A stretch of DNA of 64,000 nt, from contig NZ_JAFBIL020000004.1 in the NCBI RefSeq assembly GCF_016809835.1, positions 248,001-312,000 of the forward strand, read 5' to 3'. Below are positions 1 through 64,000 of the stretch, piece after piece. The position numbers were made by a program, and so were the translations under genes. The stretch is from Massilia soli (GTDB taxonomy: Bacteria > Pseudomonadota > Gammaproteobacteria > Burkholderiales > Burkholderiaceae_D). Position 1 is the stretch's first letter; each line of letters begins with the position of its first letter. The notes beneath the pieces are model-generated. The model saw nothing but the letters and a program-made list of their open reading frames with translations, had not been told where the DNA came from and did not search any database.

Positions 1-1473
1 TTCGCCTGGATTGCCACGCTGTGGCGCGGCAAGGTGACAGTCAATGCGCCGACCTTGTTCCTGCTCGGCTTCATGTTCATCTTCGTCCTCGGCGGCCTGA
101 CCGGCGTGATGGTCGCGGTGCTGCCGTTCGACTGGCAGGTGCACGACACCTACTTCATCGTCGCCCACCTGCACTACGTGCTGATCGGCGGGATGGTGTT
201 CCCGGTGTTCGCCGGCATGTACTACTGGCTCCCGCTGATCAACGGCCAGAAGATGTCGGAACCGGTGGCGCGCTGGGTGTTCGGCCTGATGTTCGGCGGC
301 TTCAATATCGCCTTCTTCACGATGCACATCACCGGCCTGCTGGGCATGCCGCGCCGGGTCTACACGTATGACGCGAGCCTTGGCTGGAACGCGCTGAACA
401 TGGTGTCCACGGTGGGCGCGTTCATTCTCGCGGCCGGCGTGCTGCTGTTTGTCGTCGATTTGGTGCGCACCCTGCGCAAGCCTAAAAAGCAGGTGGACAA
501 TCCGTGGAATGCGGCGACGCTCGAGTGGCTGCCGTCGGAAGATTATGGCAACCGCAGCATTCCGTCCGTGACCAGCAACGATCCGCTGTGGCAGCAGCCA
601 TCGCTGTCGCACGAGGTCGCGGCGGGCCAGCACTACCTGCCGTTTACCGCCACCGGACACCGCGAGACCCTGGCCACCAGCCCGGTCGCCGCGCAACCGC
701 GCTACCTGATGATCCTCCCTGGCGACAGCTGGTGGCCTCTGATCGCGGCGGCGGGCACCGCCGGCTTCTTCCTGCTGCTGACGGTGAAGATGATCGCCGC
801 CGCGTGGGCCTGCGGGATCACCGCCGTCGTCGCCACCATCGTCTGGCTCTGGCAGCTCGACCGCGAGCCGCCGATGGCGCGCACCAAGGTGTCCGATACG
901 CTGGTGCTGCCGGTCGGCGCAACCGGCGCGGCCTCGCAGTCGTGGTGGGGCACGATGATCATGCTGGTGGTCGATGCGACCATCTTCGCATCGTTTGTGT
1001 TCGCCTATATCCATATCTCGATGCGGCTCAACGTCTGCCCGCCGCCCGGCGCGGCGCTGCCTGACACGTTCTGGCCGCTGATGTCCTCCGGCCTGCTGGT
1101 CGCCGGTTCGGCCCTGATCGCACTGTCGAAACGCTTTATCGGAAGCTGGCCGATGCCGCTGCTGGTACTCGCCGCGCTGGCCTGCGTGCTGGCGGCGTTC
1201 GGATTCGACCTGAACGGATACCGGCTGGCAGACCTCGAACCGACCGAGCATGCCTGGAGCGCGGCGATTGCCGCCATCGTCTCCTACCAGGGACTGCATG
1301 TGGTGATCCTGACGCTGGCCGGACTGTTCCTCGCCGCGCGCGGCTGGTGCGGCTACGTCAGCCAGGCAAGCCGCGCCACGATCGACAATGTCGCGCTGAT
1401 GTGGCACTACACGACGCTTCAGGGCATTGCGGCAGCGGCGGCGATTCACTTCGTTCCAATGGTGATGGCATGA
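1..1473 (+). CDS. Cytochrome c oxidase, fused subunit I + subunit III (5' partial)
   Basis: The reading frame is open from base 1, so the N-terminal part of subunit I lies outside the window; 490 residues are visible. Near visible residue 55 is HDTYFIVAHLHYV, the family segment carrying the histidine ligands of the two hemes of subunit I. After roughly residue 235 the sequence changes to a second multi-spanning domain (from about WWGTMIMLVVDATIFASF) that resembles subunit III (CtaE). Fused I+III subunits are known in some bacterial aa3/caa3-type oxidases. It would act in the inner membrane, reducing oxygen and pumping protons. The stop overlaps the next start as ATGA, so the small downstream membrane protein is translationally coupled. 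The exact oxidase subfamily is inferred. Confidence 0.9.
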   Translation, partial: FAWIATLWRGKVTVNAPTLFLLGFMFIFVLGGLTGVMVAVLPFDWQVHDTYFIVAHLHYVLIGGMVFPVFAGMYYWLPLINGQKMSEPVARWVFGLMFGGFNIAFFTMHITGLLGMPRRVYTYDASLGWNALNMVSTVGAFILAAGVLLFVVDLVRTLRKPKKQVDNPWNAATLEWLPSEDYGNRSIPSVTSNDPLWQQPSLSHEVAAGQHYLPFTATGHRETLATSPVAAQPRYLMILPGDSWWPLIAAAGTAGFFLLLTVKMIAAAWACGITAVVATIVWLWQLDREPPMARTKVSDTLVLPVGATGAASQSWWGTMIMLVVDATIFASFVFAYIHISMRLNVCPPPGAALPDTFWPLMSSGLLVAGSALIALSKRFIGSWPMPLLVLAALACVLAAFGFDLNGYRLADLEPTEHAWSAAIAAIVSYQGLHVVILTLAGLFLAARGWCGYVSQASRATIDNVALMWHYTTLQGIAAAAAIHFVPMVMA

Positions 1474-1808
1474 GCATGCGCGACCGCTTCTTCGTGCGTG
1501 CGCTGATCGGCACGCTGCCGCTGCTGGTGTGGGCCGCGCACTTCTTTGTGAGCTACGCGCTGGTGGCGGCGCAATGCAGTCCGGCCGCGATCACCCGCGA
1601 TGCGCCTGGCGTGTGGATGCTGGCCGCGCTGTCGGCGGCGGCGCTGGCCGCCTGCGCCTTGCTGCTGTGGCGCGCCTTGCGCGTGGTGCGCGCCGCCGGC
1701 GGGCACCCGGCGCTGCACGATTGGGCGGCACTGGGTTCCGGCATCCTTGGCTTGATGGGCGTCGCCTGGACCACCCTGCCGGTGTTCATGCTCGATGGCT
1801 GCGCCTGA
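1470..1808 (+). CDS. Small membrane protein coupled to cytochrome oxidase
   Basis: This 112-residue protein starts at the ATG that overlaps the oxidase stop codon by four bases. Three hydrophobic segments are visible, at about residues 9-33, 47-68 and 87-107. I do not recognise a family. Its position as the last gene of the oxidase operon suggests a small accessory or assembly protein of that oxidase, but nothing in the sequence proves this. It ends one base before the stop of the convergent MFS gene. Confidence 0.75.
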   Translation: MSMRDRFFVRALIGTLPLLVWAAHFFVSYALVAAQCSPAAITRDAPGVWMLAALSAAALAACALLLWRALRVVRAAGGHPALHDWAALGSGILGLMGVAWTTLPVFMLDGCA

Positions 1809-1809
1809 A

Positions 1810-3093
1810 TCAGGCGGTTTCTTCCGACATTAATCCCATCGCCGCCGATGGCGCGCCTGACTGGCGCCGCAAGGCGAACGACACCAGGCCAGGCAACTGC
1901 AGCAGCACCAGCACGCCGAACGCGACGCGGTAGGCAATCGCGGGATGCTGCCCGAGGTGATTCGGCTCCCACAAACCGATCAGCAGCCCGAAGCCGGCCT
2001 GCACGATGAAGGCGCCGACGAATATCAACAGGTTCAGACAGGTGGCGGCGCGCCCGGTGAGCGACTTGGGCATGCTCTGCGAAACGATCGCATACTCGAT
2101 GCCGGTGATGGTCCCGATCAGCGTGAACAGGACCGACAGCAACTGAAAGCTCGGCTTCCAGTTGCACACGAATGCTATCTGCACTGCGATGAACAGGGCG
2201 ATGCCGATGCCGGCCACGTCCAGCGGCTGGATGCCGCGCTTGCCCGCCCACTCGGTGATCATGCCGACCGCGATGGCGCCGAATATGACCGCCGCCATCG
2301 ACAGGTACAGCAGGTAGACCACCGCATGATCGGGGAAGCGCGCAACGTCCGACAGCCAGCGCCCGACCCACAAGCCCTGGATGCCGAAGAAGACCGCATG
2401 CGGAATCAGGATCAGCGAGATCGTCTTGCGAAACGCCGGATCGGCATAGACCGCGGCAATCGATTCGAACACCGGAACCTTGGCCTTCGCCCTGGCCACT
2501 GGCTCGGCGCGCGGCGCGGCCGACCAGATCAGGACGGCGGTACAGGCGAGCAGTAGCGCCAGCATCACGAACAGGCCGCGCCAGTCCATGTGCTGCAAGG
2601 CGGCGCGGGCCGGGGCCGTGGCCGATGCCGCGCCCAGCCCGCCGATCGCGATCAGGAAGCCCTGTACCGACGGCAGCCGGGCCGGGTCGATCCACGTCGA
2701 GATGGCCTTGACCGCCGCCATGAAGCAGCCGCCAAGTCCAAGGCCGATCACGGCGCGCGCCAGCACCAGCCCCATGAAGCTCTGGCCCCAGGCGAACATC
2801 AGCGCACCGAGCGCGGCGACCAGCAACAGCACCAGCTGCACCTTGCGCGGGCCGTAGCGGTCAAGCGCGATGCCGACCGGCAGCTGCACCAGCGCGAACG
2901 AGACGAAGAACGCGCTGGTGAGCAGCCCAAGCTGGGCCGGGCTGAGGGCGAGCGATGCGACCAGGTCGGGCGCCAGCACCGCGTTCACGGTGCGCAGCAG
3001 CGCCGACAGGTAGTGTCCGAGTGCGAACGGCAGGAACACATAAAAGAAGACTTCCCTGCCGGTTAAACGCAGTGATGGCTGGTCGGCTCCCAT
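1810..3093 (-). CDS. MFS transporter
   Basis: A 427-residue polytopic protein with about twelve hydrophobic segments and the loop 2-3 signature of the major facilitator superfamily, here LDRYGPRK at about residues 77-84. It is a proton-coupled or facilitated permease of the inner membrane with unknown substrate. Its start lies 15 bp after the stop of the KamA-like radical SAM gene on the same strand, so the two are probably co-transcribed and the transporter may carry a substrate or product of that enzyme. This link is inferred from spacing alone. Confidence 0.85.
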   Translation of the reverse strand: MGADQPSLRLTGREVFFYVFLPFALGHYLSALLRTVNAVLAPDLVASLALSPAQLGLLTSAFFVSFALVQLPVGIALDRYGPRKVQLVLLLVAALGALMFAWGQSFMGLVLARAVIGLGLGGCFMAAVKAISTWIDPARLPSVQGFLIAIGGLGAASATAPARAALQHMDWRGLFVMLALLLACTAVLIWSAAPRAEPVARAKAKVPVFESIAAVYADPAFRKTISLILIPHAVFFGIQGLWVGRWLSDVARFPDHAVVYLLYLSMAAVIFGAIAVGMITEWAGKRGIQPLDVAGIGIALFIAVQIAFVCNWKPSFQLLSVLFTLIGTITGIEYAIVSQSMPKSLTGRAATCLNLLIFVGAFIVQAGFGLLIGLWEPNHLGQHPAIAYRVAFGVLVLLQLPGLVSFALRRQSGAPSAAMGLMSEETA

Positions 3094-3108
3094 GGTCGCG
3101 GCGCGAGG

Positions 3109-4512
3109 TCAGGCCGCGCTGTGGGTGTTTTCGCAGCTCTTGCCCTGGGCGCGCTGGGCCACCGAGATCGGAATGACCTTGGCTTGCGGCGCGCGCTGGC
3201 TGTGGTCGTCCTCGGTCTCAAAGAAGAATTTCTCCTTGCCGAAGGCCGGCACCAGGTGGTCGAGCCAGGTCGCCTTTTCGTCGAACTTGGCGAAGAACGG
3301 CTTGCGTACCCAGTCCGGATTGCGGGCCTGCAGGAACTGCAGCGCGAACAGTTTTTCGCCATTGATATTGACCACGCCGTCGATCGCCACCTTGCCCGGG
3401 AACGCGCTCATCGACGGACCGCGCACGGTGCGCGACAGGCCCGACACCATCTGGTACGCGGCCTGGAAAATCTCGTGCGCGCGCGCCAGCGGCAGCGAGA
3501 AGTATTCGCTCGGGCCGGTGTCGCGCTCGACGAACATGTAGTACGGGATCGCGCCCAGGCGCACGCCGGTGGTCCACAGTTCGGCCCAGCTCCTGGGGTC
3601 TTCATTGATGTGGCGGATCAGCGGGCCTTGCATGCGCAGGGTCGCGCCGGTCGAGACGATGCGCTTGACGGCGCGCTGGGCCATCTCGCCGCGCAGCTCC
3701 ACGGCGTGACTGTAGTGCCCCATGATCGCCAGGTTCTTGCCGGCCTTGACGACGCGCTCGAACAGGCGCAGGAGGTCGTCTGAGTCCTTGTCGGTGACGA
3801 AGCGCTGCGGCCAGTAGGCGACCGACTTGGTGCCGAGGCGGATGTTCTGGATGTGCGCCAGTTCGGGCGCCAGCAGCGGTTCGATGAACTCGGTCAGCGA
3901 ACGGGTATTCATGATCAGCGGGTCGCCGCCGGTGATCAGGACATCGGTGACGTCCGGATGCGCCTTCAGGTACGACACCAGCTCGGTGGTTTCACGGGCG
4001 TCGAACTTCATGTCGTCCATGCCGACGAACTGCGGCCAGCGGAAGCAGAAGGTGCAGTAGGCGTGGCAGGTCTGGCCCGAGCTTGGGAAGAACAGCACGG
4101 TTTCCTTGTACTTGTGCTGCAGGCCCTTGAGCGGGGTGTCGTTGACGCGCGGGACGTTATGGGTCATCTGGCCGGCCGGGTGCGGGTTCATGCGCATGCG
4201 GATCGCGTGCACCTGCCTGGCAATCGCGGCGTCGTCTTTTTTGAACAGCACCAGGTCGCGCAGCGCTTCGTATTCGTCGGCGTGCAGCATGTCGCGGTGC
4301 GGGAAGACCAGGCGGTAGATCGGGTCGTCAGGGATGTTCGACCAGTCGATCAACTGCTCCATCACGTATTCGTTGGCGCGGAACGGCAGCACGTGCGACA
4401 CCACCTGCACGGCTTCCTGCAGGTCGGCCGGCATCCACTGCCACTGGCGCGCCTGGTGGATGCTCTGGCGGGTGTAAGGCTTGAATTTTGCTGAGGTTTG
4501 TTCGCTAGTCAC
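3109..4512 (-). CDS. KamA-family radical SAM protein (lysine 2,3-aminomutase-like)
   Basis: A 467-residue protein with the radical SAM cluster motif CxxxCxxC at Cys149, Cys153 and Cys156 (CHAYCTFCF), followed by the ITGGDPL segment expected for SAM binding. The overall fold and length resemble the KamA family, whose characterised members use an [4Fe-4S] cluster, S-adenosylmethionine and PLP to move an amino group between the alpha and beta carbons of an amino acid. A lysine in FPGKVAIDG near residue 375 is a candidate PLP attachment site. The family is larger than true lysine 2,3-aminomutases, so the substrate is unproven. It is followed at 15 bp by an MFS permease. Confidence 0.85.
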   Translation of the reverse strand: MTSEQTSAKFKPYTRQSIHQARQWQWMPADLQEAVQVVSHVLPFRANEYVMEQLIDWSNIPDDPIYRLVFPHRDMLHADEYEALRDLVLFKKDDAAIARQVHAIRMRMNPHPAGQMTHNVPRVNDTPLKGLQHKYKETVLFFPSSGQTCHAYCTFCFRWPQFVGMDDMKFDARETTELVSYLKAHPDVTDVLITGGDPLIMNTRSLTEFIEPLLAPELAHIQNIRLGTKSVAYWPQRFVTDKDSDDLLRLFERVVKAGKNLAIMGHYSHAVELRGEMAQRAVKRIVSTGATLRMQGPLIRHINEDPRSWAELWTTGVRLGAIPYYMFVERDTGPSEYFSLPLARAHEIFQAAYQMVSGLSRTVRGPSMSAFPGKVAIDGVVNINGEKLFALQFLQARNPDWVRKPFFAKFDEKATWLDHLVPAFGKEKFFFETEDDHSQRAPQAKVIPISVAQRAQGKSCENTHSAA

Positions 4513-4802
4513 GACGGTCTCCTGTTTTGGAAAAATAGGATCGGGGTATTCCTACACAGTTAAGGAATTACCGGCAGAGAAGTCATCTTAGGCTTGCCGG
4601 TAGGAATGTAATTGCCGCGCATCAACGCTATTGCTCGAAGATTTCCATCTGGAACAAATGCCGCAAGGGAATTGATTGTTGTCCTTGCGCTGCGCGGTGG
4701 GCCGCGCTTGCGTTAGCGCAAATCAGTGCTTGCACGCACGCGTAAATTAGCCAATGCACCTAAGCAATATTTAACCCGTGCATCAAACCTCAGGAGACTT
4801 TC
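4513..4802. promoter_or_regulatory. Divergent intergenic region, radical SAM gene / Cache gene
   Basis: This 290-bp region separates two divergent transcription units and must hold both promoters. It has lower GC than the flanking genes. An 8-bp inverted repeat, TACCGGCA at 4569-4576 and TGCCGGTA at 4595-4602, encloses 18 bases; its role is unknown. CAGGAG just before 4803 is a good ribosome binding site for the Cache gene. I see no other recognisable element and no ORF that I would call. Confidence 0.4.
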
Positions 4803-5258
4803 ATGAAACTGCTACTCACCGCCACCGCGCTGTGCTGCGCCCTCGCCACCGGCGCCGCGTTTGCTTCCGAACCGACTGAAAAAGACGCGATCGCCATGGT
4901 CGAGCGCGGCGTGGCCCTGGTTAAAGCCAAGGGCAAGGACGAAATGATCAAGAAGATCAATGCCAAGGACCCGGAGTACGTCCAGGGCTCGCTGTACATC
5001 GACATGCGCGACGCCAAGACCGGCATCGTGCTGGCGCATCCGATCAACCAGTCGATCGTCGGCAAGGACCTGACCGACGTGCCCGATGCGACCGGCAAGA
5101 AGTATCGCCGCGAGATCATCGAGCTGGCCGCCAAGTCGAACAAGGGCTGGGTCGACTACCACTACAAGAATCCAACCAGCGGCAAGATCGAGCCGAAGAC
5201 CACCTACATCCAGCTGGTCGACGGCGTGGTGCTGGAAGCGGGCATCTACAAGAAGTAA
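4803..5258 (+). CDS. Secreted single-Cache-domain protein
   Basis: A 151-residue protein with a cleavable signal peptide (about residues 1-21, cleavage after AAFA) followed by a single Cache-type sensor domain. The typical pattern is visible: a long N-terminal helix, YVQGSLYIDMRD, the VLAHPINQSIVGKDL segment, and GWVDYHYKNP before the final strands. Such domains bind small ligands in the periplasm. Unlike most Cache domains it has no membrane anchor or output domain. It lies 56 bp upstream of a chemotaxis receptor and may present a ligand to it; that partnership is inferred. A GGAG ribosome site precedes the ATG. Confidence 0.85.
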   Translation: MKLLLTATALCCALATGAAFASEPTEKDAIAMVERGVALVKAKGKDEMIKKINAKDPEYVQGSLYIDMRDAKTGIVLAHPINQSIVGKDLTDVPDATGKKYRREIIELAAKSNKGWVDYHYKNPTSGKIEPKTTYIQLVDGVVLEAGIYKK

Positions 5259-5268
5259 GCGCGACAGC

Positions 5269-5300
5269 GCGGGCGGCGCTGCCGCCCGCTTAACGTTTTT
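5269..5300 (+). terminator. Stem-loop with short T-run between Cache gene and MCP
   Basis: A perfect 9-bp GC stem (GCGGGCGGC at 5269-5277, GCCGCCCGC at 5281-5289) with a three-base loop is followed by TTAACGTTTTT. It looks like a rho-independent terminator or attenuator that would reduce, but perhaps not abolish, read-through from the Cache gene into the chemotaxis receptor. Confidence 0.6.
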
Positions 5301-5314
5301 GCCGGGGGAACTGC

Positions 5315-7015
5315 ATGCTCAACAAACTGCGAATTGGCCCGAAGCTGCTGCTTGCCCCGGGCCTGGTACTGGCCCTGCTGATGCTGTTGTCGGCGGCCGC
5401 TTACTACGGCATGGTGCGCCAGAACGCATCGCTCGAAAACATGGTGCAGGTGCGCGCCGCGCGCCTCAAGGCCACCGCCGACATTTCGGGCGACGCCAAG
5501 CACGCGCACGCCAACATCTACCAGCTGCTGGCCTGGATCAACGGCAGCTTCGCCAAGAACCGCCTCGATGCGCTGACCGCCGACATCGGCAAGAAGCACA
5601 CGGCCATCAAGGCCCAGCTGACCGCGCTGGCCGCGGTGTCCGGCCCGGCCGAACGTACGCTGCTCGATGCGTCGGCCAAGTCGCTTGAGGCCTACCGCAA
5701 GAGCGTCGCCGAAACCATCGAGCTGGCGCAGGTCGACCAGTCGATCGCGACCAACTCGATGCAGAAGGCGGAGAAGGAATTCGGCATCCTGAATGGCCAC
5801 CTGGCGCAGCTGGCCGCGCGCGAAAAGGCGCTGAGCGAAGCGGCCTACGGCGAGGCCAAAAGCGAATTCCACACCTTTGGCGTGTCGCTCGCGGTGCTGG
5901 TGCTGCTGTCGATCGGCTTGTCGATGGTCGTGACGATGCTGGTGCGGCGCGCCATGCTGAAAGATATCCGCGCGATCTCGGACGTGGTCTCCGAACTGGC
6001 CCAGGGCCGCCTGAGCGCGGGCGTCGGCAACCGCGGCCGCGATGAAATCGCCGATACCTCGCGCGCGCTGGACCAGACCATCGCCAACCTGAACCAGACA
6101 TTGCGCACGGTGCTCGCGTCGGTACAGTCGATCGACACCGCGTCGCAGGAAATCGCCACCGGAAACCTCGACCTGTCGAGCCGTACCGAGATGCAGGCCG
6201 GCTCGCTGGAAGAAACCGCCAGCGCGATGGAAAGCCTGACCCTGGCGGTGAAGGAGAACGCCAACAACGCGCGCCTGGCCAACGAGCTGGCCGCCAGTGC
6301 CGCCAACCTGGCCGCCGACGGCGGCAAGGCGGTAGACCGGGCGGTGACGACCATGGAGCGCATCAAGGGAAGCTCGCGCAAGATCGTCGAGATCATCGGC
6401 GTCATCGACGGCATTTCGTTCCAGACCAATATCCTGGCGCTCAACGCCGCCGTGGAAGCGGCGCGCGCCGGCGAACAGGGACGCGGATTTGCTGTCGTGG
6501 CGGCGGAAGTGCGCACGCTGGCGCAGCGCTCGGCGGCGGCGGCCAAGGAAATCAAGGCGCTGATCGCCGATTCGGTGGCGATCATCGACGGCGGCAGCGC
6601 CTCGGTCAATGAAGCCGGCAGCAGCATGGGCCACATCGTGGCATCGGTGCGCCAGGTGAACGAGATCATCGAGCGCATCAGCGTGGCCAGTTCGCAGCAG
6701 GCCGAAGGCATCGCCGAGGTGAACAACGCGGTTGGCCAGATGGACGACATGACCCAGCAGAACGCCGCGCTGGTCGAACAGGCGGCGGCCGCTGCGGCCA
6801 GCCTGCACGAGCAGACCATCACACTGGCCGAGGCGGTCGCGGTCTTCAAGATCGACGACGGGGCCGGCGCGCCGCCGCCAGCCGGCGCCGACGAAGCGGG
6901 CTTCCATCATCCGGCCGAGCGGCGCGCCGGCGCGAGCCCGATGCGCGGCGGCCCGCCTGCCAGCATCGGCGTCAATCCATCGGTAGCAAAGCGCGCCGCC
7001 CGCCGCGCCAGCTAG
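5315..7015 (+). CDS. Methyl-accepting chemotaxis protein
   Basis: A 566-residue transmembrane chemoreceptor. It has an N-terminal membrane segment at about residues 12-31, a periplasmic helical region of about 155 residues (four-helix-bundle type), a second membrane segment near 188-210, a HAMP linker, and a long cytoplasmic signalling domain. The conserved hairpin tip is present ([20 protein letters not shown]). It would control a CheA/CheW pathway and thus motility. The C-terminus is a low-complexity Pro/Gly/Arg tail with no CheR-tethering pentapeptide. A GGGGGAA stretch lies ahead of the ATG. Its stop overlaps the stop of the convergent glycosylase gene. Confidence 0.93.
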
Positions 7016-7584
7016 CTGGCGCGGAACGGCTTGCTGACGAAGCCCGACCCGGCCAGCCCGAAGCGCCACGGCACCGCCATCGCCTTGGAGATGCCGATGC
7101 GCGGACCGGCCACCAGTTGCACCGGAATGTCGGGCGCCAGCAGCGCGAACGGCGGCCCGGCCAGCGACGCGCCGTTGAGCGCGCGCGTGACGCCCAGCGC
7201 CTGGCACAGCTTGCCGGGCCCCGAGCACAGCGAGCGAGGATCGAGGACGCCACGCCGTTCGCGCATGCGCTCGATTCCGACCAGCGGCTCGAGCGCCCGG
7301 ATCAGCACCCCGGCGCCATGGCCATGCTCGCGGCAGACGAAGTTGAGGCACCAGTGGATGCCGTACGAGCGGTAAACATAGGCATGCGCCGGGGCGCCGA
7401 ACATCGCGCCGTTGCGCTCGGTCGGTCCAGCGTAGGCATGCGAGGCCGGGTCTTCGCGGTCATACGCCTCGGTTTCCACGATGCGCCCGCCGACGCCATT
7501 GACCAGCACCACGGTACCGATCAGCTGCTGCGCCACCTGCTCGGCCGGCGCATGAAAGTCGATTCCTGCAAGAATAGTCTTCAT
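7012..7584 (-). CDS. DNA-3-methyladenine glycosylase (AAG/MPG family)
   Basis: A 190-residue protein of the alkyladenine DNA glycosylase family, which removes 3-methyladenine and other alkylated or deaminated purines in base excision repair. Family landmarks are visible: VETEAY with the catalytic glutamate, the [11 protein letters not shown] segment, [16 protein letters not shown], and the C-terminal [11 protein letters not shown] motif. Length is normal for the bacterial family. It is monocistronic and convergent with the chemoreceptor gene (4-bp overlap of the two stops). Together with ada and the deoxyinosine glycosylase it gives this window several alkylation/deamination repair genes. Confidence 0.93.
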
Positions 7585-7727
7585 GCAAGAAGTTTATATT
7601 GATATCGCATGTCACCGCTGTACAGACCAAATTGCCACAGATCGCGATTGCCGAGATGCAACAACCCGGGCATTCGTTTATAGTTGAGCTTTGAAGCACG
7701 CACCAGCGGCCATCGCCGCGCTATCCA

Positions 7728-8591
7728 ATGAGCAACCTAGCCGATATGGCAACATCGAGCGCGGACCCGGTCGACGCCCTGATCAAATCGATCCGGATTC
7801 CGCCGCGTCCCAGCCTGCTGGCCGACATGCAGCGCGAGCTGGCGGCCGCGGATCCCTCGCCTGACGCGATCGGACGCATCGTCGCGCGCGACGTCGGCAT
7901 GTCCGGCGCCCTCCTCAAGCTCGCCAATTCCTCGTTTTACGGCGGCAAGCGCAAGGCCAAGTCGATCGAGCAGGCCATCCTGTTCCTCGGCATTAACCAG
8001 GTCGCCTCGCTGATGACCGGGCTGCTGGCGCGCCAGGCCATCGCCACTGACAATGCCGCGCTGGCCAACTTCTGGGACATTTCCGGACGTCGCGCACAGG
8101 CGATGGTGCACCTGTCGCGCCGCCTGCGCATCGGCGAGGCCGACGTGGCCCACACCTTCGGCCTGTTCTGCGACACCGGCGTGCCGCTGCTGATGGACCG
8201 CTTCCCCGACTATGCCGACACCTTCGGCGCCGCCGGCCAGGAGCCGGAGCGCGCGTTCACCGCGCTTGAAGATGAACGCCACAGCACCAACCATGCCGCC
8301 ATCGGCTGCCTGCTGGCGCGTAACTGGGGCCTCTCGAGCGACGTCTCGTGGGCCATCCTGCACCACCACGACTACAGCGTCTTCGACGACGGCACCACCG
8401 CCGACGGCGTACGGTCGCTGGTGTCGCTGTCGCTGCTGGCCGAGTGCGCGATCCAGAAGTACCAGGGCCACGCCGACTCGGTCGAATGGAACAAGGGCGG
8501 CCAGCGCGCCTGCGCCTATCTCGGCCTGTCCGACGAAGAGACCCACGACCTGCTCGACGAACTGCACGAATCGTTCCACCAGGACCACTGA
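7728..8591 (+). CDS. HDOD domain protein
   Basis: A 287-residue soluble protein consisting largely of an HDOD domain (about residues 18-220), a relative of HD phosphohydrolases that usually lacks the catalytic metal residues and serves in signalling. Typical features are IRIPPRPSLLADMQREL at the start, MSGALLKLANSSFYGG, SIEQAILFLGINQVASLM, and an ILHHHDY segment in the second half. HDOD proteins are often linked to cyclic-di-GMP or stress signalling; no specific role can be assigned. It is a single gene with its own upstream region. Confidence 0.85.
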   Translation: MSNLADMATSSADPVDALIKSIRIPPRPSLLADMQRELAAADPSPDAIGRIVARDVGMSGALLKLANSSFYGGKRKAKSIEQAILFLGINQVASLMTGLLARQAIATDNAALANFWDISGRRAQAMVHLSRRLRIGEADVAHTFGLFCDTGVPLLMDRFPDYADTFGAAGQEPERAFTALEDERHSTNHAAIGCLLARNWGLSSDVSWAILHHHDYSVFDDGTTADGVRSLVSLSLLAECAIQKYQGHADSVEWNKGGQRACAYLGLSDEETHDLLDELHESFHQDH

Positions 8592-8679
8592 CCGCTGGTC
8601 TTTACTTTCGCCGCCGCCGGGACGATACTGAAGTCTGATCCGGCGCCGCATGCCGCCGTATCCCAGACGGAGACGCGAC

Positions 8680-9879
8680 ATGACGATCCTGGCAAAACTC
8701 ACCACCAGGCTGGCCGCAGTGCTGGCGCCCCTGCTGCTTGGCGCGTGCGCCGCGGTGCCGCTGCCTGCCCCGCTGGCGGCCAACCACCTGTTTTCCGACG
8801 CGGCGTTCAAGCCGCCCTCCGAGCCGGTTGGCGCCGCCGACCTGTTCACCCTCAGTCCCGCCATGCGCGCGTACCTCAACAGCCCCGCGTTCACGTCGCA
8901 GGTGCGGCAGAAGGGCGCCCAGCAAGGCCTGGTATCGGCCCTGTACCAGAAGGGCGAGCTGAAACTCGAATACGAGTCCAGCAAAACGCGCACCGCCGCC
9001 GAGACCTACGACGCGCGGGTCGGCAACTGCCTGTCGCTGGTGGTGATGACGGCGGCGTTCGCGCGCGAGCTGGGCGTGCCGGTCACGTACCAGAACGTGA
9101 TGGTCGATTACACCTGGAGCCGCACCGGCAACCTCTACTTCGGCAGCAGCCATGTCAACCTGGTGCTGACCGAAAATTCGCCCGCGTTCATGCGCGCCTA
9201 TCAGAACGTGCTGCCGACCTTGACCATCGACTTCTTGCGGCCAAAGGATTCCGACGAATTCCACACGCATCCGCTGGAGGAGCGCGACATCGTCGCCATG
9301 TACCAGAACAACCGCGCCGCCGAGGCGCTGGCGCAGGACCGCGTCGACGATGCCTACTGGTGGGCGCGCGAGGCGGTGCGGCAGAACCCGAACTTCATCA
9401 CCGCGTACAACACGCTGGCGGTCATTTACCAGCGGCGCGGCGACAACGCGCTGGCCGAGCGGGTGTTCCGCGCGGCGCTGGAACGCGAACCGGAAAACCT
9501 GGTGGTCATGCACAACCTGGTGCCGGTGCTGGCCGCGATGGGCAAGACTGGCGAATCGAACCAGATCAAGGCGCGCCTGGCGGTGATCGAGCCGCATCCG
9601 CCGTTCTACTACTTCAACCGCGGCATGGCGGCGATGGAAAAGGGCGACTTCCAGGAGGCGCGCAACCTGTTTGCGAAAGAGGTCAAGCGCGCGCCGTACT
9701 ATCACGAGTTCCACTTCTGGCTGGGAATCGCGCACTGGCGCCTGGGCGACGGGCGCAGCGCGCATCAGGAACTGAAGCTGGCACTCGATACCAGCACGAC
9801 CAATGCGGCCAGCCAGCGGTATTCGGCCAAGCTGAGTCAACTGAAAGGTGGCGCGGCGAAGCGGAAGCGGCTGTACTAG
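8680..9879 (+). CDS. Lipoprotein with transglutaminase-like and TPR domains
   Basis: I start this gene at the ATG at 8680 because CGGAGACG lies just before it and the resulting 399-residue protein has a lipoprotein signal ending in LLLGAC. The region around residues 85-180 resembles a papain/transglutaminase-like fold, with GNCLSLVVM containing a candidate nucleophile cysteine and SSHVNLVL a candidate histidine. The C-terminal half has several TPR-like repeats (for example AYNTLAVIYQRRGDNALAE). It should be an outer- or inner-membrane-anchored periplasmic protein. Function is unknown; a role in scaffolding or processing is only an inference. An upstream ATG at 8650 is possible but gives a poorer signal. 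Confidence 0.8.
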   Translation: MTILAKLTTRLAAVLAPLLLGACAAVPLPAPLAANHLFSDAAFKPPSEPVGAADLFTLSPAMRAYLNSPAFTSQVRQKGAQQGLVSALYQKGELKLEYESSKTRTAAETYDARVGNCLSLVVMTAAFARELGVPVTYQNVMVDYTWSRTGNLYFGSSHVNLVLTENSPAFMRAYQNVLPTLTIDFLRPKDSDEFHTHPLEERDIVAMYQNNRAAEALAQDRVDDAYWWAREAVRQNPNFITAYNTLAVIYQRRGDNALAERVFRAALEREPENLVVMHNLVPVLAAMGKTGESNQIKARLAVIEPHPPFYYFNRGMAAMEKGDFQEARNLFAKEVKRAPYYHEFHFWLGIAHWRLGDGRSAHQELKLALDTSTTNAASQRYSAKLSQLKGGAAKRKRLY

Positions 9880-9919
9880 GCCGATCGGTGAGGCGCCTGC
9901 TGGTCCGGTCGATGACGCG

Positions 9920-10411
9920 CTAGGGCAGCAGGTGACGCCATGCTGCCAGCTTCGCCTCGAATGACATCGCCGCATGCGCCGGCGATGTCGAGGGCAGCAC
10001 CAGTGTCCGGTATCCCTCGGCGGCAAACCGCGGCGCGAACTTGCCCGAGGCCTGGCCATTGAAGCCGACCGTCTCGAGCCGCGGACAGAGCGTGCGCAGG
10101 CGTTCAAAATCATTGGCGGCAGCGTTGCGAATGCCGGAATCGAGGCTGCCTTCGCGTTCGCAGGCAGCCAGCACATCCCACAAGCCGAAGCGATGCGCCA
10201 GCAGGCGCGGCAGGCGTTCGGCATACGGCAGCGCCGCCAGCTCGTCACCGAGCACCGCCGACAGCAAGCGCCACAGCTGGTTGCGCGGGTGCGCGTAGTA
10301 TTGTCCAGCGGCCAGCGAGGCGGCGCCGGGGAAGCTTCCGAGGACGAGCACGCGGGTGTTCGCGTCGACAACGGGCGCGAGTCCCGACAGGGTGGTGAGG
10401 GTAGCTGGCAT
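9920..10411 (-). CDS. DNA-deoxyinosine glycosylase (uracil-DNA glycosylase superfamily)
   Basis: A 163-residue protein of the uracil-DNA glycosylase superfamily, most like the family 6 hypoxanthine-DNA glycosylases that excise deoxyinosine produced by adenine deamination. The N-terminal active-site region VLVLGSFPGAASLAAGQYY and the following HPRNQLWRLL are characteristic, as is the C-terminal LPSTSPAHAAMS loop. Length is normal. It is a lone gene, convergent with the TPR lipoprotein. The family is clear; the exact substrate is taken from family knowledge. Confidence 0.88.
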   Translation of the reverse strand: MPATLTTLSGLAPVVDANTRVLVLGSFPGAASLAAGQYYAHPRNQLWRLLSAVLGDELAALPYAERLPRLLAHRFGLWDVLAACEREGSLDSGIRNAAANDFERLRTLCPRLETVGFNGQASGKFAPRFAAEGYRTLVLPSTSPAHAAMSFEAKLAAWRHLLP

Positions 10412-10493
10412 GAGGCCGCATCATAATCGATTCTGCGCGGCGTGGCCGGTGTAGAATTCCTGAACAATGAAACCGACTCACGGAGACAGACCG

Positions 10494-10940
10494 ATGCAAA
10501 ACACCGGCCAGGCGCAGGACATCCATACCTTGCTGTCGCAGTACAGCGACAGCCACCGCAACCATACCAACGAGCTGATCCACATCGTGTGCGTGCCGTT
10601 GATCGTGTTTTCGCTGCTCGGCATGATCTGGGCAGTGCATCCGCTTGCGGCCGTTGCCGTCGTGGCGGCATCGCTGTACTACTACTTCCAGCTGTCGAAG
10701 CCGTTTGCCATCGGCATGCTGGCGATGGCGGCCGTCATGCTTGCACTGTTGGCCCTGCTGCCGCCGGCAGCGGTACTGGCGCTGTCGATCGCAATCTTCG
10801 TGCTTGCCTGGGTCGGCCAGTTTGTCGGCCACCAGATTGAAGGCAAGAAGCCATCCTTCCTCGACGACCTGCGTTTCCTGCTGATCGGCCCGCTGTTCGT
10901 GCTCAGCTTCCTGTACCGCCGCTTCAAGGTTGCGTATTGA
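10494..10940 (+). CDS. Mpo1-like (DUF962) membrane protein
   Basis: A 148-residue integral membrane protein with four hydrophobic segments. The conserved polar elements of the Mpo1/DUF962 family are visible: SDSHRNHTNELIHIVCVPL near residue 20 and WVGQFVGHQIEGKKPSF near residue 105, rich in histidine. The yeast homologue Mpo1 is an iron-dependent dioxygenase acting on 2-hydroxy fatty acids; the bacterial role is less defined. I chose the ATG at 10494 over 10467 because GGAGA lies seven bases upstream of it. Confidence 0.85.
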   Translation: MQNTGQAQDIHTLLSQYSDSHRNHTNELIHIVCVPLIVFSLLGMIWAVHPLAAVAVVAASLYYYFQLSKPFAIGMLAMAAVMLALLALLPPAAVLALSIAIFVLAWVGQFVGHQIEGKKPSFLDDLRFLLIGPLFVLSFLYRRFKVAY

Positions 10941-10953
10941 GTACCGGTCCCGG

Positions 10954-11094
10954 TCAGCGATGATCGGGAAGCAGCAGCGACATGGCCGCGCTGGCATGCT
11001 TGCCGTCGGACTGGGCCGCCTCCACCACGATGGCGGTGCACAGCGCCACATGCGCGATCAACAGCGCAACTCTCAGGTGCATCGACAGCTTCAT
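10954..11094 (-). CDS. Possible small secreted or membrane peptide (46 aa)
   Basis: A short frame not overlapping any other gene encodes 46 residues beginning MKLSMHLRVALLIAHVALC and ending in a polar tail, LLLPDHR. It has a positively charged start and a hydrophobic core typical of a signal peptide or single membrane span. GAGGATAGAG just upstream of the ATG is a plausible ribosome binding site. It fills the otherwise empty 310-bp gap between the Mpo1-like gene and the DMT permease gene. I recognise no family. It could be a genuine small protein or chance coding. Confidence 0.4.
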   Translation of the reverse strand: MKLSMHLRVALLIAHVALCTAIVVEAAQSDGKHASAAMSLLLPDHR

Positions 11095-11250
11095 CTCTAT
11101 CCTCTGGGTTAACCAAAACATCATACGTGCGGTGCCCTGCGCGCCTGCCTCACGGCGCCTGCCTTTTGACCGGCGTCACAGGCCCGAGACCCCCATGTCG
11201 TTTCCATGTCATATCCAGCAGGAAATGATTTTTGACCGTATACTTTCGCC

Positions 11251-12189
11251 ATGTCATCCCCTCTCCTCTTTGTTATCGCGTCCCTGATCTGGGGCTCGAC
11301 GTTCTGGGCCATCACCTTGCAGCTGGGCGACGTTGCGCCCGCGGTGTCGGTCGCTTACCGTTTCGCGCTCGCATCGGCTGCGCTGTTCGCCTGGTGCCTG
11401 CTGCGCGGCGACCGCCTGCGGCTGCCATGGAAGGTGCAACGCTGGAGCTTGCTGCAGGGCTTCTTCACCTTCGGCCTGTCCTACGTCTGCACCTACAACG
11501 CCGAGCAGTATCTGATCTCCGCGCTGGTGGCGGTACTGTTCGCGCTGATGGTGTTCTGGAACCCGATCTGCAGCCGCTTCGCGTTCGGCACGCCGATCTC
11601 GTGGCGCACCTGGGCTGCGGGTGCGGTCGCCATGGGCGGCGTGACGATGCTGTTCTATCCATCCATTTCGTCGTCGTGGAAAGACATCGGCGACGGCGGC
11701 AGTGGCCACTTCCTGCTCGGCCTGGTGCTTGCGCTGACGGCCACGATCGCCAGTTCGGTCGGCAACATCATGGTGGTGAAGGTGCGCGAGCAGTCGACCA
11801 ACCTGTTCCTGACGATGGCCTGGTCGATGTTCTGGGGCAGCGCGATGGTGACGCTGTGGGCGCTGGCCAATGGCGAATCGTTCACCCTGCCGGCGGCGCC
11901 GCGCTACTGGTTCGGGTTGTTATACCTGTCGATGTTCGGTTCGGTGATCGCGTTTGCCGCCTACTTCACGCTGATCAACCGCATCGGCTCGTCTAAAGCG
12001 GTCTACATTGGCGTGATCACGCCCGTCATTTCCGTGCTGCTGTCGATGCAGCTCGAACACTACCGGCCCGGCCCGCTAGAGTGGTTCGGCATGATATTGT
12101 GCCTGTCCAGCGTGGCCTGGGTGATGGCATCGCCCGAACCCCAGCCAGCCAAATCCATCAACCTGACTACCGTACCCGAGGTTCCATGA
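11251..12189 (+). CDS. EamA/DMT family permease
   Basis: A 312-residue inner-membrane protein with about ten hydrophobic segments in two related halves, as in the drug/metabolite transporter (EamA) superfamily. The start LFVIASLIWGSTFWAITL and the second-half segment IAFAAYFTLINRIGSSKAVY are typical. The substrate cannot be told from sequence. Its stop overlaps the next start as ATGA, so it is translationally coupled to an SSAT-like acetyltransferase. That pairing could mean that both handle a polyamine or amine, but this is inference. Confidence 0.88.
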   Translation: MSSPLLFVIASLIWGSTFWAITLQLGDVAPAVSVAYRFALASAALFAWCLLRGDRLRLPWKVQRWSLLQGFFTFGLSYVCTYNAEQYLISALVAVLFALMVFWNPICSRFAFGTPISWRTWAAGAVAMGGVTMLFYPSISSSWKDIGDGGSGHFLLGLVLALTATIASSVGNIMVVKVREQSTNLFLTMAWSMFWGSAMVTLWALANGESFTLPAAPRYWFGLLYLSMFGSVIAFAAYFTLINRIGSSKAVYIGVITPVISVLLSMQLEHYRPGPLEWFGMILCLSSVAWVMASPEPQPAKSINLTTVPEVP

Positions 12190-12683
12190 CTGTTTCGAAC
12201 GCCTTTTCCATCCGCCCGGCCCAGCCGTCCGACGTTGCCCACATCCACGCGATGATCATCGAGCTGGCCGTTTTCGAAAAACTCGAACACCTGGTGGTGG
12301 CCACCGAAGAACTGCTGCACGAAGGCCTGTTCGGCGCGCGCCCGGCGTGCGAAGCCATCATTGGCGAGGAAGATGGCGAGGTCGTCACCTTTGCGCTGTT
12401 CTTCCACAACTTCTCGACCTTCCTCACCAAGAAAGGCCTGTACCTGGAAGACCTGTACGTCAAGCAAGCACATCGCGGCAAGGGATTCGGCAAGCAGATG
12501 CTGGTCAAGCTGGCGCAACTGGCCGTCGAGCGCCACTGCGGACGTTTCGAATGGTCGGTGCTCGACTGGAACGAGCCCGCGATCAACTTCTACAAAGCAA
12601 TGGGCGCCGACATTTTGCCGGACTGGCGCGTCTGCCGGGTGACGGGCTCCGCGCTGACCCATCTGGCGTCCCCCACCGCCTAA
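12186..12683 (+). CDS. GNAT N-acetyltransferase, SSAT-like
   Basis: A 165-residue GNAT-fold acetyltransferase that uses acetyl-CoA. The acetyl-CoA-binding motif A is HRGKGFGKQML at about residue 97. The segments LYLEDLYVKQAHRGKG and DWNEPAINFYKAMGA resemble eukaryotic spermidine/spermine N1-acetyltransferase and thialysine acetyltransferases, so a diamine or lysine-analogue substrate is likely. The start overlaps the stop of the upstream EamA permease gene by four bases. It is followed by a copy of the 19-base repeat also found at 54940. Confidence 0.85.
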   Translation: MTVSNAFSIRPAQPSDVAHIHAMIIELAVFEKLEHLVVATEELLHEGLFGARPACEAIIGEEDGEVVTFALFFHNFSTFLTKKGLYLEDLYVKQAHRGKGFGKQMLVKLAQLAVERHCGRFEWSVLDWNEPAINFYKAMGADILPDWRVCRVTGSALTHLASPTA

Positions 12684-12687
12684 AAAA

Positions 12688-12706
12688 TCTGTCCCCGATT
12701 TTGGAA
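12688..12706 (+). repeat. 19-base half copy of the GGGGACAGA-type repeat
   Basis: The sequence TCTGTCCCCGATTTTGGAA lies directly after the acetyltransferase stop codon. It is identical to 54940-54958, part of the right arm of a 33-bp inverted repeat downstream of the CDF transporter gene. Here only one half is present, so it may be a decayed or partial copy. Confidence 0.75.
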
Positions 12707-12720
12707 CTGTTTTTATTCGG

Positions 12721-12758
12721 GAAAGAAAAAACCCACGGGCTGTGGAGCACCGTGGGTT
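12721..12758 (-). terminator. Rho-independent terminator of the hut operon
   Basis: On the minus strand a 9-bp perfect stem (12730-12738 with 12750-12758, loop 11 bases) is followed by TTTTTTCTTTC. It lies about 145 bp past the hutI stop codon and is well placed to end the hutUHGFDI transcript. Confidence 0.7.
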
Positions 12759-12901
12759 AAACCCAACTGTTAGGATGGGGAGGGGAGACGTTGAATCGAA
12801 CAATTTCACTATAGATGCGAATCTGTCACGATTCTTGAAACCTTACAATTGCTTACTGGTGTACCAACTGTGGATACAAGCGGTACCTAATAATTACTCA
12901 T

Positions 12902-14149
12902 CTACACTATTGCGTGTTGATCAGAGTCAAGCAATTTCCTCCGGTTCAGTTCCCCTCCCCTTAGCACCGCACTGCACGGGTTGAACCCGATGCCATAGGA
13001 CAGCTCCGCCGGGCGGCCGATCTGCCATAGCGCGAAGTCGGCGTACTTGCCAACTTCGAGCGTTCCAATCTCGTCCTGCAATCCAAGCGCGTGCGCCGCA
13101 TTGATCGTGCAGCCGGCCAGCGCTTCCTGTGGCGTCAGCCGCCATAGCGTGCATGCCATGTTCATCGCCAGCAGGATCGATGTCATCGGCGAGGTGCCGG
13201 GGTTGCAGTCGGTCGCCACCGCCATCTTGACGCCAGCCGCGCGCAGCGCTGCCACCGGGGGCGGCGTGGTATCGCGCAGGAAGTAGTAGGCGCCGGGCAG
13301 CAGCACCGCCACGGTGCCCGCGGTCGCCATCGCGTCGATGCCGCCCTGCGTCAGGTGTTCCAGATGGTCGGCCGATAGCCCGCCGAAGCGCGCCACCAGA
13401 GCCGCGCCGTCCTGGTCGGACAGCTGTTCGGCGTGCAGCTTGACCGGCAGGCCGAGCTTTTTGGCGGCGTTGAACACGCGCTCGGTCTGGGCATGGGAAA
13501 AGCCGATCCGCTCGCAAAACGCATCGACGGCGTCGGCCAGTCCTTGCGCCGCCAGCGCCGGCAGCATGCGCTCGCAGATCTCGTCGATGTAGTCGTCGGC
13601 GCGCCCGGCAAACTCGGGCGGCAGCGCGTGGGCGCCAAGGAAGGTGGTCGCTACCCGCACCGGTAGTTCCTCGCCGACCCGGCGCGCAACGCGCAGCATC
13701 TTCGCTTCGGCTTCAGTCGACAGCCCATAGCCGGACTTGATCTCGATCGTGGTTACGCCTTCGGCCAGCAGGCTGGCCACGCGCGGCAGGCTTTGGCGCA
13801 GCAGCTCGTCTTCCGAGGCGTCGCGGGTGGCACGCACAGTGGACATGATGCCGCCGCCGGCGCGGGCGATGTCTTCATATGTCGCGCCATTCAGGCGCGC
13901 CTCGAACTCGCCGCTGCGGTTACCGGCGTGGACGATGTGCGTGTGGCAGTCGATCAGTCCCGGCGTCAGCCAGCAGCCGCCGCCGTCATGTTCGACGCGG
14001 GCGCCGCGGGCGCCGCGCGGTGCGTCGGCCTGTTTGCCAAGCCATGCGATACGGCCGTCCTTGACGCCGACGGCGCCGTCGGGAATCTCGCCATAACCAT
14101 CAACCATCGTCGCCAGGTGGACATGGGTAATCAGTAAGTCCAGAGCCAT
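12902..14149 (-). CDS. hutI: Imidazolonepropionase
   Basis: A 415-residue amidohydrolase-superfamily enzyme that hydrolyses 4-imidazolone-5-propionate to N-formimino-L-glutamate, the third step of histidine degradation. Visible motifs are the metal-binding [12 protein letters not shown] near residue 70, the [10 protein letters not shown] segment, KLHAEQLSD, and the final [10 protein letters not shown] with the metal-binding aspartate. Length is normal for the family. It is the last gene of the minus-strand hut operon; its start lies directly after the hutD stop codon (TAA then ATG), implying translational coupling. Confidence 0.96.
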
Positions 14150-14734
14150 TTACGCCCCGTCCAGGAAGATATCGATTACCAGTACCGCCGCCGTCCCGGT
14201 CTCGAGCTTCCAGACGGTGTCGGTGTCGAAGATGACGGCGTCGAAGCGCACCATGCCGATCCGCTCGGTGTCGCTGCTGACCGACAGGCTTTCGCCCTCG
14301 GCCAGGAACAAGATGGTGATGTCGCCGCGCGGCGCGAATTCGGAGATGCCTTCGAGGCTGCGCCGCCCCAGCCGATGATGGCAGCGTGAGCGCCGCGTCA
14401 TCACGTTGAAGTCGGTGGTCGGGGCGCCCAGCATCGTGGCTGTCACCTTGGCCTCGCCGGGAAATTCGACAATCGGCGACTCTTCGTTGAGCACAAAGCG
14501 CGCGTCGCCGTCGATGTCGAGGCTTACTCCCGGGCCCTCGACCAGCGCCAGCGTGCGGTCGATATCGCGGAAGATCGAGAACGGTCCGTCGTGCGCGATG
14601 GTGGCAAGGCTGATGCGCCAGTCGAATTCGTCGAACGCCGCGCCGGGCGGCGACACCGCAATCTCAATCGTGCTGCCGCCGCCGTTTTTCCATGGCGCCG
14701 GTTCCAGGCTTGCGTACGGTATCAGGACTGTCAT
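14150..14734 (-). CDS. hutD: HutD family protein
   Basis: A 194-residue cupin-like protein of the HutD family. The start PYASLEPAPWKNGGGSTIEI and the segment FDWRISLATIAHDGPFSIF are hallmarks of the family. HutD is found in hut operons and is thought to limit or tune histidine-pathway activity in Pseudomonas, without a defined reaction. Its start overlaps the hutF stop by four bases (ATGA), and hutI follows at once, so it is embedded in the operon. Confidence 0.93.
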   Translation of the reverse strand: MTVLIPYASLEPAPWKNGGGSTIEIAVSPPGAAFDEFDWRISLATIAHDGPFSIFRDIDRTLALVEGPGVSLDIDGDARFVLNEESPIVEFPGEAKVTATMLGAPTTDFNVMTRRSRCHHRLGRRSLEGISEFAPRGDITILFLAEGESLSVSSDTERIGMVRFDAVIFDTDTVWKLETGTAAVLVIDIFLDGA

Positions 14735-16098
14735 GATCGTAGCCTTCGCAGTTCGGTGAGCACTTGTTTGTAGCGTTGCGTAATCGCGTCCTGGCCCATG
14801 TGGGCGCCGTCGCGCACTACCCAGCGGCCGCCAGCCAGCACGTCCCTCACCAGGTTGTCGTTACCGCAGAAGACAACGCTTCCCAGCACGTCGGACGGCT
14901 CCGCGCCGTCCAGGTTCGGGTGCTCGCTGTCGAGCACCAGCAGGTCGGCGCGCAGGCCCGCTGACAGCGATCCTACCCTGCGTCCGGCAGCAAGCGCGCC
15001 ACCTTGAAGTGCGCCCTGCCATAAAAAGTCGCCGACCTTGCGCTGCTCGGCGGATGCGGCCACGTTGCGGCGCTGGTGCAGCAGGCGCTGGCCATATTCG
15101 AGCCAGCGCAGTTCTTCAACCGGACTTTGCGATATATGGCTGTCGCTGCCGATGCCGAAGCGCCCGCCGGCTTTCAAGAATGGCTCAAGCGGGAACAGTC
15201 CGTCGCCAAGATTTGCCTCAGTCGTCGGGCACAGCCCAGCCACGGCGCCGCTGGCGGCAAGCGATGCGACCTCGCCCTCGTCCAGATGCGTCGCGTGCAC
15301 CAGGCACCAGCGCGCATCGACGTCGATATTGTCGAGCAGGTAGCGCACCGGGCGCGCGCCAGTCCGGGCCACGCTTTGCTGCACCTCGCCCTGCTGCTCG
15401 GCGATGTGGATGTGCACCGGGCGGCTATCCGGAAGGCTGGCCAGCAGCTCGCGTACCTGCGCGATCGACGCGGCGCGCAGCGAGTGCGGCGCCACCCCGA
15501 CTTCAGTCTGGGCATCGCGCAGCGGTTCAAGCGACTCGACGATGCGCAGGATGTCGGCGGGGTCGGTGCGGAAGCGGTTCTGCTCCGGTTTGAGCGGCTG
15601 CTCGCCAAAGCCCGAATAGCTGTACAAGACGGGCAGCATGGTAATGCCGATACCCGCGGTTTTCGACGCGGCGACGACCCGCTCCGCGGTCTGCGCGGGG
15701 CGCGCGTACATCGCCCCCTGCTGGTCGCGCTGTACGTAATGGAACTCGCACACCGATGTGTAGCCATGGCGCAGGCACTCCGAAAACAGCTGCGCGGCGA
15801 TGGCTTCGATGTGTTCCGGCGTGATGTTACGCGCGAACCGGTACATCAGGTCACGCCAGGTCCAGAAGCTGTCGGGTCCCTCGCCCGCCGTTTCGGTCAG
15901 CCCGCCCAGCGCGCGCTGGAAGGCGTGCGAGTGCAGGTTGACCATGCCCGGCATGACCAGGCAGGCAACTGGCACGCCATGCGGCTGGACGGTATCCGGC
16001 GTGACCGCGAGCAGGTCGCCGGCGTCGTTCCATTCGATGTGGACATCGCGCCGCCAGCCCTCCGGCAGCAGCGCATGTTGGGCGAACAGCGCGTTCAC
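14731..16098 (-). CDS. hutF: Formimidoylglutamate deiminase
   Basis: A 455-residue amidohydrolase that converts N-formimidoyl-L-glutamate to N-formyl-L-glutamate and ammonia. The metal site motif VNLHSHAFQRALGGLTE, then CEFHYV, HIHIAEQ and GIGSDSHIS are all visible. I place the start at the GTG at 16098, which overlaps the hutG stop (GTGA), because the extra 37 residues of the longer frame lie wholly inside hutG and look non-coding. Having both HutF and HutG identifies the five-step route in which formimidoylglutamate is deiminated and then deformylated. Confidence 0.94.
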   Translation of the reverse strand: MNALFAQHALLPEGWRRDVHIEWNDAGDLLAVTPDTVQPHGVPVACLVMPGMVNLHSHAFQRALGGLTETAGEGPDSFWTWRDLMYRFARNITPEHIEAIAAQLFSECLRHGYTSVCEFHYVQRDQQGAMYARPAQTAERVVAASKTAGIGITMLPVLYSYSGFGEQPLKPEQNRFRTDPADILRIVESLEPLRDAQTEVGVAPHSLRAASIAQVRELLASLPDSRPVHIHIAEQQGEVQQSVARTGARPVRYLLDNIDVDARWCLVHATHLDEGEVASLAASGAVAGLCPTTEANLGDGLFPLEPFLKAGGRFGIGSDSHISQSPVEELRWLEYGQRLLHQRRNVAASAEQRKVGDFLWQGALQGGALAAGRRVGSLSAGLRADLLVLDSEHPNLDGAEPSDVLGSVVFCGNDNLVRDVLAGGRWVVRDGAHMGQDAITQRYKQVLTELRRLRS

Positions 16099-16883
16099 GT
16101 GCGCACCCAGCTGACCGCCGCTTCCATCATCTGCTGCAGCAATCCCTGTACCTCGCGCGCGCGCTCCGGGCGATAGGCGAAAGGCGGCGTCTCGTCCATG
16201 TAGAGGCACTGCGCCATCTCGAGCTGGATGGCATGCACGTTCTTGTCCGGCTGGCCGAAGCTGCGTGTGATGTAGCCGCCTTTGAACCGGCCATTGACCG
16301 CGACGGAGAAACGCTCCTGCGCCTGCGCGATGCCGACCACGGCCTGCTCCAGCCCAGGCGCGCAGGACGCGCCCGAAGCGGTGCCGAAGTTCAGGTCAGG
16401 CAGGCGTCCTTCGAAAAAGCGCGGCACAACCGAGGCAATCGAATGCGCGTCCCATAGCACCACCTGGCCATGGATCGACAGCAGGCGCTCCAGTTCCGCC
16501 CCGATCTGCGCGTGATACGGGTGCCAGTAGTGCCGCAGCCGCCCGCGCACTTCGCGCTCGTCGGGCTCCTGGCCGGGCAGGTACAGCGGCGCACTGCCGA
16601 AGGTGTCGACAGGGCACAGGCCTGTCGTGTCCATGCCCGGATACAGGTTGGTGTTTTCGGGCGGGCGATTCAGGTCGATCACGTAGCGCGACCAGCGCGC
16701 CGAAATGGTTGACGCACCCATCTGCTCCAGAAAATCGTACAGCTGCACCAGGTGCCAGTCTGTGTCCGCCTTCACCAGCGCTTCCGGCGACATGCGGGCA
16801 GCAAGATCGTCCGGGATGTCGGTGCCGACGTGCGGCATCGATACCAGAAACGGAAGCGTGCCTGCCTTGAACTGGAAATCCAT
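16095..16883 (-). CDS. hutG: N-formylglutamate deformylase
   Basis: A 262-residue enzyme of the N-formylglutamate amidohydrolase family, releasing formate and L-glutamate in the last step of the histidine pathway used here. Landmarks are LPFLVSMPHVGTDIPDDL at the start, the RYVIDLNRP segment, and VVLWDAHSIASVVPRFFEG with candidate metal ligands. It sits 14 bp after hutH and overlaps the hutF GTG start. TCAGGAG before the ATG is a good ribosome site. Confidence 0.94.
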   Translation of the reverse strand: MDFQFKAGTLPFLVSMPHVGTDIPDDLAARMSPEALVKADTDWHLVQLYDFLEQMGASTISARWSRYVIDLNRPPENTNLYPGMDTTGLCPVDTFGSAPLYLPGQEPDEREVRGRLRHYWHPYHAQIGAELERLLSIHGQVVLWDAHSIASVVPRFFEGRLPDLNFGTASGASCAPGLEQAVVGIAQAQERFSVAVNGRFKGGYITRSFGQPDKNVHAIQLEMAQCLYMDETPPFAYRPERAREVQGLLQQMMEAAVSWVRT

Positions 16884-16897
16884 GCCTGACTCCTGAA

Positions 16898-18448
16898 TCA
16901 GTTATACAACGATGCAAACAGCTCCTTGCAACCAGCGCTCAGTTCACCCTTGATGACCATCTGCTTGGCCGCTTCGATGTCGGGCGCGAAGAAGCGGTCG
17001 GTGTCGAAGAACGGCACCTTCCGGCGCAGCTGCGCGTGCACCTGCTCCAGGTACGGCGACGACGCCAGCGGCCGATGGAAGTCGACGCCCTGCGCCGCCG
17101 CCAGCAGTTCGATGCCGACAATGACGGACGTATTGTGCGCCATATCGTCGAGCCTGCGCGCGGCGAAGGTCGCCATGCTGACGTGGTCTTCCTGGTTGGC
17201 GGACGTTGGCAGGCTGTCGACGCTGGCAGGATGCGCAAGCGACTTGTTTTCCGACGCCAGCGCGGCCGCGGTGACGTGGGCGATCATGAACCCGGAGTTG
17301 ACGCCCGGGTCGCCCACCAGGAAAGGCGGCAGGCCGGACAAGGTGGCGTCGATCAGCAGCGCGATGCGGCGCTCGGACAGCGCGCCGATTTCGGCGATGG
17401 CCAGCGCCAGCGTGTCGGCCGCAAAGGCAACCGGCTCGGCATGGAAGTTACCGCCCGAGATAATCTCGCCGGTCTCAGGGAAGATCAGCGGGTTGTCGGT
17501 CACGGCGTTCGCTTCAATCAGCAAGGTCCGTGCGACGTTTTTGATCAGGTCCATCACCGCGCCCATGACCTGCGGCTGGCAGCGCAGGCTGTATGGGTCC
17601 TGTACGCGCTCGTCGCCGACCAGGTGCGAGGCGCGGATCGCGCTGCCCGCCACCAGCTGGCGGTACATGCCCGCGGTGGCGATCTGGCCCGGCTGGCCGC
17701 GCACTTCATGCACCCGCGCGTCGAACGGCGAATCGCTGCCCTTTGCCGCATCCAGCGACAAGGCGCCCGTCACGATACCCGCCTCCAGCAGGCGTTCGGC
17801 CATGAACAGGCCATGCAGGGCCAGCGCGGTCGAGGTCTGGGTGCCGTTGATCAGCGCCAGGCCTTCCTTGGCGGCCAGGACGACCGGCTCGATGCCGGCC
17901 GCCTTGAGGGCGTCGGCGGCGTCAACCAGCTTGCCGTCCACGCGCACCTGGCCGACACCCATGATCGCCAGCGACATGTGCGCCAGCGGCGCGAGGTCGC
18001 CCGATGCGCCGACCGAACCCTTGGCCGGAATCGCCGGCGTAATGCCCGCGTTATAGATGGCGATCAGCGTGTCGATGATCAGCGGGCGCACGCCGGAGAA
18101 GCCGCGCGCCAGGCTGCCGACCTTCATCAGCACGATCAGGCGCACCACCGCGTCGGACAGCAATTCGCCGGTGCCCACGGAATGCGACAAGATCAGGTTG
18201 CGCTGCAGCTCTTCGAGCCTGGCGTCAGGAATACGGGTCTTGGCCAGCAGGCCGAAACCGGTGTTGATGCCGTAGGCCGCATCGCCTTTGGCGACGATCT
18301 TTTCGACCGCCGCGGCCGACGTGCGGATGACCGGATACGCTTCCGCAGCCAGTGTCAGTTTGCTGTGCGAGGACCATACCGCGCGCAGGTCGTTGAGCGT
18401 CATCGCGCCAGGATTCAGGGTCCAGCCAGTGTTTGGATGCATAGTCAT
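16898..18448 (-). CDS. hutH: Histidine ammonia-lyase
   Basis: A 516-residue enzyme that eliminates ammonia from L-histidine to give urocanate, the first step of the pathway. The Ala148-Ser149-Gly150 triad in [15 protein letters not shown] forms the MIO electrophile. The catalytic tyrosine segment AYGINTGFG is at about 58-66, and the QEDHVSM region is also present. It follows hutU by 12 bp and precedes hutG by 14 bp. Length is normal. Confidence 0.97.
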
Positions 18449-18460
18449 GGTGTGTATTCT

Positions 18461-20173
18461 TTACTTGATCATCGGGAGATTCAGGCCGTTGCGCTTGGCG
18501 CAGTCGACGGCGGTGTCGTAGCCGGCATCGGCATGGCGCATCACGCCCGAGCCGCTGTCGTTGACCAGCACGCGCGCCAGGCGCTTGGCGGCGGCATCGG
18601 TACCGTCGGCCACAATGACCACGCCCGAATGCTGCGAGTAGCCCATGCCGACGCCGCCGCCGTGGTGCAGCGAGACCCAGGTCGCGCCGCCAGCGGTGTT
18701 GAGCATGGCGTTGAGCAGCGGCCAGTCCGATACCGCGTCGGTCCCGTCGCGCATGCTCTCGGTTTCGCGGTTCGGGCTGGCGACCGAGCCGGTGTCGAGG
18801 TGGTCGCGGCCGATCACGATCGGCGCCTTCAGCTCGCCGGTGCGCACCATCTCGTTGAATGCGAGGCCCGCGATGTGGCGCTCGCCCAGGCCCAGCCAGC
18901 AAATGCGCGCCGGCAGGCCCTGGAAGGCGATGCGCTCGCGCGCCATGTCGAGCCAGCGGTGCACCTGCGCGTGATGCGGGAACAGCTCCTTGATCTTGGC
19001 ATCGGTCTTGTAGATATCTTCCGGATCGCCCGACAGCGCCACCCAGCGGAACGGGCCGCGGCCTTCGCAGAACTGCGGACGGATGTAGGCCGGTACGAAG
19101 CCGGGGAATGCGAAAGCATCCTTGACGCCTTCGTCGAGCGCGACCTGGCGGATGTTATTGCCGTAGTCGACCGCCTTGACGCCCATGGCGTGGAAATCGA
19201 GGATCGCCTGCACATGCACGGCGCACGACGCCGCCGCTTCGGCGGTCAGACGCGCATGCTGCGACGGGTCTTTTTGCGCGTCCTTCCACTGCTCCACGGT
19301 CCAGCCGCGCGGCAGGTAGCCGTTGATCAGGTCATGCGCCGAGGTCTGGTCGGTAACCAGATCGGGCATGATGCCGCCCGCCTTGGCGCGCCTGACCAGT
19401 TCCGGCAGCACGTCGGCAGCGTTGCCAAGCAGCGCGATGGAGACCGCTTCGCGTTTTTCGGTGTGGTGCTTGATCAGCGCGATGGCGTCGTCGATGTCCC
19501 TGGCCTGCTTGTCGACATAGCGGGTGCGCAGGCGGAAGTCGATGCTGCTTTGCTGGCACTCGATGTTGAGCGAGACCGCGCCGGCGAAGGTGGCCGCCAG
19601 CGGCTGCGCGCCGCCCATGCCGCCTAGGCCCGCGGTCAGGATCCACTTGCCGCCCCAGTCGCCGCCGAAGTGCTGGCGGCCGGCTTCCGCGAAGGTTTCG
19701 TACGTGCCCTGCACGATGCCCTGGGTGCCGATGTAGATCCAGCTGCCCGCGGTCATCTGGCCGTACATGAACAGGCCCTTGCGATCGAGTTCGTTGAAGT
19801 GTTCCCAGTTGGCCCATTTCGGCACCAGGTTCGAATTGGCGATCAGAACGCGCGGCGCGTTTTCGTGGGTCTGGAATACGCCGACCGGTTTGCCGGACTG
19901 TATCAACAGGGTCTGGTCGTCTTCGAGTTCGCGCAGCGAGGCGAGGATCTGGTCGTAGCACGCCCAGTTGCGGGCTGCGCGGCCGATACCGCCGTACACC
20001 ACCAGGTGCTTCGGATTCTCGGCCACCTCGGCGTCGAGGTTATTCTGGATCATCCGGTAAGCCGCTTCGGTCAGCCAGCTTTTGCAGGACAGCTCGGTGC
20101 CGCGCGGCGCGCGGATCTCGCGGCTGCCGTCGTAACGCGGATCGTCGTCCAGGTGGGTCGAATCGTGGCTCAT
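18461..20173 (-). CDS. hutU: Urocanate hydratase
   Basis: A 570-residue NAD-dependent enzyme converting urocanate to 4-imidazolone-5-propionate. The start, including [18 protein letters not shown], the [14 protein letters not shown] segment, the CWLGLGERH motif with the conserved cysteine, and [15 protein letters not shown] near the C-terminus are diagnostic. It is the first gene of the minus-strand hut operon and directly follows the operator/promoter at 20235-20263. AAGGAG upstream of the ATG is a strong ribosome site. Confidence 0.97.
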
Positions 20174-20234
20174 GGCGCTGCTCCTTGAAGGTTAACGGGG
20201 CGCGCCACCGGGGCGCGCCATCATGCATCCTCAA

Positions 20235-20263
20235 AGTCTAAGTTGTATATACAACATAGTCAA
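20235..20263 (-). promoter_or_regulatory. hut operon promoter with HutC-type operator
   Basis: On the minus strand, TTGACT (20258-20263) and TAGACT (20235-20240) form -35 and -10 boxes exactly 17 bp apart. The whole spacer is occupied by the perfect 14-bp palindrome GTTGTATATACAAC at 20242-20255. Characterised HutC operators in Pseudomonas and related bacteria have a TGTATATACA core, so this is the expected operator. Binding here would block RNA polymerase directly; urocanate is the known inducer of HutC. Transcription would begin about 55 bases ahead of hutU. Confidence 0.85.
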
Positions 20264-20280
20264 ATGTTTTTGCAGCCGGC

Positions 20281-21951
20281 TTATCTGGCGCCAAACACCT
20301 GCTTCCCGCCGACCCAGGTTTGCAGCACCACGGTTTTGTGGATATCCTTCGCCGGCATCTTGAACAGATCCTGGTCGATGACGATGAAGTCGGCCCACTT
20401 GCCCTTCTCCAGCGATCCTATGATTTTTTCCTGATGCCCGGCATAGGCGGCGTCAAGAGTGAAGCAGCGGAACGCTTCCTTCAGCGTCATGGCCTCGTTG
20501 GCGTACCAGCCGCCGTCGGGACGGCCGGCCGCATCCTGGCGCGTCACCGCCGCGTGGATGCCGTAGAACGGGTTTGGCGACTCGACCGGGAAATCGGAGC
20601 CGCAGGCGATCTTCGACCCCTGATTGAGGAAGGTGCGCCAAGCGTAGGCGCCCTTGATGCGCTTCGGGCCGACGCGGTCTTCGGCCATGTTCATGTCGGA
20701 TGTCGCGTGGGTTGGCTGCATCGACGGCACGATGCCGATTTCCTTGAAGCGCGCGATGTCGTCCATCGTGACGACCTGCGCGTGCTCCATCCGGTGGCGC
20801 AGCGCGCCGGTGGCGGTTCTGCCCACCAGCTTCGTGTAGCCGTCAAGGATCTGGCGGTTGCCCGCGTCGCCGATGGCGTGCACGTTGACCTGGTAGCCCT
20901 TCTTCATCGCCTTTTCCATCAAGCCGTAGATGTCCGGGCTCTTGCGGAACAACAGGCCGTGCGACTTCGGCTCGTCGCTATACGGCTCGATCAGCGCGGC
21001 GCCGCGGCTACCCAGCGCGCCGTCCGAATACAGCTTCACCGAACGCAGTGCGTACATGTCGTTGGCGTAGCTTTTCAGTGGGCCGCTCGTGGCCAGCGCG
21101 TCGAAGTCGCCGGCTACGTCGCCGATCATGCCGTACACGCGCGTGGTCAGCTTGTTGTTGTCGGCGTAGTCGCGGTACAGGCGGTCGTTACCGACGGCGA
21201 TGCCGGCATCGTGCACGCTGGTCAGGCCCATCCTGGCGATCTGCTGGAGCGAGCGGTCAAGCACGCGGCGCGATTCGGCCTCGGTCTGCTTCGGCATCAC
21301 CTTGGTGACCAGGTCCTGCGCGGAGTCGATCAACACACCGGTCGCATTGCCGCTGGCATCGCGGACGATCTTGCCGCCTGCCGGATCGGGCGTGTCCCTG
21401 GTGATGCCAGCCAGCTGCAGCACGCGCGAATTGCCCCAGCCGGCGTGGCCGTCGACGCGCTCAAGCCAGATCGGCCGGTCGGCTACGGCCGTGTCCAGCT
21501 CCGCCGCGGTCGGGAAGCGGTCAAGCTTCCAGATCACCTGGTTCCAGCCGCGCCCGCGCAGCCAGGCCTGGCCTGGATTGGCCTTGGCATAGTCGCCCGC
21601 CGCCTTCAGCGCCTCGGCCAGCGTGGCCGAGGTGGAGAGGTCGAGCTGGGTCAGCATCTCGCCCAGGCCGAACACGTGGCCGTGCGCGTCGATCAGGCCA
21701 GGCAGCACGGTCTTGCCCTGAACGTCGATGTGCTTCGCGTTCTTCGCCTTCGCCGCGACTTCCTTTGCGCCGCCGACCGCGATGATGCGGCCCTTGTCAT
21801 CGAACGCCAGCGAGGAGAACCTCACCAGCTCGTTCTTGCTGTTGAGCGTGTAGCCATTGGCGTTGTCGATCACAGTGTCGGCCAGCGCCGGCGCGATGGC
21901 GCCCAGCGAGGCCAGGGCGAACAAGGAACACTGCAGGGGAATCATGCGCAT
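20281..21951 (-). CDS. Secreted amidohydrolase, YtcJ-like
   Basis: A 556-residue amidohydrolase of the YtcJ-like (amidohydrolase 3) family with an N-terminal signal peptide ending ALA-DT near residue 25. The metal-binding GLIDAHGHVFGLGEML is near residue 85; VNVHAIGDAGNR and CGSDFPVESPNPFYGIHAAV are also present. These periplasmic or secreted hydrolases have few known substrates. It lies upstream of hutU on the same strand, but the hut promoter lies between them, so it is probably a separate unit. Confidence 0.87.
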   Translation of the reverse strand: MRMIPLQCSLFALASLGAIAPALADTVIDNANGYTLNSKNELVRFSSLAFDDKGRIIAVGGAKEVAAKAKNAKHIDVQGKTVLPGLIDAHGHVFGLGEMLTQLDLSTSATLAEALKAAGDYAKANPGQAWLRGRGWNQVIWKLDRFPTAAELDTAVADRPIWLERVDGHAGWGNSRVLQLAGITRDTPDPAGGKIVRDASGNATGVLIDSAQDLVTKVMPKQTEAESRRVLDRSLQQIARMGLTSVHDAGIAVGNDRLYRDYADNNKLTTRVYGMIGDVAGDFDALATSGPLKSYANDMYALRSVKLYSDGALGSRGAALIEPYSDEPKSHGLLFRKSPDIYGLMEKAMKKGYQVNVHAIGDAGNRQILDGYTKLVGRTATGALRHRMEHAQVVTMDDIARFKEIGIVPSMQPTHATSDMNMAEDRVGPKRIKGAYAWRTFLNQGSKIACGSDFPVESPNPFYGIHAAVTRQDAAGRPDGGWYANEAMTLKEAFRCFTLDAAYAGHQEKIIGSLEKGKWADFIVIDQDLFKMPAKDIHKTVVLQTWVGGKQVFGAR

Positions 21952-22098
21952 CGGTCTCTCCGTTTTTTGTAGGTTTAAACAACAAACGAAGTGTATCCAA
22001 GTTTTCCCTGCTCTACTGCTACTTTGAGGTCAGGTGCTCCATTTGAACCAGAAGATGGCGCCGAAGGTGCCGGCCGCAAGACGCCGCTGAGGGACGCG

Positions 22099-22791
22099 CT
22101 ATTGCGCGTCGTGGAAGATCAGTCCGAGCGTATGCCGCTGCCCGGTGCGCAGCCGGCTCACGCCATGCCGCATGTTGACCCTGTAAATACCGCGCGCGCC
22201 GCTCACCGGCCGGTAGTGAACCGGGAAGATCACCGCGTCGCCCTGCTCCAGCGCCACCACCTCGGCGCGCGACTGCATGCGCGGGCGCTGCTCGGTCAGT
22301 ACGAACTCGCCGCCGGTGAAGTCGGCACCGGGCTGCGACAGCAGTACCGCAACCTGCAGCGGGAACACATGCTCGCCATAGAGGTCCTGGTGCAGGCAGT
22401 TGTAATCGCCCGCGCGATACTGAAGAATCAGCGGCGTCGGCCGGCGCTGGCCAGCGGCGTGGCAGCGCGCGATGAACTCGTCGTGGCGCGCCGGGAAGCG
22501 AATCTCGATGCCCATCGCCTCGTGCCAGCGGTTGGCAATGGCCGCCAGCGGCTGGTACAGCGCCGTGCGCAGCGCGGCCACGCCGGGCGGCAGCGGATAG
22601 CTGAAGTACTTGTACTCGCCTTTACCGAAGCCGTGACGCTCCATCAGCACGCGGCTGCGATAGATGCCGTCGTCGTCATAGGCGCTTGCGCAGGCCCGGC
22701 AGTCCTCGGCTGCGATCAGGCGCGGCACCACCGCGCAGCCGAATGCATCAAGGTCGGCGCCGATGCGTTCCCAGTCCGCAGGCAACAGCAT
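22099..22791 (-). CDS. 2OG-Fe(II) oxygenase of the DNA-repair-associated Oxygenase-NA type
   Basis: A 230-residue 2-oxoglutarate/iron oxygenase. The metal-binding HQDLYGEH motif (His-x-Asp) is near residue 133, a distal histidine occurs in FPVHYRP or NMRHGVS, and arginine residues near the end could bind 2-oxoglutarate. The protein matches my memory of the family described as oxygenases acting on damaged DNA (Oxygenase-NA), distinct from AlkB. The start overlaps the ada stop codon by one base (TAATG), so it is coupled to ada. This is the position alkB occupies in Escherichia coli, which supports a role in reversing alkylation damage. Confidence 0.82.
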   Translation of the reverse strand: MLLPADWERIGADLDAFGCAVVPRLIAAEDCRACASAYDDDGIYRSRVLMERHGFGKGEYKYFSYPLPPGVAALRTALYQPLAAIANRWHEAMGIEIRFPARHDEFIARCHAAGQRRPTPLILQYRAGDYNCLHQDLYGEHVFPLQVAVLLSQPGADFTGGEFVLTEQRPRMQSRAEVVALEQGDAVIFPVHYRPVSGARGIYRVNMRHGVSRLRTGQRHTLGLIFHDAQ

Positions 22792-23861
22792 TACCTGGCG
22801 CCTTCGCGCGCCAGCAGCGCGTGCTTGCGCTCCACCCCCCAGCGGTAGCCCGAGATGCTGCCGTCATTGCGCACCACGCGGTGGCACGGAATGGCGACCG
22901 CGACCGGATTGGCCGCACATGCGCCCGCGATCGCCCGCGCGCCCTTCGGCAGCCCGACCCGCTTGGCCAGTTCGGCGTAGCTGACGGTCTGCCCGGCCGG
23001 TATCTCGCGCAGCGCCTGCCACACGCGCTGCTGGAACGCGGTGCCGCGCACGTCCAGCGGCAGGTCGAGGCCGATTTGCGGCGCTTCGACAAAGCCGACC
23101 ACCTGCGCCACGGTTTGCTCGAAGTCGGCTTCGGCGCCGCGCAGCTCGGCCTTTGGGAAACGGTCCTGCAGGTCGCGCGCCAGCAGCTCGGGATCGTCGC
23201 CCATCAGGATCGCGCAGATGCCCTTGGCGGTCGCCGCGACCAGGATCGCGCCCAGCGAGCACTCGGCAATCGCGAAACGGATCGTGGCGCCGCTGCCGCC
23301 GGCGCGGAAGGCTTGCGGCGTCATGCCCAGCACCTGGGCCGACGCGGCGTAGAACCTGCCGCTGGAATTGAACCCGGCGGCGTACAGCGCCTCGGTCACG
23401 GTCGGCGCATCGGCCAGGCCTTGCTGCACCCGGCGCGCACGGCCGGCGTCGGCGTAGGCCTTCGGCGTAATCCCGGTGTGCGCCTTGAAGATGCGGTGGA
23501 AATGGAACCGGCTCATGCCGCAGGCCTGGGCAAGCGTGTCGAGGCCGGGCGCGCCCTCGGCGGCGTCGAGCAGCCGGCAAGCTTGCGCCACAATGGCGGC
23601 GTGGCGTTCAGCGATGCCCGGCTGGCCCGGCTTGCAGCGCAGGCAGGCGCGGAAGCCGGCCTGCTCGGCGTCGCGGCAGCTGTCATGGAAGGCGACGTTC
23701 TTGCGCAGCGCCGGCCGGGCCGCGCACGACGGGCGGCAGTACACGCCGGTGCTCTTGACCGAATAATAGAAGATGCCGTCCGCATCGCGGTCGCGCTGCC
23801 GCACCGCTTCCCAGCGCTCGGCGTCGCTGGCGTAGCTTGCTTTGATCATCTCTACTTTCAT
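22791..23861 (-). CDS. ada: Bifunctional Ada: methylphosphotriester/O6-methylguanine methyltransferase and regulator
   Basis: A 356-residue protein with the full Ada layout. The N-terminal zinc domain has the four cysteines in GVYCRPSCAAR and ACLRC. An AraC-type helix-turn-helix domain follows in the middle, and a C-terminal methyltransferase domain carries the acceptor cysteine in AVAIPCHRVVRNDG. It repairs O6-methylguanine and, once methylated on the N-terminal cysteine, activates the adaptive response. I start at the ATG at 23861 since the preceding residues do not fit the family. It is co-transcribed with the downstream oxygenase. Confidence 0.94.
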   Translation of the reverse strand: MKVEMIKASYASDAERWEAVRQRDRDADGIFYYSVKSTGVYCRPSCAARPALRKNVAFHDSCRDAEQAGFRACLRCKPGQPGIAERHAAIVAQACRLLDAAEGAPGLDTLAQACGMSRFHFHRIFKAHTGITPKAYADAGRARRVQQGLADAPTVTEALYAAGFNSSGRFYAASAQVLGMTPQAFRAGGSGATIRFAIAECSLGAILVAATAKGICAILMGDDPELLARDLQDRFPKAELRGAEADFEQTVAQVVGFVEAPQIGLDLPLDVRGTAFQQRVWQALREIPAGQTVSYAELAKRVGLPKGARAIAGACAANPVAVAIPCHRVVRNDGSISGYRWGVERKHALLAREGAR

Positions 23862-23992
23862 GGCGCACCCCGTGTGGTTGATGGAGGCATCTTCGCGCAT
23901 TGCCAGGCCGCCGTCACCCCGCCGCTTGCTTTTGAATTAACTCGGGTGCGCGGTGATAAAATCGGCGTTTAAGCCGGCCTTCGGAGAGTAGT

Positions 23993-24712
23993 TTGGAAGA
24001 ACAGATTGCGCAAGACAGTACGCCCATTTTCCAGCGCATCAAGGACTACCTGCTCGGCGAAATCGCCGCGGGCCGCTGGAAGGAAGGCGACGTGGTGCCG
24101 TCGGAGCAGGCGCTGGTGCGCCAGTTCGGCGTCTCGCGCATGACCGTCAACCGCGCGGTGCGCGAGCTGACCGCCGAGCAGGTGCTGACGCGCCGCCAGG
24201 GATCCGGCACCTTCGTCGCGGCGCAGAAATACCAGGCCACGCTGGTGGAAATCCGCAATATCGCCGACGAGATCCGCGCCCGCGGCCACGTCCACCGCAG
24301 CCACCTGCACCTGCTTGAACCGGCCAAGGCCGGCGATGCGATGGCGCTGCAGTTCGGGCTGCCCGCCGGCCACCCGCTGTTCCATTCGGTGATCGTGCAC
24401 TTCGAGAACGATGTCCCGATCCAGGTCGAAGACCGCTGGGTCAATCCGGCTTGCGCGCCTGACTACCTCGCCCAGGACTTCGCCGCCAGCACGCCGAACC
24501 AGTATCTGATGACCGCCGCGCCGCTGCAAAGCGCCACTTACCGTATCGAGGCGCTCGCGGCGCCGCGCCAGATCGCCGAGATGCTGGCCGTCGCGCCGAA
24601 GACCTGTTGCCTGGTGCTCAATCGCACAACCCACTCCCATGACCAGGTCGCGTCCGTCGTCACGATGTGGCATCCAGGGACGCTGTACCAGTTCGCCGGC
24701 GCGCTTGGATAA
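23993..24712 (+). CDS. hutC: Histidine utilization repressor
   Basis: A 239-residue GntR-family regulator with an N-terminal winged helix (PIFQRIKDYLLGEIAAGRW, then VPSEQALVRQFGVSRMTVNR) and a C-terminal UTRA ligand-binding domain (HPLFHSVIVHFENDVPIQVEDRWV). It is full length and matches HutC, which represses hut genes until urocanate accumulates. The start is an unusual TTG at 23993 with GGAGAG four bases upstream. The gene lies about 3.8 kb from the hutU promoter, divergent from ada, and I see no copy of the hut palindrome at its own promoter, so autoregulation by that site is not evident. Confidence 0.92.
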   Translation: MEEQIAQDSTPIFQRIKDYLLGEIAAGRWKEGDVVPSEQALVRQFGVSRMTVNRAVRELTAEQVLTRRQGSGTFVAAQKYQATLVEIRNIADEIRARGHVHRSHLHLLEPAKAGDAMALQFGLPAGHPLFHSVIVHFENDVPIQVEDRWVNPACAPDYLAQDFAASTPNQYLMTAAPLQSATYRIEALAAPRQIAEMLAVAPKTCCLVLNRTTHSHDQVASVVTMWHPGTLYQFAGALG

Positions 24713-24887
24713 CTTTTAGTTCCACAAACACTCGTTTTTTGTGTAATTAGTTGACGTTTTCCGTCATGAGCGTATCTTTTCGCCAACACACTAATATTTT
24801 TGTTAAGCATTGTGTCGTGCGCGGGCGGGATGGTTGGATAATCCCCTCGCGCTGTAACAACTAATTACAAAAATAAAGTGGACAACG

Positions 24888-25337
24888 ATGAGCGAAATGC
24901 TTAATGACACCTGCAGCCCGCGGCCCCTGCGCGTGATGCTGCTGGACGACGACACCTTCATGCTGGATGTGCTGCACGGGATGCTGGACGAGATCGGCAC
25001 CTTCGAGGTGCTGCGCGAAACCTGCGCCCGCCAGGCGCTGCGTGCCTTGCCGGTCGATACGCCCGACCTGCTGGTATGCGACCTGTCGCTGCCTGAAATG
25101 GACGGCATCGAATTCATGCAGGCGGCGGCGCGCAGCGGCTTCCCAGGCGACGTGCTGCTGGTGTCCGGCCTCGACAAGGGGGTGCGCTATGCCGCCGAAC
25201 GCCTCGCCAGCGCCTACGGATTGCGCGTGCTGGGCTCGTTTGCCAAGCCGCTGTCGCTCGATGCCTTGCGCGGCGTGATGGAGATGCTCGCCGCGACCAG
25301 ACCGCGCCGCAGCGCCTGCAGCGGGCGGGCCGGTTGA
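24888..25337 (+). CDS. Stand-alone response regulator receiver protein
   Basis: A 149-residue protein that is essentially one receiver domain. The acidic pocket is DDD at 20-22, the phosphoacceptor is Asp65 in VCDLSLPEMDG, and the conserved Ser in LLVSG and Lys in FAKPLSLD follow. There is no output domain. A histidine kinase partner is not adjacent. The 175-bp upstream region is AT-rich. The gene ends with a short Arg/Ser-rich tail. Confidence 0.88.
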   Translation: MSEMLNDTCSPRPLRVMLLDDDTFMLDVLHGMLDEIGTFEVLRETCARQALRALPVDTPDLLVCDLSLPEMDGIEFMQAAARSGFPGDVLLVSGLDKGVRYAAERLASAYGLRVLGSFAKPLSLDALRGVMEMLAATRPRRSACSGRAG

Positions 25338-25396
25338 CCGCGCCGCACGAGAATTTGTACAAGCGCACGACACGCCATGGAAAATAGGTTATTATT

Positions 25397-25533
25397 TCGG
25401 CTAATTCCCCGCCTGACACCCTCTTGCCGTCCTTCCAAACATTGAAAATAACAACACAGTCTCCACCATACGTGTTGCAAGATAAAACGGAAGCCGGATG
25501 GCGATACCTTTTAGCAGGGTCGGCTAATTCCCC
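25397..25533 (+). repeat. 14-bp direct repeat upstream of trxA
   Basis: TCGGCTAATTCCCC occurs at 25397-25410 and again at 25520-25533, 123 bp apart start to start, in the 233-bp gap between the receiver gene and trxA. The second copy ends 37 bp before the trxA start. No function is known; they could be binding sites or leftovers of a short duplication. Confidence 0.5.
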
Positions 25534-25570
25534 AGGCGTTATTGACCCACACCTCTGATTTGAGGAAAAA

Positions 25571-25897
25571 ATGAGCGAAAACATTAAACACATCAGCGAC
25601 GCATCTTTCGAAGCGGACGTATTGAAATCCGAGCGCCCAGTCCTGGTCGACTTCTGGGCCGAGTGGTGCGGTCCATGCAAGGCGATCGGCCCGATCCTCG
25701 AAGAAGTCGCTAAAGAATACGACGGCAAGATCCTGATCGCCAAGATGGACGTCGATGCAAACCAGGCAGTTCCTGCCAAGTTCGGCATCCGCGGCATCCC
25801 GACCCTGATCCTGTTCAAGAACGGCGTCCCAGCTGCCCAGAAAGTCGGCGCAATGGCCAAGGGCCAGCTGACGTCCTTCATCGACAGCAATATCTAA
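25571..25897 (+). CDS. trxA: Thioredoxin
   Basis: A 108-residue thioredoxin with the redox motif WCGPCK, cysteines at 33 and 36, and the cis-proline segment [12 protein letters not shown]. It reduces cytoplasmic protein disulfides with thioredoxin reductase. Length is normal. TGAGGAAAAA before the ATG is the ribosome site. The gene is followed by rho, an order common in Burkholderiales. Confidence 0.97.
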
Positions 25898-25910
25898 AAA
25901 GACATTAAGC

Positions 25911-25936
25911 GGCGGCAGCGCGCCCGCACTGCCGCC
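25911..25936 (+). other. GC-rich stem-loop between trxA and rho
   Basis: GGCGGCAG (25911-25918) pairs with CTGCCGCC (25929-25936) around a 10-base loop. No T-run follows, so it is not a standard terminator. It may stabilise the trxA message or help attenuate read-through into rho. Confidence 0.4.
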
Positions 25937-26041
25937 AACGACTGGCCGGGAAGCGAAACAGCCTCGACTGATTCCCTCCCAACTTGATCAACCCACGCAG
26001 CTCCCTCCCCTACCTTTACCTCCCGTCACGGGACTCAACAC

Positions 26042-27304
26042 ATGCACTTATCTGAACTAAAGGCGATGCACGTCTCAGCCCTCCTTGAGATGGCGATCGG
26101 CCTTGATATCGACAACGCTGCGCGCCTGCGCAAGCAAGAACTGATGTTCGCGATCCTGAAAAAGCGCGCGAAATCCGGCGAACAAATTTTTGGCGATGGC
26201 GCCCTCGAAGTGCTGCCAGACGGCTTCGGCTTCCTGCGCTCGCCCGACGCCAGCTATATGGCGTCCACCGACGACATCTACATCTCGCCGTCGCAGATCC
26301 GCCGCTTCAACCTGCACACCGGCGACTCGATCGAAGGTGAAGTACGCACCCCGAAAGACGGCGAGCGCTACTTTGCACTGGTCAAGGTCGACAAGGTCAA
26401 CGGCGAATCGCCGGAAGCGTCGAAGCACCGCATCCTGTTCGAGAACCTGACGCCGCTGCACCCGAACGAGCCGCTGCGCCTCGAGCGCGACATGAACGGC
26501 CAGGAAAACATCACCGGCCGCATCGTCGACCTGATTTCGCCGATCGGCAAAGGCCAGCGCGGCCTGCTGGTGGCGTCGCCGAAGTCCGGCAAATCGGTCC
26601 TGCTGCAGCACATCGCCCACGCGATCACCGCCAACCATCCCGACTGCACCCTGATCGTGCTGCTGATCGACGAGCGCCCGGAAGAAGTCACCGAGATGCA
26701 GCGTTCGGTGCGCGGCGAAGTGGTGGCATCGACCTTCGACGAGCCGGCCACCCGCCACGTCCAGGTCGCCGAGATGGTGCTGGAAAAGGCCAAGCGCCTG
26801 GTCGAGATGAAGAAGGATGTCATCATCCTGCTCGACTCGATCACCCGCCTGGCGCGCGCCTACAACACCGTGATCCCGGCATCGGGCAAGGTCCTCACCG
26901 GTGGTGTCGACGCCAACGCACTGCAGCGCCCGAAGCGCTTCTTCGGCGCGGCGCGCAACATCGAAGAAGGCGGCTCGCTGACCATCATCGCCACCGCGCT
27001 GATCGAAACCGGTTCGCGCATGGATGACGTGATCTACGAAGAATTCAAGGGTACCGGCAACATGGAAGTGCACCTCGAGCGCCGCCTGGCCGAGAAGCGC
27101 GTCTACCCTGCGATCAACCTGAACAAATCGGGCACCCGCCGCGAAGAGTTGCTGATCAAGCCGGACCAGCTGCAAAAGATCTGGATCCTGCGCAAGCTGC
27201 TGTACTCGATGGACGAGATCGAAGCGATGGAGTTCATCCTCGACAAGATGCGTGCGACGAAGACCAACGTGGAATTCTTCGACATGATGCGCCGCGGCGG
27301 GTAA
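26042..27304 (+). CDS. rho: Transcription termination factor Rho
   Basis: A 420-residue hexameric RNA-dependent ATPase. The N-terminal Rho domain starts [17 protein letters not shown]. The cold-shock-like RNA-binding domain contains [18 protein letters not shown]. The ATPase has the P-loop [15 protein letters not shown], Walker [17 protein letters not shown] and the Q/R-loop region [19 protein letters not shown]. Length and sequence are typical of a housekeeping rho. A perfect stem-loop follows the stop codon. Confidence 0.98.
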
Positions 27305-27322
27305 GACTGCCGAAAGCATCAC

Positions 27323-27356
27323 AAGAACGGACGGCTTGCCGTCCGTTCTTACGTTT
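27323..27356 (+). terminator. Terminator-like hairpin after rho
   Basis: A perfect 12-bp stem (27323-27334 with 27339-27350) and CTTG loop lie 19 bp after the rho stop. The following bases, ACGTTT, give only a weak T-run, though the right arm itself ends in TTCTT. Confidence 0.7.
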
Positions 27357-27378
27357 ACCGTCCCTTAGAGCGGGATCA

Positions 27379-27564
27379 ATGGTGTGGGCCGCCGTTCGGT
27401 CGGCATTGAGACGTCAGGGAAGACCGCTATGGAACCGGATGTTGCGAATGGCGGTAGCCGTGACTATCCTTGGCTTCGGAGGAATGTCGCTGACGATGCT
27501 TGAAATGATCAATGCCGTTTCCGACCGGCTGGAGCAAGCCGTTGTCACCCAGCAGCGGCGCTAG
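27379..27564 (+). CDS. Possible small membrane peptide (61 aa)
   Basis: A short frame lies after the rho hairpin. It has one hydrophobic stretch (MAVAVTILGFGGMSLTMLEM) between a basic N-terminus and a polar tail, which would suit a single-span membrane peptide. An internal ATG at 27439 would give 41 residues. Codon use is less GC-biased at third positions than in neighbouring genes and no clear ribosome site is seen, so it may not be translated. I recognise no family. Confidence 0.25.
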   Translation: MVWAAVRSALRRQGRPLWNRMLRMAVAVTILGFGGMSLTMLEMINAVSDRLEQAVVTQQRR

Positions 27565-27708
27565 CCGCCGATTTGCCCTCCCCCTCCATTCCCCTGTATA
27601 ATCGCCGGTTGCAGTATTTAACCCCTGGCAAGTGAACAACAATCGGGTCACGAGGCAAGATCGACCGACGAAGTGGTGTTTGGCTACCAAACCAACCGAG
27701 GCTATACA

Positions 27709-27978
<270 letters not shown>

Positions 27979-28011
27979 TTGCCGCGCGAACCTCGCTGGA
28001 AGTTGCAGCGG

Positions 28012-28041
28012 AAAAAAAGCAGCCCCCGGCTGCTTTTTTTT
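28012..28041 (+). terminator. Rho-independent terminator of rpmE2
   Basis: AAAAAAAGCAGCC, a three-base C loop and GGCTGCTTTTTTTT form a classic terminator with a long T-run. The A-run on the left makes it usable on the other strand too. Confidence 0.92.
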
Positions 28042-28084
28042 CGTTGATACTACGCCTTACCCAAACTCTCCGTAAACGTTATCG

Positions 28085-29812
28085 ATGAAGCCAGTCCGCC
28101 TTCCCGCCGCCGCCACCCTGGCGCTGCCACGATGGGCCCTGTTCGCACTGGGTCTGCTGTACATCTTGCCAGGCCTGATCGGCCGCGACCCCTGGAAGGA
28201 CGACGCCGGCAGTTTCGGCATCATGTGGACCATGGCGCACGGCAGCCTGAACGACTGGCTGGTGCCCAACATCGCCGGCCTGCCCTACCCCGAAGACGGC
28301 CCGCTGGCGTTCTGGCTGGGCGCGATCTGCATCAAGCTGTTCGGCTGGCTGCTGGGCGACGTCAACGCCGCCCGCGTCTCGACCATCGCCATCTTTGTGA
28401 CCGGCACCGTGTCGGTCTGGTACACCGCGTTCCACCTCGGACGCCGTCCCGAAGCCCAGCCGCTGCGCCTTGCCTTCGGCGGCCAGCCGGAGCCGAACGA
28501 CTACGGCCGCACGCTGGCCGACACCGCCGCGCTGATCTACCTCGGCTGCCTCGGCCTGCTGCTGTTCAGCCATGAAACGCTGGCCGTCACCCTGCAAGGG
28601 GCGCTGGTGGCCTACTTCCTGTACCGCGCGGTGCGCTATGTCGAAGCACCAAGCCTGCGCAACGCCGCCCTGATCGGCCTGTCGCTGGGCGCCCTGATCC
28701 TGACGCGCGGCTGGCTCACGCCGGCCGCGCTGATCCTGACCCTGTTCCTCGGCACCCGCTTCCTGTCGGTGCCGCCGGGCCGCACCCTGCGCGACCTGAC
28801 AGTGGCCTGCGTCGCCGCGGTGGCCATCGCGCTGGTCTGGATCGCGCCGGTCGCGGCCCTGCAGCCTTACGGCGAAGCGCCGGTGACGGCGTGGTTTACC
28901 TGGAACGCCAGCCAGTTCGGCATACCGGGCTGGACCTCGATCAAGAGTTTCTTCCGCATCGGCATCTGGTTCTTCTGGCCGGCGCTGCCGTTTGCCGGCT
29001 GGGCGATCTACGCATGGCGCCGCCAGAACCACCTGCTGCACATCGTGCTGCCGCTCAGCTTTGTCGGCGCGCTCACCGCGCTGGTGCTATGCGACCCGCA
29101 CCCGGAAAACGGCGACCTGCTCAAGCTGTTGCCGCCGCTGGCAATCATGGCCGCGTTCGGCCTGCCGACCATGAAGCGCAGCGCGATCAATGCCATCGAC
29201 TGGTTCTCGGTGATGGTGCTGACCATGATCGCCAGCATCTTCTGGCTGTTCTGGGTCGCCAAACTGACCGGCTGGCCGGCACAATTCGCCAAGAACCTGC
29301 TCAAGCTGCTGCCGGGCTACGAGCCGCAGTTCGAAGTGATTCCGGTGATCGTCGCCGCCTGCGCCACCATCGGCTGGTTCTTCCTGGTCTACTGGCGCGT
29401 TTCGCGCCGCCCGTCGGTCCTGTGGCGCGCCGTGGTGCTGTCCTCGGGCGGCCTGATCCTGTTGTGGGTGCTGGTGATGACCTTGTTCCTGCCGGACCTG
29501 AACTACAGCAAGAGTTACGCGGCGGTGGCGCGCCAGATCGCCGACAAGCTGCCGGCCGGCAGCAATTGCATCGACTCGAATGTCGGCCAGCCACAGCGCG
29601 CGTCGTTTGCCTATTTCGGCAAGCTGCCGTTTGCCGGGGTGACCCAGAACCGCGCGGAATGCGATTTGCTGCTGCTCCAGGACCGCGTCAAGATCAAGGA
29701 TGAGCGCGAAGCGCTGCGCCCGCCCAAGGGCCGCGAATGGAAGCTGCTGTGGGAAGGCCGGCGTGCATCGGACCGCGATGAGCGCTTCCGCCTCTACCAG
29801 CGTGCCGACTGA
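28085..29812 (+). CDS. ArnT-like membrane glycosyltransferase
   Basis: A 575-residue polytopic protein with about twelve membrane segments and a soluble C-terminal part, of the ArnT/PMT family of lipid-sugar-dependent glycosyltransferases. The first periplasmic loop contains GRDPWKDDAGSFGIMW, with the acidic residues expected at the active site, and LPYPEDGPLAFWLGA. Members transfer sugars from polyprenyl phosphate donors to lipid A or proteins in the periplasm. The acceptor here is unknown. It is a single gene between rpmE2 and tRNA-Leu. Confidence 0.85.
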   Translation: MKPVRLPAAATLALPRWALFALGLLYILPGLIGRDPWKDDAGSFGIMWTMAHGSLNDWLVPNIAGLPYPEDGPLAFWLGAICIKLFGWLLGDVNAARVSTIAIFVTGTVSVWYTAFHLGRRPEAQPLRLAFGGQPEPNDYGRTLADTAALIYLGCLGLLLFSHETLAVTLQGALVAYFLYRAVRYVEAPSLRNAALIGLSLGALILTRGWLTPAALILTLFLGTRFLSVPPGRTLRDLTVACVAAVAIALVWIAPVAALQPYGEAPVTAWFTWNASQFGIPGWTSIKSFFRIGIWFFWPALPFAGWAIYAWRRQNHLLHIVLPLSFVGALTALVLCDPHPENGDLLKLLPPLAIMAAFGLPTMKRSAINAIDWFSVMVLTMIASIFWLFWVAKLTGWPAQFAKNLLKLLPGYEPQFEVIPVIVAACATIGWFFLVYWRVSRRPSVLWRAVVLSSGGLILLWVLVMTLFLPDLNYSKSYAAVARQIADKLPAGSNCIDSNVGQPQRASFAYFGKLPFAGVTQNRAECDLLLLQDRVKIKDEREALRPPKGREWKLLWEGRRASDRDERFRLYQRAD

Positions 29813-29833
29813 CGCGGGTGCTGTGAAAAAAAC

Positions 29834-29862
29834 TCGTTTTCTGGACGTCGCTGGTCTATAAT
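29834..29862 (+). promoter_or_regulatory. Promoter of tRNA-Leu
   Basis: A perfect TATAAT box at 29857-29862 lies 18 bp ahead of the mature tRNA 5' end. No good -35 match stands at the standard distance, so I mark only the -10 as secure. Confidence 0.65.
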
Positions 29863-29879
29863 GCGGTCCTTGCGTGCGA

Positions 29880-29964
29880 GCCTTGGTGGTGGAACTGGTA
29901 GACACAGCAGACTCAAAATCTGCCGCTGAAAGGCGTGCCGGTTCGATTCCGGCCCGAGGCACCA
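29880..29964 (+). tRNA. tRNA-Leu (anticodon CAA)
   Basis: An 85-nt class II tRNA. The acceptor arm GCCTTGG pairs with CCGAGGC, followed by discriminator A and encoded CCA. The anticodon stem GCAGA/TCTGC holds the loop CTCAAAA, giving anticodon CAA for UUG codons. The variable arm is long, as expected for tRNA-Leu, and the T arm carries GGTTCGATTCC. Confidence 0.97.
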
Positions 29965-29990
29965 TTCGACGCAACCTGAATTTGTTTGAG

Positions 29991-30030
29991 AAAAACCGGT
30001 TTTACCCTTTGGGTTGAGCCGGTTTTTTTT
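29991..30030 (+). terminator. Terminator after tRNA-Leu
   Basis: AAAAACCGG and CCGGTTTTTTTT flank a longer, partly mismatched stem (TTTTACCC/GGGTTGAG), followed by a T-run. It ends the tRNA transcript about 25 bp past the CCA. Confidence 0.85.
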
Positions 30031-30130
30031 CGCCTGTATGAAACAACAACATCAAGCCCTGCTAAGCTATCGGTACACTCGGTTCGACGCCAGCATGGCG
30101 CGGCCGATTCCATTCACGAAGGAGATGGCG

Positions 30131-30457
30131 ATGACTACCATTAACACCGGCGACGGCTTAAACATGCCGCAAACGTTGGCCAAAAAACTGGGGCTGGTGG
30201 CGCTGACCACGGCGGCGATCCTGCTGGTACCGTTCATCGCGATGCAGTTCGACAGCGGTGTGAACTGGGATTTGTTCGACTTCGTCATCGCGGGCATGCT
30301 GATGGCCGGCATTGGCCTGGCATACGTCCTGTCCACCATGAAGCTGCGCAACACGCGTACGCGCCTGATCGCTTTCGCCGTGTGCGCGGCCGTCCTCCTG
30401 CTGGTCTGGGTAGAACTGGCCGTCGGCCTGATCGGTACGCCATTCGCAGGCTCGTAG
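30131..30457 (+). CDS. Hypothetical three-span membrane protein
   Basis: A 108-residue protein starting at the ATG at 30131, chosen because AAGGAG lies six bases upstream. Three hydrophobic segments are visible at about residues 20-38, 50-68 and 79-101, with a short polar N-terminus. I do not recognise a family. It stands alone between two terminators, so it is a single-gene unit of unknown function. Confidence 0.75.
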   Translation: MTTINTGDGLNMPQTLAKKLGLVALTTAAILLVPFIAMQFDSGVNWDLFDFVIAGMLMAGIGLAYVLSTMKLRNTRTRLIAFAVCAAVLLLVWVELAVGLIGTPFAGS

Positions 30458-30476
30458 CACCCGCATCGCATCCGAG

Positions 30477-30503
30477 ACCCGGTTGGTACGCCGGGTTTTT
30501 TTT
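30477..30503 (+). terminator. Rho-independent terminator
   Basis: ACCCGG (30477-30482) and CCGGGT (30491-30496) form a short GC stem with an eight-base loop, followed by eight T. It ends the unit of the small membrane protein and precedes the beta-lactamase gene. Confidence 0.85.
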
Positions 30504-30547
30504 CGTCCATCCATGCCTGCCGACGCGGGCAAAAAAGGAACCAGCAT

Positions 30548-31717
30548 TTGATCATCTCTCCACTGCGCCTCAGGCGCGCCGCCATCGCCATGCTCTGTTC
30601 ATCGTTCGCACTGCCAAGCTGGGCTGCCGACGACAGCAGCAAGATCCGCGCGGCCGTCGATGCCGCGATTGTCCCGCTGATGGCCGAACATGACCTGCCC
30701 GGCATGGCGGTCGCTATCACCATCGACGGCAAACCGACCTACCTCAACTACGGCGTCGCCTCGCGCGAGAAAAACACGCCAGTCACCGAAGCGACGCTAT
30801 TCGAGCTCGGCTCGATCAGCAAGGTATTCACGTCGACCTTGGCCACGTACGCGCAGGCGCTTGGCAAACTGTCGCTGGACGACACGCCTGGCAAGTACAT
30901 GCCGCAACTGACCGGCAGCGCGATCGACAAGGCCACCCTGCTTCACCTTGGCACCTACACCGCGGGCGGACTGCCGCTGCAGTTTCCTGAGGACGTCAGC
31001 GCCGCCGGCGCGGCTGCCTATTTCCAGCAATGGAAGCCGGACGCGGCCCCTGGCGTGCAGCGGCGCTATTCCAATCCCAGCCTCGGCCTGTTCGGCAACC
31101 TGACCGCACTGGCCATGAAGCGTGATTTCGCCGAGCTCGTGCAAACCCAGCTGTTCCCCCGGCTTGGCCTCACCAGCAGCTATATCCATGTCCCTGCGAG
31201 CGCGATGCCCAGCTACGCGTGGGGCTACAATCGCGACAACAAGGCGATCCGGGTCAATCCCGGCGTGTACGCCGACGAGGCCTATGGCGTGAAATCGAGT
31301 GCCGCCGACATGCTGCGTTTCGTGCAGCTGAACCTCGATCCGGGCCAGCTGGCCGGACCGCTGCAGCGCGCCGTGGCCGGCACCCACGTCGGCTATTTCC
31401 AGGTCGGCGACATGGTGCAGGGTCTCGGCTGGGAGCAATACGCTTACCCCGTCAGCCTCGAGCGTCTGCTCGCCGGTAATTCTCCGGCGGTGATCATGGA
31501 CCCGAATGCGGTGAAGCGGCTCGTCCCGCCGCAGCCGGCATTCGCCCGCACCTTGTTTAACAAGACCGGCTCGACCGGCGGCTTTGGCGCGTACATCGCG
31601 TTCGTGCCCGACGCGCACATCGGCATCGTGATGCTGGCAAACCGAAACTATCCGATCGCCGCGCGAGTCAAAGCGGCACATGCGATCCTGCGGCAGCTTG
31701 CTGCTGCAGACAAATAA
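30548..31717 (+). CDS. Class C beta-lactamase (AmpC type)
   Basis: A 389-residue serine hydrolase with a signal peptide (cleavage near SWA-AD, residue 26). All three active-site motifs of class C enzymes are present: SISK with the nucleophile serine (about residue 90), YSN with the catalytic tyrosine (about 176), and KTG (about 341). The length fits AmpC rather than the larger penicillin-binding esterases. It would hydrolyse cephalosporins in the periplasm. The start is a TTG with AAGGA upstream. No divergent ampR gene is adjacent, so classical AmpR induction is not evident. A PH-domain gene follows 10 bp later. Confidence 0.92.
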   Translation: MIISPLRLRRAAIAMLCSSFALPSWAADDSSKIRAAVDAAIVPLMAEHDLPGMAVAITIDGKPTYLNYGVASREKNTPVTEATLFELGSISKVFTSTLATYAQALGKLSLDDTPGKYMPQLTGSAIDKATLLHLGTYTAGGLPLQFPEDVSAAGAAAYFQQWKPDAAPGVQRRYSNPSLGLFGNLTALAMKRDFAELVQTQLFPRLGLTSSYIHVPASAMPSYAWGYNRDNKAIRVNPGVYADEAYGVKSSAADMLRFVQLNLDPGQLAGPLQRAVAGTHVGYFQVGDMVQGLGWEQYAYPVSLERLLAGNSPAVIMDPNAVKRLVPPQPAFARTLFNKTGSTGGFGAYIAFVPDAHIGIVMLANRNYPIAARVKAAHAILRQLAAADK

Positions 31718-31727
31718 AGGAGAAGAA

Positions 31728-32105
31728 ATGGGCTTACTCGACGGAATGTTAGGCAATGCATCGAAGATCGATGCCGCCAAAGTGCAGCAGGAATTCCAGC
31801 AGATTCTGGCGCCTGGCGAACGCGTGGAACACGCCTACCAGCTGATCCGCGACTACTTCGTGTTCACCGACAAGCGCCTGGTGCTGGTCGACAAGCAAGG
31901 CGTGACCGGCAGCAAGGTGGAGTACCACTCGATCCCGTACAAGAGCGTCACGCATTTCAGCATCGAAACCGGCGGGACTTTCGACATGGATGCCGAGCTG
32001 AATATCTGGATTTCCGGCGCGGCTGCGCCGTTCAAGAAGCAATTCAACAAGAAGCTCAGCATCTACGAAGTCCAGAGCGTGCTGGCCGCCTACGTGCTGC
32101 GCTAA
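31728..32105 (+). CDS. Bacterial PH-domain protein
   Basis: A 125-residue protein of the bacterial pleckstrin-homology type (bPH_1). The pattern LAPGERVEHAYQLIRDYFVF, TDKRLVLVDKQGV and YKSVTHFSIET is typical. These small domains are widespread and poorly characterised, possibly forming oligomeric rings. AAAGGAGA before the ATG is a strong ribosome site. It is 10 bp downstream of the beta-lactamase gene and likely shares its transcript, although no functional link is known. Its stop overlaps that of the convergent MFS gene by four bases. Confidence 0.85.
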   Translation: MGLLDGMLGNASKIDAAKVQQEFQQILAPGERVEHAYQLIRDYFVFTDKRLVLVDKQGVTGSKVEYHSIPYKSVTHFSIETGGTFDMDAELNIWISGAAAPFKKQFNKKLSIYEVQSVLAAYVLR

Positions 32106-33331
32106 GCCGGCGCCAGCGCCTTCTGGCGCGATGCCAGCAGCGCGCCGGCAAACAGCGCCAGCGCGGAATAGACCAGCCCGCGCTGCAGCCCGCCCGGCCC
32201 GTCGGCGATCCAGCCGATCATCGATGGCCCGATGATCTGGCCCAGCGCGAACACGGTGGTGAACGCGCTGATGCCGGCCGACCAGGCGTGATTCGGCAGG
32301 TTGTGACGCACCAGCGCGGTCGTGGAGGCAACGGCCGACAGGAAGATCGCACCGAACATCAGCCCGGACGCGAAGACCAGCACCGGCACCGCCGTCAGCG
32401 CCGGCAAGACCGTGGCGACACCGAGCAGCCCGTTCAGGATCGCCAGCGACTGCCCGCCTTTAAAGCGGTCCAGCATGCCCGCCCAGATCCGCGACGAGGC
32501 GATCACCGCCAGGCCGAGCATGGCGTAGAACCAGGTGATGGCGGCGGCGCTCATGCCCTGCTCCTTGAGCAAGGCGATCACGAACGTCATGTAGCCGATG
32601 TAACCGACGCCGAACATGAAATAACCGCTCAGGCCAAACATGAAAGGCCTGAGCCGGAAGTGTCCATGGGTGCCAGCGGCGGCCGCTGCGCCGTCGACAT
32701 GGCGCGACGGCAGCGCCATCGCCGCGGTGCCCAGCAGGCAGACAAGCCCAAGGGCGATCCACGCCCACTGCCATGCGTGCGCCGCGCCAGCGCCCCCGGC
32801 TGCGGCGAGCACGGCAGGCACCAGCAGGGCCGAGACCACGATCCCCAGCCCGGTGCCGCCGTAGTAAATGCCCAGCAGCAGCCCGGCGCGCTCCGGATGC
32901 AGCAAGCTGAGCCGCGCCGCGAGCACGCCGCCGGCAATAAAGATGAAGGCACTGGCGATGCCGGCCAGTACGCGCTGGACGATCAGCAAATTGGCGTCGA
33001 CAACAAAGCCTGACAGCATCATGAACACGCCGGCCAGCACGGCTCCGCCCACCAGCGCCCCGTGGGCGCCGTAGCGTTTCATCAGGGCCGGGCTGAGCAG
33101 CGCGCCGATGAAGTAGCCCAGCGCATTACCGGTGTTCATCGATCCCGACAACAGGTAGCTCCAGCCAAGATCGTCGCGCATCGGCGGCAGCAGCAGCGCG
33201 TACGAAAACCGCGTCAGTCCCAAAGAGATCGCCGCCCCCAGAGACAGGGCCAGCGCGATCAGGAACGGGCGGCGCGCGGCCAGCGATTGCGGGCCGGTGT
33301 GCGGCGACGACGACTTGAAGATGCTGTTCAT
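32102..33331 (-). CDS. YbfB/YjiJ-family MFS transporter
   Basis: A 409-residue permease with twelve hydrophobic segments. The start, ALSLGAAISLGLTRFSYALL followed by PPMRDDLGWSYLLSGSMNT, is characteristic of the YbfB/YjiJ branch of the major facilitator superfamily. The substrate is unknown. It appears to be a single gene; the next gene upstream on this strand ends about 90 bp away. Confidence 0.87.
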   Translation of the reverse strand: MNSIFKSSSPHTGPQSLAARRPFLIALALSLGAAISLGLTRFSYALLLPPMRDDLGWSYLLSGSMNTGNALGYFIGALLSPALMKRYGAHGALVGGAVLAGVFMMLSGFVVDANLLIVQRVLAGIASAFIFIAGGVLAARLSLLHPERAGLLLGIYYGGTGLGIVVSALLVPAVLAAAGGAGAAHAWQWAWIALGLVCLLGTAAMALPSRHVDGAAAAAGTHGHFRLRPFMFGLSGYFMFGVGYIGYMTFVIALLKEQGMSAAAITWFYAMLGLAVIASSRIWAGMLDRFKGGQSLAILNGLLGVATVLPALTAVPVLVFASGLMFGAIFLSAVASTTALVRHNLPNHAWSAGISAFTTVFALGQIIGPSMIGWIADGPGGLQRGLVYSALALFAGALLASRQKALAPA

Positions 33332-33424
33332 GATTGCTTTTTCGCGTTACGACTGCTGAATCTTACGCTGCAAAGCAAAACACCACCCGAAGCTGGTGTT
33401 GTCCGGTCCGGCGAGCCGGCGCGA

Positions 33425-35143
33425 TCAAGCCAGCGCGAGCGCTTCGCGCGCCAGCGGCGCCAGTGAAATGCGGTTCTTGCCATCGGCCTTGGCCTGGTAC
33501 ATGGCCTGGTCGGCGCGCGCCAGCAACGCCGCCATGTCGAGCGGATCTTCCGGCATGAACACGGCCACCCCAATGCTGGCGCCGACGCTGACGACGTTGT
33601 TCGCCAGCGCGAACGGCAGGCGCAGCTGCGGCAGGAGCTTCAGTGCGGTCGCTTCCGCGTCCGCCGGAGTCGGCAACATTTCAAGGATGACGACGAATTC
33701 ATCGCCCGCCAGTCGCGCCACCATATCGGTCTTGCGCACCGTGGCAACAATCCGCGCGCCGACCTGCCGCAGCAGCTCGTCGCCCTCGTCGTGGCCGTAA
33801 TTGTCATTGATGCCCTTGAAGCCGTCGAGGTCAAGGAACAGCACCGCGCAGGAACGGCGCAGCCGCACCGCGCGCTTGAGCGCCTGCGGCAGCATGTGCA
33901 TCAGGGCGCGCCGGTTCGGCAAGCCGGTCAGGGTGTCGCTCATGGCCAGCGCGTGCAGTTCGGCGGTGCGTTCGGCAACCTTGGCTTCGAGCTGCTCATT
34001 CATCCGCTCCAGCGTGCGCGTGTGCTGGCGTTCGACCTCGAGCATGCTGCGCATGGCCTTGGACAAGACCTGGGCCTCGCGGAAGCCATACACCTCCGGA
34101 ATGGCAGCCACGTCGGCCGGGGCGGCGCCGCTGGCACGGGTTTCCATCATGCGGCTGAGCTGATTCATCGGACGCGTGAGCTTGCGCGCCAGCGAGGCGG
34201 CGAGCCAGGCCAGGGCGCCGCCAAGCAGCAGGCTGATCCACAGAATCTGCCATTTCAGCGTGTTCCATCCAGCCATCGCGGTCGCTTCGGGCTGGCGCAC
34301 CAGCACCGCCCATTCGAGCGATGCCGGATCCGCCGGGTCACCGGTGCGGGTGTAGCCGGTCAGGTAGGTACGGCCATCGGCCCAATCCTCGGTCAGCGCG
34401 CCGGTGGCCCCTGCGAACGCCAGTGTCAGGCTGGTGGTGGCAATCTTTTTCTCTTCCATCCCCGCCGGTCCCAGCAACACGGTACCGTCGCGCCGCACCA
34501 CCAGGATTTCTGCGCCGTACTCTTTCAGCGCCGGGGTCAGCAGATTGGCGGCGACGCGGCGCGCCCATGCCCAGCTGAGGTGCACGCCAATCACGCCGCG
34601 CGCCTCGCCGTCGGGTCCGAGCACCGGCGCGGCCACGTCGACGAAGCGCCATGGGTCCGCCGCCTTGGGCAACAGCTTGCCCAGCAACAGCGCCGGATGG
34701 TAGTCCACCGCGCGCAAGCCCTCTTTGCCACTCTGGAACCACGGACGCGCGCTGACATCGGCCTGTTCCAGCATCGCCGACGTCGAGGCGTAGATGACGC
34801 CGCGGTTATCGGTCATGCCGATCCAGGCGTAATCGGGGAAAGTCGTTTGCAGGTTGTCGAGCACCGAGCGCACTTCCGCCGGATCACTGGCCTGGCGCAC
34901 CTGCGACAGTCCCGACACCAGGCTGACATCGCTGCCGGCCTGCTGCACCACGCGGTTGAGCGAGTCGCGCATTTGCCACGACAATTGCTGCAGGCGCAGC
35001 TCGGCTTCCTGGCTGGCGTAATTGGCTGCGTAATGGTTGATCAGGGCGAGCATCGCCAGCATGGTCAGACCGACCGTGGCGCAGACGCCGACGGTGACGA
35101 AACTACTCAGGCGGGGCGGAATTCGGGGCGTGCGGAGCATCAT
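33425..35143 (-). CDS. Cache-HAMP diguanylate cyclase
   Basis: A 572-residue membrane sensor. It has a membrane span at about 15-35, a periplasmic double-Cache-type domain to about 275, a second span near 285-305, HAMP, a coiled coil and a C-terminal GGDEF domain. The active-site loop reads RLAGDEFVV, so AGDEF replaces GGDEF; such variants are often still active cyclases. LFLDLDGFKGINDNYGHDEGD matches the substrate-binding part. I start at the ATG pair at 35143; no clear ribosome site is seen there. No EAL domain is present. It probably makes cyclic-di-GMP in response to a periplasmic ligand. Confidence 0.9.
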   Translation of the reverse strand: MMLRTPRIPPRLSSFVTVGVCATVGLTMLAMLALINHYAANYASQEAELRLQQLSWQMRDSLNRVVQQAGSDVSLVSGLSQVRQASDPAEVRSVLDNLQTTFPDYAWIGMTDNRGVIYASTSAMLEQADVSARPWFQSGKEGLRAVDYHPALLLGKLLPKAADPWRFVDVAAPVLGPDGEARGVIGVHLSWAWARRVAANLLTPALKEYGAEILVVRRDGTVLLGPAGMEEKKIATTSLTLAFAGATGALTEDWADGRTYLTGYTRTGDPADPASLEWAVLVRQPEATAMAGWNTLKWQILWISLLLGGALAWLAASLARKLTRPMNQLSRMMETRASGAAPADVAAIPEVYGFREAQVLSKAMRSMLEVERQHTRTLERMNEQLEAKVAERTAELHALAMSDTLTGLPNRRALMHMLPQALKRAVRLRRSCAVLFLDLDGFKGINDNYGHDEGDELLRQVGARIVATVRKTDMVARLAGDEFVVILEMLPTPADAEATALKLLPQLRLPFALANNVVSVGASIGVAVFMPEDPLDMAALLARADQAMYQAKADGKNRISLAPLAREALALA

Positions 35144-35310
35144 GGCGGGATTGTCGACAGAGAATTCCAAGGGTACACGTGATCGTCGCGAATAGCGAAA
35201 AGTTATTGCTCGCTGGCAGTGAAAATAGTAAAAACGCAACAATTCTGTCGCTAATTTGCCTTTTCTTGGTGCTCTGGCACCGCTGTAAAGACGCCGTCTT
35301 GTTGAATGTT

Positions 35311-35703
35311 TTACAGGTGGCTGATGACGGCCGGAGCGGCATCCCAGCAGTCGTTGCGGCCATCGACGAACATCACCGGCGCGGCGGCGAGTTCGTCGTC
35401 GCTGGCGTCGTCGAGGCAACTGACACTGACCGCGTAGAACGCGCCCCAGCGCGGCGAGGTGCCGGTGCCGAAGGTGTGCACGCCACAGGCCGCGCAGTAG
35501 AAATGCCGGTCGGCGCGGGCGCCGAACTGATAGACGGCGGGGGCGCCGTCGAGCAGCCGGAATGCCTCCGGTTTGACGATCGCCGGCCAGAAGCGCCGCT
35601 TGCGGCAGATCGAGCAGTTGCACTTCAGCGTGCCCTGGCTGAGGTCGATATCGGCTTCGAAGCGCAGCGCGCCGCAGTGGCAGCTGCCGTGATAGGTTTT
35701 CAT
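35311..35703 (-). CDS. GFA family protein
   Basis: A 130-residue protein of the GFA (glutathione-dependent formaldehyde-activating) family, a zinc fold. Cysteines are placed as in the family: CHCGAL at residues 8-10, CNCSICRK near 29-34, and CAACGVHTF near 70. A few relatives bind glutathione or formaldehyde adducts, but most have no known reaction. It is a single gene upstream of the diguanylate cyclase gene, on the same strand with a 167-bp gap. Confidence 0.87.
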   Translation of the reverse strand: MKTYHGSCHCGALRFEADIDLSQGTLKCNCSICRKRRFWPAIVKPEAFRLLDGAPAVYQFGARADRHFYCAACGVHTFGTGTSPRWGAFYAVSVSCLDDASDDELAAAPVMFVDGRNDCWDAAPAVISHL

Positions 35704-35763
35704 CGTCCGGAACTCCGCGTGTCAGATCCGGACGAGTCTACCATTTGCTGCCGTGTCGAAAAG

Positions 35764-36822
35764 CTAGGGCAACGGATCGAGCCGCACCGCATAGCAGGTG
35801 CTGCCCTTGCAGCCGGTCGCGGCGATCTGTCCGCTGTTGTTGATGGCTTCGGCGTTGACCACAAACCAGCCGCTGCTGCGGTCGATCAGGGTGTTCAGGT
35901 CGCGCATCTTGCCCGAGGAATAGAGGAAGCCAACCTGCAGCCCGGTGCTGCCATCGATGCCCTCCAAGGTGGCATAACCGACCACGTGTCCATGGTCGTT
36001 GATGTCGGTGGCCGAGCTGAGGTCGCCGCCCGGCAGGGTGCCCAGGTTGCGCATCGTGCCGCGGTACCACAGGAAGGCGCGGCTGACGCGGAATTCCGGC
36101 GTCGAGGTCTCGCCGACCACCTGGCTGCGCTCATTGATCGCGCGGGCGACGCTGTACTGCCCGCCCAGCGTGCCCAGGTCGAGCATCTCCTCGCATTTGT
36201 ACAGGAAGGCGTGGTACATGCTCTCGGGCGGGGTGTACGGGCCGACCACCGAACCGCCGACCACCTGGCGCAGTTCGTTCAGGCCCAGCGCGCTGCTGGT
36301 GCCTTCCGCATCGGGCACTTCGATGCGGCCCAGGTCGTGCATCCCCGACCCTGGCCGCAGCAGGAACGCGCGCCCTTCGAGGGCGGAATCGGGACCGTCA
36401 TCGGCCGCCCCGGCGATGTCGCCGCGGTTGTTGATGTCGCCCGCACCGCTGTTGTTGCCGCCCAGCGTGCCGAGATCGACCATCGTGCCGGCCTGGTAGC
36501 GGAATGCGCGCCGGTAGCCGTCATGGTTGATCGAGGTGCCGACGATCACGTTGCTGTCGTTGATGGCGGCGGCATAGCTGTCCGGCCCGCCAAGCGTGCC
36601 GAGGTCGGTGATCACGCCGCCGATGTTGGCGAAGCCATGGGTGACGCCGGCGCTGAACGGGAAGTTGCCCACCACCGAGCCGCTACTGTTGAGGTCGTTG
36701 GCAACGCTGCCGGCGACCCCGACCTGGACGACCTTGTAACGTGGCGAATGGGCGGATGCGGCCGGAGGCAGCGCCAGCAGCACGGCGATGGCCAGCGGCG
36801 AAAGGCTGGGAAGCAAGGACAT
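35764..36822 (-). CDS. Secreted HAF-repeat protein
   Basis: A 352-residue protein with a signal peptide (residues 1-24, ending ASA) and about six HAF-type repeats of 45-55 residues. Each repeat has a DLGTLGG-like element followed by an AxxIND..G.VVG element, for example DLGTLGGPDSYAAAIND and DLGTLGGQYSVARAINE. The repeats probably form a beta-propeller or beta-helix. Such proteins are extracellular or surface proteins of unknown role. No PEP-CTERM sorting signal is seen at the C-terminus. Confidence 0.85.
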   Translation of the reverse strand: MSLLPSLSPLAIAVLLALPPAASAHSPRYKVVQVGVAGSVANDLNSSGSVVGNFPFSAGVTHGFANIGGVITDLGTLGGPDSYAAAINDSNVIVGTSINHDGYRRAFRYQAGTMVDLGTLGGNNSGAGDINNRGDIAGAADDGPDSALEGRAFLLRPGSGMHDLGRIEVPDAEGTSSALGLNELRQVVGGSVVGPYTPPESMYHAFLYKCEEMLDLGTLGGQYSVARAINERSQVVGETSTPEFRVSRAFLWYRGTMRNLGTLPGGDLSSATDINDHGHVVGYATLEGIDGSTGLQVGFLYSSGKMRDLNTLIDRSSGWFVVNAEAINNSGQIAATGCKGSTCYAVRLDPLP

Positions 36823-36968
36823 GGTGTTCTCCCGGATGTGGACCCGACATGGGTGAATCCAGCATAGGGATAGCGAACACAGCGGCTGTGCGAAAAGTCA
36901 TCCTGCCATGCGCGGCGCATCAAGCGCTGACGGTAATGCCTGCGGGAATACTGTTTATCTTGTTCCGC

Positions 36969-37718
36969 TTACCTGTTCTTGGGAGCCTGTTTTTCCCACT
37001 CCGCATAGGTGCGCTCGATGCGGCGCGAGGTGCCGTCGCGTTCCATGCCGTCGAGCGCCTCCTGCATCCGGATGGCGAGCGAGGCCGGCACGCCCTTGTT
37101 GCACGCCAGGTAGACCTGCACCGTGCGGAACGTGAGCACCGGAACGATGTTCGCGCTCCAGCCGTTTTTTTCAATCGTATAGCTGCCACGCCGCAAGCTT
37201 GCCGCCCACACGTCGATCCGGTTGAGCAACAGCTTGTGCGGGTTGATCAGGTCATTGTGGGCGGAGTCGACCTGAAAACCGCGCGCGCGCAAAAATTCGT
37301 CGCGCGCATCGCCGTGGTAGGTGCCGATGCGCAAGCCGCGCGCGTCGTCGATCGATGTGAACTGGTAGCCGCGCTCGGCGAGCGCGAGCAGCACCCATTC
37401 GGCCTCGTCCAGCGGACCGATCCAGCGGAACAGCTTTTCACGTTCGGGCGTGCGGGTGGTGGAATAGACGCAGGCGTTGCTGCGGTGCAGGGCCGCGGTG
37501 TACGCGCGCTTCCATGGGAGCAGGTCAATGCGGTAAGCAATGCCGCTGCGGGCCATGATCTCGCGCACCTTGTCGGTGCTGCTGCCGATGACGGCACGGT
37601 TGTGCAGCATGCTGGCGGGCGGCGAGGTTTCGGTCGCGATGTACAGCTGCGGCGCCGCGGCCCCGACGTTAGCCGCCACGGCCAGCAAGAAAGAGATCAG
37701 CAAGTGAGATATTCGCAT
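36969..37718 (-). CDS. Periplasmic solute-binding protein, family 3 type
   Basis: A 249-residue protein with a signal peptide (to about AAA, residue 22) and a fold like amino-acid-type solute-binding proteins: PQLYIATETSPPASML, LLPWKRAYTAALHRSNACVY, and GLRIGTYHGDARDEFL. No ABC permease or ATPase lies next to it, so it may be an orphan sensor-type binding protein rather than part of a transporter. I start at the ATG at 37718, which gives a clean signal peptide. Confidence 0.8.
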   Translation of the reverse strand: MRISHLLISFLLAVAANVGAAAPQLYIATETSPPASMLHNRAVIGSSTDKVREIMARSGIAYRIDLLPWKRAYTAALHRSNACVYSTTRTPEREKLFRWIGPLDEAEWVLLALAERGYQFTSIDDARGLRIGTYHGDARDEFLRARGFQVDSAHNDLINPHKLLLNRIDVWAASLRRGSYTIEKNGWSANIVPVLTFRTVQVYLACNKGVPASLAIRMQEALDGMERDGTSRRIERTYAEWEKQAPKNR

Positions 37719-37784
37719 ACCGCTCCTGGGCAGCCGCTCGACGGTTTCAGGATACCAGCAAGCTCCGGCGCGAAGCAACCCGCG

Positions 37785-38930
37785 TCAGGCGCCCGCGTGG
37801 GCCAGTTCGGCCACCGCATGGCGCGCCGCCAGCTCTTCGTACAGCGCCAGGTAATTCTTCGCCATCGTCTCCGACGAGAACAGTTCCCAGTAGCGTGCCT
37901 CGGCGCGCTTGCCCATCTCGGCCGCCATCTGCGGATTGTCCCACAGCGTGCGCATGGCTTCGCCGAGCGCTTGCGGGTCGCTTGGCGGCACCACCAGGCC
38001 GGTGTCGCCGTCGATGTTGATATACGTGGTGCCGGTGCCGATTTCGCTTGAAATCATCGGCTTGCCGTACATCGCGCCTTCCAGCAGCGAGATGCCGAAC
38101 GCCTCCGAGCGCAGGTGCGACGGGAACGCCACCGCGTAGCAGGCGGTCAGCAGCGCGACCTTGTCGTCCTCATCGACCGCGCCGACAAACAGGACGTGTT
38201 TCAGGCCAAGCCGCTCGGCGTGCGCCTTGAGTTCGGCCTCGATCGGGCCGGCGCCGACGATCACCACCGGGTAGTCCGAGTTCGCTACCGCGTCGAGCAG
38301 GATATGCAGGCCCTTGTAATAGCGCAGCACGCCGACGAACAGGAAGAATCGCTCGCCGACCCGGGCGCGCCACTTGTCCATCAAGTCCTGCCTTGCGGCC
38401 GGGTAGATGCTCTTGTCGAGGCCATAGGTGATGGTGCGGGTCTTGTCGGGATAGCGCTCCAGCACTTCGGACGAGGCCAGGTAGTTGGGCGAGGTGGCGA
38501 CGATCGCGTCGACGCTTTTCAGGAAACGGTGCTTGAGCGGCTGGTACAGGCGCAGCAAATGCTTCTGGCGCACGATGTCGGAATGGTAGGTCACCAGCGA
38601 CGGCTTGTTGACGCGCGCCACAAAATGGGCCAGGTCCATGAACGGCCACGGGAAATGGTAGTGCACCACGTCGGCCTGTTCGGCCATCCGCGCCAGCTCG
38701 CCGAACGCGGCGAACGACACCGCGTTCGATGCGATCTCGAAGTCGAGCGGCACGCGGCGCACCCGGTGGCCTTCGAAGGCGAAGTCGAACTGCTCCTTCG
38801 CGCGCGTCAGGGTCAGCACTTCGTTGGTGACGCCGAGGCGGCCGGTGCCGACGCACATCTGGCGGATCACCTGCTCGATGCCGCCGACCGAGTCGGGATA
38901 GTAGGTTTTGTAGAAGTGAAGGACGCGCAT
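37785..38930 (-). CDS. Glycosyltransferase family 4 (last gene of gmd operon)
   Basis: A 381-residue GT-B fold glycosyltransferase of family GT4. The N-terminal part has VLHFYKTYYPDSVGGIEQVI. The C-terminal donor-binding part has FLFVGVLRYYKGLHILLDA and HLRSEAFGISLLEGAMYGKP with the two glutamates of the EX7E motif. It should transfer a sugar from GDP- or UDP-sugar to a growing polysaccharide on the cytoplasmic face. It follows the other GT4 gene by two bases and, given gmd and rmd upstream, may add D-rhamnose or mannose; that is inferred. Confidence 0.9.
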   Translation of the reverse strand: MRVLHFYKTYYPDSVGGIEQVIRQMCVGTGRLGVTNEVLTLTRAKEQFDFAFEGHRVRRVPLDFEIASNAVSFAAFGELARMAEQADVVHYHFPWPFMDLAHFVARVNKPSLVTYHSDIVRQKHLLRLYQPLKHRFLKSVDAIVATSPNYLASSEVLERYPDKTRTITYGLDKSIYPAARQDLMDKWRARVGERFFLFVGVLRYYKGLHILLDAVANSDYPVVIVGAGPIEAELKAHAERLGLKHVLFVGAVDEDDKVALLTACYAVAFPSHLRSEAFGISLLEGAMYGKPMISSEIGTGTTYINIDGDTGLVVPPSDPQALGEAMRTLWDNPQMAAEMGKRAEARYWELFSSETMAKNYLALYEELAARHAVAELAHAGA

Positions 38931-38932
38931 GA

Positions 38933-40063
38933 TCAGTGATTGAGTACGGCGCGGTACACGGCGGCGGTTTGCCGCGCGGTGTCGCGCCAGGTAAGTTGTT
39001 CGGCACGCAAACGGCCGGCGGCGATGCAGCGCGCCCGCAAGGCGTCGTCGCGCACCAGCGCCAGCATGGCGTCGCCGATCGCGCCGCTGTCGAGCGGGTC
39101 GACTTCAAGCGCCGCGCCCTGGCATACCTCGGGCAGCGAACTGGTATTCGATGCGACCACCGGCACGCTCGATGCGAACGCCTCGACCACCGGAATGCCG
39201 AAGCCTTCGTACAGCGACGGGAACACGAACACACCAGCGCCAGCATACACTTCGCGCAAGGCCGCGGCGCTCGTCAGGCTGGCCAGCCAGACCACATTCT
39301 CGCCATTGTCGATGGCGGCGCGCAGGCGCCTGACCAGCAGCTCGCTGCGTGCGCCCTGGACGCCGACGATGACCAGCTGGCGCTCCTTGCGCAGCGCTTC
39401 AGGCAGCATCAGCCAGGCGTCGAGCACGCGCTCGATGTTCTTGCGCGGCTGCAGCGTACCGACGAACAGGTAGTAGCCGGCGCGCAGGCCGTGCGCGGCC
39501 AGCGTCGCGGCCACCGCTTGCGGCGCTGGCGCCGACAGCCATTCCTCGTCGACGCCGCACGGCACCACACTGATGCGGCGCGGGTCGGCGCCGAAGCACT
39601 CGACCAGCTCGTCGACGGCGAAATGCGACAGCGCGATCACGTGGTTGGCCTTGCGCGCGGCCTTCACCTGCAGCCAGTTCTTGGCGTCGCGGAAGCGCGG
39701 ATTGCACCATTCGGGATACTTGATCGGCAGCGCGTCGTGCAAGGTGGCGACCACCGGACAGTCCATCCGCGCCACGCGGTAATCGGTGACGTGGAAGATA
39801 TCGGCCGGCATATGCATGCGCGGCATGGCCGGGACCAGGTCGGCCAGCGAGGCGCTGGCAAACGACCGCGCCAGCGCACGCCCGACCGTGATGTCGCCGG
39901 GCGCGCCGCGCAGGCGCGGCCACGAATACGGCTGCACCTCGCAGCCGGCTTGCGGAAGATTGCGCAGCAGCGCGCCGGTATAGACCCCGATGCCATCGAC
40001 CCTGCCGCCCGTCAGCCCCGGTTCGATCATCGTCGTCCCCAGGCCGACAGTCAGCGCGCTCAC
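38933..40063 (-). CDS. Glycosyltransferase family 4
   Basis: A 376-residue GT4 enzyme. It starts at a GTG that overlaps the stop of the upstream epimerase gene (GTGA), and the next residues, GLTGGRVDGIGVYTGALLRN, fit the family N-terminus. Donor-binding motifs include YYLFVGTLQPRKNIERVL and SLYEGFGIPVVEAFASSVP. It is the first of two adjacent glycosyltransferases in the gmd operon and likely builds the same polysaccharide. The linkage cannot be deduced. Confidence 0.9.
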   Translation of the reverse strand: MSALTVGLGTTMIEPGLTGGRVDGIGVYTGALLRNLPQAGCEVQPYSWPRLRGAPGDITVGRALARSFASASLADLVPAMPRMHMPADIFHVTDYRVARMDCPVVATLHDALPIKYPEWCNPRFRDAKNWLQVKAARKANHVIALSHFAVDELVECFGADPRRISVVPCGVDEEWLSAPAPQAVAATLAAHGLRAGYYLFVGTLQPRKNIERVLDAWLMLPEALRKERQLVIVGVQGARSELLVRRLRAAIDNGENVVWLASLTSAAALREVYAGAGVFVFPSLYEGFGIPVVEAFASSVPVVASNTSSLPEVCQGAALEVDPLDSGAIGDAMLALVRDDALRARCIAAGRLRAEQLTWRDTARQTAAVYRAVLNH

Positions 40064-41001
40064 GCCTGGTACATCCAGCGCAATGTGTCTTCCAGCGGCG
40101 TCGGTTCGATGTCGCCGATCACGCTGGCCAGCTTGCGGTTGCTGCCGACCAGCGTCGGCACGTCGCTGGCGCGCACAAACGCCGGGTTGACGCGCACCGC
40201 GATCTGGTAGCCGGCGATGGCCGACATGGTGTCGATGATGGCGCCCAGCGAATGGGCGCGGCCGGAGCAGACGTTGTAGGTCTGGCCCGGCGGCGACAGC
40301 GCCAGCAGGCGGCGGTAAGCCTTGGCCACCACGCGCACGTCGGAGAAGTCGCGCGCGATGTTCAGGTTGCCCAGTTCGATTTCGCGCGCGCCGCTGCGGA
40401 AGTGCGAGACGATTTTCGGCAGCAGGAAATTGGCGTCCTGGCCAACGCCGGTGTAATTGAACGGCCGCGCGATCACCACCGGCAACCGGTCCGACCACAG
40501 CCTGGCCATGTGCTCCATCGCCAGCTTGCTGACGCCGTAATCGTTGAACGGCGCCGGCGCCATGCTCTCGTCGATGACCGGCACCTCCATCTGGCCGTAG
40601 ATATTGGCCGACGACGCCAGCAGCACGCTGGACGGCTGATGGCGGGCGCCAGCCAGCGCTTCGAGCAGGTTGCGGGTGCCGACGATATTGACCCGGTAGA
40701 TCAGGTCGGCGTTGGCATGGGCCACGAAGGCGATGCCGGCCAGGTGCACGACGACGTCGGGCTGCACTTCCTCGATCGCGCGCAGCACCGCGTCGCGGTC
40801 GCACAGGTCCACCGTGAAGACGTCAGGCCCGGTCGGCTCGCCCGGCAGCACCGTGCCGAACACGCGGTAACCGGCGGCGGTCAGCTCCTGCGCCATGTAA
40901 TGGCCCGTGAAGCCGCGCAGGCCGGTGATCAGCGCGCGTTTCCCCAGCCCTTCGTTCTCGAGAACGAGGGTGGCGAATTTTTCCGTGGCCAGGCGGTTCA
41001 T
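40060..41001 (-). CDS. rmd: GDP-4-keto-6-deoxymannose reductase-like epimerase
   Basis: A 313-residue short-chain dehydrogenase of the NAD-dependent epimerase family. It has the nucleotide-binding motif LITGLRGFTGHYMAQEL, the catalytic SSANIYG and YGVSKLAMEHM (Tyr-x3-Lys), and the tail typical of Rmd. With Gmd upstream it would reduce GDP-4-keto-6-deoxy-D-mannose to GDP-D-rhamnose. A GDP-fucose or other GDP-deoxyhexose product is possible, so the symbol is provisional. Two bases separate it from gmd, and it overlaps the next GT gene by four. Confidence 0.8.
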   Translation of the reverse strand: MNRLATEKFATLVLENEGLGKRALITGLRGFTGHYMAQELTAAGYRVFGTVLPGEPTGPDVFTVDLCDRDAVLRAIEEVQPDVVVHLAGIAFVAHANADLIYRVNIVGTRNLLEALAGARHQPSSVLLASSANIYGQMEVPVIDESMAPAPFNDYGVSKLAMEHMARLWSDRLPVVIARPFNYTGVGQDANFLLPKIVSHFRSGAREIELGNLNIARDFSDVRVVAKAYRRLLALSPPGQTYNVCSGRAHSLGAIIDTMSAIAGYQIAVRVNPAFVRASDVPTLVGSNRKLASVIGDIEPTPLEDTLRWMYQA

Positions 41002-41002
41002 G

Positions 41003-42046
41003 TCAGAACGAGAAGCCCAGTTCGTTGCGGCGCATGTCAGCCTCGACCATCATCTGGCACAGCTGTTCCAGCGTCGTTTCCGGCGCCCAGCCGAGCTCGC
41101 GCTTGGCTTTGGAGGCGTCGCCAATGAGCAGCTCGACTTCGGCAGGACGGTAGAACTTCGGGCTGATGCGCACCAGCAGCTTGCCGGTGCGGGCGCAATG
41201 GCCGGTCTCGGCTTCGCCTTCGCCCTTGAATTCGATCGCGATGCCGGCGCCCTTGAAGGCCATGGTGACGAAGTCGCGCACGGTTTCGGTGCGGTTGGTG
41301 GCCAGGATGAAGGTGTCGGGCGTATCGACCTGCAGCATGCGCCACATGCCTTCAACGTATTCGCGCGCATAGCCCCAGTCGCGCTTGGCGTCGAGGTTGC
41401 CCAGTTCGAGCACGTCAAGCTTGTTGAGAACGATCTTGGCGACCGAGTCGGTGATCTTGCGGGTGACGAATTCACGGCCGCGCAGCGGCGACTCGTGGTT
41501 GAACAGGATGCCCGAGGCGCCGAAGATGCCGTACGACTCGCGGTAGTTGACCGTCATCCAGTGGGCGTACAACTTGGCCACGCCGTAGGGGCTGCGCGGG
41601 TAGAACGGGGTATCTTCAAGTTGCGGGATGGCCTGGACCTTGCCGAACATTTCCGAAGTCGACGCCTGGTAGAAGCGGATCTTCGGGTTGACGATGCGGA
41701 TCGCCTCGAGCAGGTTGACGGCGCCCATGCCGGTGATGCTGGCGGTCGCGAGCGGCTGCTCGAACGACACGCCGACAAAGCTTTGCGCGGCCAGGTTGTA
41801 GACTTCTTCCGGCTCGCACGATTGCATCAGGCGGATCGCCGACGACAGGTCGGTCAGGTCGTATTCGACCAGGTTCAGGTTGGGATGGGCCTCGATGCCG
41901 AGTTCCTCGATCCGCCAGAAGTTTACCGAGCTAGAGCGACGATAGGTACCGGTGACGTGATAGCCTTTTTCGAGCAGAAGCTGCGCGAGATAGGCGCCGT
42001 CCTGGCCGGTAATGCCGGTAATGAGGGCTTTTTTTGCTGTATGCAT
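41003..42046 (-). CDS. gmd: GDP-mannose 4,6-dehydratase
   Basis: A 347-residue enzyme forming GDP-4-keto-6-deoxy-D-mannose from GDP-D-mannose. Clear motifs are [56 protein letters not shown] and [18 protein letters not shown] start at the ATG at 42046, directly before the conserved N-terminus. It heads the minus-strand unit gmd - rmd-like - GT4 - GT4. Confidence 0.95.
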
Positions 42047-42335
42047 GTTCTTGATAGATAACTTGGTGAGGCCGGTCGCCGGGATGGCCAACGGGCGAAA
42101 TTCAGCCCGGCATTGTAACAGAGGCCATAATAGCGTCCGTTACGCTAAGGTAACTCGTGCGAAATAAGCAACTTCGCGCACTGAGCATTATGCCTCTAAA
42201 TGTACAGGCGGCGGCGCGCCTTTACCGTTTGTTACCGGTGTCTCGAACTGTATGGGAGTGTAATTTGTGGCTTGTCTGATACACATCAACCGTGTGTCAT
42301 GCCGACCGGATTTTTTAGTTCCCGGTCGACATTGC
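42047..42335. promoter_or_regulatory. Upstream region of the gmd operon
   Basis: This 289-bp, AT-richer stretch lies between the maeB stop and the gmd start, both on the minus strand. It must carry the gmd promoter and the end of the maeB transcript. A 7-bp inverted repeat (CGACCGG at 42303-42309, CCGGTCG at 42322-42328) lies just after the maeB stop but has no T-run in the right place. I see no ORF worth calling. Confidence 0.4.
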
Positions 42336-44648
42336 TTAGCGTTGCGCTACGGCATCAACCACGCATAGCGCGGTCATATTGACAATCCGGCGCACCGTCG
42401 CCGACGGCGTCAGGATATGTACCGGCCGGGCGCAGCCCAGCAGGACCGGGCCGATCGCGATGCCGTTGCCGGCCGCCGTCTTGAGCAGGTTGTACGAGAT
42501 GTTGGCGGCATCGATGTTCGGCAACACCAGCAGGTTGGCATCGCCCTTCAGGGTCGACTGCGGCATCACCTTTTCGCGCAGCTTGCTGTCGAGGGCGGCG
42601 TCGCCATGCATCTCGCCATCGATTTCCAGTTCTGGCGCCTGTTGCTGGACCAGCGCCAGCACGGCGCGCATCTTTTTGGCCGACTCGCTGTTGGCCGAAC
42701 CGAAGTTCGAGTGCGACAGCAAGGCGGCGCGCGGACACAGGCCGAAGCGGCTCATTTCCTCGGCCGCCAGGATGGTGATCTCGGCCAGCTGCTCGGCGGT
42801 CGGATTTTCGTTGACATGGGTGTCGACCATCGCCAGCTGGCGTTCCGGCAGGATCAGCAAGTTCATCGCCGCATACACATTGGCGCCGGCGCGCTTGCCC
42901 AGCACCTGGTCGATGTAGTGCAGGTGCAGCATGGTGGTGCCGAAGGTGCCGCAGATCATGCCGTCGGCATGGCCCTTGTGGATCATCATCGCGCCGATCA
43001 GGCTGTGGCGGCGGCGCATTTCCAGCTTGGCCCACTCCTCGGTCACGCCCTTGCGCATGCCCATCTCGTGATAGGTCTGCCAGTAGTCGCGGTAACGGTC
43101 GTCGTGGTCGGGGTTGATGACGTCGAAATGTTCGCCCAGCTTCAGGCGCAGGCCGAACTTCTCGATGCGCTTTTCCAGCACTGCGGGACGGCCCACCATG
43201 ATCGGACGCGCCAGCTTTTCATCGACAATCACCTGCACCGCGCGCAGCACGCGCTCGTCCTCGCCCTCGGCGTAGACGATGCGCTTGAGGCCGGGCGGGG
43301 TGTTCTTGGCGGTGGCGAACAGCGGCTTCATGAAGGTGCCGCTGCGGTACACGAACTGCTGCAGGCTCTCGGCGTACGCGTCGAGGTCGGCGATCGGACG
43401 GGTCGCCACGCCCGACTCATGCGCCGCCCTGGCCACTGCCGGTGCGATGTGTATCAGCAGGCGCGGATCGAACGGCATCGGGATCAGGTATTCGGGGCCG
43501 AACGACAGGTTCTTGATGCCGTAGGTGGTCGCCACGACATCGGACTGCTCGGCGTGGGCCAGGTCGGCGATCGCGTGGACCACGGCGATTTCCATTTCCC
43601 GGGTAATCGTGGTGGCGCCGCAATCGAGCGCGCCGCGGAAGATGTACGGGAAGCACAGCACATTGTTGACCTGGTTCGGATAATCCGAACGGCCGGTGGC
43701 GATGATGGCGTCGCTGCGCACGGCGCGCACTTCTTCGGGCAGGATCTCCGGGGTCGGGTTGGCCAGCGCCAGGATCAGCGGGTTGGGCGCCATCGCGCGC
43801 ACCATCTCCTGCTTGAGCACGCCGCCGGCCGACAGGCCGAGGAAGATGTCGGCGCCGGGAATCGCCTCGGCCAGGGTGCGGAATGGCGTATCCTGGGCAA
43901 AGCGCGCCTTGTCCGGATCCATCAGCTCGGTGCGGCCGGTATACACCACGCCGGCCAGGTCGGTGACGGTAATGTTTTCAATCGGGAAGCCGAGGTCGAC
44001 GATGAGGTCGAGGCAGGCCAGCGCCGCGGCGCCCGCGCCCGACACGACCATCTTGCAATCCTTCAGGTTCTTGCCGACCACCTTGATGCCGTTGAGGATG
44101 GCGGCGCCGACGATGATCGCGGTGCCGTGCTGGTCGTCATGGAACACCGGAATCTTCATCCGCTCGCGCAGCTGGCGCTCGATATAGAAGCACTCGGGCG
44201 CCTTGATGTCCTCAAGATTGATGCCGCCGAAGGTAGGCTCCAGCGAAGCGATGATGTCGACCAGCTTGTCGGGGTCGGACTCGTTGATCTCGATGTCGAA
44301 CACATCGATGCCGGCAAACTTCTTGAACAGGACGCCCTTGCCCTCCATCACCGGCTTGGAGGCGAGTGCGCCGATGTTGCCAAGCCCGAGGACGGCGGTA
44401 CCGTTGGTGATCACCGCCACCAGGTTGCCGCGCGCCGTGTACTTGAACGCGTTGGCCGGATCCTTGACGATCTCTTCGCACGGCGCGGCCACGCCCGGCG
44501 AGTACGCCAGCGCCAGGTCGCGCTGATTGGTCAGTTGTTTGGTGGGGGTGACGCTGATTTTGCCGGGGCGCGGGGTTTCGTGGTATTCGAGCGCTGCGAG
44601 GCGAAGCTGTTGACGCAGTTCTTCTTTTTTGTCTGATGACGAATCCAT
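42336..44648 (-). CDS. maeB: NADP-dependent malic enzyme with phosphotransacetylase-like domain
   Basis: A 770-residue MaeB-type enzyme. The N-terminal malic enzyme half (to about residue 430) carries [28 protein letters not shown] and the dinucleotide-binding [15 protein letters not shown]. The C-terminal half (about 440-765) is phosphotransacetylase-like and is known in MaeB to act as a regulatory domain. It decarboxylates malate to pyruvate, making NADPH, and is usually inhibited by acetyl-CoA. Length is typical. It is transcribed divergently from thiL. Confidence 0.95.
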
Positions 44649-44825
44649 CGGTTGCGGCCTTCCTAGAGCTGACGGTGATTGCCGATTTTAGCAGACCGCC
44701 ACTTTTGGCAACTACGTATTTTTACCGACGGCGGGAAAGCCAAAGCCACCTTGCCCGCATAAGTTATCAGTTCAACAATTCATGCCGGCGTGACCCGCGA
44801 CCGGCCCCGAAGGTACAATCGCGCC

Positions 44826-45794
44826 ATGCTCTCCGAATTCGACCTCATCAAGCAATACTTCCAGCGCCAGGCACCGCGACGCGCTGTCCTCGGCATCGGC
44901 GACGATTGCGCCCTGCTGGCGCCTTCCCCCGGCATGCAGATGGCCATTTCGTGCGACATGCTGGTCGAGGGCCGGCACTTCTTCGCCGGCGCCGATGCGC
45001 GCATGCTGGGCCATAAAGCGCTGGCCGTGAACCTGTCGGACCTCGCGGCGATGGGCGCGACACCGCGCGCCTTCACGCTGGCGCTGTCGCTGCCGTCGGC
45101 TGAGCGCGCCTGGCTGGAAGGCTTTTCGGCCGGCCTGTTCGCCCTTGCCGACGCCCACCAGTGCGAACTGATCGGCGGCGATACGACCCGTGGACCGCTC
45201 AACATCTGCATCACCGTGTTCGGCGAGGTGGCGCCAGGCCGCGCCTTGCGCCGCGATGCCGCGCGGGCCGGCGACGACATCTGGATCTCGGGCACGCTGG
45301 GCGACGCGCGCCTGGCGCTGGCGGGATACCGCGACGAACTGGCGCTCGACGCCGGGCAGCTGGCCGCGGCGGCCGTGCGCATGCATGCACCGACGCCGCG
45401 CGTCGCGCTGGGCATGGCGCTGTCGGCGCACGCCGGCGCGCATGCGGCGATCGATATTTCAGATGGACTGGTGGGCGACCTGGGCCACATCCTGGCCGCC
45501 TCCGGCGTCGGCGCGACGCTCGCTGTGGACGCGCTGCCGGCCGGCCCGGTGCTGGCGACCCAGCCAACAGCGCTGAAACGGCGCTTCTGCGCGGCCGGTG
45601 GCGACGATTATGAATTGTGCTTCACCGCGCCCGCCTCGCAGCGCGCGGCGGTGATGGCGGCGGCGGCGCAAGCCGGCACGCCGGTCACCCGCGCCGGCGT
45701 CATCGAGGCCGCGGCCGGGCTGCGCCTGGTCGACGCGGCCGGCGCCGCGCTGGCGCTGGCACTGGCCGGGTTCGATCACTTCAGCGGCGACTGA
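44826..45794 (+). CDS. thiL: Thiamine-monophosphate kinase
   Basis: A 322-residue AIR-synthase-fold kinase that phosphorylates thiamine monophosphate to thiamine pyrophosphate. The N-terminus SEFDLIKQYF, VLGIGDDCALLAP, the metal site SCDMLVEGRHFF, and LIGGDTTRG all match ThiL. The ATG at 44826 fits the family start. Its last 14 bases overlap the 3' end of the convergent GGDEF-EAL gene. Confidence 0.95.
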   Translation: MLSEFDLIKQYFQRQAPRRAVLGIGDDCALLAPSPGMQMAISCDMLVEGRHFFAGADARMLGHKALAVNLSDLAAMGATPRAFTLALSLPSAERAWLEGFSAGLFALADAHQCELIGGDTTRGPLNICITVFGEVAPGRALRRDAARAGDDIWISGTLGDARLALAGYRDELALDAGQLAAAAVRMHAPTPRVALGMALSAHAGAHAAIDISDGLVGDLGHILAASGVGATLAVDALPAGPVLATQPTALKRRFCAAGGDDYELCFTAPASQRAAVMAAAAQAGTPVTRAGVIEAAAGLRLVDAAGAALALALAGFDHFSGD

Positions 45795-48378
45795 CGCGCA
45801 GGCCTTCGGCCTCTTCGTCCTGGGTGATGTTGGGGCTGCGGCGCGGGTCGTCGCGGGCGCCGTTGACGCGCCAGTAGTGGTGGAACGCCAGCCGGATATT
45901 GTCGCGCAGCTGGACGTCGTCCCACGGCTTGGTGTAGAAGCGGTAGATCGCGCCGCTGTTGATCGAATCGAGTACCGCCTGCAGGCCGGTGTCGCCGGCG
46001 AGGATGATGCGCACCGTGTCCGGGTACATTTCCTTGACCCGGCTGAGGAACTCGGTGCCGCTCATGAACGGCATGCGCTGATCGCAGACGATCACCTGCA
46101 CCTGGTGCTGGGCCAGCAGGTCGAAGCCTTCGGCCGGCGAGACCGCCGTCAGGATCTTGTAGTGGTCGCGCCTGAACAGCCGGTGCAGCGCGGCCAGCGC
46201 GTTGATGTCGTCGTCGACGATCAGCAGGGTCGGCGGTTCGGTGTCGTTGGCCGCATGGTCGTCCGGCGCGCTGCGGTTGGCCGCCACCATCTCGCCGAGC
46301 TGGCGCGCAGGCAGCGCGCGGCTGACATGGAAGCCCTGCACCTGGTCGCAGCGGTGGCGCCGCAGGTACATCAGCTGGGCGCGGCTTTCGACGCCTTCCG
46401 CAATTACTTGCATGTGCATGCTGTGCGCCATGCTGATGATCGCCAGCGCGATCGCGGCGTCGTCGGGATTGGTGGTGATGTCGCGCACAAACGCGATGTC
46501 GATCTTCAGCTTGTCGATCGGGAAGCGCTTCAGGTACGCCAGGCTTGAATAGCCGGTGCCGAAGTCGTCGATCGAAATGCTGATGCCGAGGTCGCGCAGG
46601 CGCGTGAGCACTTCGCTGGTGTGCTCGGCGTTGGCCATCAGCGCGCTTTCGGTCAGCTCCAGTTCCAGCAGCCCGGCGTCGACCCGATGGCGCGCCAGCG
46701 CCGCGCGCACCTCGCCTTCGAGATCGCCTTCGACGAACTGCCGGCTCGATACATTGACCGCCACCCGCACCTCGCCGATGCCGGAGGCCAGCCACGCCGC
46801 GATTTGGGCGCAGGCGGCGTCGATGATCCAGGCGCCGACCTTGACGATCAGGCCGGTCTCTTCGAGAATCGGCACGAATTCGGCCGGGAACACCATGCCG
46901 TAGCCGGGGCGGTGCCAGCGCAGCAGCGCTTCGACGCCGCTGATGCGGCCGCTGTTGACATTCATCTTCGGCTGGTAGTACAGCTCGAACTCGTGGTTTT
47001 CCAGCGCGCGCCGCAGCGCCACCTCGAGGTCGAGGCGCGCCAGTACCTGCACGTTCATCCCGGCGGTGAAGAAGCGGTAGCCGTCGCGGCCAGCCGCCTT
47101 GGCGCGGCCCATCGCGGTGTCGGCATACTTGATCAGGGTTTGCGGGTCGGTGGCGTCGTCCGGATACATGGCGATGCCGATGCTGGCAGTGAGCTCGAGC
47201 TGCTGGCCGGCGATATCGAACGGCGCGCGCAGCGCCTCGCGTACTTCGCTGGTGACATGCACCGCTTCATCCTGGTCGCGGGTCGGCAGGATCAGCGCGA
47301 ATTCGTCGCCGCCCAGGCGCCCCAGGGTGTCGCGCGCATGCAGGCACTGCACCAGCCGGTTGCTGAACTGGCGCAGCAGCTCGTCGCCGTGCATCGAACC
47401 GAGCGAATCGTTGACGATCTTGAAGCGATCGAGCCCGATCGACAGCACGGCCACCTGCCCCTCCCTGTCGCGCGCCATCTCGATGGTGTCGTCCAGGGTC
47501 TGGTAGAACAGCACCCGGTTCGGCAGGCCGGTCAGGCTGTCGTAATTGGCCAGGTGCTTCAGGCGCTGCTGCGCCAGGCGCCGCTCGGTGATGTCGCGCG
47601 CCACCGCGATCAGCATCGGGCGGCCGTCGCCGGCTTCGAGCTGCCAGCGCACTTCGGTCGGCACCGCCATGTCGACGCCGGCCAGTTCGGTTTCGACCAG
47701 GTCCGACTGGCGCCCGCTGGCGCCAGTCGGCGAGGCATGCGACGCCATCTGGGCGTGGGTGGCCAGGCCGAAGCCGGCCGGGTCGGCGCCGATCAGTTCC
47801 TCGCGCTGGTAGCCCAGCATGCGGCAGGCGCCATCGCTGACATCGACCAGCAGCATGCTGGCCGCGTCGATCAGGAAGATCGCGTCGGCGGTGGCGTCCA
47901 TGGCGCTGCGGAAGCGCTGCAGTTCGGCGGTACGTTCGCCGACCGTCCGTTCGAGGTGCGCGCCATAGCTGGTCGATTCGCTGTGCAGCAGGCGCATCTC
48001 GAGCAGGTTGCGGATGCGCGTGAGCACCTCGACGGCGTCGAACGGCTTGCCGATGAAGTCGCGCGCTCCCGCTTCCAGCGCCTGCACCTTCTTGTCCGGA
48101 TCGGCCGTCACCACCAGCACCGGCAGCCAGGCGCCGGTGTCGACCGGCTTCAGGGCCTGCATGACATCGAGCCCGCTCATCACCGGCATGTGCAGGTCGA
48201 GGATGATCAGGTCGTAGCGGTGCCGGGCGTGCAGCGCCGCGACCTGCCGGGGATCGGTGGTGCTGGTGACGTTCAGGTAGCCGGTGCCGGACAACAGGAC
48301 TTCGAGCAGCTCGATGTTGACCGGGTTGTCGTCGACCACCAGGATGCGCGCGCGCAGGAGTTGGTGCTGCGCGATCAA
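45781..48378 (-). CDS. REC-PAS-GGDEF-EAL-REC cyclic-di-GMP protein
   Basis: An 865-residue multidomain protein: receiver at about 14-130 (DLIILDLHMPVMSG), PAS at about 160-280, GGDEF at about 300-460 with intact LGGDEFALI, EAL at about 470-715 with VEALLRWH and DDFGTGYSSLAYLKRF, and a second receiver at about 735-855 (VIVCDQRMPFMSG). Both catalytic domains keep key residues, so it could make or degrade cyclic-di-GMP. I start at the TTG at 48378, which overlaps the stop of the hybrid kinase gene; the longer frame upstream lies inside that gene. It is the last gene of the yfiR operon and probably receives phosphate from the kinase. Confidence 0.9.
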   Translation of the reverse strand: MIAQHQLLRARILVVDDNPVNIELLEVLLSGTGYLNVTSTTDPRQVAALHARHRYDLIILDLHMPVMSGLDVMQALKPVDTGAWLPVLVVTADPDKKVQALEAGARDFIGKPFDAVEVLTRIRNLLEMRLLHSESTSYGAHLERTVGERTAELQRFRSAMDATADAIFLIDAASMLLVDVSDGACRMLGYQREELIGADPAGFGLATHAQMASHASPTGASGRQSDLVETELAGVDMAVPTEVRWQLEAGDGRPMLIAVARDITERRLAQQRLKHLANYDSLTGLPNRVLFYQTLDDTIEMARDREGQVAVLSIGLDRFKIVNDSLGSMHGDELLRQFSNRLVQCLHARDTLGRLGGDEFALILPTRDQDEAVHVTSEVREALRAPFDIAGQQLELTASIGIAMYPDDATDPQTLIKYADTAMGRAKAAGRDGYRFFTAGMNVQVLARLDLEVALRRALENHEFELYYQPKMNVNSGRISGVEALLRWHRPGYGMVFPAEFVPILEETGLIVKVGAWIIDAACAQIAAWLASGIGEVRVAVNVSSRQFVEGDLEGEVRAALARHRVDAGLLELELTESALMANAEHTSEVLTRLRDLGISISIDDFGTGYSSLAYLKRFPIDKLKIDIAFVRDITTNPDDAAIALAIISMAHSMHMQVIAEGVESRAQLMYLRRHRCDQVQGFHVSRALPARQLGEMVAANRSAPDDHAANDTEPPTLLIVDDDINALAALHRLFRRDHYKILTAVSPAEGFDLLAQHQVQVIVCDQRMPFMSGTEFLSRVKEMYPDTVRIILAGDTGLQAVLDSINSGAIYRFYTKPWDDVQLRDNIRLAFHHYWRVNGARDDPRRSPNITQDEEAEGLRVSRR

Positions 48379-50402
48379 GGCTGCGGCTCCGTGTCGGTGG
48401 CGGCGCGGCGGTCGATCCAGGCCAGCGTCGTGTTGACCGCCTCGGTGAACTCGTCGATGTTGATCGGCTTGGTCAGGTAGCGGTAGAAGCCTGCCGCCAG
48501 CCCGCGCTCGATATCGCGCGGCATGGCGTTGGCAGTCAGCGCAATCACCGGGATGTGCGCGGTACGCGGGTCGCTGCGCAGGGTCTTGAACGCATCGAGC
48601 CCGCTCACGCATGGCAGGTTCAGGTCCATCAGGATCAGGTCCGGCAGATGCAGGATCGCCATCTCGATGCCCAGATGGCCGTCCTGCGCCGCCAGCAGCC
48701 GCAGGTCGGGGCGGAAGCGCACGATCTCTTCGACCAGCTTCAGGTTGGCGGGATTGTCTTCGATGTACAGCAGCGTGTGGCGGGTGCCGGCGTCGGGCGC
48801 ATCGGCCGGCAGCGCCGGCGCCCGGGCTCCTTCGATGCTCAGCGCATGCGGCGCAGTGACCGGCAGTTCGATCCAGAACACGCTGCCGATGCCGACCCGG
48901 CTCGACACGCCGATCGCGCCATTCATCAGTTCAACCAGGCGGCGCGTGACCACCAGGCCGATGCCGGTGCCTTCTTCGCCGCTGCTTTCCTGCCCCAGCC
49001 GGTTGAATGGCTGGAACAGCAGGTCGAGCTGGTCGGGACGCAGCCCGAGGCCGGTGTCCTGCACCGCTATGCGCACCTTGCCCGGCGCGTCGAACGCGAT
49101 GTCGACCACCACCGCGCCGGCATCGCGGTTGTATTTCACCGCGTTCGAGAGCAGGTTGAGCAGCACTTGCTTGAGGCGCGTGCGGTCGGCTTCGACGACG
49201 GTGCCGCGGGCCTCGGGGAACAGCACGCGGATACCGCGCTGCGCGGCGATCGGTTCGATCATGCTGCGGCATTCGCCCATCACGTCGCCCAGCGCCACCG
49301 GCTCCAGCGACAGGTTGACGGCGCCCGCCTCCACCTTGGCCAGGTCGAGGATCTCGTTAATCAATGTCAGCAGGTGGCGGCCCGATTTCAGGATATGGCC
49401 GGCGAATTCCTTCTTTTGCGGCAGCGTCGAAGGCAGCGCGTCGGAAGTCAGGATCTGCGCAAAGCCGAGGATCGCGTTGAGCGGGGTGCGCAGCTCGTGG
49501 CTCATGGCCGACAGGAAGGCCGACTTGGCCTGGTTGGCTTCCTTGGCTTCTTCCATCGCCAGTTCAAGTTCGGCGTTGGCGGTTTCGAGCTGCAAGGTGC
49601 GTTCATGTACCCGCACTTCGAGCTGCCCGTTCAGGCGCATGACTTCCTGCTGCGCGCGGGCGCGCTCCTCGGCCTCGCGGGCGATCGCGCGGTTCGAGGT
49701 TTCCAGCTCGCCGGTGCGCTGTTCGATCTCGGTGAGCATGGCGTTGAACGAGTCGACCAGTTCGCCCGCTTCGTCGGTGCTGGTGCGCGGCGCGCGGCGC
49801 GAGTAGTCGCGGGTGCTGACCACTTCGCGCGCCACCTCGGCGATCGCGAAGATCGGCGCGGTCACGATGCGGCCGAGCCGGCGCGTGAGCAGGAACGCCA
49901 GCAGCATCGCCACCAGGGTGACCAGCAGGCCCACGCCGACGTAGTCGAGGGCGCGCGCGACCAGCGAATAGTCCGCGCGCAGGTACACGGTGCCGAGCAG
50001 CTCGCCGTTCTCGATGATGCGCCGGTACAGGAACAGGTTGCTGCCTTCGATCTGGATATTGTCGCCCAGCGCCCTGGCGGGGAACGCGCGCGCTTCGCCC
50101 GGCGCCGCATACGAAGCGAACAGCTGGCCGCGGGCATTGTAGATGGCGCCGGCGCGCACCTGCGGACGGATGCGCAGCAGCGCCAGGTTTTCCGCCGCCA
50201 GGCGCTGGTCGTCGAAACTGAGCGCGGCCGAGGTCATGTGCCCGAGCAGTTCGGCCTGGGTACTCATGTCGCCCAGCAGCGCGCGATGGTACTGGCGCAA
50301 GTCGTAGGCGATGACGATGGCGATCGATACCAGCAGCGACGCCAGCGTGGTCAGCATGACCACGACGGACAGCTTGTGGCGCAGCGAATGCATGCGGATC
50401 AT
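48375..50402 (-). CDS. Hybrid sensor histidine kinase
   Basis: A 675-residue membrane kinase. Membrane spans at about 11-33 and 150-172 enclose a periplasmic domain like CHASE8. A HAMP linker, coiled coil, HisKA (SAMSHELRTPLN with the phosphorylated histidine), HATPase (with LLSNAVKYNRDAG and a GEEGTGIGLVV box) and a C-terminal receiver (LILMDLNLPCVSG) follow. It is translationally coupled at both ends: its ATG overlaps the yfiR stop and its stop overlaps the start of the GGDEF-EAL gene. No separate HPt domain is seen. Confidence 0.93.
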   Translation of the reverse strand: MIRMHSLRHKLSVVVMLTTLASLLVSIAIVIAYDLRQYHRALLGDMSTQAELLGHMTSAALSFDDQRLAAENLALLRIRPQVRAGAIYNARGQLFASYAAPGEARAFPARALGDNIQIEGSNLFLYRRIIENGELLGTVYLRADYSLVARALDYVGVGLLVTLVAMLLAFLLTRRLGRIVTAPIFAIAEVAREVVSTRDYSRRAPRTSTDEAGELVDSFNAMLTEIEQRTGELETSNRAIAREAEERARAQQEVMRLNGQLEVRVHERTLQLETANAELELAMEEAKEANQAKSAFLSAMSHELRTPLNAILGFAQILTSDALPSTLPQKKEFAGHILKSGRHLLTLINEILDLAKVEAGAVNLSLEPVALGDVMGECRSMIEPIAAQRGIRVLFPEARGTVVEADRTRLKQVLLNLLSNAVKYNRDAGAVVVDIAFDAPGKVRIAVQDTGLGLRPDQLDLLFQPFNRLGQESSGEEGTGIGLVVTRRLVELMNGAIGVSSRVGIGSVFWIELPVTAPHALSIEGARAPALPADAPDAGTRHTLLYIEDNPANLKLVEEIVRFRPDLRLLAAQDGHLGIEMAILHLPDLILMDLNLPCVSGLDAFKTLRSDPRTAHIPVIALTANAMPRDIERGLAAGFYRYLTKPINIDEFTEAVNTTLAWIDRRAATDTEPQP

Positions 50403-50947
50403 GAGGCGCCTTCGACCCGCAGTGCGGCGGCCAGCATGCGCGCGCTGATGCGCAGGCGGCTCGGTGCGACATGGTCGAGCGCGACCTCGAAGCGCAGGCG
50501 CTCGCCGGCGACCACGAAATTGACCATGCTGCCCAGCGCCAGCGCCTCGTCGGCGTCGGTGACGGTCAGTACCGGCTGGCCGCGCGCGGCGAGCAGGTAG
50601 TCGTGGATGGAGGTCGGGTCGTGGGCGCCGACAAACAGGATGTGCAGGCCAGCGGTGGATTGACCGCGCCGGATCTTGCGGATGGCCACCGCATGGCCAT
50701 TGACGGTGCGCCCGCCGACGATGCGCGCAAGTTCCCCGGCCAGCGCGTCGTTGCCAGCCACGCCGATCTGCAGCTGGCTATTGGCATGGGAAAAACTGCC
50801 TTCGGGCCACTCGATGAAGCTGGCGAATTTATACAGGTAGGCTGCCTTGACTTCCGTCTCCAGCGGCTCGCGGGAAGCGGCCACGCCCGCTGTGGCAAGC
50901 AGGCACAGTGCCAGCCATCCGGCCACGGCGCGTCTCAGCGCGGCCAT
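50399..50947 (-). CDS. YfiR family periplasmic protein
   Basis: A 182-residue protein with a signal peptide (residues 1-26) followed by the YfiR-type domain: LETEVKAAYLYKFASFIEWP near the start and the LTVTDADEALALGSMVNFVV segment in the second half. In Pseudomonas YfiR is a periplasmic repressor of the diguanylate cyclase YfiN. Here it precedes a hybrid kinase with a periplasmic domain and a GGDEF-EAL output protein, so it may control that kinase instead. I start at the ATG at 50947, which has AGGAAG upstream. Confidence 0.87.
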   Translation of the reverse strand: MAALRRAVAGWLALCLLATAGVAASREPLETEVKAAYLYKFASFIEWPEGSFSHANSQLQIGVAGNDALAGELARIVGGRTVNGHAVAIRKIRRGQSTAGLHILFVGAHDPTSIHDYLLAARGQPVLTVTDADEALALGSMVNFVVAGERLRFEVALDHVAPSRLRISARMLAAALRVEGAS

Positions 50948-51261
50948 GGACTTCCTGGCGCGGTGCTGCGGGGACGGGCGGTAGAAACTGACATCAGTCG
51001 TGCATCCAATAGAGAGCAAATTGCACCGAAGCATGATTGGCACAAGCGCAAAGCAGGTTAGCAGACGGGACGAGAGATCGTCGCACGGCTTGCCCTGTGA
51101 AGATTGCCGTTTAGAAAAATGGGCGTATTGTTATATTTGGTGAGTATTGTACATGCCTGTCAACGCTGTGCCTGCTCGGCAATTTTCACCGGGGCGAGCG
51201 TTCACGGCGGGTAAGCGCATGGTAAAGTAGAAACGACTGATTCCGATCCGAGGAGCGACAC
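50948..51261. promoter_or_regulatory. Divergent intergenic region, yfiR operon / pncC
   Basis: This 314-bp region holds the promoters of the minus-strand yfiR operon and the plus-strand pncC unit. The part from about 51110 to 51160 is AT-rich (TATTGTTATATTTGG, TATTGTACATG) and is the likeliest promoter zone. GAGGAG before the pncC GTG is its ribosome site. I see no convincing gene, repeat or RNA element. Confidence 0.4.
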
Positions 51262-51744
51262 GTGACGAATGATATTCTCGACCTGGCCGCACGTGTTGGC
51301 CAGGCCTTGCAGGCCAAGAACCTGCTGCTGGCAACGGCCGAGTCTTGCACCGGCGGCGGCATTTCGCAGGCCATTACCGAAATTGCCGGGTCGACCAGCT
51401 GGTTCGACTGCGGCTTTGTTGCTTATTCCAATTCGTCCAAGACGGAACTGCTGGACGTCCCGGCGGCGCTGATCGCCCAGATGGGCGCGGTAAGCGAGGA
51501 AGTCGCCGCGGCCATGGCGCATGGCGCGCTGGCCAACAGCAATGCCCATGTGGCCTTGTCGACGACCGGCATTGCCGGGCCAACCGGCGCCGTTCCAGGC
51601 AAGCCGGTGGGCACCGTCTGCTTCGGCTGGGTCAAGGGCGATCACGCCTACACGGAGCGGCTGGTGTTTGCCGGCGACCGCAAGGCCGTGCGCGAGCAGA
51701 CGGTCGTGCACGCACTGCAAGGGCTGCTGCGTTTCATCGAATAA
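51262..51744 (+). CDS. pncC: Nicotinamide-nucleotide amidohydrolase (CinA C-terminal domain family)
   Basis: A 160-residue single-domain CinA-C protein. The conserved LLLATAESCTGGGISQAI (with the active-site serine), STSWFDCGFVAYSNSSK, and TTGIAGPTGAVPGKPVGTVCF are diagnostic. It deamidates nicotinamide mononucleotide to nicotinate mononucleotide in NAD recycling. The start is GTG with a GAGGAG ribosome site. The next gene begins at the base after its stop codon. Confidence 0.94.
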   Translation: MTNDILDLAARVGQALQAKNLLLATAESCTGGGISQAITEIAGSTSWFDCGFVAYSNSSKTELLDVPAALIAQMGAVSEEVAAAMAHGALANSNAHVALSTTGIAGPTGAVPGKPVGTVCFGWVKGDHAYTERLVFAGDRKAVREQTVVHALQGLLRFIE

Positions 51745-52641
51745 GTGGGGGGCGCGGCAACGGGTTTGCTGGGGCTGGCGCTGGCAGCGAACGCTGCCGG
51801 CCCGGTAGCGCTTGCCCATGCGCAGGAATACACGGTGTACGCGGCGGGCGACATTGCCTGGTGCGACCATCCCGATCCGGCCTGGTCGGGCGCCGCCGCG
51901 ACCGCCAAGGTGGTCGAGACCGGCCTGGCAGCCAGTCCCCACGCCGCCGTGCTGCTGCTGGGCGACATCACCTACCCGCGCGGCAGGCTGCGCGAATTTA
52001 CCGAGTGCTATCACCCGACCTGGGGCCGGTTCAAGGAACGCACCTGGCCCTCGCCCGGCAACCACGAATACCTGACCCCGGGAGCGCGCGGCTACTTCGA
52101 CTATTTCGGCAGCGCGGCCGGCGCCGGCTACTACCGTATCAAGCTCGGCAGCTGGCAAGTCTATTCGCTCGACAGCAACCTCGCGCCCGGCCCCGCTGCC
52201 GCCCAGCTGGCGTGGCTGAAGCAGGAACTGGCCGCCAATCCATCGCACTGCATCCTCGCGTACTGGCATCACCCGCTGTATAGTTCTGGCGGACATGGCA
52301 GCATCGCGCGCATGGCTGGGGCGTGGCGCAGCTTGCACGATGCGGGGGCGGAAATCGTACTGTCGGGACACGATCACGATTACGAACGCTTCGCCCCGCA
52401 GGATGCGGCCGGCAACCGCGACGCGCGCGGCATCCGCCAGTTTGTCGTGGGCACCGGCGGCGCCTATGCCACGCCGTTTTTGTTACCATTGCGCAATAGC
52501 GAAAAACGCGACAACAGCCGCACCGGTGTGCTCAGGCTGGTCTTGAAAGAAGGCGCCTACGAATGGGCATTCCTGGAAGCGGCGTACCAGGGATTCCCGA
52601 ACGGTAACGCGCCCGACCGCGGCGAAGGCAATTGCCACTAG
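51745..52641 (+). CDS. Secreted metallophosphatase
   Basis: A 298-residue calcineurin-like phosphoesterase of the purple-acid-phosphatase type. Metal ligands are visible in AAGDIAWCD, LLLGDITYP, PSPGNHEYL, WHHPLYSSGGH and SGHDHDYERF. The N-terminus (about 27 residues, ending AHAQ) is hydrophobic and would export it to the periplasm, but it lacks the usual positive charge. The GTG start directly follows the pncC stop codon, so translation is likely coupled. Substrate unknown. Confidence 0.85.
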   Translation: MGGAATGLLGLALAANAAGPVALAHAQEYTVYAAGDIAWCDHPDPAWSGAAATAKVVETGLAASPHAAVLLLGDITYPRGRLREFTECYHPTWGRFKERTWPSPGNHEYLTPGARGYFDYFGSAAGAGYYRIKLGSWQVYSLDSNLAPGPAAAQLAWLKQELAANPSHCILAYWHHPLYSSGGHGSIARMAGAWRSLHDAGAEIVLSGHDHDYERFAPQDAAGNRDARGIRQFVVGTGGAYATPFLLPLRNSEKRDNSRTGVLRLVLKEGAYEWAFLEAAYQGFPNGNAPDRGEGNCH

Positions 52642-52680
52642 CCGCTGGCACATGGTCTCACTCATATTTGGAGCAATTCG

Positions 52681-53409
52681 ATGCACAACACGGTTCACTT
52701 CATCCTCCAGGGCAAGGGCGGCATCGGCAAGACCCTGGTGTCGACCATCCTCGCGCAATGGCTCGCCCCGAAGGACGAGACGGCGCTGCGCTGCTTCGAT
52801 ACGGACCAGGAAAACGCCACCTTCTCGCGCTACAAGGCGATGAACGTGAAGCACGTCCCGGTGATGACCGACAACCGCATGATCGACCCGAAGCGCTTCG
52901 ACGCGCTGATGATCGATATCCTCGAAGAAGAAGGCAACTGCGTGGTCGACAACGGCGCCAACACCTTCTCGCCGCTGATGGCCTACCTGCTGGAGAACGA
53001 CTGCTTCGCGCTGCTGGAGGAATCGGGGCGCAAGGTGTATGTGCACGTCATCGTCGGCGGCGGCGACACCCTGCACGACACCGCGATGGGATTCGTGTCG
53101 ACCGCCAAGTCGACCAATGTGCCGCTGGTGCTGTGGGAGAACGAACACTTCGGCCTGCTGCAATCGGCCAGCGGCAAGCAGTTCACCAACTCGGCCACCT
53201 ATGAAGACAACGCCAAGCGCGTGGTAGGCCGGGTGGTGCTGTCGCAGCGTAACGCCGACACCTTCGGGGCCGACCTCAAGAAAATGAACATTGCCCGCCT
53301 GACCGCCGATGAAGTGCGCGCCAGCGAAAAGTTCAACGTGATGGAGAAGCAACGCATCAAGGTGGTGTTCCGCGACCTGTTCGAGCAACTCGACAAAGTG
53401 CAGTGGTAA
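52681..53409 (+). CDS. TraL-like P-loop ATPase
   Basis: A 242-residue ParA/MinD-like NTPase that closely resembles TraL of IncP plasmid RP4, as I recall it. Shared features are the start FILQGKGGIGKTLVS (deviant Walker A), FDTDQENATFSRYKAMNV, VVDNGANTFSPLMAYLL, and the end RQRIKVVFRDLFEQLD. In RP4 TraL lies between relaxosome genes and is not well understood. No relaxase, coupling protein or mating-pair gene is present here. It is followed six bases later by a TraM-like gene. GGAG upstream of the ATG is the ribosome site. Its role outside conjugation is unknown. Confidence 0.85.
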   Translation: MHNTVHFILQGKGGIGKTLVSTILAQWLAPKDETALRCFDTDQENATFSRYKAMNVKHVPVMTDNRMIDPKRFDALMIDILEEEGNCVVDNGANTFSPLMAYLLENDCFALLEESGRKVYVHVIVGGGDTLHDTAMGFVSTAKSTNVPLVLWENEHFGLLQSASGKQFTNSATYEDNAKRVVGRVVLSQRNADTFGADLKKMNIARLTADEVRASEKFNVMEKQRIKVVFRDLFEQLDKVQW

Positions 53410-53415
53410 GCGGCC

Positions 53416-53919
53416 ATGGACCAGCAAAAACTGCGCACCCTGGTGTTTGAAAAGACCGGCGTCAAGATCGACGTCGACGACCCGGTATTTGCCCTGGTCG
53501 CCCTGAACGAAGCGGTGCTGGCCGAAGCGGTCGAGCGCCATGTGGCGCTGCTGGACGATGCCACCGGCGAGCTGGCCGCCCAGGTGCAGGCGCTGCAGAA
53601 TGGCGGCCACATCGAACGCCCGGCCGCGCCGCGCGCCGCGCCTGCCGCCGCCAGTGCCGCGCGCGGGCCGATGCTGGCCGGCGACAAGCGGATGATCGCG
53701 TTGGCCGGCGGCGCCGCGCTGCTGGGCGCGCTGCTGGTGCTGCTCGGCCAGGCCGCCTTCTTCCGCCCACCTCCTGCGCCGGCGCCGATTGTGCAAGCCA
53801 GGGAACTGACTGCCGAACAAACCCAGGCCTTGGCGAACGCCGACAAGATGGCGCGCGCCGTCGAAAAACTCGACGCCAAAAGCCGCAAGCTGATTCAGAC
53901 TGAAATGCAGAAACCCTGA
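53416..53919 (+). CDS. TraM-like membrane protein
   Basis: A 167-residue protein. The N-terminal 40 residues (LVFEKTGVKIDVDDPVFALV) resemble the start of plasmid TraM-type proteins encoded next to TraL. An Ala/Pro-rich linker follows, then one membrane span at about 93-114 and a charged C-terminal helix. It would be a bitopic inner-membrane protein with the N-terminus probably in the cytoplasm, where the TraL-like ATPase could bind. Assignment rests mainly on the short N-terminal likeness and the adjacency to the TraL-like gene. It ends two bases before the CDF transporter start. Confidence 0.7.
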   Translation: MDQQKLRTLVFEKTGVKIDVDDPVFALVALNEAVLAEAVERHVALLDDATGELAAQVQALQNGGHIERPAAPRAAPAAASAARGPMLAGDKRMIALAGGAALLGALLVLLGQAAFFRPPPAPAPIVQARELTAEQTQALANADKMARAVEKLDAKSRKLIQTEMQKP

Positions 53920-53921
53920 CC

Positions 53922-54881
53922 ATGCCGCACGATCATCACGAACACAGCCATGACCACGGACACAGCCACGGTCATGGCCGCGGGCATCATCACCATCACA
54001 TTTCGCCCGATGGCAACAACCGCGCGTTTGCGCTGGCGATCGGACTGAACACGATTTTTGTCGCCATCGAATTTACCTACGGCTTCATCGCCAACTCGAC
54101 CGCGCTGATGGCCGACGCCGGGCACAACCTGTCGGACGTGCTGGGCCTGGTGCTGGCGTGGGGCGCGGCCATGCTGGCGCGCACCGCGACAACCCAGCGC
54201 TACACCTACGGCCTGCGCAGCAGCTCGATCCTGGCGGCAGTGCTTAACGCCTTGCTGCTGATGCTGGCGTGCGGCGCGATCGCTTGGGAAGCCGTACACC
54301 GCCTCAACAACCCTGCGCCGGTGGCCGGCATGACGGTATCGGTGGTCGCGGCGATCGGCGTGGCGGTCAATGGCCTGTCGGCCTGGCTATTCATGGCCGG
54401 CAGCAAGGACGACCTGAACATCCGCGGCGCCTACCAGCACATGGCGGCGGACGCGGCTATTTCGCTGGGCGTGGTGGTATCTGGGCTGGCGATCATGGCG
54501 ACCGGCTGGAGCTGGCTGGACCCGGCGGTCAGCCTGGTGATCGTGCTGCTAATTCTGGTCAGCACCTGGGGCCTGCTACGCGAATCGATGCAACTGGTAC
54601 TGGGCGCGGTGCCGCCGAATGTCGACGCCGGCAAGGTGGCGGCATTTCTGCGCGGCCAGCCCGGCGTGAGCGATATCCACGACCTGCACATCTGGGCCAT
54701 GAGCACGACCGAAAATGCGCTGACCGTACACCTGGTCATGCCTGGCAGCTATCCTGGCGACCAGGCGTTCGACGCCATCACCGCAGGTCTGAAAGACAAG
54801 TTCCCGATCCACCACTGCACCTTGCAGATGGAACACGGCACCACTGACCACACCTGCGCCCTCGACGCACACGCGCACTAA
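53922..54881 (+). CDS. Cation diffusion facilitator metal exporter
   Basis: A 319-residue CDF transporter with six membrane spans. The N-terminal tail (residues 3-26) is extremely rich in histidine (HDHGHSHGHGRGHHHHH), typical of zinc, cobalt or nickel exporters of the CzcD/DmeF type. The transport-site His/Asp pairs are in MADAGHNLSDVLG and HMAADAAISLG, and the C-terminal cytoplasmic domain has DLHIWAMS. It uses the proton gradient to expel divalent metals. Close spacing suggests co-transcription with the TraL/TraM-like genes. A large inverted repeat follows. Confidence 0.92.
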   Translation: MPHDHHEHSHDHGHSHGHGRGHHHHHISPDGNNRAFALAIGLNTIFVAIEFTYGFIANSTALMADAGHNLSDVLGLVLAWGAAMLARTATTQRYTYGLRSSSILAAVLNALLLMLACGAIAWEAVHRLNNPAPVAGMTVSVVAAIGVAVNGLSAWLFMAGSKDDLNIRGAYQHMAADAAISLGVVVSGLAIMATGWSWLDPAVSLVIVLLILVSTWGLLRESMQLVLGAVPPNVDAGKVAAFLRGQPGVSDIHDLHIWAMSTTENALTVHLVMPGSYPGDQAFDAITAGLKDKFPIHHCTLQMEHGTTDHTCALDAHAH

Positions 54882-54890
54882 AAACGAACG

Positions 54891-54958
54891 TTCCAAAATC
54901 GGGGACAGACCACCATTTTGGAACATTCCAAAATGGTGGTCTGTCCCCGATTTTGGAA
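54891..54958. repeat. Perfect 33-bp inverted repeat with 2-bp spacer
   Basis: The left arm (54891-54923) and right arm (54926-54958) are exact reverse complements separated by CA. Each arm is itself bounded by TTCCAAAAT and ATTTTGGAA, so smaller hairpins can form inside the large one. The core GGGGACAGACCACC is not a usual terminator stem. It lies between two convergent genes and is followed by GTTTTTC, so it could end transcription as well. The last 19 bases recur at 12688-12706. It may be a REP-like or non-autonomous mobile element. Confidence 0.9.
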
Positions 54959-54967
54959 GTTTTTCGA

Positions 54968-55897
<930 letters not shown>

Positions 55898-55931
55898 GAC
55901 ATTTCTCCCACTGGTACGTTAGCGATTGGAC

Positions 55932-56519
55932 TTACTTCACTTGCAGCAGTTCGACGTCGAAAATCAGGTCCGAGTCAGGCGCGATCATGCCGCCGCCGGC
56001 ACCGCGCTTGCCGTAGGCCAGGTGGCTTGGGATGATCAGGGTGCGCTTGCCGCCCACCTTCATGCCCGCCACGCCCTGGTCCCAGCCCTTGATGACTTTA
56101 CCTGCGCCAAGCTGGAATTCGAGCGGCTCGCGGCCGATCGACGAATCGAACTGGCGGCCGCGCTGGTTCTTTGCCATCGGCTTGTAGAACCAGCCCGTGT
56201 AGTTGACCTGGACCTTGTTGCCGACGCTCGCTTCCTTGCCGCTGCCGACCTTGGTGTCCTTGATGATCAACGGGTCGAGCGCGGGCGCCGCCGGCGCGGC
56301 CTCGGCAACTGGGGCCGCGGCCGGTGCCGGCTGCACGACAGGCGCGCTGGCCTGCGCCGGCTGGGCCGGCTGCGCCGTGGCGGCGGCGACCGCGGCAGGA
56401 TCGGTGGCGGCCTGCGACTGGGCCTGGGCCTGGGCGTGGGCGTCCGGAGCGCCGGACTGGGCCTGGGCCAGGGTGACTGCGGCGGCGAGCATGGCGAACA
56501 AGAGGGAGCTGCGAATCAT
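55932..56519 (-). CDS. Periplasmic FKBP-type peptidyl-prolyl isomerase
   Basis: A 195-residue protein with a signal peptide (residues 1-20, ending AQA), an Ala/Pro/Gln-rich linker of about 65 residues, and a C-terminal FKBP domain. The domain shows VQVNYTGWFY, FDSSIGREPLEFQLGAGKVI and PSHLAYGKRGAGG, with active-site aromatic and aspartate residues in place. It would speed proline isomerisation in periplasmic protein folding. It precedes cysK in a likely two-gene unit. Confidence 0.92.
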   Translation of the reverse strand: MIRSSLLFAMLAAAVTLAQAQSGAPDAHAQAQAQSQAATDPAAVAAATAQPAQPAQASAPVVQPAPAAAPVAEAAPAAPALDPLIIKDTKVGSGKEASVGNKVQVNYTGWFYKPMAKNQRGRQFDSSIGREPLEFQLGAGKVIKGWDQGVAGMKVGGKRTLIIPSHLAYGKRGAGGGMIAPDSDLIFDVELLQVK

Positions 56520-56566
56520 GTATGTATCTTCCTGTTAAAAGTGATCAAAACGCGGTTGTCCTGTGC

Positions 56567-57442
56567 TTATGATACTGCCGCCGCCGGCTGCTGAACAGCA
56601 GGCGGGGCGGCCCCGGCTGGCGCGCCGGCGTCCAGCGCCAGCTTGCGCAGCACATGGCCGGCGGCGAACATGCCGAACGTCGCGGTCACCACCATGCTCG
56701 ATCCGAAGCCAGCACAGTTCAGGCCGGTAACGCCGGCGCCGCCGTCCCCGACCTCGCAGGATGCGTCTTCGTCCGGCAAGGTCAGCGGTTCCATCGAGAA
56801 TACCGCATCGACATTGAATTTGGTTTTGATGCTGCGCGGAAATCCAAACTCGTTGCGCAGTTTCTTGCGCACCTGTTTCAGCATCGGTTCCTGCTCGGTC
56901 TTGCTGAGGTCGCGGATCTCGATGCGGGTCGGGTCGACCTGGCCGCCGGCGCTGCCGATGGTGATCATCGGAATGGCGTGATCGCGGCAGTAGGCGATCA
57001 GCGCCGCCTTGGAGCGGACATGGTCGATGGCGTCGATGACGAAGTCGTAGCCGCGTCCCGCGATCATCCGGTCCAGGTTGCCCGGCTCGATGAAGTCTTC
57101 GACCTGATTGACCCGGCAAAACGGATTGATCTGGGCAATGCGCTCGGCCAGCGCGGCGATCTTGGCCTGGCCGATGGTGCCGGACAGGGCCTGGATCTGG
57201 CGGTTGATGTTCGACTCGGCGACGTTGTCGAGGTCGATCAGGGTCAGCTGGCCGATGGCGCTGCGCGCCAGCGCTTCGACGATCCAGGAGCCGACGCCGC
57301 CGACGCCGATCACGCAGACATGCGTGGCGCGGAAACGTTCCAGCGCCGCGTCGCCGTACAAGCGCGCGATGCCGCCGAAACGCCGGGCAAAATCGACTTC
57401 GTCCGTCTCCCCGGTGAAGATATGGGTGTTGATGGTATTCAT
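56567..57442 (-). CDS. tcdA: tRNA threonylcarbamoyladenosine dehydratase
   Basis: A 291-residue E1-like (ThiF/MoeB fold) enzyme. The ATP-binding motif VCVIGVGGVGSWIVEALAR, the DLDNVAESNINRQ segment, and VIDAIDHVRSKAALI match TcdA (CsdL), which cyclises t6A37 in tRNAs to ct6A in an ATP-dependent step. I use the ATG at 57442 because the following residues fit the family; an in-frame start further upstream would add 11 residues. The C-terminus ends in an Ala/Pro-rich tail. It is divergent from the hemerythrin-PdxH gene. Confidence 0.9.
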   Translation of the reverse strand: MNTINTHIFTGETDEVDFARRFGGIARLYGDAALERFRATHVCVIGVGGVGSWIVEALARSAIGQLTLIDLDNVAESNINRQIQALSGTIGQAKIAALAERIAQINPFCRVNQVEDFIEPGNLDRMIAGRGYDFVIDAIDHVRSKAALIAYCRDHAIPMITIGSAGGQVDPTRIEIRDLSKTEQEPMLKQVRKKLRNEFGFPRSIKTKFNVDAVFSMEPLTLPDEDASCEVGDGGAGVTGLNCAGFGSSMVVTATFGMFAAGHVLRKLALDAGAPAGAAPPAVQQPAAAVS

Positions 57443-57518
57443 CCCCGCATTGTAAACGGACACTGCCTTTCGCACTGTTCTAAAATGACCCTACACCACG
57501 CAACATTGAAAGCCCGAC

Positions 57519-58700
57519 ATGACCAACCCACTCCACGACGCCGCGCCCGGATTCGACCAGCCGATCGCCGTGCTCAAGCACTGCCACGACCGCATCCGCA
57601 AACAGCTGGCAACGCTGCAAAAGCTGCTCGATCACCTGCCCCGGCACGGCGCCGACGAGCAGGCGCGCGAGGCCGCCACGGCCGTGATCCGCTATTTCGA
57701 GACGGCCGCGCACTTGCACCATGAGGATGAGGAACAGAATCTGATCCCGATGCTGCGCGAGGTGGCGCAGGGCGAGGACGCGGCGCTGCTGGCGGCGCTG
57801 GCGCCGGGCATCATCGACGACCACAGCAAGATGGATGCGCTGTGGCAGCGCCTGCACGAGCAGCTGCGCCCGCTTGCCGACGGCAGCGCTGGCGATGTGT
57901 CGGCGGCCGACGTCGGCGACTTCTGCGAGCGCTACACGGCGCACATGGAACGCGAGGAAAGCCAGATCGCGCCGATGGCCAAGCGCCTGTTCAGCGCCAG
58001 CCAGATGGCCGCGCTGGGGCAGGCGATGCAGGTAAGGCGCGGCATCGCCCCCGCTCCTGCCAGCGGCGAGGCGGTGGCCCACCTGCGCACCGACTACGGC
58101 CAGGCCAGCCTGTCGGAAGACGATGTCGATGCCGACCCAATCGTTCAATTTGGCAAGTGGTTCGACGAGGCGCTGGAGGCGCAGGTCAACGAGCCCAACG
58201 CGATGGGCGTATCGACCGTGGACGAGCGCGGCCGGCCGGCCTCGCGCATCGTGCTGGTCAAGCAATTCGACCCGCGCGGCTTCACCTGGTACACCAACTA
58301 CCAGAGCCAGAAAGGCCGCCAGCTTGAGCAAAATCCATACGCGTCGCTTCTCTTCTTTTGGAGCGAACTTGAACGCCAGATTCGTATCGAAGGAAGAGTA
58401 GAACGAACATCACCGGAGGAGAGCGACCAGTACTTTCACAGCCGCCCCCTCAAAAGCCGGCTGGCGGCAATTGCCTCCGCTCAAAGCGAGCCGATCGGCA
58501 GCCGCGACGCCATGGAACAGCAATACGCATCCGTAGCAGAGCAATATGGCGAGCAGCCGCCACGGCCAGGCAACTGGGGCGGCTTCCGCCTTGTGCCCGA
58601 ACGCATTGAGTTCTGGCAAGGGCGCCGTTCGCGCTTTCACGACCGCATCGTGTACACGCTGCAAGGCGGCAAGTGGACACGGCAGCGTTTGCAACCATAA
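57519..58700 (+). CDS. Hemerythrin-PdxH fusion (pyridoxamine 5'-phosphate oxidase)
   Basis: A single 393-residue frame joins two domains. Residues about 15-165 form a hemerythrin-like HHE helical bundle with candidate iron ligands in LKHCHDRIR, HLHHEDEEQN, DDHSKMD and AHMEREESQ. From about residue 188 (AHLRTDYGQASLSEDDVDAD) to the end is a complete PdxH, with RIVLVKQFDPRGFTWYTNY, LLFFWSELERQIRIEG and the C-terminal NWGGFRLVPERIEFWQG. PdxH uses FMN and oxygen to make pyridoxal 5'-phosphate. The hemerythrin part could sense or supply oxygen or iron. PdxH is normally about 210-220 residues and alone, so this layout is unusual. Confidence 0.9.
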   Translation: MTNPLHDAAPGFDQPIAVLKHCHDRIRKQLATLQKLLDHLPRHGADEQAREAATAVIRYFETAAHLHHEDEEQNLIPMLREVAQGEDAALLAALAPGIIDDHSKMDALWQRLHEQLRPLADGSAGDVSAADVGDFCERYTAHMEREESQIAPMAKRLFSASQMAALGQAMQVRRGIAPAPASGEAVAHLRTDYGQASLSEDDVDADPIVQFGKWFDEALEAQVNEPNAMGVSTVDERGRPASRIVLVKQFDPRGFTWYTNYQSQKGRQLEQNPYASLLFFWSELERQIRIEGRVERTSPEESDQYFHSRPLKSRLAAIASAQSEPIGSRDAMEQQYASVAEQYGEQPPRPGNWGGFRLVPERIEFWQGRRSRFHDRIVYTLQGGKWTRQRLQP

Positions 58701-58746
58701 GGGGTAGCCAGCGCGTTTGCGCCCTGCCTTCCCAGCGGAGGTGTGC

Positions 58747-59952
58747 GTGTTCAGTCAACTTCGATTAAACGCCTGGAGCACCGGGCTGCGCAGTAAAACC
58801 ACGGTGCCGCTGCGGGTCGAGCTGTGGAACGGCCAGCGCCTCGATTTCTCCGACGAGGCGCCGCGCGTGACGATCCGCGTGCCCCACGCGTCGGCGGTGC
58901 GCTACCTGGTGTCGCCCTCGCTGTACAACCTCGGCCGGGCGTATGTCGAAGGCGCGATCGAGGTCAGCGGCCGGGCCAGCGACATGATCAGCGTCGTCAA
59001 TGCGCTGGCCGCGGCCTCGGTCAGGCCGCACGGCGCGCTGCGGCGCTTCATGCGCGCGCTGCCGCACACGCGCGAGCGCGACGCCGACGCGATCCGCTAC
59101 CACTACGACGTCTCCAACGAGTTCTACCGCGCCTGGCTCGACCCGGGCATGGTTTACTCGTGCGCCTATTTCGAAAATGGCGATGAAGACCTCGCCACCG
59201 CGCAGCGCAAGAAAATCGACCACATCCTCACCAAGATCGACATGCGGCCGGGCCAGACCCTGCTCGACATCGGCTGCGGCTGGGGCGCGCTGGCGATCCG
59301 TGCCGCCGAGCGCTTTGGCGCGCGCTGCGTCGGCATCACGTTGTCGGAAAACCAGCAGCGGCTGGCGCGCGAGCAAGTCGCCCGCGCCGGGCTGCGCGAC
59401 CGCGTCGAAATCCGCCTGCAGGATTACCGCGACGTCGGCGGGCAATTCGACCGCATCACCAGCGTCGGCATGTTCGAGCATGTGGGCGTGCGCCATCTGT
59501 CCGAGTACTTCGCGCGCATCAGCGCGCTGCTGGCGCCGGACGGCGTTGCGATGAACCATGGGCTCACCACGACCGACCCGAACGGGCGCGCCACGCCGTA
59601 TGGCGGAGGCGAGTTCATCAGCAAGTATGTGTTTCCGCACGGCGAACTGGCCCACCTTGGCCTGGTGATCCGGGCGATGCAGGAAGGCGGGCTGGAGGTG
59701 CGCGACGTCGAGAACCTGCGCCGGCACTACGCGCGCACCTGCGAACTATGGACCGAAAATTACGAAGCCAACGCCGGCCGGATCCGCACGCTGACCGATG
59801 AACGGCGTTTCCGGATCTGGCATGTGTATCTCGCCGGGTGCACGCATGCCTTCAACCACGACCTGATCAGTTTGTACCAGGTCGTGTGCGGGAAGGCGGG
59901 TAGTGCGCCGGCGAACCATGCGTGGTCGCGGCGCTACATGTATCCCTGTTGA
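58747..59952 (+). CDS. cfa: Cyclopropane-fatty-acyl-phospholipid synthase
   Basis: A 401-residue S-adenosylmethionine-dependent enzyme that adds a methylene bridge to unsaturated membrane lipids. The SAM-binding LLDIGCGWGALAIRAAERFG, the upstream YHYDVSNEFYRAWLD and MVYSCAYFENG, and MFEHVGVRHLSEYF are typical. I place the start at the GTG at 58747 because GGAGG lies five bases upstream. It follows the hemerythrin-PdxH gene by about 46 bp and may be in the same unit. Confidence 0.92.
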   Translation: MFSQLRLNAWSTGLRSKTTVPLRVELWNGQRLDFSDEAPRVTIRVPHASAVRYLVSPSLYNLGRAYVEGAIEVSGRASDMISVVNALAAASVRPHGALRRFMRALPHTRERDADAIRYHYDVSNEFYRAWLDPGMVYSCAYFENGDEDLATAQRKKIDHILTKIDMRPGQTLLDIGCGWGALAIRAAERFGARCVGITLSENQQRLAREQVARAGLRDRVEIRLQDYRDVGGQFDRITSVGMFEHVGVRHLSEYFARISALLAPDGVAMNHGLTTTDPNGRATPYGGGEFISKYVFPHGELAHLGLVIRAMQEGGLEVRDVENLRRHYARTCELWTENYEANAGRIRTLTDERRFRIWHVYLAGCTHAFNHDLISLYQVVCGKAGSAPANHAWSRRYMYPC

Positions 59953-60045
59953 CGCTGGCGCCGGCCGGCTGCGCATCGGCGCATGCGGCACAAAGTCCAG
60001 CCACCCGGTTCGCCTGCGCCGTTGCTGCCCGGCTGCCGCCGAGCG

Positions 60046-60585
60046 CTATTTCAGCCGATTCGCAAACGTACTGCGAAACTTGGCCACCTTGGGCGCCACC
60101 ACAAACGCGCAATAGCCCTGCAGCGGATGCTGGCGGAAGTAATCCTGGTGATAATCCTCGGCCTTGTACCAGGTCTGGGCCGGCGCCACCTCCGTCACGA
60201 TCGGCGCATCCCACACACAGGCCATCTCGGCAATGACTTGCCGCGCAACGGCTTCCTGCTCCGGCGTCGTCGTATAAATCACCGAACGGTACTGGGTGCC
60301 CACGTCATTGCCCTGGCGGTTCAGCGTGGTCGGGTCATGGATGGTAAAGAACACTTCGAGCAGGTCGTGATAGCTGATGACAGCCGGATCAAATTCCAGC
60401 CGCACCACTTCGGCGTGCCCGGTGGTCCCGGAACACACCTGCTCGTAGCTGGGCTGGTCCACCAGGCCGCCCATGTAGCCGGACTCGACCTTTGTCACCC
60501 CGCGCGCCTCCAGGTAGACCGCCTCCACGCACCAGAAGCAGCCGCCCCCGAGAATCGCGACATTGTCCGCTGATTGATTGCTCAT
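60046..60585 (-). CDS. msrA: Peptide methionine sulfoxide reductase A
   Basis: A 179-residue MsrA with the catalytic GGGCFWCVEAVY near residue 15, VESGYMGG, YEQVCSGTTGHAEVV and the HQDYF segment near the C-terminus. It repairs the S form of methionine sulfoxide using thioredoxin. The ATG at 60585 puts the catalytic cysteine at the usual position. It is divergent from the flavin reductase gene and convergent with cfa. Confidence 0.95.
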   Translation of the reverse strand: MSNQSADNVAILGGGCFWCVEAVYLEARGVTKVESGYMGGLVDQPSYEQVCSGTTGHAEVVRLEFDPAVISYHDLLEVFFTIHDPTTLNRQGNDVGTQYRSVIYTTTPEQEAVARQVIAEMACVWDAPIVTEVAPAQTWYKAEDYHQDYFRQHPLQGYCAFVVAPKVAKFRSTFANRLK

Positions 60586-60723
60586 CACACACCCCATAGC
60601 CCGCGAACGCGTATGGAGCAACTGTAACGCAAAGCGCCATGCCGTGCAGCCATGACGGGTGCCGGGCTCGCTATGGTACGGGCGGGCGGAAGTGGCATAA
60701 TGGTACAAATACACAGGTCACCA

Positions 60724-61233
60724 ATGAATATAAGCTCCCCGCGCGCTGAAGGCCGCGATTTCGATTCCACGCAGTTCCGGCAAGCACTTTCACAGTTCGC
60801 TACCGGCGTCACTGTGATCACGACGCGCCAGGCCGATGGCAGTTTCCGCGGCCTGACGGCCAGTTCGTTCAACTCGGTGTCGCTGGAACCGCCGCTGGTG
60901 CTGTGGAGCCTGTCCGAGGCGGCCAACAGCATGCCCATCTTCAGCGGCAACTCCCACTATGTCATCAATGTGCTTGGCGCCGACCAGGCCCATCTGGCGC
61001 AGCGCTTTTCGCGCCGCACCGAGGACCCGTTCGCCGGCGTCGATTACGCGCTGTCCCGTACCGGCCAGCCGATCCTCCAGGGCGCGTCGGCCTGGTTCGA
61101 GTGCCATAACCGCAGCCGCTATCCGGAAGGCGACCACGTGATCTTTGTCGGCGAAGTCGAGGATTGCGCGTATACCCCGCAGGCGTCGCTGATTTTTCAC
61201 GCCGGGCAATTCGGCAGCACCCAAACGCGGTAA
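60724..61233 (+). CDS. Flavin reductase family protein
   Basis: A 169-residue protein of the flavin reductase-like, FMN-binding split-barrel family. FRQALSQFATGVTVITTR, GLTASSFNSVSLEPPLVLWSL and the DHVIFVGEVED segment are typical of HpaC-like reductases, which use NAD(P)H to supply reduced flavin to a monooxygenase. No monooxygenase gene is adjacent. The ATG at 60724 has AGGT upstream. It lies about 60 bp before the glutaryl-CoA dehydrogenase gene on the same strand. Confidence 0.88.
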   Translation: MNISSPRAEGRDFDSTQFRQALSQFATGVTVITTRQADGSFRGLTASSFNSVSLEPPLVLWSLSEAANSMPIFSGNSHYVINVLGADQAHLAQRFSRRTEDPFAGVDYALSRTGQPILQGASAWFECHNRSRYPEGDHVIFVGEVEDCAYTPQASLIFHAGQFGSTQTR

Positions 61234-61296
61234 AATTGCATATTAATAAAGTAGTATAGACAACTTGCCCCCAATCCAATACAGACAGGAAAGAGC

Positions 61297-62490
61297 ATGA
61301 ACCGATCCGAATCGCCGCGCAAGGCGCAGTTCCACTGGGACGATCCGCTGCTGCTGAACGAACAGCTGACCGACGAAGAACGCATGGTGCGCGACGCGGC
61401 CGCGGCCTACTGCCAGGACAAGCTGGCCCCGCGCATCCTCGAAGCCTTCCGCCACGAGCGCATGGACACCTCGATCTTCCGCGAGATGGGCGAGCTCGGC
61501 CTGCTGGGTCCGACGATTCCGGAACAGTACGGCGGCCCGGGCATGAACTATGTCGCCTATGGCCTGATCGCGCGCGAAGTCGAGCGCGTCGATTCGGGCT
61601 ACCGCTCGATGATGAGCGTGCAGTCGTCGCTGGTGATGGTGCCGATTTACGAGTTCGGCACCGAGGCGCAGCGCCAGAAATACCTGCCGAAGCTGGCGAC
61701 CGGCGAATGGATCGGCTGCTTCGGCCTCACCGAGCCGAACCACGGTTCCGACCCCGGCTCGATGATCACCCGCGCGCGCAAGGTCGACGGCGGCTACGCG
61801 CTGACCGGCGCCAAAATGTGGATCACCAACTCGCCGGTGGCCGACGTGTTCGTGGTCTGGGCCAAGGACGACGAAGGCGCAATCCGCGGCTTCATCCTCG
61901 ACAAGGGCATGGCCGGCCTGAGCGCGCCTGCGATCCACGGCAAGTTCGGCCTGCGCGCCTCCGTCACCGGCGAAATCGTGATGGACAATGTGTTCTGCCC
62001 GGAAGAAAACGCCTTCCCGGACGTGCGCGGCCTGAAGGGTCCGTTCACCTGCCTGAACTCGGCACGCTACGGCATCGCCTGGGGCGCGCTGGGCGCGGCC
62101 GAAGCGTGCTGGCACACCGCGCGCCAGTACACGATGGACCGCCAGCAATTCGGCCGTCCGCTGGCCGCCAACCAGCTGGTGCAAAAGAAGCTGGCCGACA
62201 TGCAGACCGAAATCACGCTCGGCCTGCAGGGCTGCCTGCAGCTGGGCCGCATGAAGGACGCCGGCACCGCCGCCGTCGAGATCACCTCGATGATGAAGCG
62301 CAATTCCTGCGGCAAGTCGCTGGACATCGCACGGGTCGCGCGCGACATGCTCGGCGGTAACGGCATCTCCGACGAGTTCGGCGTGATCCGCCACATGGTC
62401 AACCTCGAAGTGGTCAACACTTACGAAGGCACCCACGACATCCACGCGCTGATCCTGGGCCGCGCGCAGACCGGCATCGCTGCTTTCTGA
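61297..62490 (+). CDS. gcdH: Glutaryl-CoA dehydrogenase
   Basis: A 397-residue acyl-CoA dehydrogenase most like GcdH, which oxidises and decarboxylates glutaryl-CoA to crotonyl-CoA in lysine and tryptophan catabolism, passing electrons to ETF. Visible are [16 protein letters not shown] (flavin binding), the [10 protein letters not shown] segment, and the catalytic glutamate in [16 protein letters not shown]. Length is normal. AGGAAAGAG lies before the ATG. A strong terminator follows. Confidence 0.93.
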
Positions 62491-62512
62491 GCGGACACAA
62501 GACGTTGCACAT

Positions 62513-62536
62513 AAACCCGCTTCGGCGGGTTTTTTT
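62513..62536 (+). terminator. Rho-independent terminator of gcdH
   Basis: AAACCCGC, a stable TTCG tetraloop and GCGGGTTTTTTT form a compact terminator 23 bp past the gcdH stop codon. Confidence 0.95.
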
Positions 62537-62618
62537 ATTGCGAACGCGACAACAACAAGCCAGTCGTGGGTACACTGGCAGACCGAGAACAGTCAGGCTC
62601 CATCGGCCTGGAGATCCC

Positions 62619-64000
62619 ATGCGCGGTTTGCTTCGCCTTTTGCTAGGTTTCACCATGCTGGCCTGTGCCGCCGGCAGCGCCGGCGCCGAGGAGCGCACGA
62701 TCCGGGTGGGCGTTTACCAGAACGCGCCGAAGATTTTCATTGATGCCGACGGCCGCGCCGACGGCATCATGGTCGACTTGCTGCGCAAGATCGCCGCGGC
62801 CGAACACTGGCAGCTGGCGTTTGTTCAATGCGAGTGGTCCGCCTGCATGGAGGCGGTCGAGCAAGGAAACATCGACCTGCTGCCCGATGTCGCCTGGTCG
62901 GTCGAACGCAACCGGGTACTCGACTTCCACAATATTCCCGCATTGCACAGTTGGTCGCAGGTGTACCGCCATCCGCGCGTGCCGATCGCCTCCATCATGG
63001 ATCTTGACGGAAGAAAAGTCGCCGTCATGGGGGACTCGATCCAGCAAGCCTACCTGGACAATTTCCTGCTGCAGTTCGGGGTGCAGGCGCAGCTGGTGTC
63101 GGTGAGCTCGATCGACGCCGGCTTCGACCTGGTCAACACGCGCAAGGCCGACGTCGTCGTCGCCAGCAAGTATGCCGGCGATATCTATGCGAACCGCCAC
63201 GCGCTGGTTGAAACGCCCATCGCGTTCCTGCCCGTGCGGCTGTTTTACTCCGCGCCCAAGGGCCGCGGCGGCAGCACGCTGGCGGCGATCGACCGCCACC
63301 TCGAAGCCTGGCAGCGCTCGGCCGATTCGCCCTATTTCGCCGTGCTGCAGCAGTGGCAGCGCAAGACGCTGCTGGCGCGCACGCCATCATGGGTGCGCTG
63401 GACCGCCGGTGCCATCGCCGCCGCGCTGGCGATCGCGTTGCTGCTGGCATTCTGGCTGCGCCGCCAGGTCGCGCTCAAGACCCGCGCGCTGGTTGACAGC
63501 CAGCAGCGCCTGTCGACCATCCTCGACAGCGTCGATAGCCTCATCTACATCAAGGATGCCAACTACCGCTACCAGTACGTCAACCGCGCCGCATGCGAGT
63601 TTTACGGTACCGGCTGCGACCAGATCCTTGGCAAAAGCGACGACGAGCTGTTCGACCCAAGCACCGCGGCGGGGATCCGCAGCACCGACCGCACAGTGAT
63701 TGAACAGGGTACGCGTATCGTCGCCGAGGAAATCAGTTCCAGCACCCGCGCCGACCATCCGACGTTCCTGTCGACTAAAATTCCGCTGTGCCGCGAAGAC
63801 GGCAGCGTGTATGGCTTGTGCGGCATCGCCACCGATATTTCGGAGCGCAAGAAAGACGAGGAATCGACCCGCATCGCCGCCACCGTGTTCCAGTCGCAGC
63901 AAGGGATGTTCGTGACCGGCCCAGATCGCCTGATGCTCGACGTCAACGATGCCTACGCGGCCATGAGCGGAACGCCGGCGCGCGCGCTGGTCGGCCAGCC
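62619..64000 (+). CDS. Solute-binding/PAS sensor protein (3' partial)
   Basis: A frame open to the end of the window gives 460 residues. It has a signal peptide (cleavage near AGA-EE, residue 24) and a family-3-type solute-binding domain to about residue 245 (IRVGVYQNAPKIFIDADGRA, IMVDLLRKIAAAEHW). One membrane span follows at about 266-286, then a PAS domain from about 300 (ILDSVDSLIYIKDANYRYQY) ending ATDISERKK near 420, then the start of a second PAS. The missing C-terminus is probably a GGDEF, EAL or histidine kinase output. GGAG lies before the ATG at 62619. It would bind a periplasmic ligand and signal inside. Confidence 0.9.
   Translation, partial: MRGLLRLLLGFTMLACAAGSAGAEERTIRVGVYQNAPKIFIDADGRADGIMVDLLRKIAAAEHWQLAFVQCEWSACMEAVEQGNIDLLPDVAWSVERNRVLDFHNIPALHSWSQVYRHPRVPIASIMDLDGRKVAVMGDSIQQAYLDNFLLQFGVQAQLVSVSSIDAGFDLVNTRKADVVVASKYAGDIYANRHALVETPIAFLPVRLFYSAPKGRGGSTLAAIDRHLEAWQRSADSPYFAVLQQWQRKTLLARTPSWVRWTAGAIAAALAIALLLAFWLRRQVALKTRALVDSQQRLSTILDSVDSLIYIKDANYRYQYVNRAACEFYGTGCDQILGKSDDELFDPSTAAGIRSTDRTVIEQGTRIVAEEISSSTRADHPTFLSTKIPLCREDGSVYGLCGIATDISERKKDEESTRIAATVFQSQQGMFVTGPDRLMLDVNDAYAAMSGTPARALVGQ

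Follow-up and report, generated by a model that had tools for sequence, protein, structure and literature searches.

A TraL/TraM-like ATPase and membrane-protein pair on the chromosomes of Massilia soli and its relatives, likely derived from a plasmid and possibly reused for intracellular positioning

The chromosome of Massilia soli carries two adjacent genes, coding for a StbB/TraL-type ATPase and for a small TraM-like protein, which form a real and well conserved pair that is undescribed in the literature searched. Our main reading, to which we assign a probability of about one half, is that the ATPase and its membrane-anchored partner were captured from a plasmid, kept on the chromosome and reused for positioning within the cell. 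The stretch of DNA analysed, hereafter the window, comprises 64,000 nucleotides and sits on a contig of 520,906 bases (C34) in a genome of 4.99 Mb; its relevant features are collected in Table 1. The first-pass annotation had described a tight run of pncC, metallophosphatase, TraL, TraM and CDF genes, and the open reading frames are indeed placed in this way, with a gap of 2 bp between TraM and CDF. The GGAG motif ahead of traL is among the most conserved upstream positions in an ungapped comparison of 81 loci, and a scan for promoters and terminators between positions 50800 and 55200 returned sites no more numerous than in shuffled sequences.

Table 1. Features of the TraL/TraM locus, with positions counted along the window.
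Feature	Position	Strand	Details
traL-like (StbB-type) gene, ParA/MinD-family ATPase	52681..53409	+	242 aa; ATG start
TraL motifs			Walker A' GKGGIGKT, residues 11-18; Walker B region CVVDNGA (D90)
traM-like partner gene	53416..53919	+	167 aa
TraM layout			conserved N-terminal block of ~45 residues, variable linker, one membrane span (~93-111), 56-residue tail
GGAG, ribosome-binding-site-like, 5' of traL	52670..52673	+	ungapped comparison, 81 loci
Metallophosphoesterase gene	51745..52641	+	GTG start; PF00149, E 1.2e-10; neighbour, outside the module
pncC (nicotinamide-nucleotide amidase)	51262..51744	+	GTG start; PF02464, E 4.5e-56; neighbour, outside the module
CDF-family metal exporter gene	53922..54881	+	TIGR01297, E 3.8e-74; lineage-specific neighbour, outside the module

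By fold and P-loop, TraL is an ATPase of the ParA/MinD (deviant Walker A) type. Its match to the NCBIfam model NF010461, 'conjugal transfer protein TraL', extends over residues 4-240 (E 3.7e-59, 200 bits), whereas the next-best profile, that of ParA partition proteins, is found at E 0.001 and the listed ParA, Mrp, ArsA and MinD models all stand at this value or worse. The likeness to TraL along the whole length, which had been proposed from the sequence at first reading, is therefore upheld, the protein being far nearer to IncP TraL than to general ParA proteins. As the 200 bits fall short of the curated cut-off of NF010461 (360 bits), the window TraL is a homologous relative that stands outside the narrow IncP TraL subfamily; it belongs to the StbB/TraL-like ATPases in the broad sense, as inferred from full-length homology and from its place among mobile TraLs in a tree whose midpoint root is not certain. 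The best 20 plasmid rows are 51-56% identical to it across 99-100% of its length, and the KGGxxK[T/S] motif is present as KGGIGKT (residues 12-18), invariant in a 16-row alignment. A sequence search against solved structures gave only weak matches (best E 0.018). The C-terminal helix of TraL (residues 220-238) has a moment of 0.35, a value attained in 548 of 2000 shuffles: it is not unusually amphipathic and thus gives no sign of a MinD-like membrane anchor.

Taken as a single sequence, TraM has weak profile matches (NF010470, E 0.0029; PF11657, E 0.043), which remain below the curated cut-offs (17.3 vs 139 bits and 14.2 vs 24.4 bits, respectively). Comparison of a profile of 82 chromosomal TraM orthologues with one of 25 mobile TraMs resulted in an hhalign probability of 99.3 (E 5e-20), and 23 of these 25 exceed the HMMER inclusion threshold; four of the 29 mobile rows (L149, L172, L176 and L185) had been omitted beforehand, the reading frame after their TraL not being TraM-like. 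L140, for which a wrong frame had been picked, and L135, with a seemingly broken reading frame, were excluded from the profile, hydropathy and conservation sets, and L135 also from alignments A4 and A5. Chromosomal and mobile TraMs have in common an N-terminal block with a DDPxF..LN core. In the chromosomal partner it reads LRxLVFEKTGVKIDxDDPxFALVALNEAVL, and the mean frequency of the majority residue over the 82 rows is 0.85 in this block vs 0.61 elsewhere. Hydropathy analysis indicates one membrane span (peak 2.35 in the TraM of the window, with no value below 1.6 among the 75 named orthologues scored). Both the TraM-like start and the span read at first from the second gene are confirmed. 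The span lies at most 5 residues from the C-terminus in 14 of the 19 mobile TraMs scored and 2-4 residues from it in the six shortest orthologues (113-121 aa, Janthinobacterium), tails of 56-59 residues being found in the window form and the four longest orthologues. Profile homology to mobile TraMs, the place after TraL and the single span identify the partner as TraM-like in the broad sense. Other proteins bearing the TraM N-terminal block were sought in eight genomes; apart from TraM and its conjugative counterpart in the host genome, the search gave only two matches, at E 0.6-0.9, which were taken as chance.

The pair is widespread within one group of bacteria from soil and water. A pattern-based scan of named genomes detected 122 relatives, the best 80 of which were kept; these loci come from Massilia, Rugamonas, Duganella, Pseudoduganella and Janthinobacterium, together with some unclassified records. 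TraM lies directly after TraL in all 77 named loci that could be tested, a count that includes L140, whose TraM shows at the locus in the right frame, and leaves aside L114, L118 and L134, which hold too little sequence beyond TraL. In a sample of 392 genomes of the family, matches at E ≤ 1e-20 occur in 139, and in 125 of these, distributed over 11 of 44 genera, the best E is ≤ 1e-100; among 369 drawn from the class there are four matches, three of them, besides the host genome, at mobile-type scores. Every genome of the host genus has the pair (17/17, including one locus cut by a contig end and one split between frames), and two other genera have it in 64 of 74 and in 5 of 62 genomes, respectively. 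The module is dispensable, as it was not found in the remaining 10 and 57 genomes of these two genera. Deeper relatives retain the TraL-TraM pair in other gene contexts. One locus, L187 (G606, 5598-6545, minus strand), has a chromosomal-type TraL with no TraM found adjoining; its reading frame is open for 73 further codons upstream, and it is possibly a variant with another partner.

We have analysed the ancestry of TraL in a tree of 29 chromosomal rows (the window together with 28 hand-picked loci, 20 from the named set of 80 and 8 others), 29 rows from mobile elements or viral contigs, and R388 StbB. Omitted were L028, which is truncated by the end of its contig, and the TraL of G005 (L026/L066), which is spread over two frames and comes from a record that is 48% complete. 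The chromosomal TraLs sit among the mobile rows and need 1 change. They group at a support of 99/97 with two Massilia-type mobile TraLs (L034 and L182) and a long-branched Caballeronia plasmid row, and the chromosomal group alone has a support of only 76/78. The nesting depends on the midpoint root, which is set by the very long branch of R388 StbB; derivation of the chromosomal copies from mobile ones is thus the likely reading of the tree, and no proof. The mobile TraLs of L034, a plasmid record of Massilia putida, and of L182 are 52-53% identical to the window TraL and, with the Caballeronia row, its nearest mobile relatives in the tree, and no other mobile TraMs score as high as theirs. 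What sets them apart is a mobilisation context, evident from the MOBP typing of the L034 record and from MobC and relaxase matches less than 1 kb from the TraL of L182. The latter point to a mobilisable MOBP-type element, and the source was probably a conjugative or mobilisable plasmid of this type. A phage origin was also considered and rejected, a pattern-based scan having found two viral contigs with distant relatives (34-38% identical).

The context of the chromosomal pair is different. When 39 conjugation and plasmid proteins were used as tblastn queries (E 1e-4), matches numbered 0 both in the window and over all 80 named loci (~8 kb), and no relaxase or other transfer gene was thereby found beside the pair. 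The lack of conjugation genes in the window, noted at first reading, holds for these 39 queries, and no adjoining conjugative element was found in the neighbourhoods of the 80 named relatives. The same queries matched 7 of 10 mobile control loci, with none in L184, L185 and L192, which are labelled mobile by sequence alone. Queries with StbA, TraK and StbA-like proteins were likewise without match in the window and the 80 loci; StbA is described as poorly conserved in the available text of PMC3098194, so that a distant StbA could be missed by these queries. Within the 17 genomes of the host genus as a whole, VirB4 (PF03135) is present in 2 and a relaxase (PF03432) in 6, with neither in 11. The host genome belongs to the exceptions: VirB4 matches lie on contigs C22 and C33, and the 643-kb C22 also bears a distinct tra module of RP4 type. 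There, genes for a TraM and a TraL of this type, a relaxase of 857 aa and a coupling protein of 659 aa (TraG) lie in a run at 9555-16536 (L038, G000:C22), which is perhaps an integrated conjugative element.

The evolutionary rates of TraL indicate constraint, with a dN/dS of 0.11-0.27 over 13 comparisons. Against PncC, TraL has the lower dN and the higher protein identity in all 13 comparisons, and against CysM the lower dN in 10 of 12. Its dS is likewise low, being under the PncC value in 12 of 13, and this puts its dN/dS above the PncC ratio in 10 of 13. Codon conservation is spread over the gene (0.76-0.87 per block). The codon adaptation of TraL amounts to 0.71, the leave-one-out range of S7, EF-G, EF-Tu, rpoB and rpoC being 0.63-0.79, and it ranks fifth of 58 open reading frames in a rough set, chosen greedily in favour of high codon adaptation and not from gene annotation. 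On a separate scale, which includes one mis-started reference gene (S12, omitted from the 0.71 index), the values are 0.73 for the chromosomal TraL and 0.45 for the conjugative one from the same genome. Codon usage suggests that TraL may be highly expressed, and to judge from these comparisons the gene is under purifying selection, strongly conserved and host-like in its codons. A domesticated ATPase/membrane-anchor module, as put forward in the first-pass annotation, is thus well supported by the single origin in the tree, the fixed locus of the main clade, the wide presence, the purifying selection and the lack of tra-gene matches within ~8 kb in the 80 named loci. Counting against the further reading of capture and reuse for positioning are the scores of both proteins under the curated IncP TraL/TraM cut-offs, the dispensability of the module, the dN/dS of TraL relative to PncC, the support for the chromosomal group alone and the L187 locus with no TraM found beside TraL.

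The genes around the pair are less constant. In the main clade the locus consists of pncC, often a metallophosphoesterase gene, TraL-TraM, an M16 peptidase gene and/or ArsR-CDF, and then cysM. Over 81 loci, the nearest labelled gene before TraL is PncC in 46, the metallophosphoesterase in 26 and a TPR-GGDEF gene in 9, and the nearest one after TraM is ArsR in 48, the M16 peptidase in 16 and CDF in 8, with none in 6 and the TraM sequence absent in 3. These figures bear on a possible role of the pair as a regulator or anchor of the neighbouring metal exporter, for which the 2-bp gap in the window speaks, as does the similarly tight TraM-CDF spacing in L069-L071. The link is not conserved: CDF is far less often the nearest downstream gene than ArsR, and 14 of the 81 loci have the M16 peptidase with no CDF match in the stretch examined. 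Pair-less loci agree with this. Fourteen were located among the 67 genomes without the pair, and in the 11 of them that were examined pncC is present with no TraL/TraM match beside it, while ArsR and CDF persist near pncC in 10; in one of the 11, L226, metallophosphoesterase and M16 peptidase matches are 32 bp apart. Since the neighbours vary while the pair persists, the pair is the conserved unit and CDF a passing neighbour, and the tight run up to CDF is a trait of the window's lineage, not of the module. We thus reject the exporter link, to which we give very little credence. No ArsR gene precedes the CDF gene in the window, in contrast with its prevalence after TraM elsewhere, and a loss of this regulator in the window's lineage is possible.

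That the pair is an inert leftover from an integrated plasmid or ICE would agree with the plasmid ancestry in the tree and with the patchy presence in one genus. Against it, both genes are intact and stand together in the records of five named genera, dN/dS is well below 1, codon usage is host-like and other tra genes were not found in 81 loci; we regard such a remnant as highly improbable. The main rival that remains is a continued action on mobile DNA, the pair either helping conjugative elements from the host chromosome or interfering with them as a decoy. It arises because TraM keeps a plasmid-type N-terminal block, which together with the TraL core is common to the plasmid versions; in addition, the host genome itself carries a tra module, and the module is absent in places, as defence-like genes are. 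Mobile-type TraL is present in 12 of 125 genomes with chromosomal TraL vs 14 of 267 without (Fisher p 0.13, kinship uncorrected), about equally frequent in both, and there is thus no sign of exclusion. The low dN of TraL also speaks against this role, and a defence system was rejected, PADLOC giving no convincing match (best E 0.016, Cas12b models). Overall we judge an action on mobile DNA to be unlikely, helper or modulating roles being the forms in which it remains.

Among the closest known systems is the StbABC/TraKLM leading-region operon of conjugative plasmids (R388 StbB, RP4 TraL). According to the available text of PMC3098194, StbB of R388 is required both for the arrival of plasmid copies at the poles and, in the presence of StbA, for transfer; TraL_RP4 is listed among the StbB-like proteins, and StbC, without a deletion phenotype, is termed orphan. 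The chromosomal pair resembles this operon in its ParA-type ATPase with the KGGxxK[T/S] motif of the TraL group, in the B-C gene order, and in the small span-bearing protein with a GIxIxxDDP-type N-terminal block directly after the ATPase. It differs in its chromosomal location, its broad retention across one bacterial group, its slow evolution and its host-like codon usage, and no adjoining StbA/TraK-like, relaxase or T4SS gene was found. The chromosomal ParA/MinD positioning ATPases (ParA/Soj, MinD, MipZ, FlhG, ParC, McdA) have the fold, the deviant Walker A and a dedicated partner gene in common with TraL, but sequence similarity is marginal (E 0.001 and worse), the partner of TraL is a plasmid-type single-span protein and the operon has no evident cargo gene. 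A paired system of the MipZ or FlhG kind, whose cargo would be the chromosome or else a structure of cell division or of the cell pole, seems to us rather improbable.

For ParA/MinD ATPases, the available text of PMC10241942 describes dimerisation and a charged N-terminal stretch of the partner that contacts and stimulates the ATPase; several such ATPases of one bacterium were studied there, a conjugation-linked one being omitted owing to limited data. On the reading of plasmid capture and reuse for positioning, an ancestor of the Massilia/Duganella/Janthinobacterium group would have captured the two genes, which were then retained on the chromosome. By analogy with the family, TraL would form ATP-dependent dimers, and TraM would be held at the inner membrane by its single span, with the N-terminal block on a flexible linker. 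Binding of this block to TraL would stimulate the ATPase, and the cycling of TraL between two surfaces would place the cargo. The presence of an ATPase and of a membrane partner most conserved at its N-terminus, with no StbA-like gene found, suggests a positioning system of two parts whose DNA tether has been lost. The cargo may be a host component, either an envelope complex or the nucleoid, rather than a plasmid, which is the least supported step. That a host complex or the nucleoid is placed by a conjugation-derived ParA-like ATPase and membrane-anchored TraM, now a cellular system, is a tentative proposal, somewhat less likely than not. The first-pass suggestion that the pair may position a membrane complex is likewise tentative. 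Among the matches listed in the literature searched, no description was found of a host-positioning role for any StbB/TraL protein, nor any account of TraL and TraM as a chromosomal pair in this group.

Some observations go against the positioning picture. The N-terminal block of TraM is more acidic than basic (8 vs 5 in residues 1-45), unlike the basic partner peptides in the available text of PMC10241942, and the R388 protein that corresponds to TraM in position, StbC, is the one reported without phenotype in that of PMC3098194. TraL lacks signs of a MinD-like anchor, as seen above, and there is no direct sign of a cargo. If the picture is true, it would be a clear case of a positioning module from a mobile element turned into a host module. 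As no transfer genes were found next to the pair and its hosts are cultivable, what it does by itself, and what TraM contributes, could be tested in isolation.

Two further features of the region were noted. Between the convergent CDF and cysM genes lies an inverted repeat (54891-54958) with a perfect-looking 32-pair stem and a 4-nt loop, the hairpin region (54880-54966) having an MFE of -62.9 kcal/mol (z -12.7). Its arms (GGGGACAGACCAC) recur upstream of TraL in Janthinobacterium fluminis (L148 7856-7910), and it may be a mobile hairpin or a REP-type element. Beside pncC, on the minus strand (45781-51043), genes for a response regulator-PAS-GGDEF-EAL protein, a CHASE8 hybrid histidine kinase and a YfiR-like (DUF4154) protein stand in a row, likely a cyclic-di-GMP signalling cluster, and this row recurs at the same locus in many relatives.
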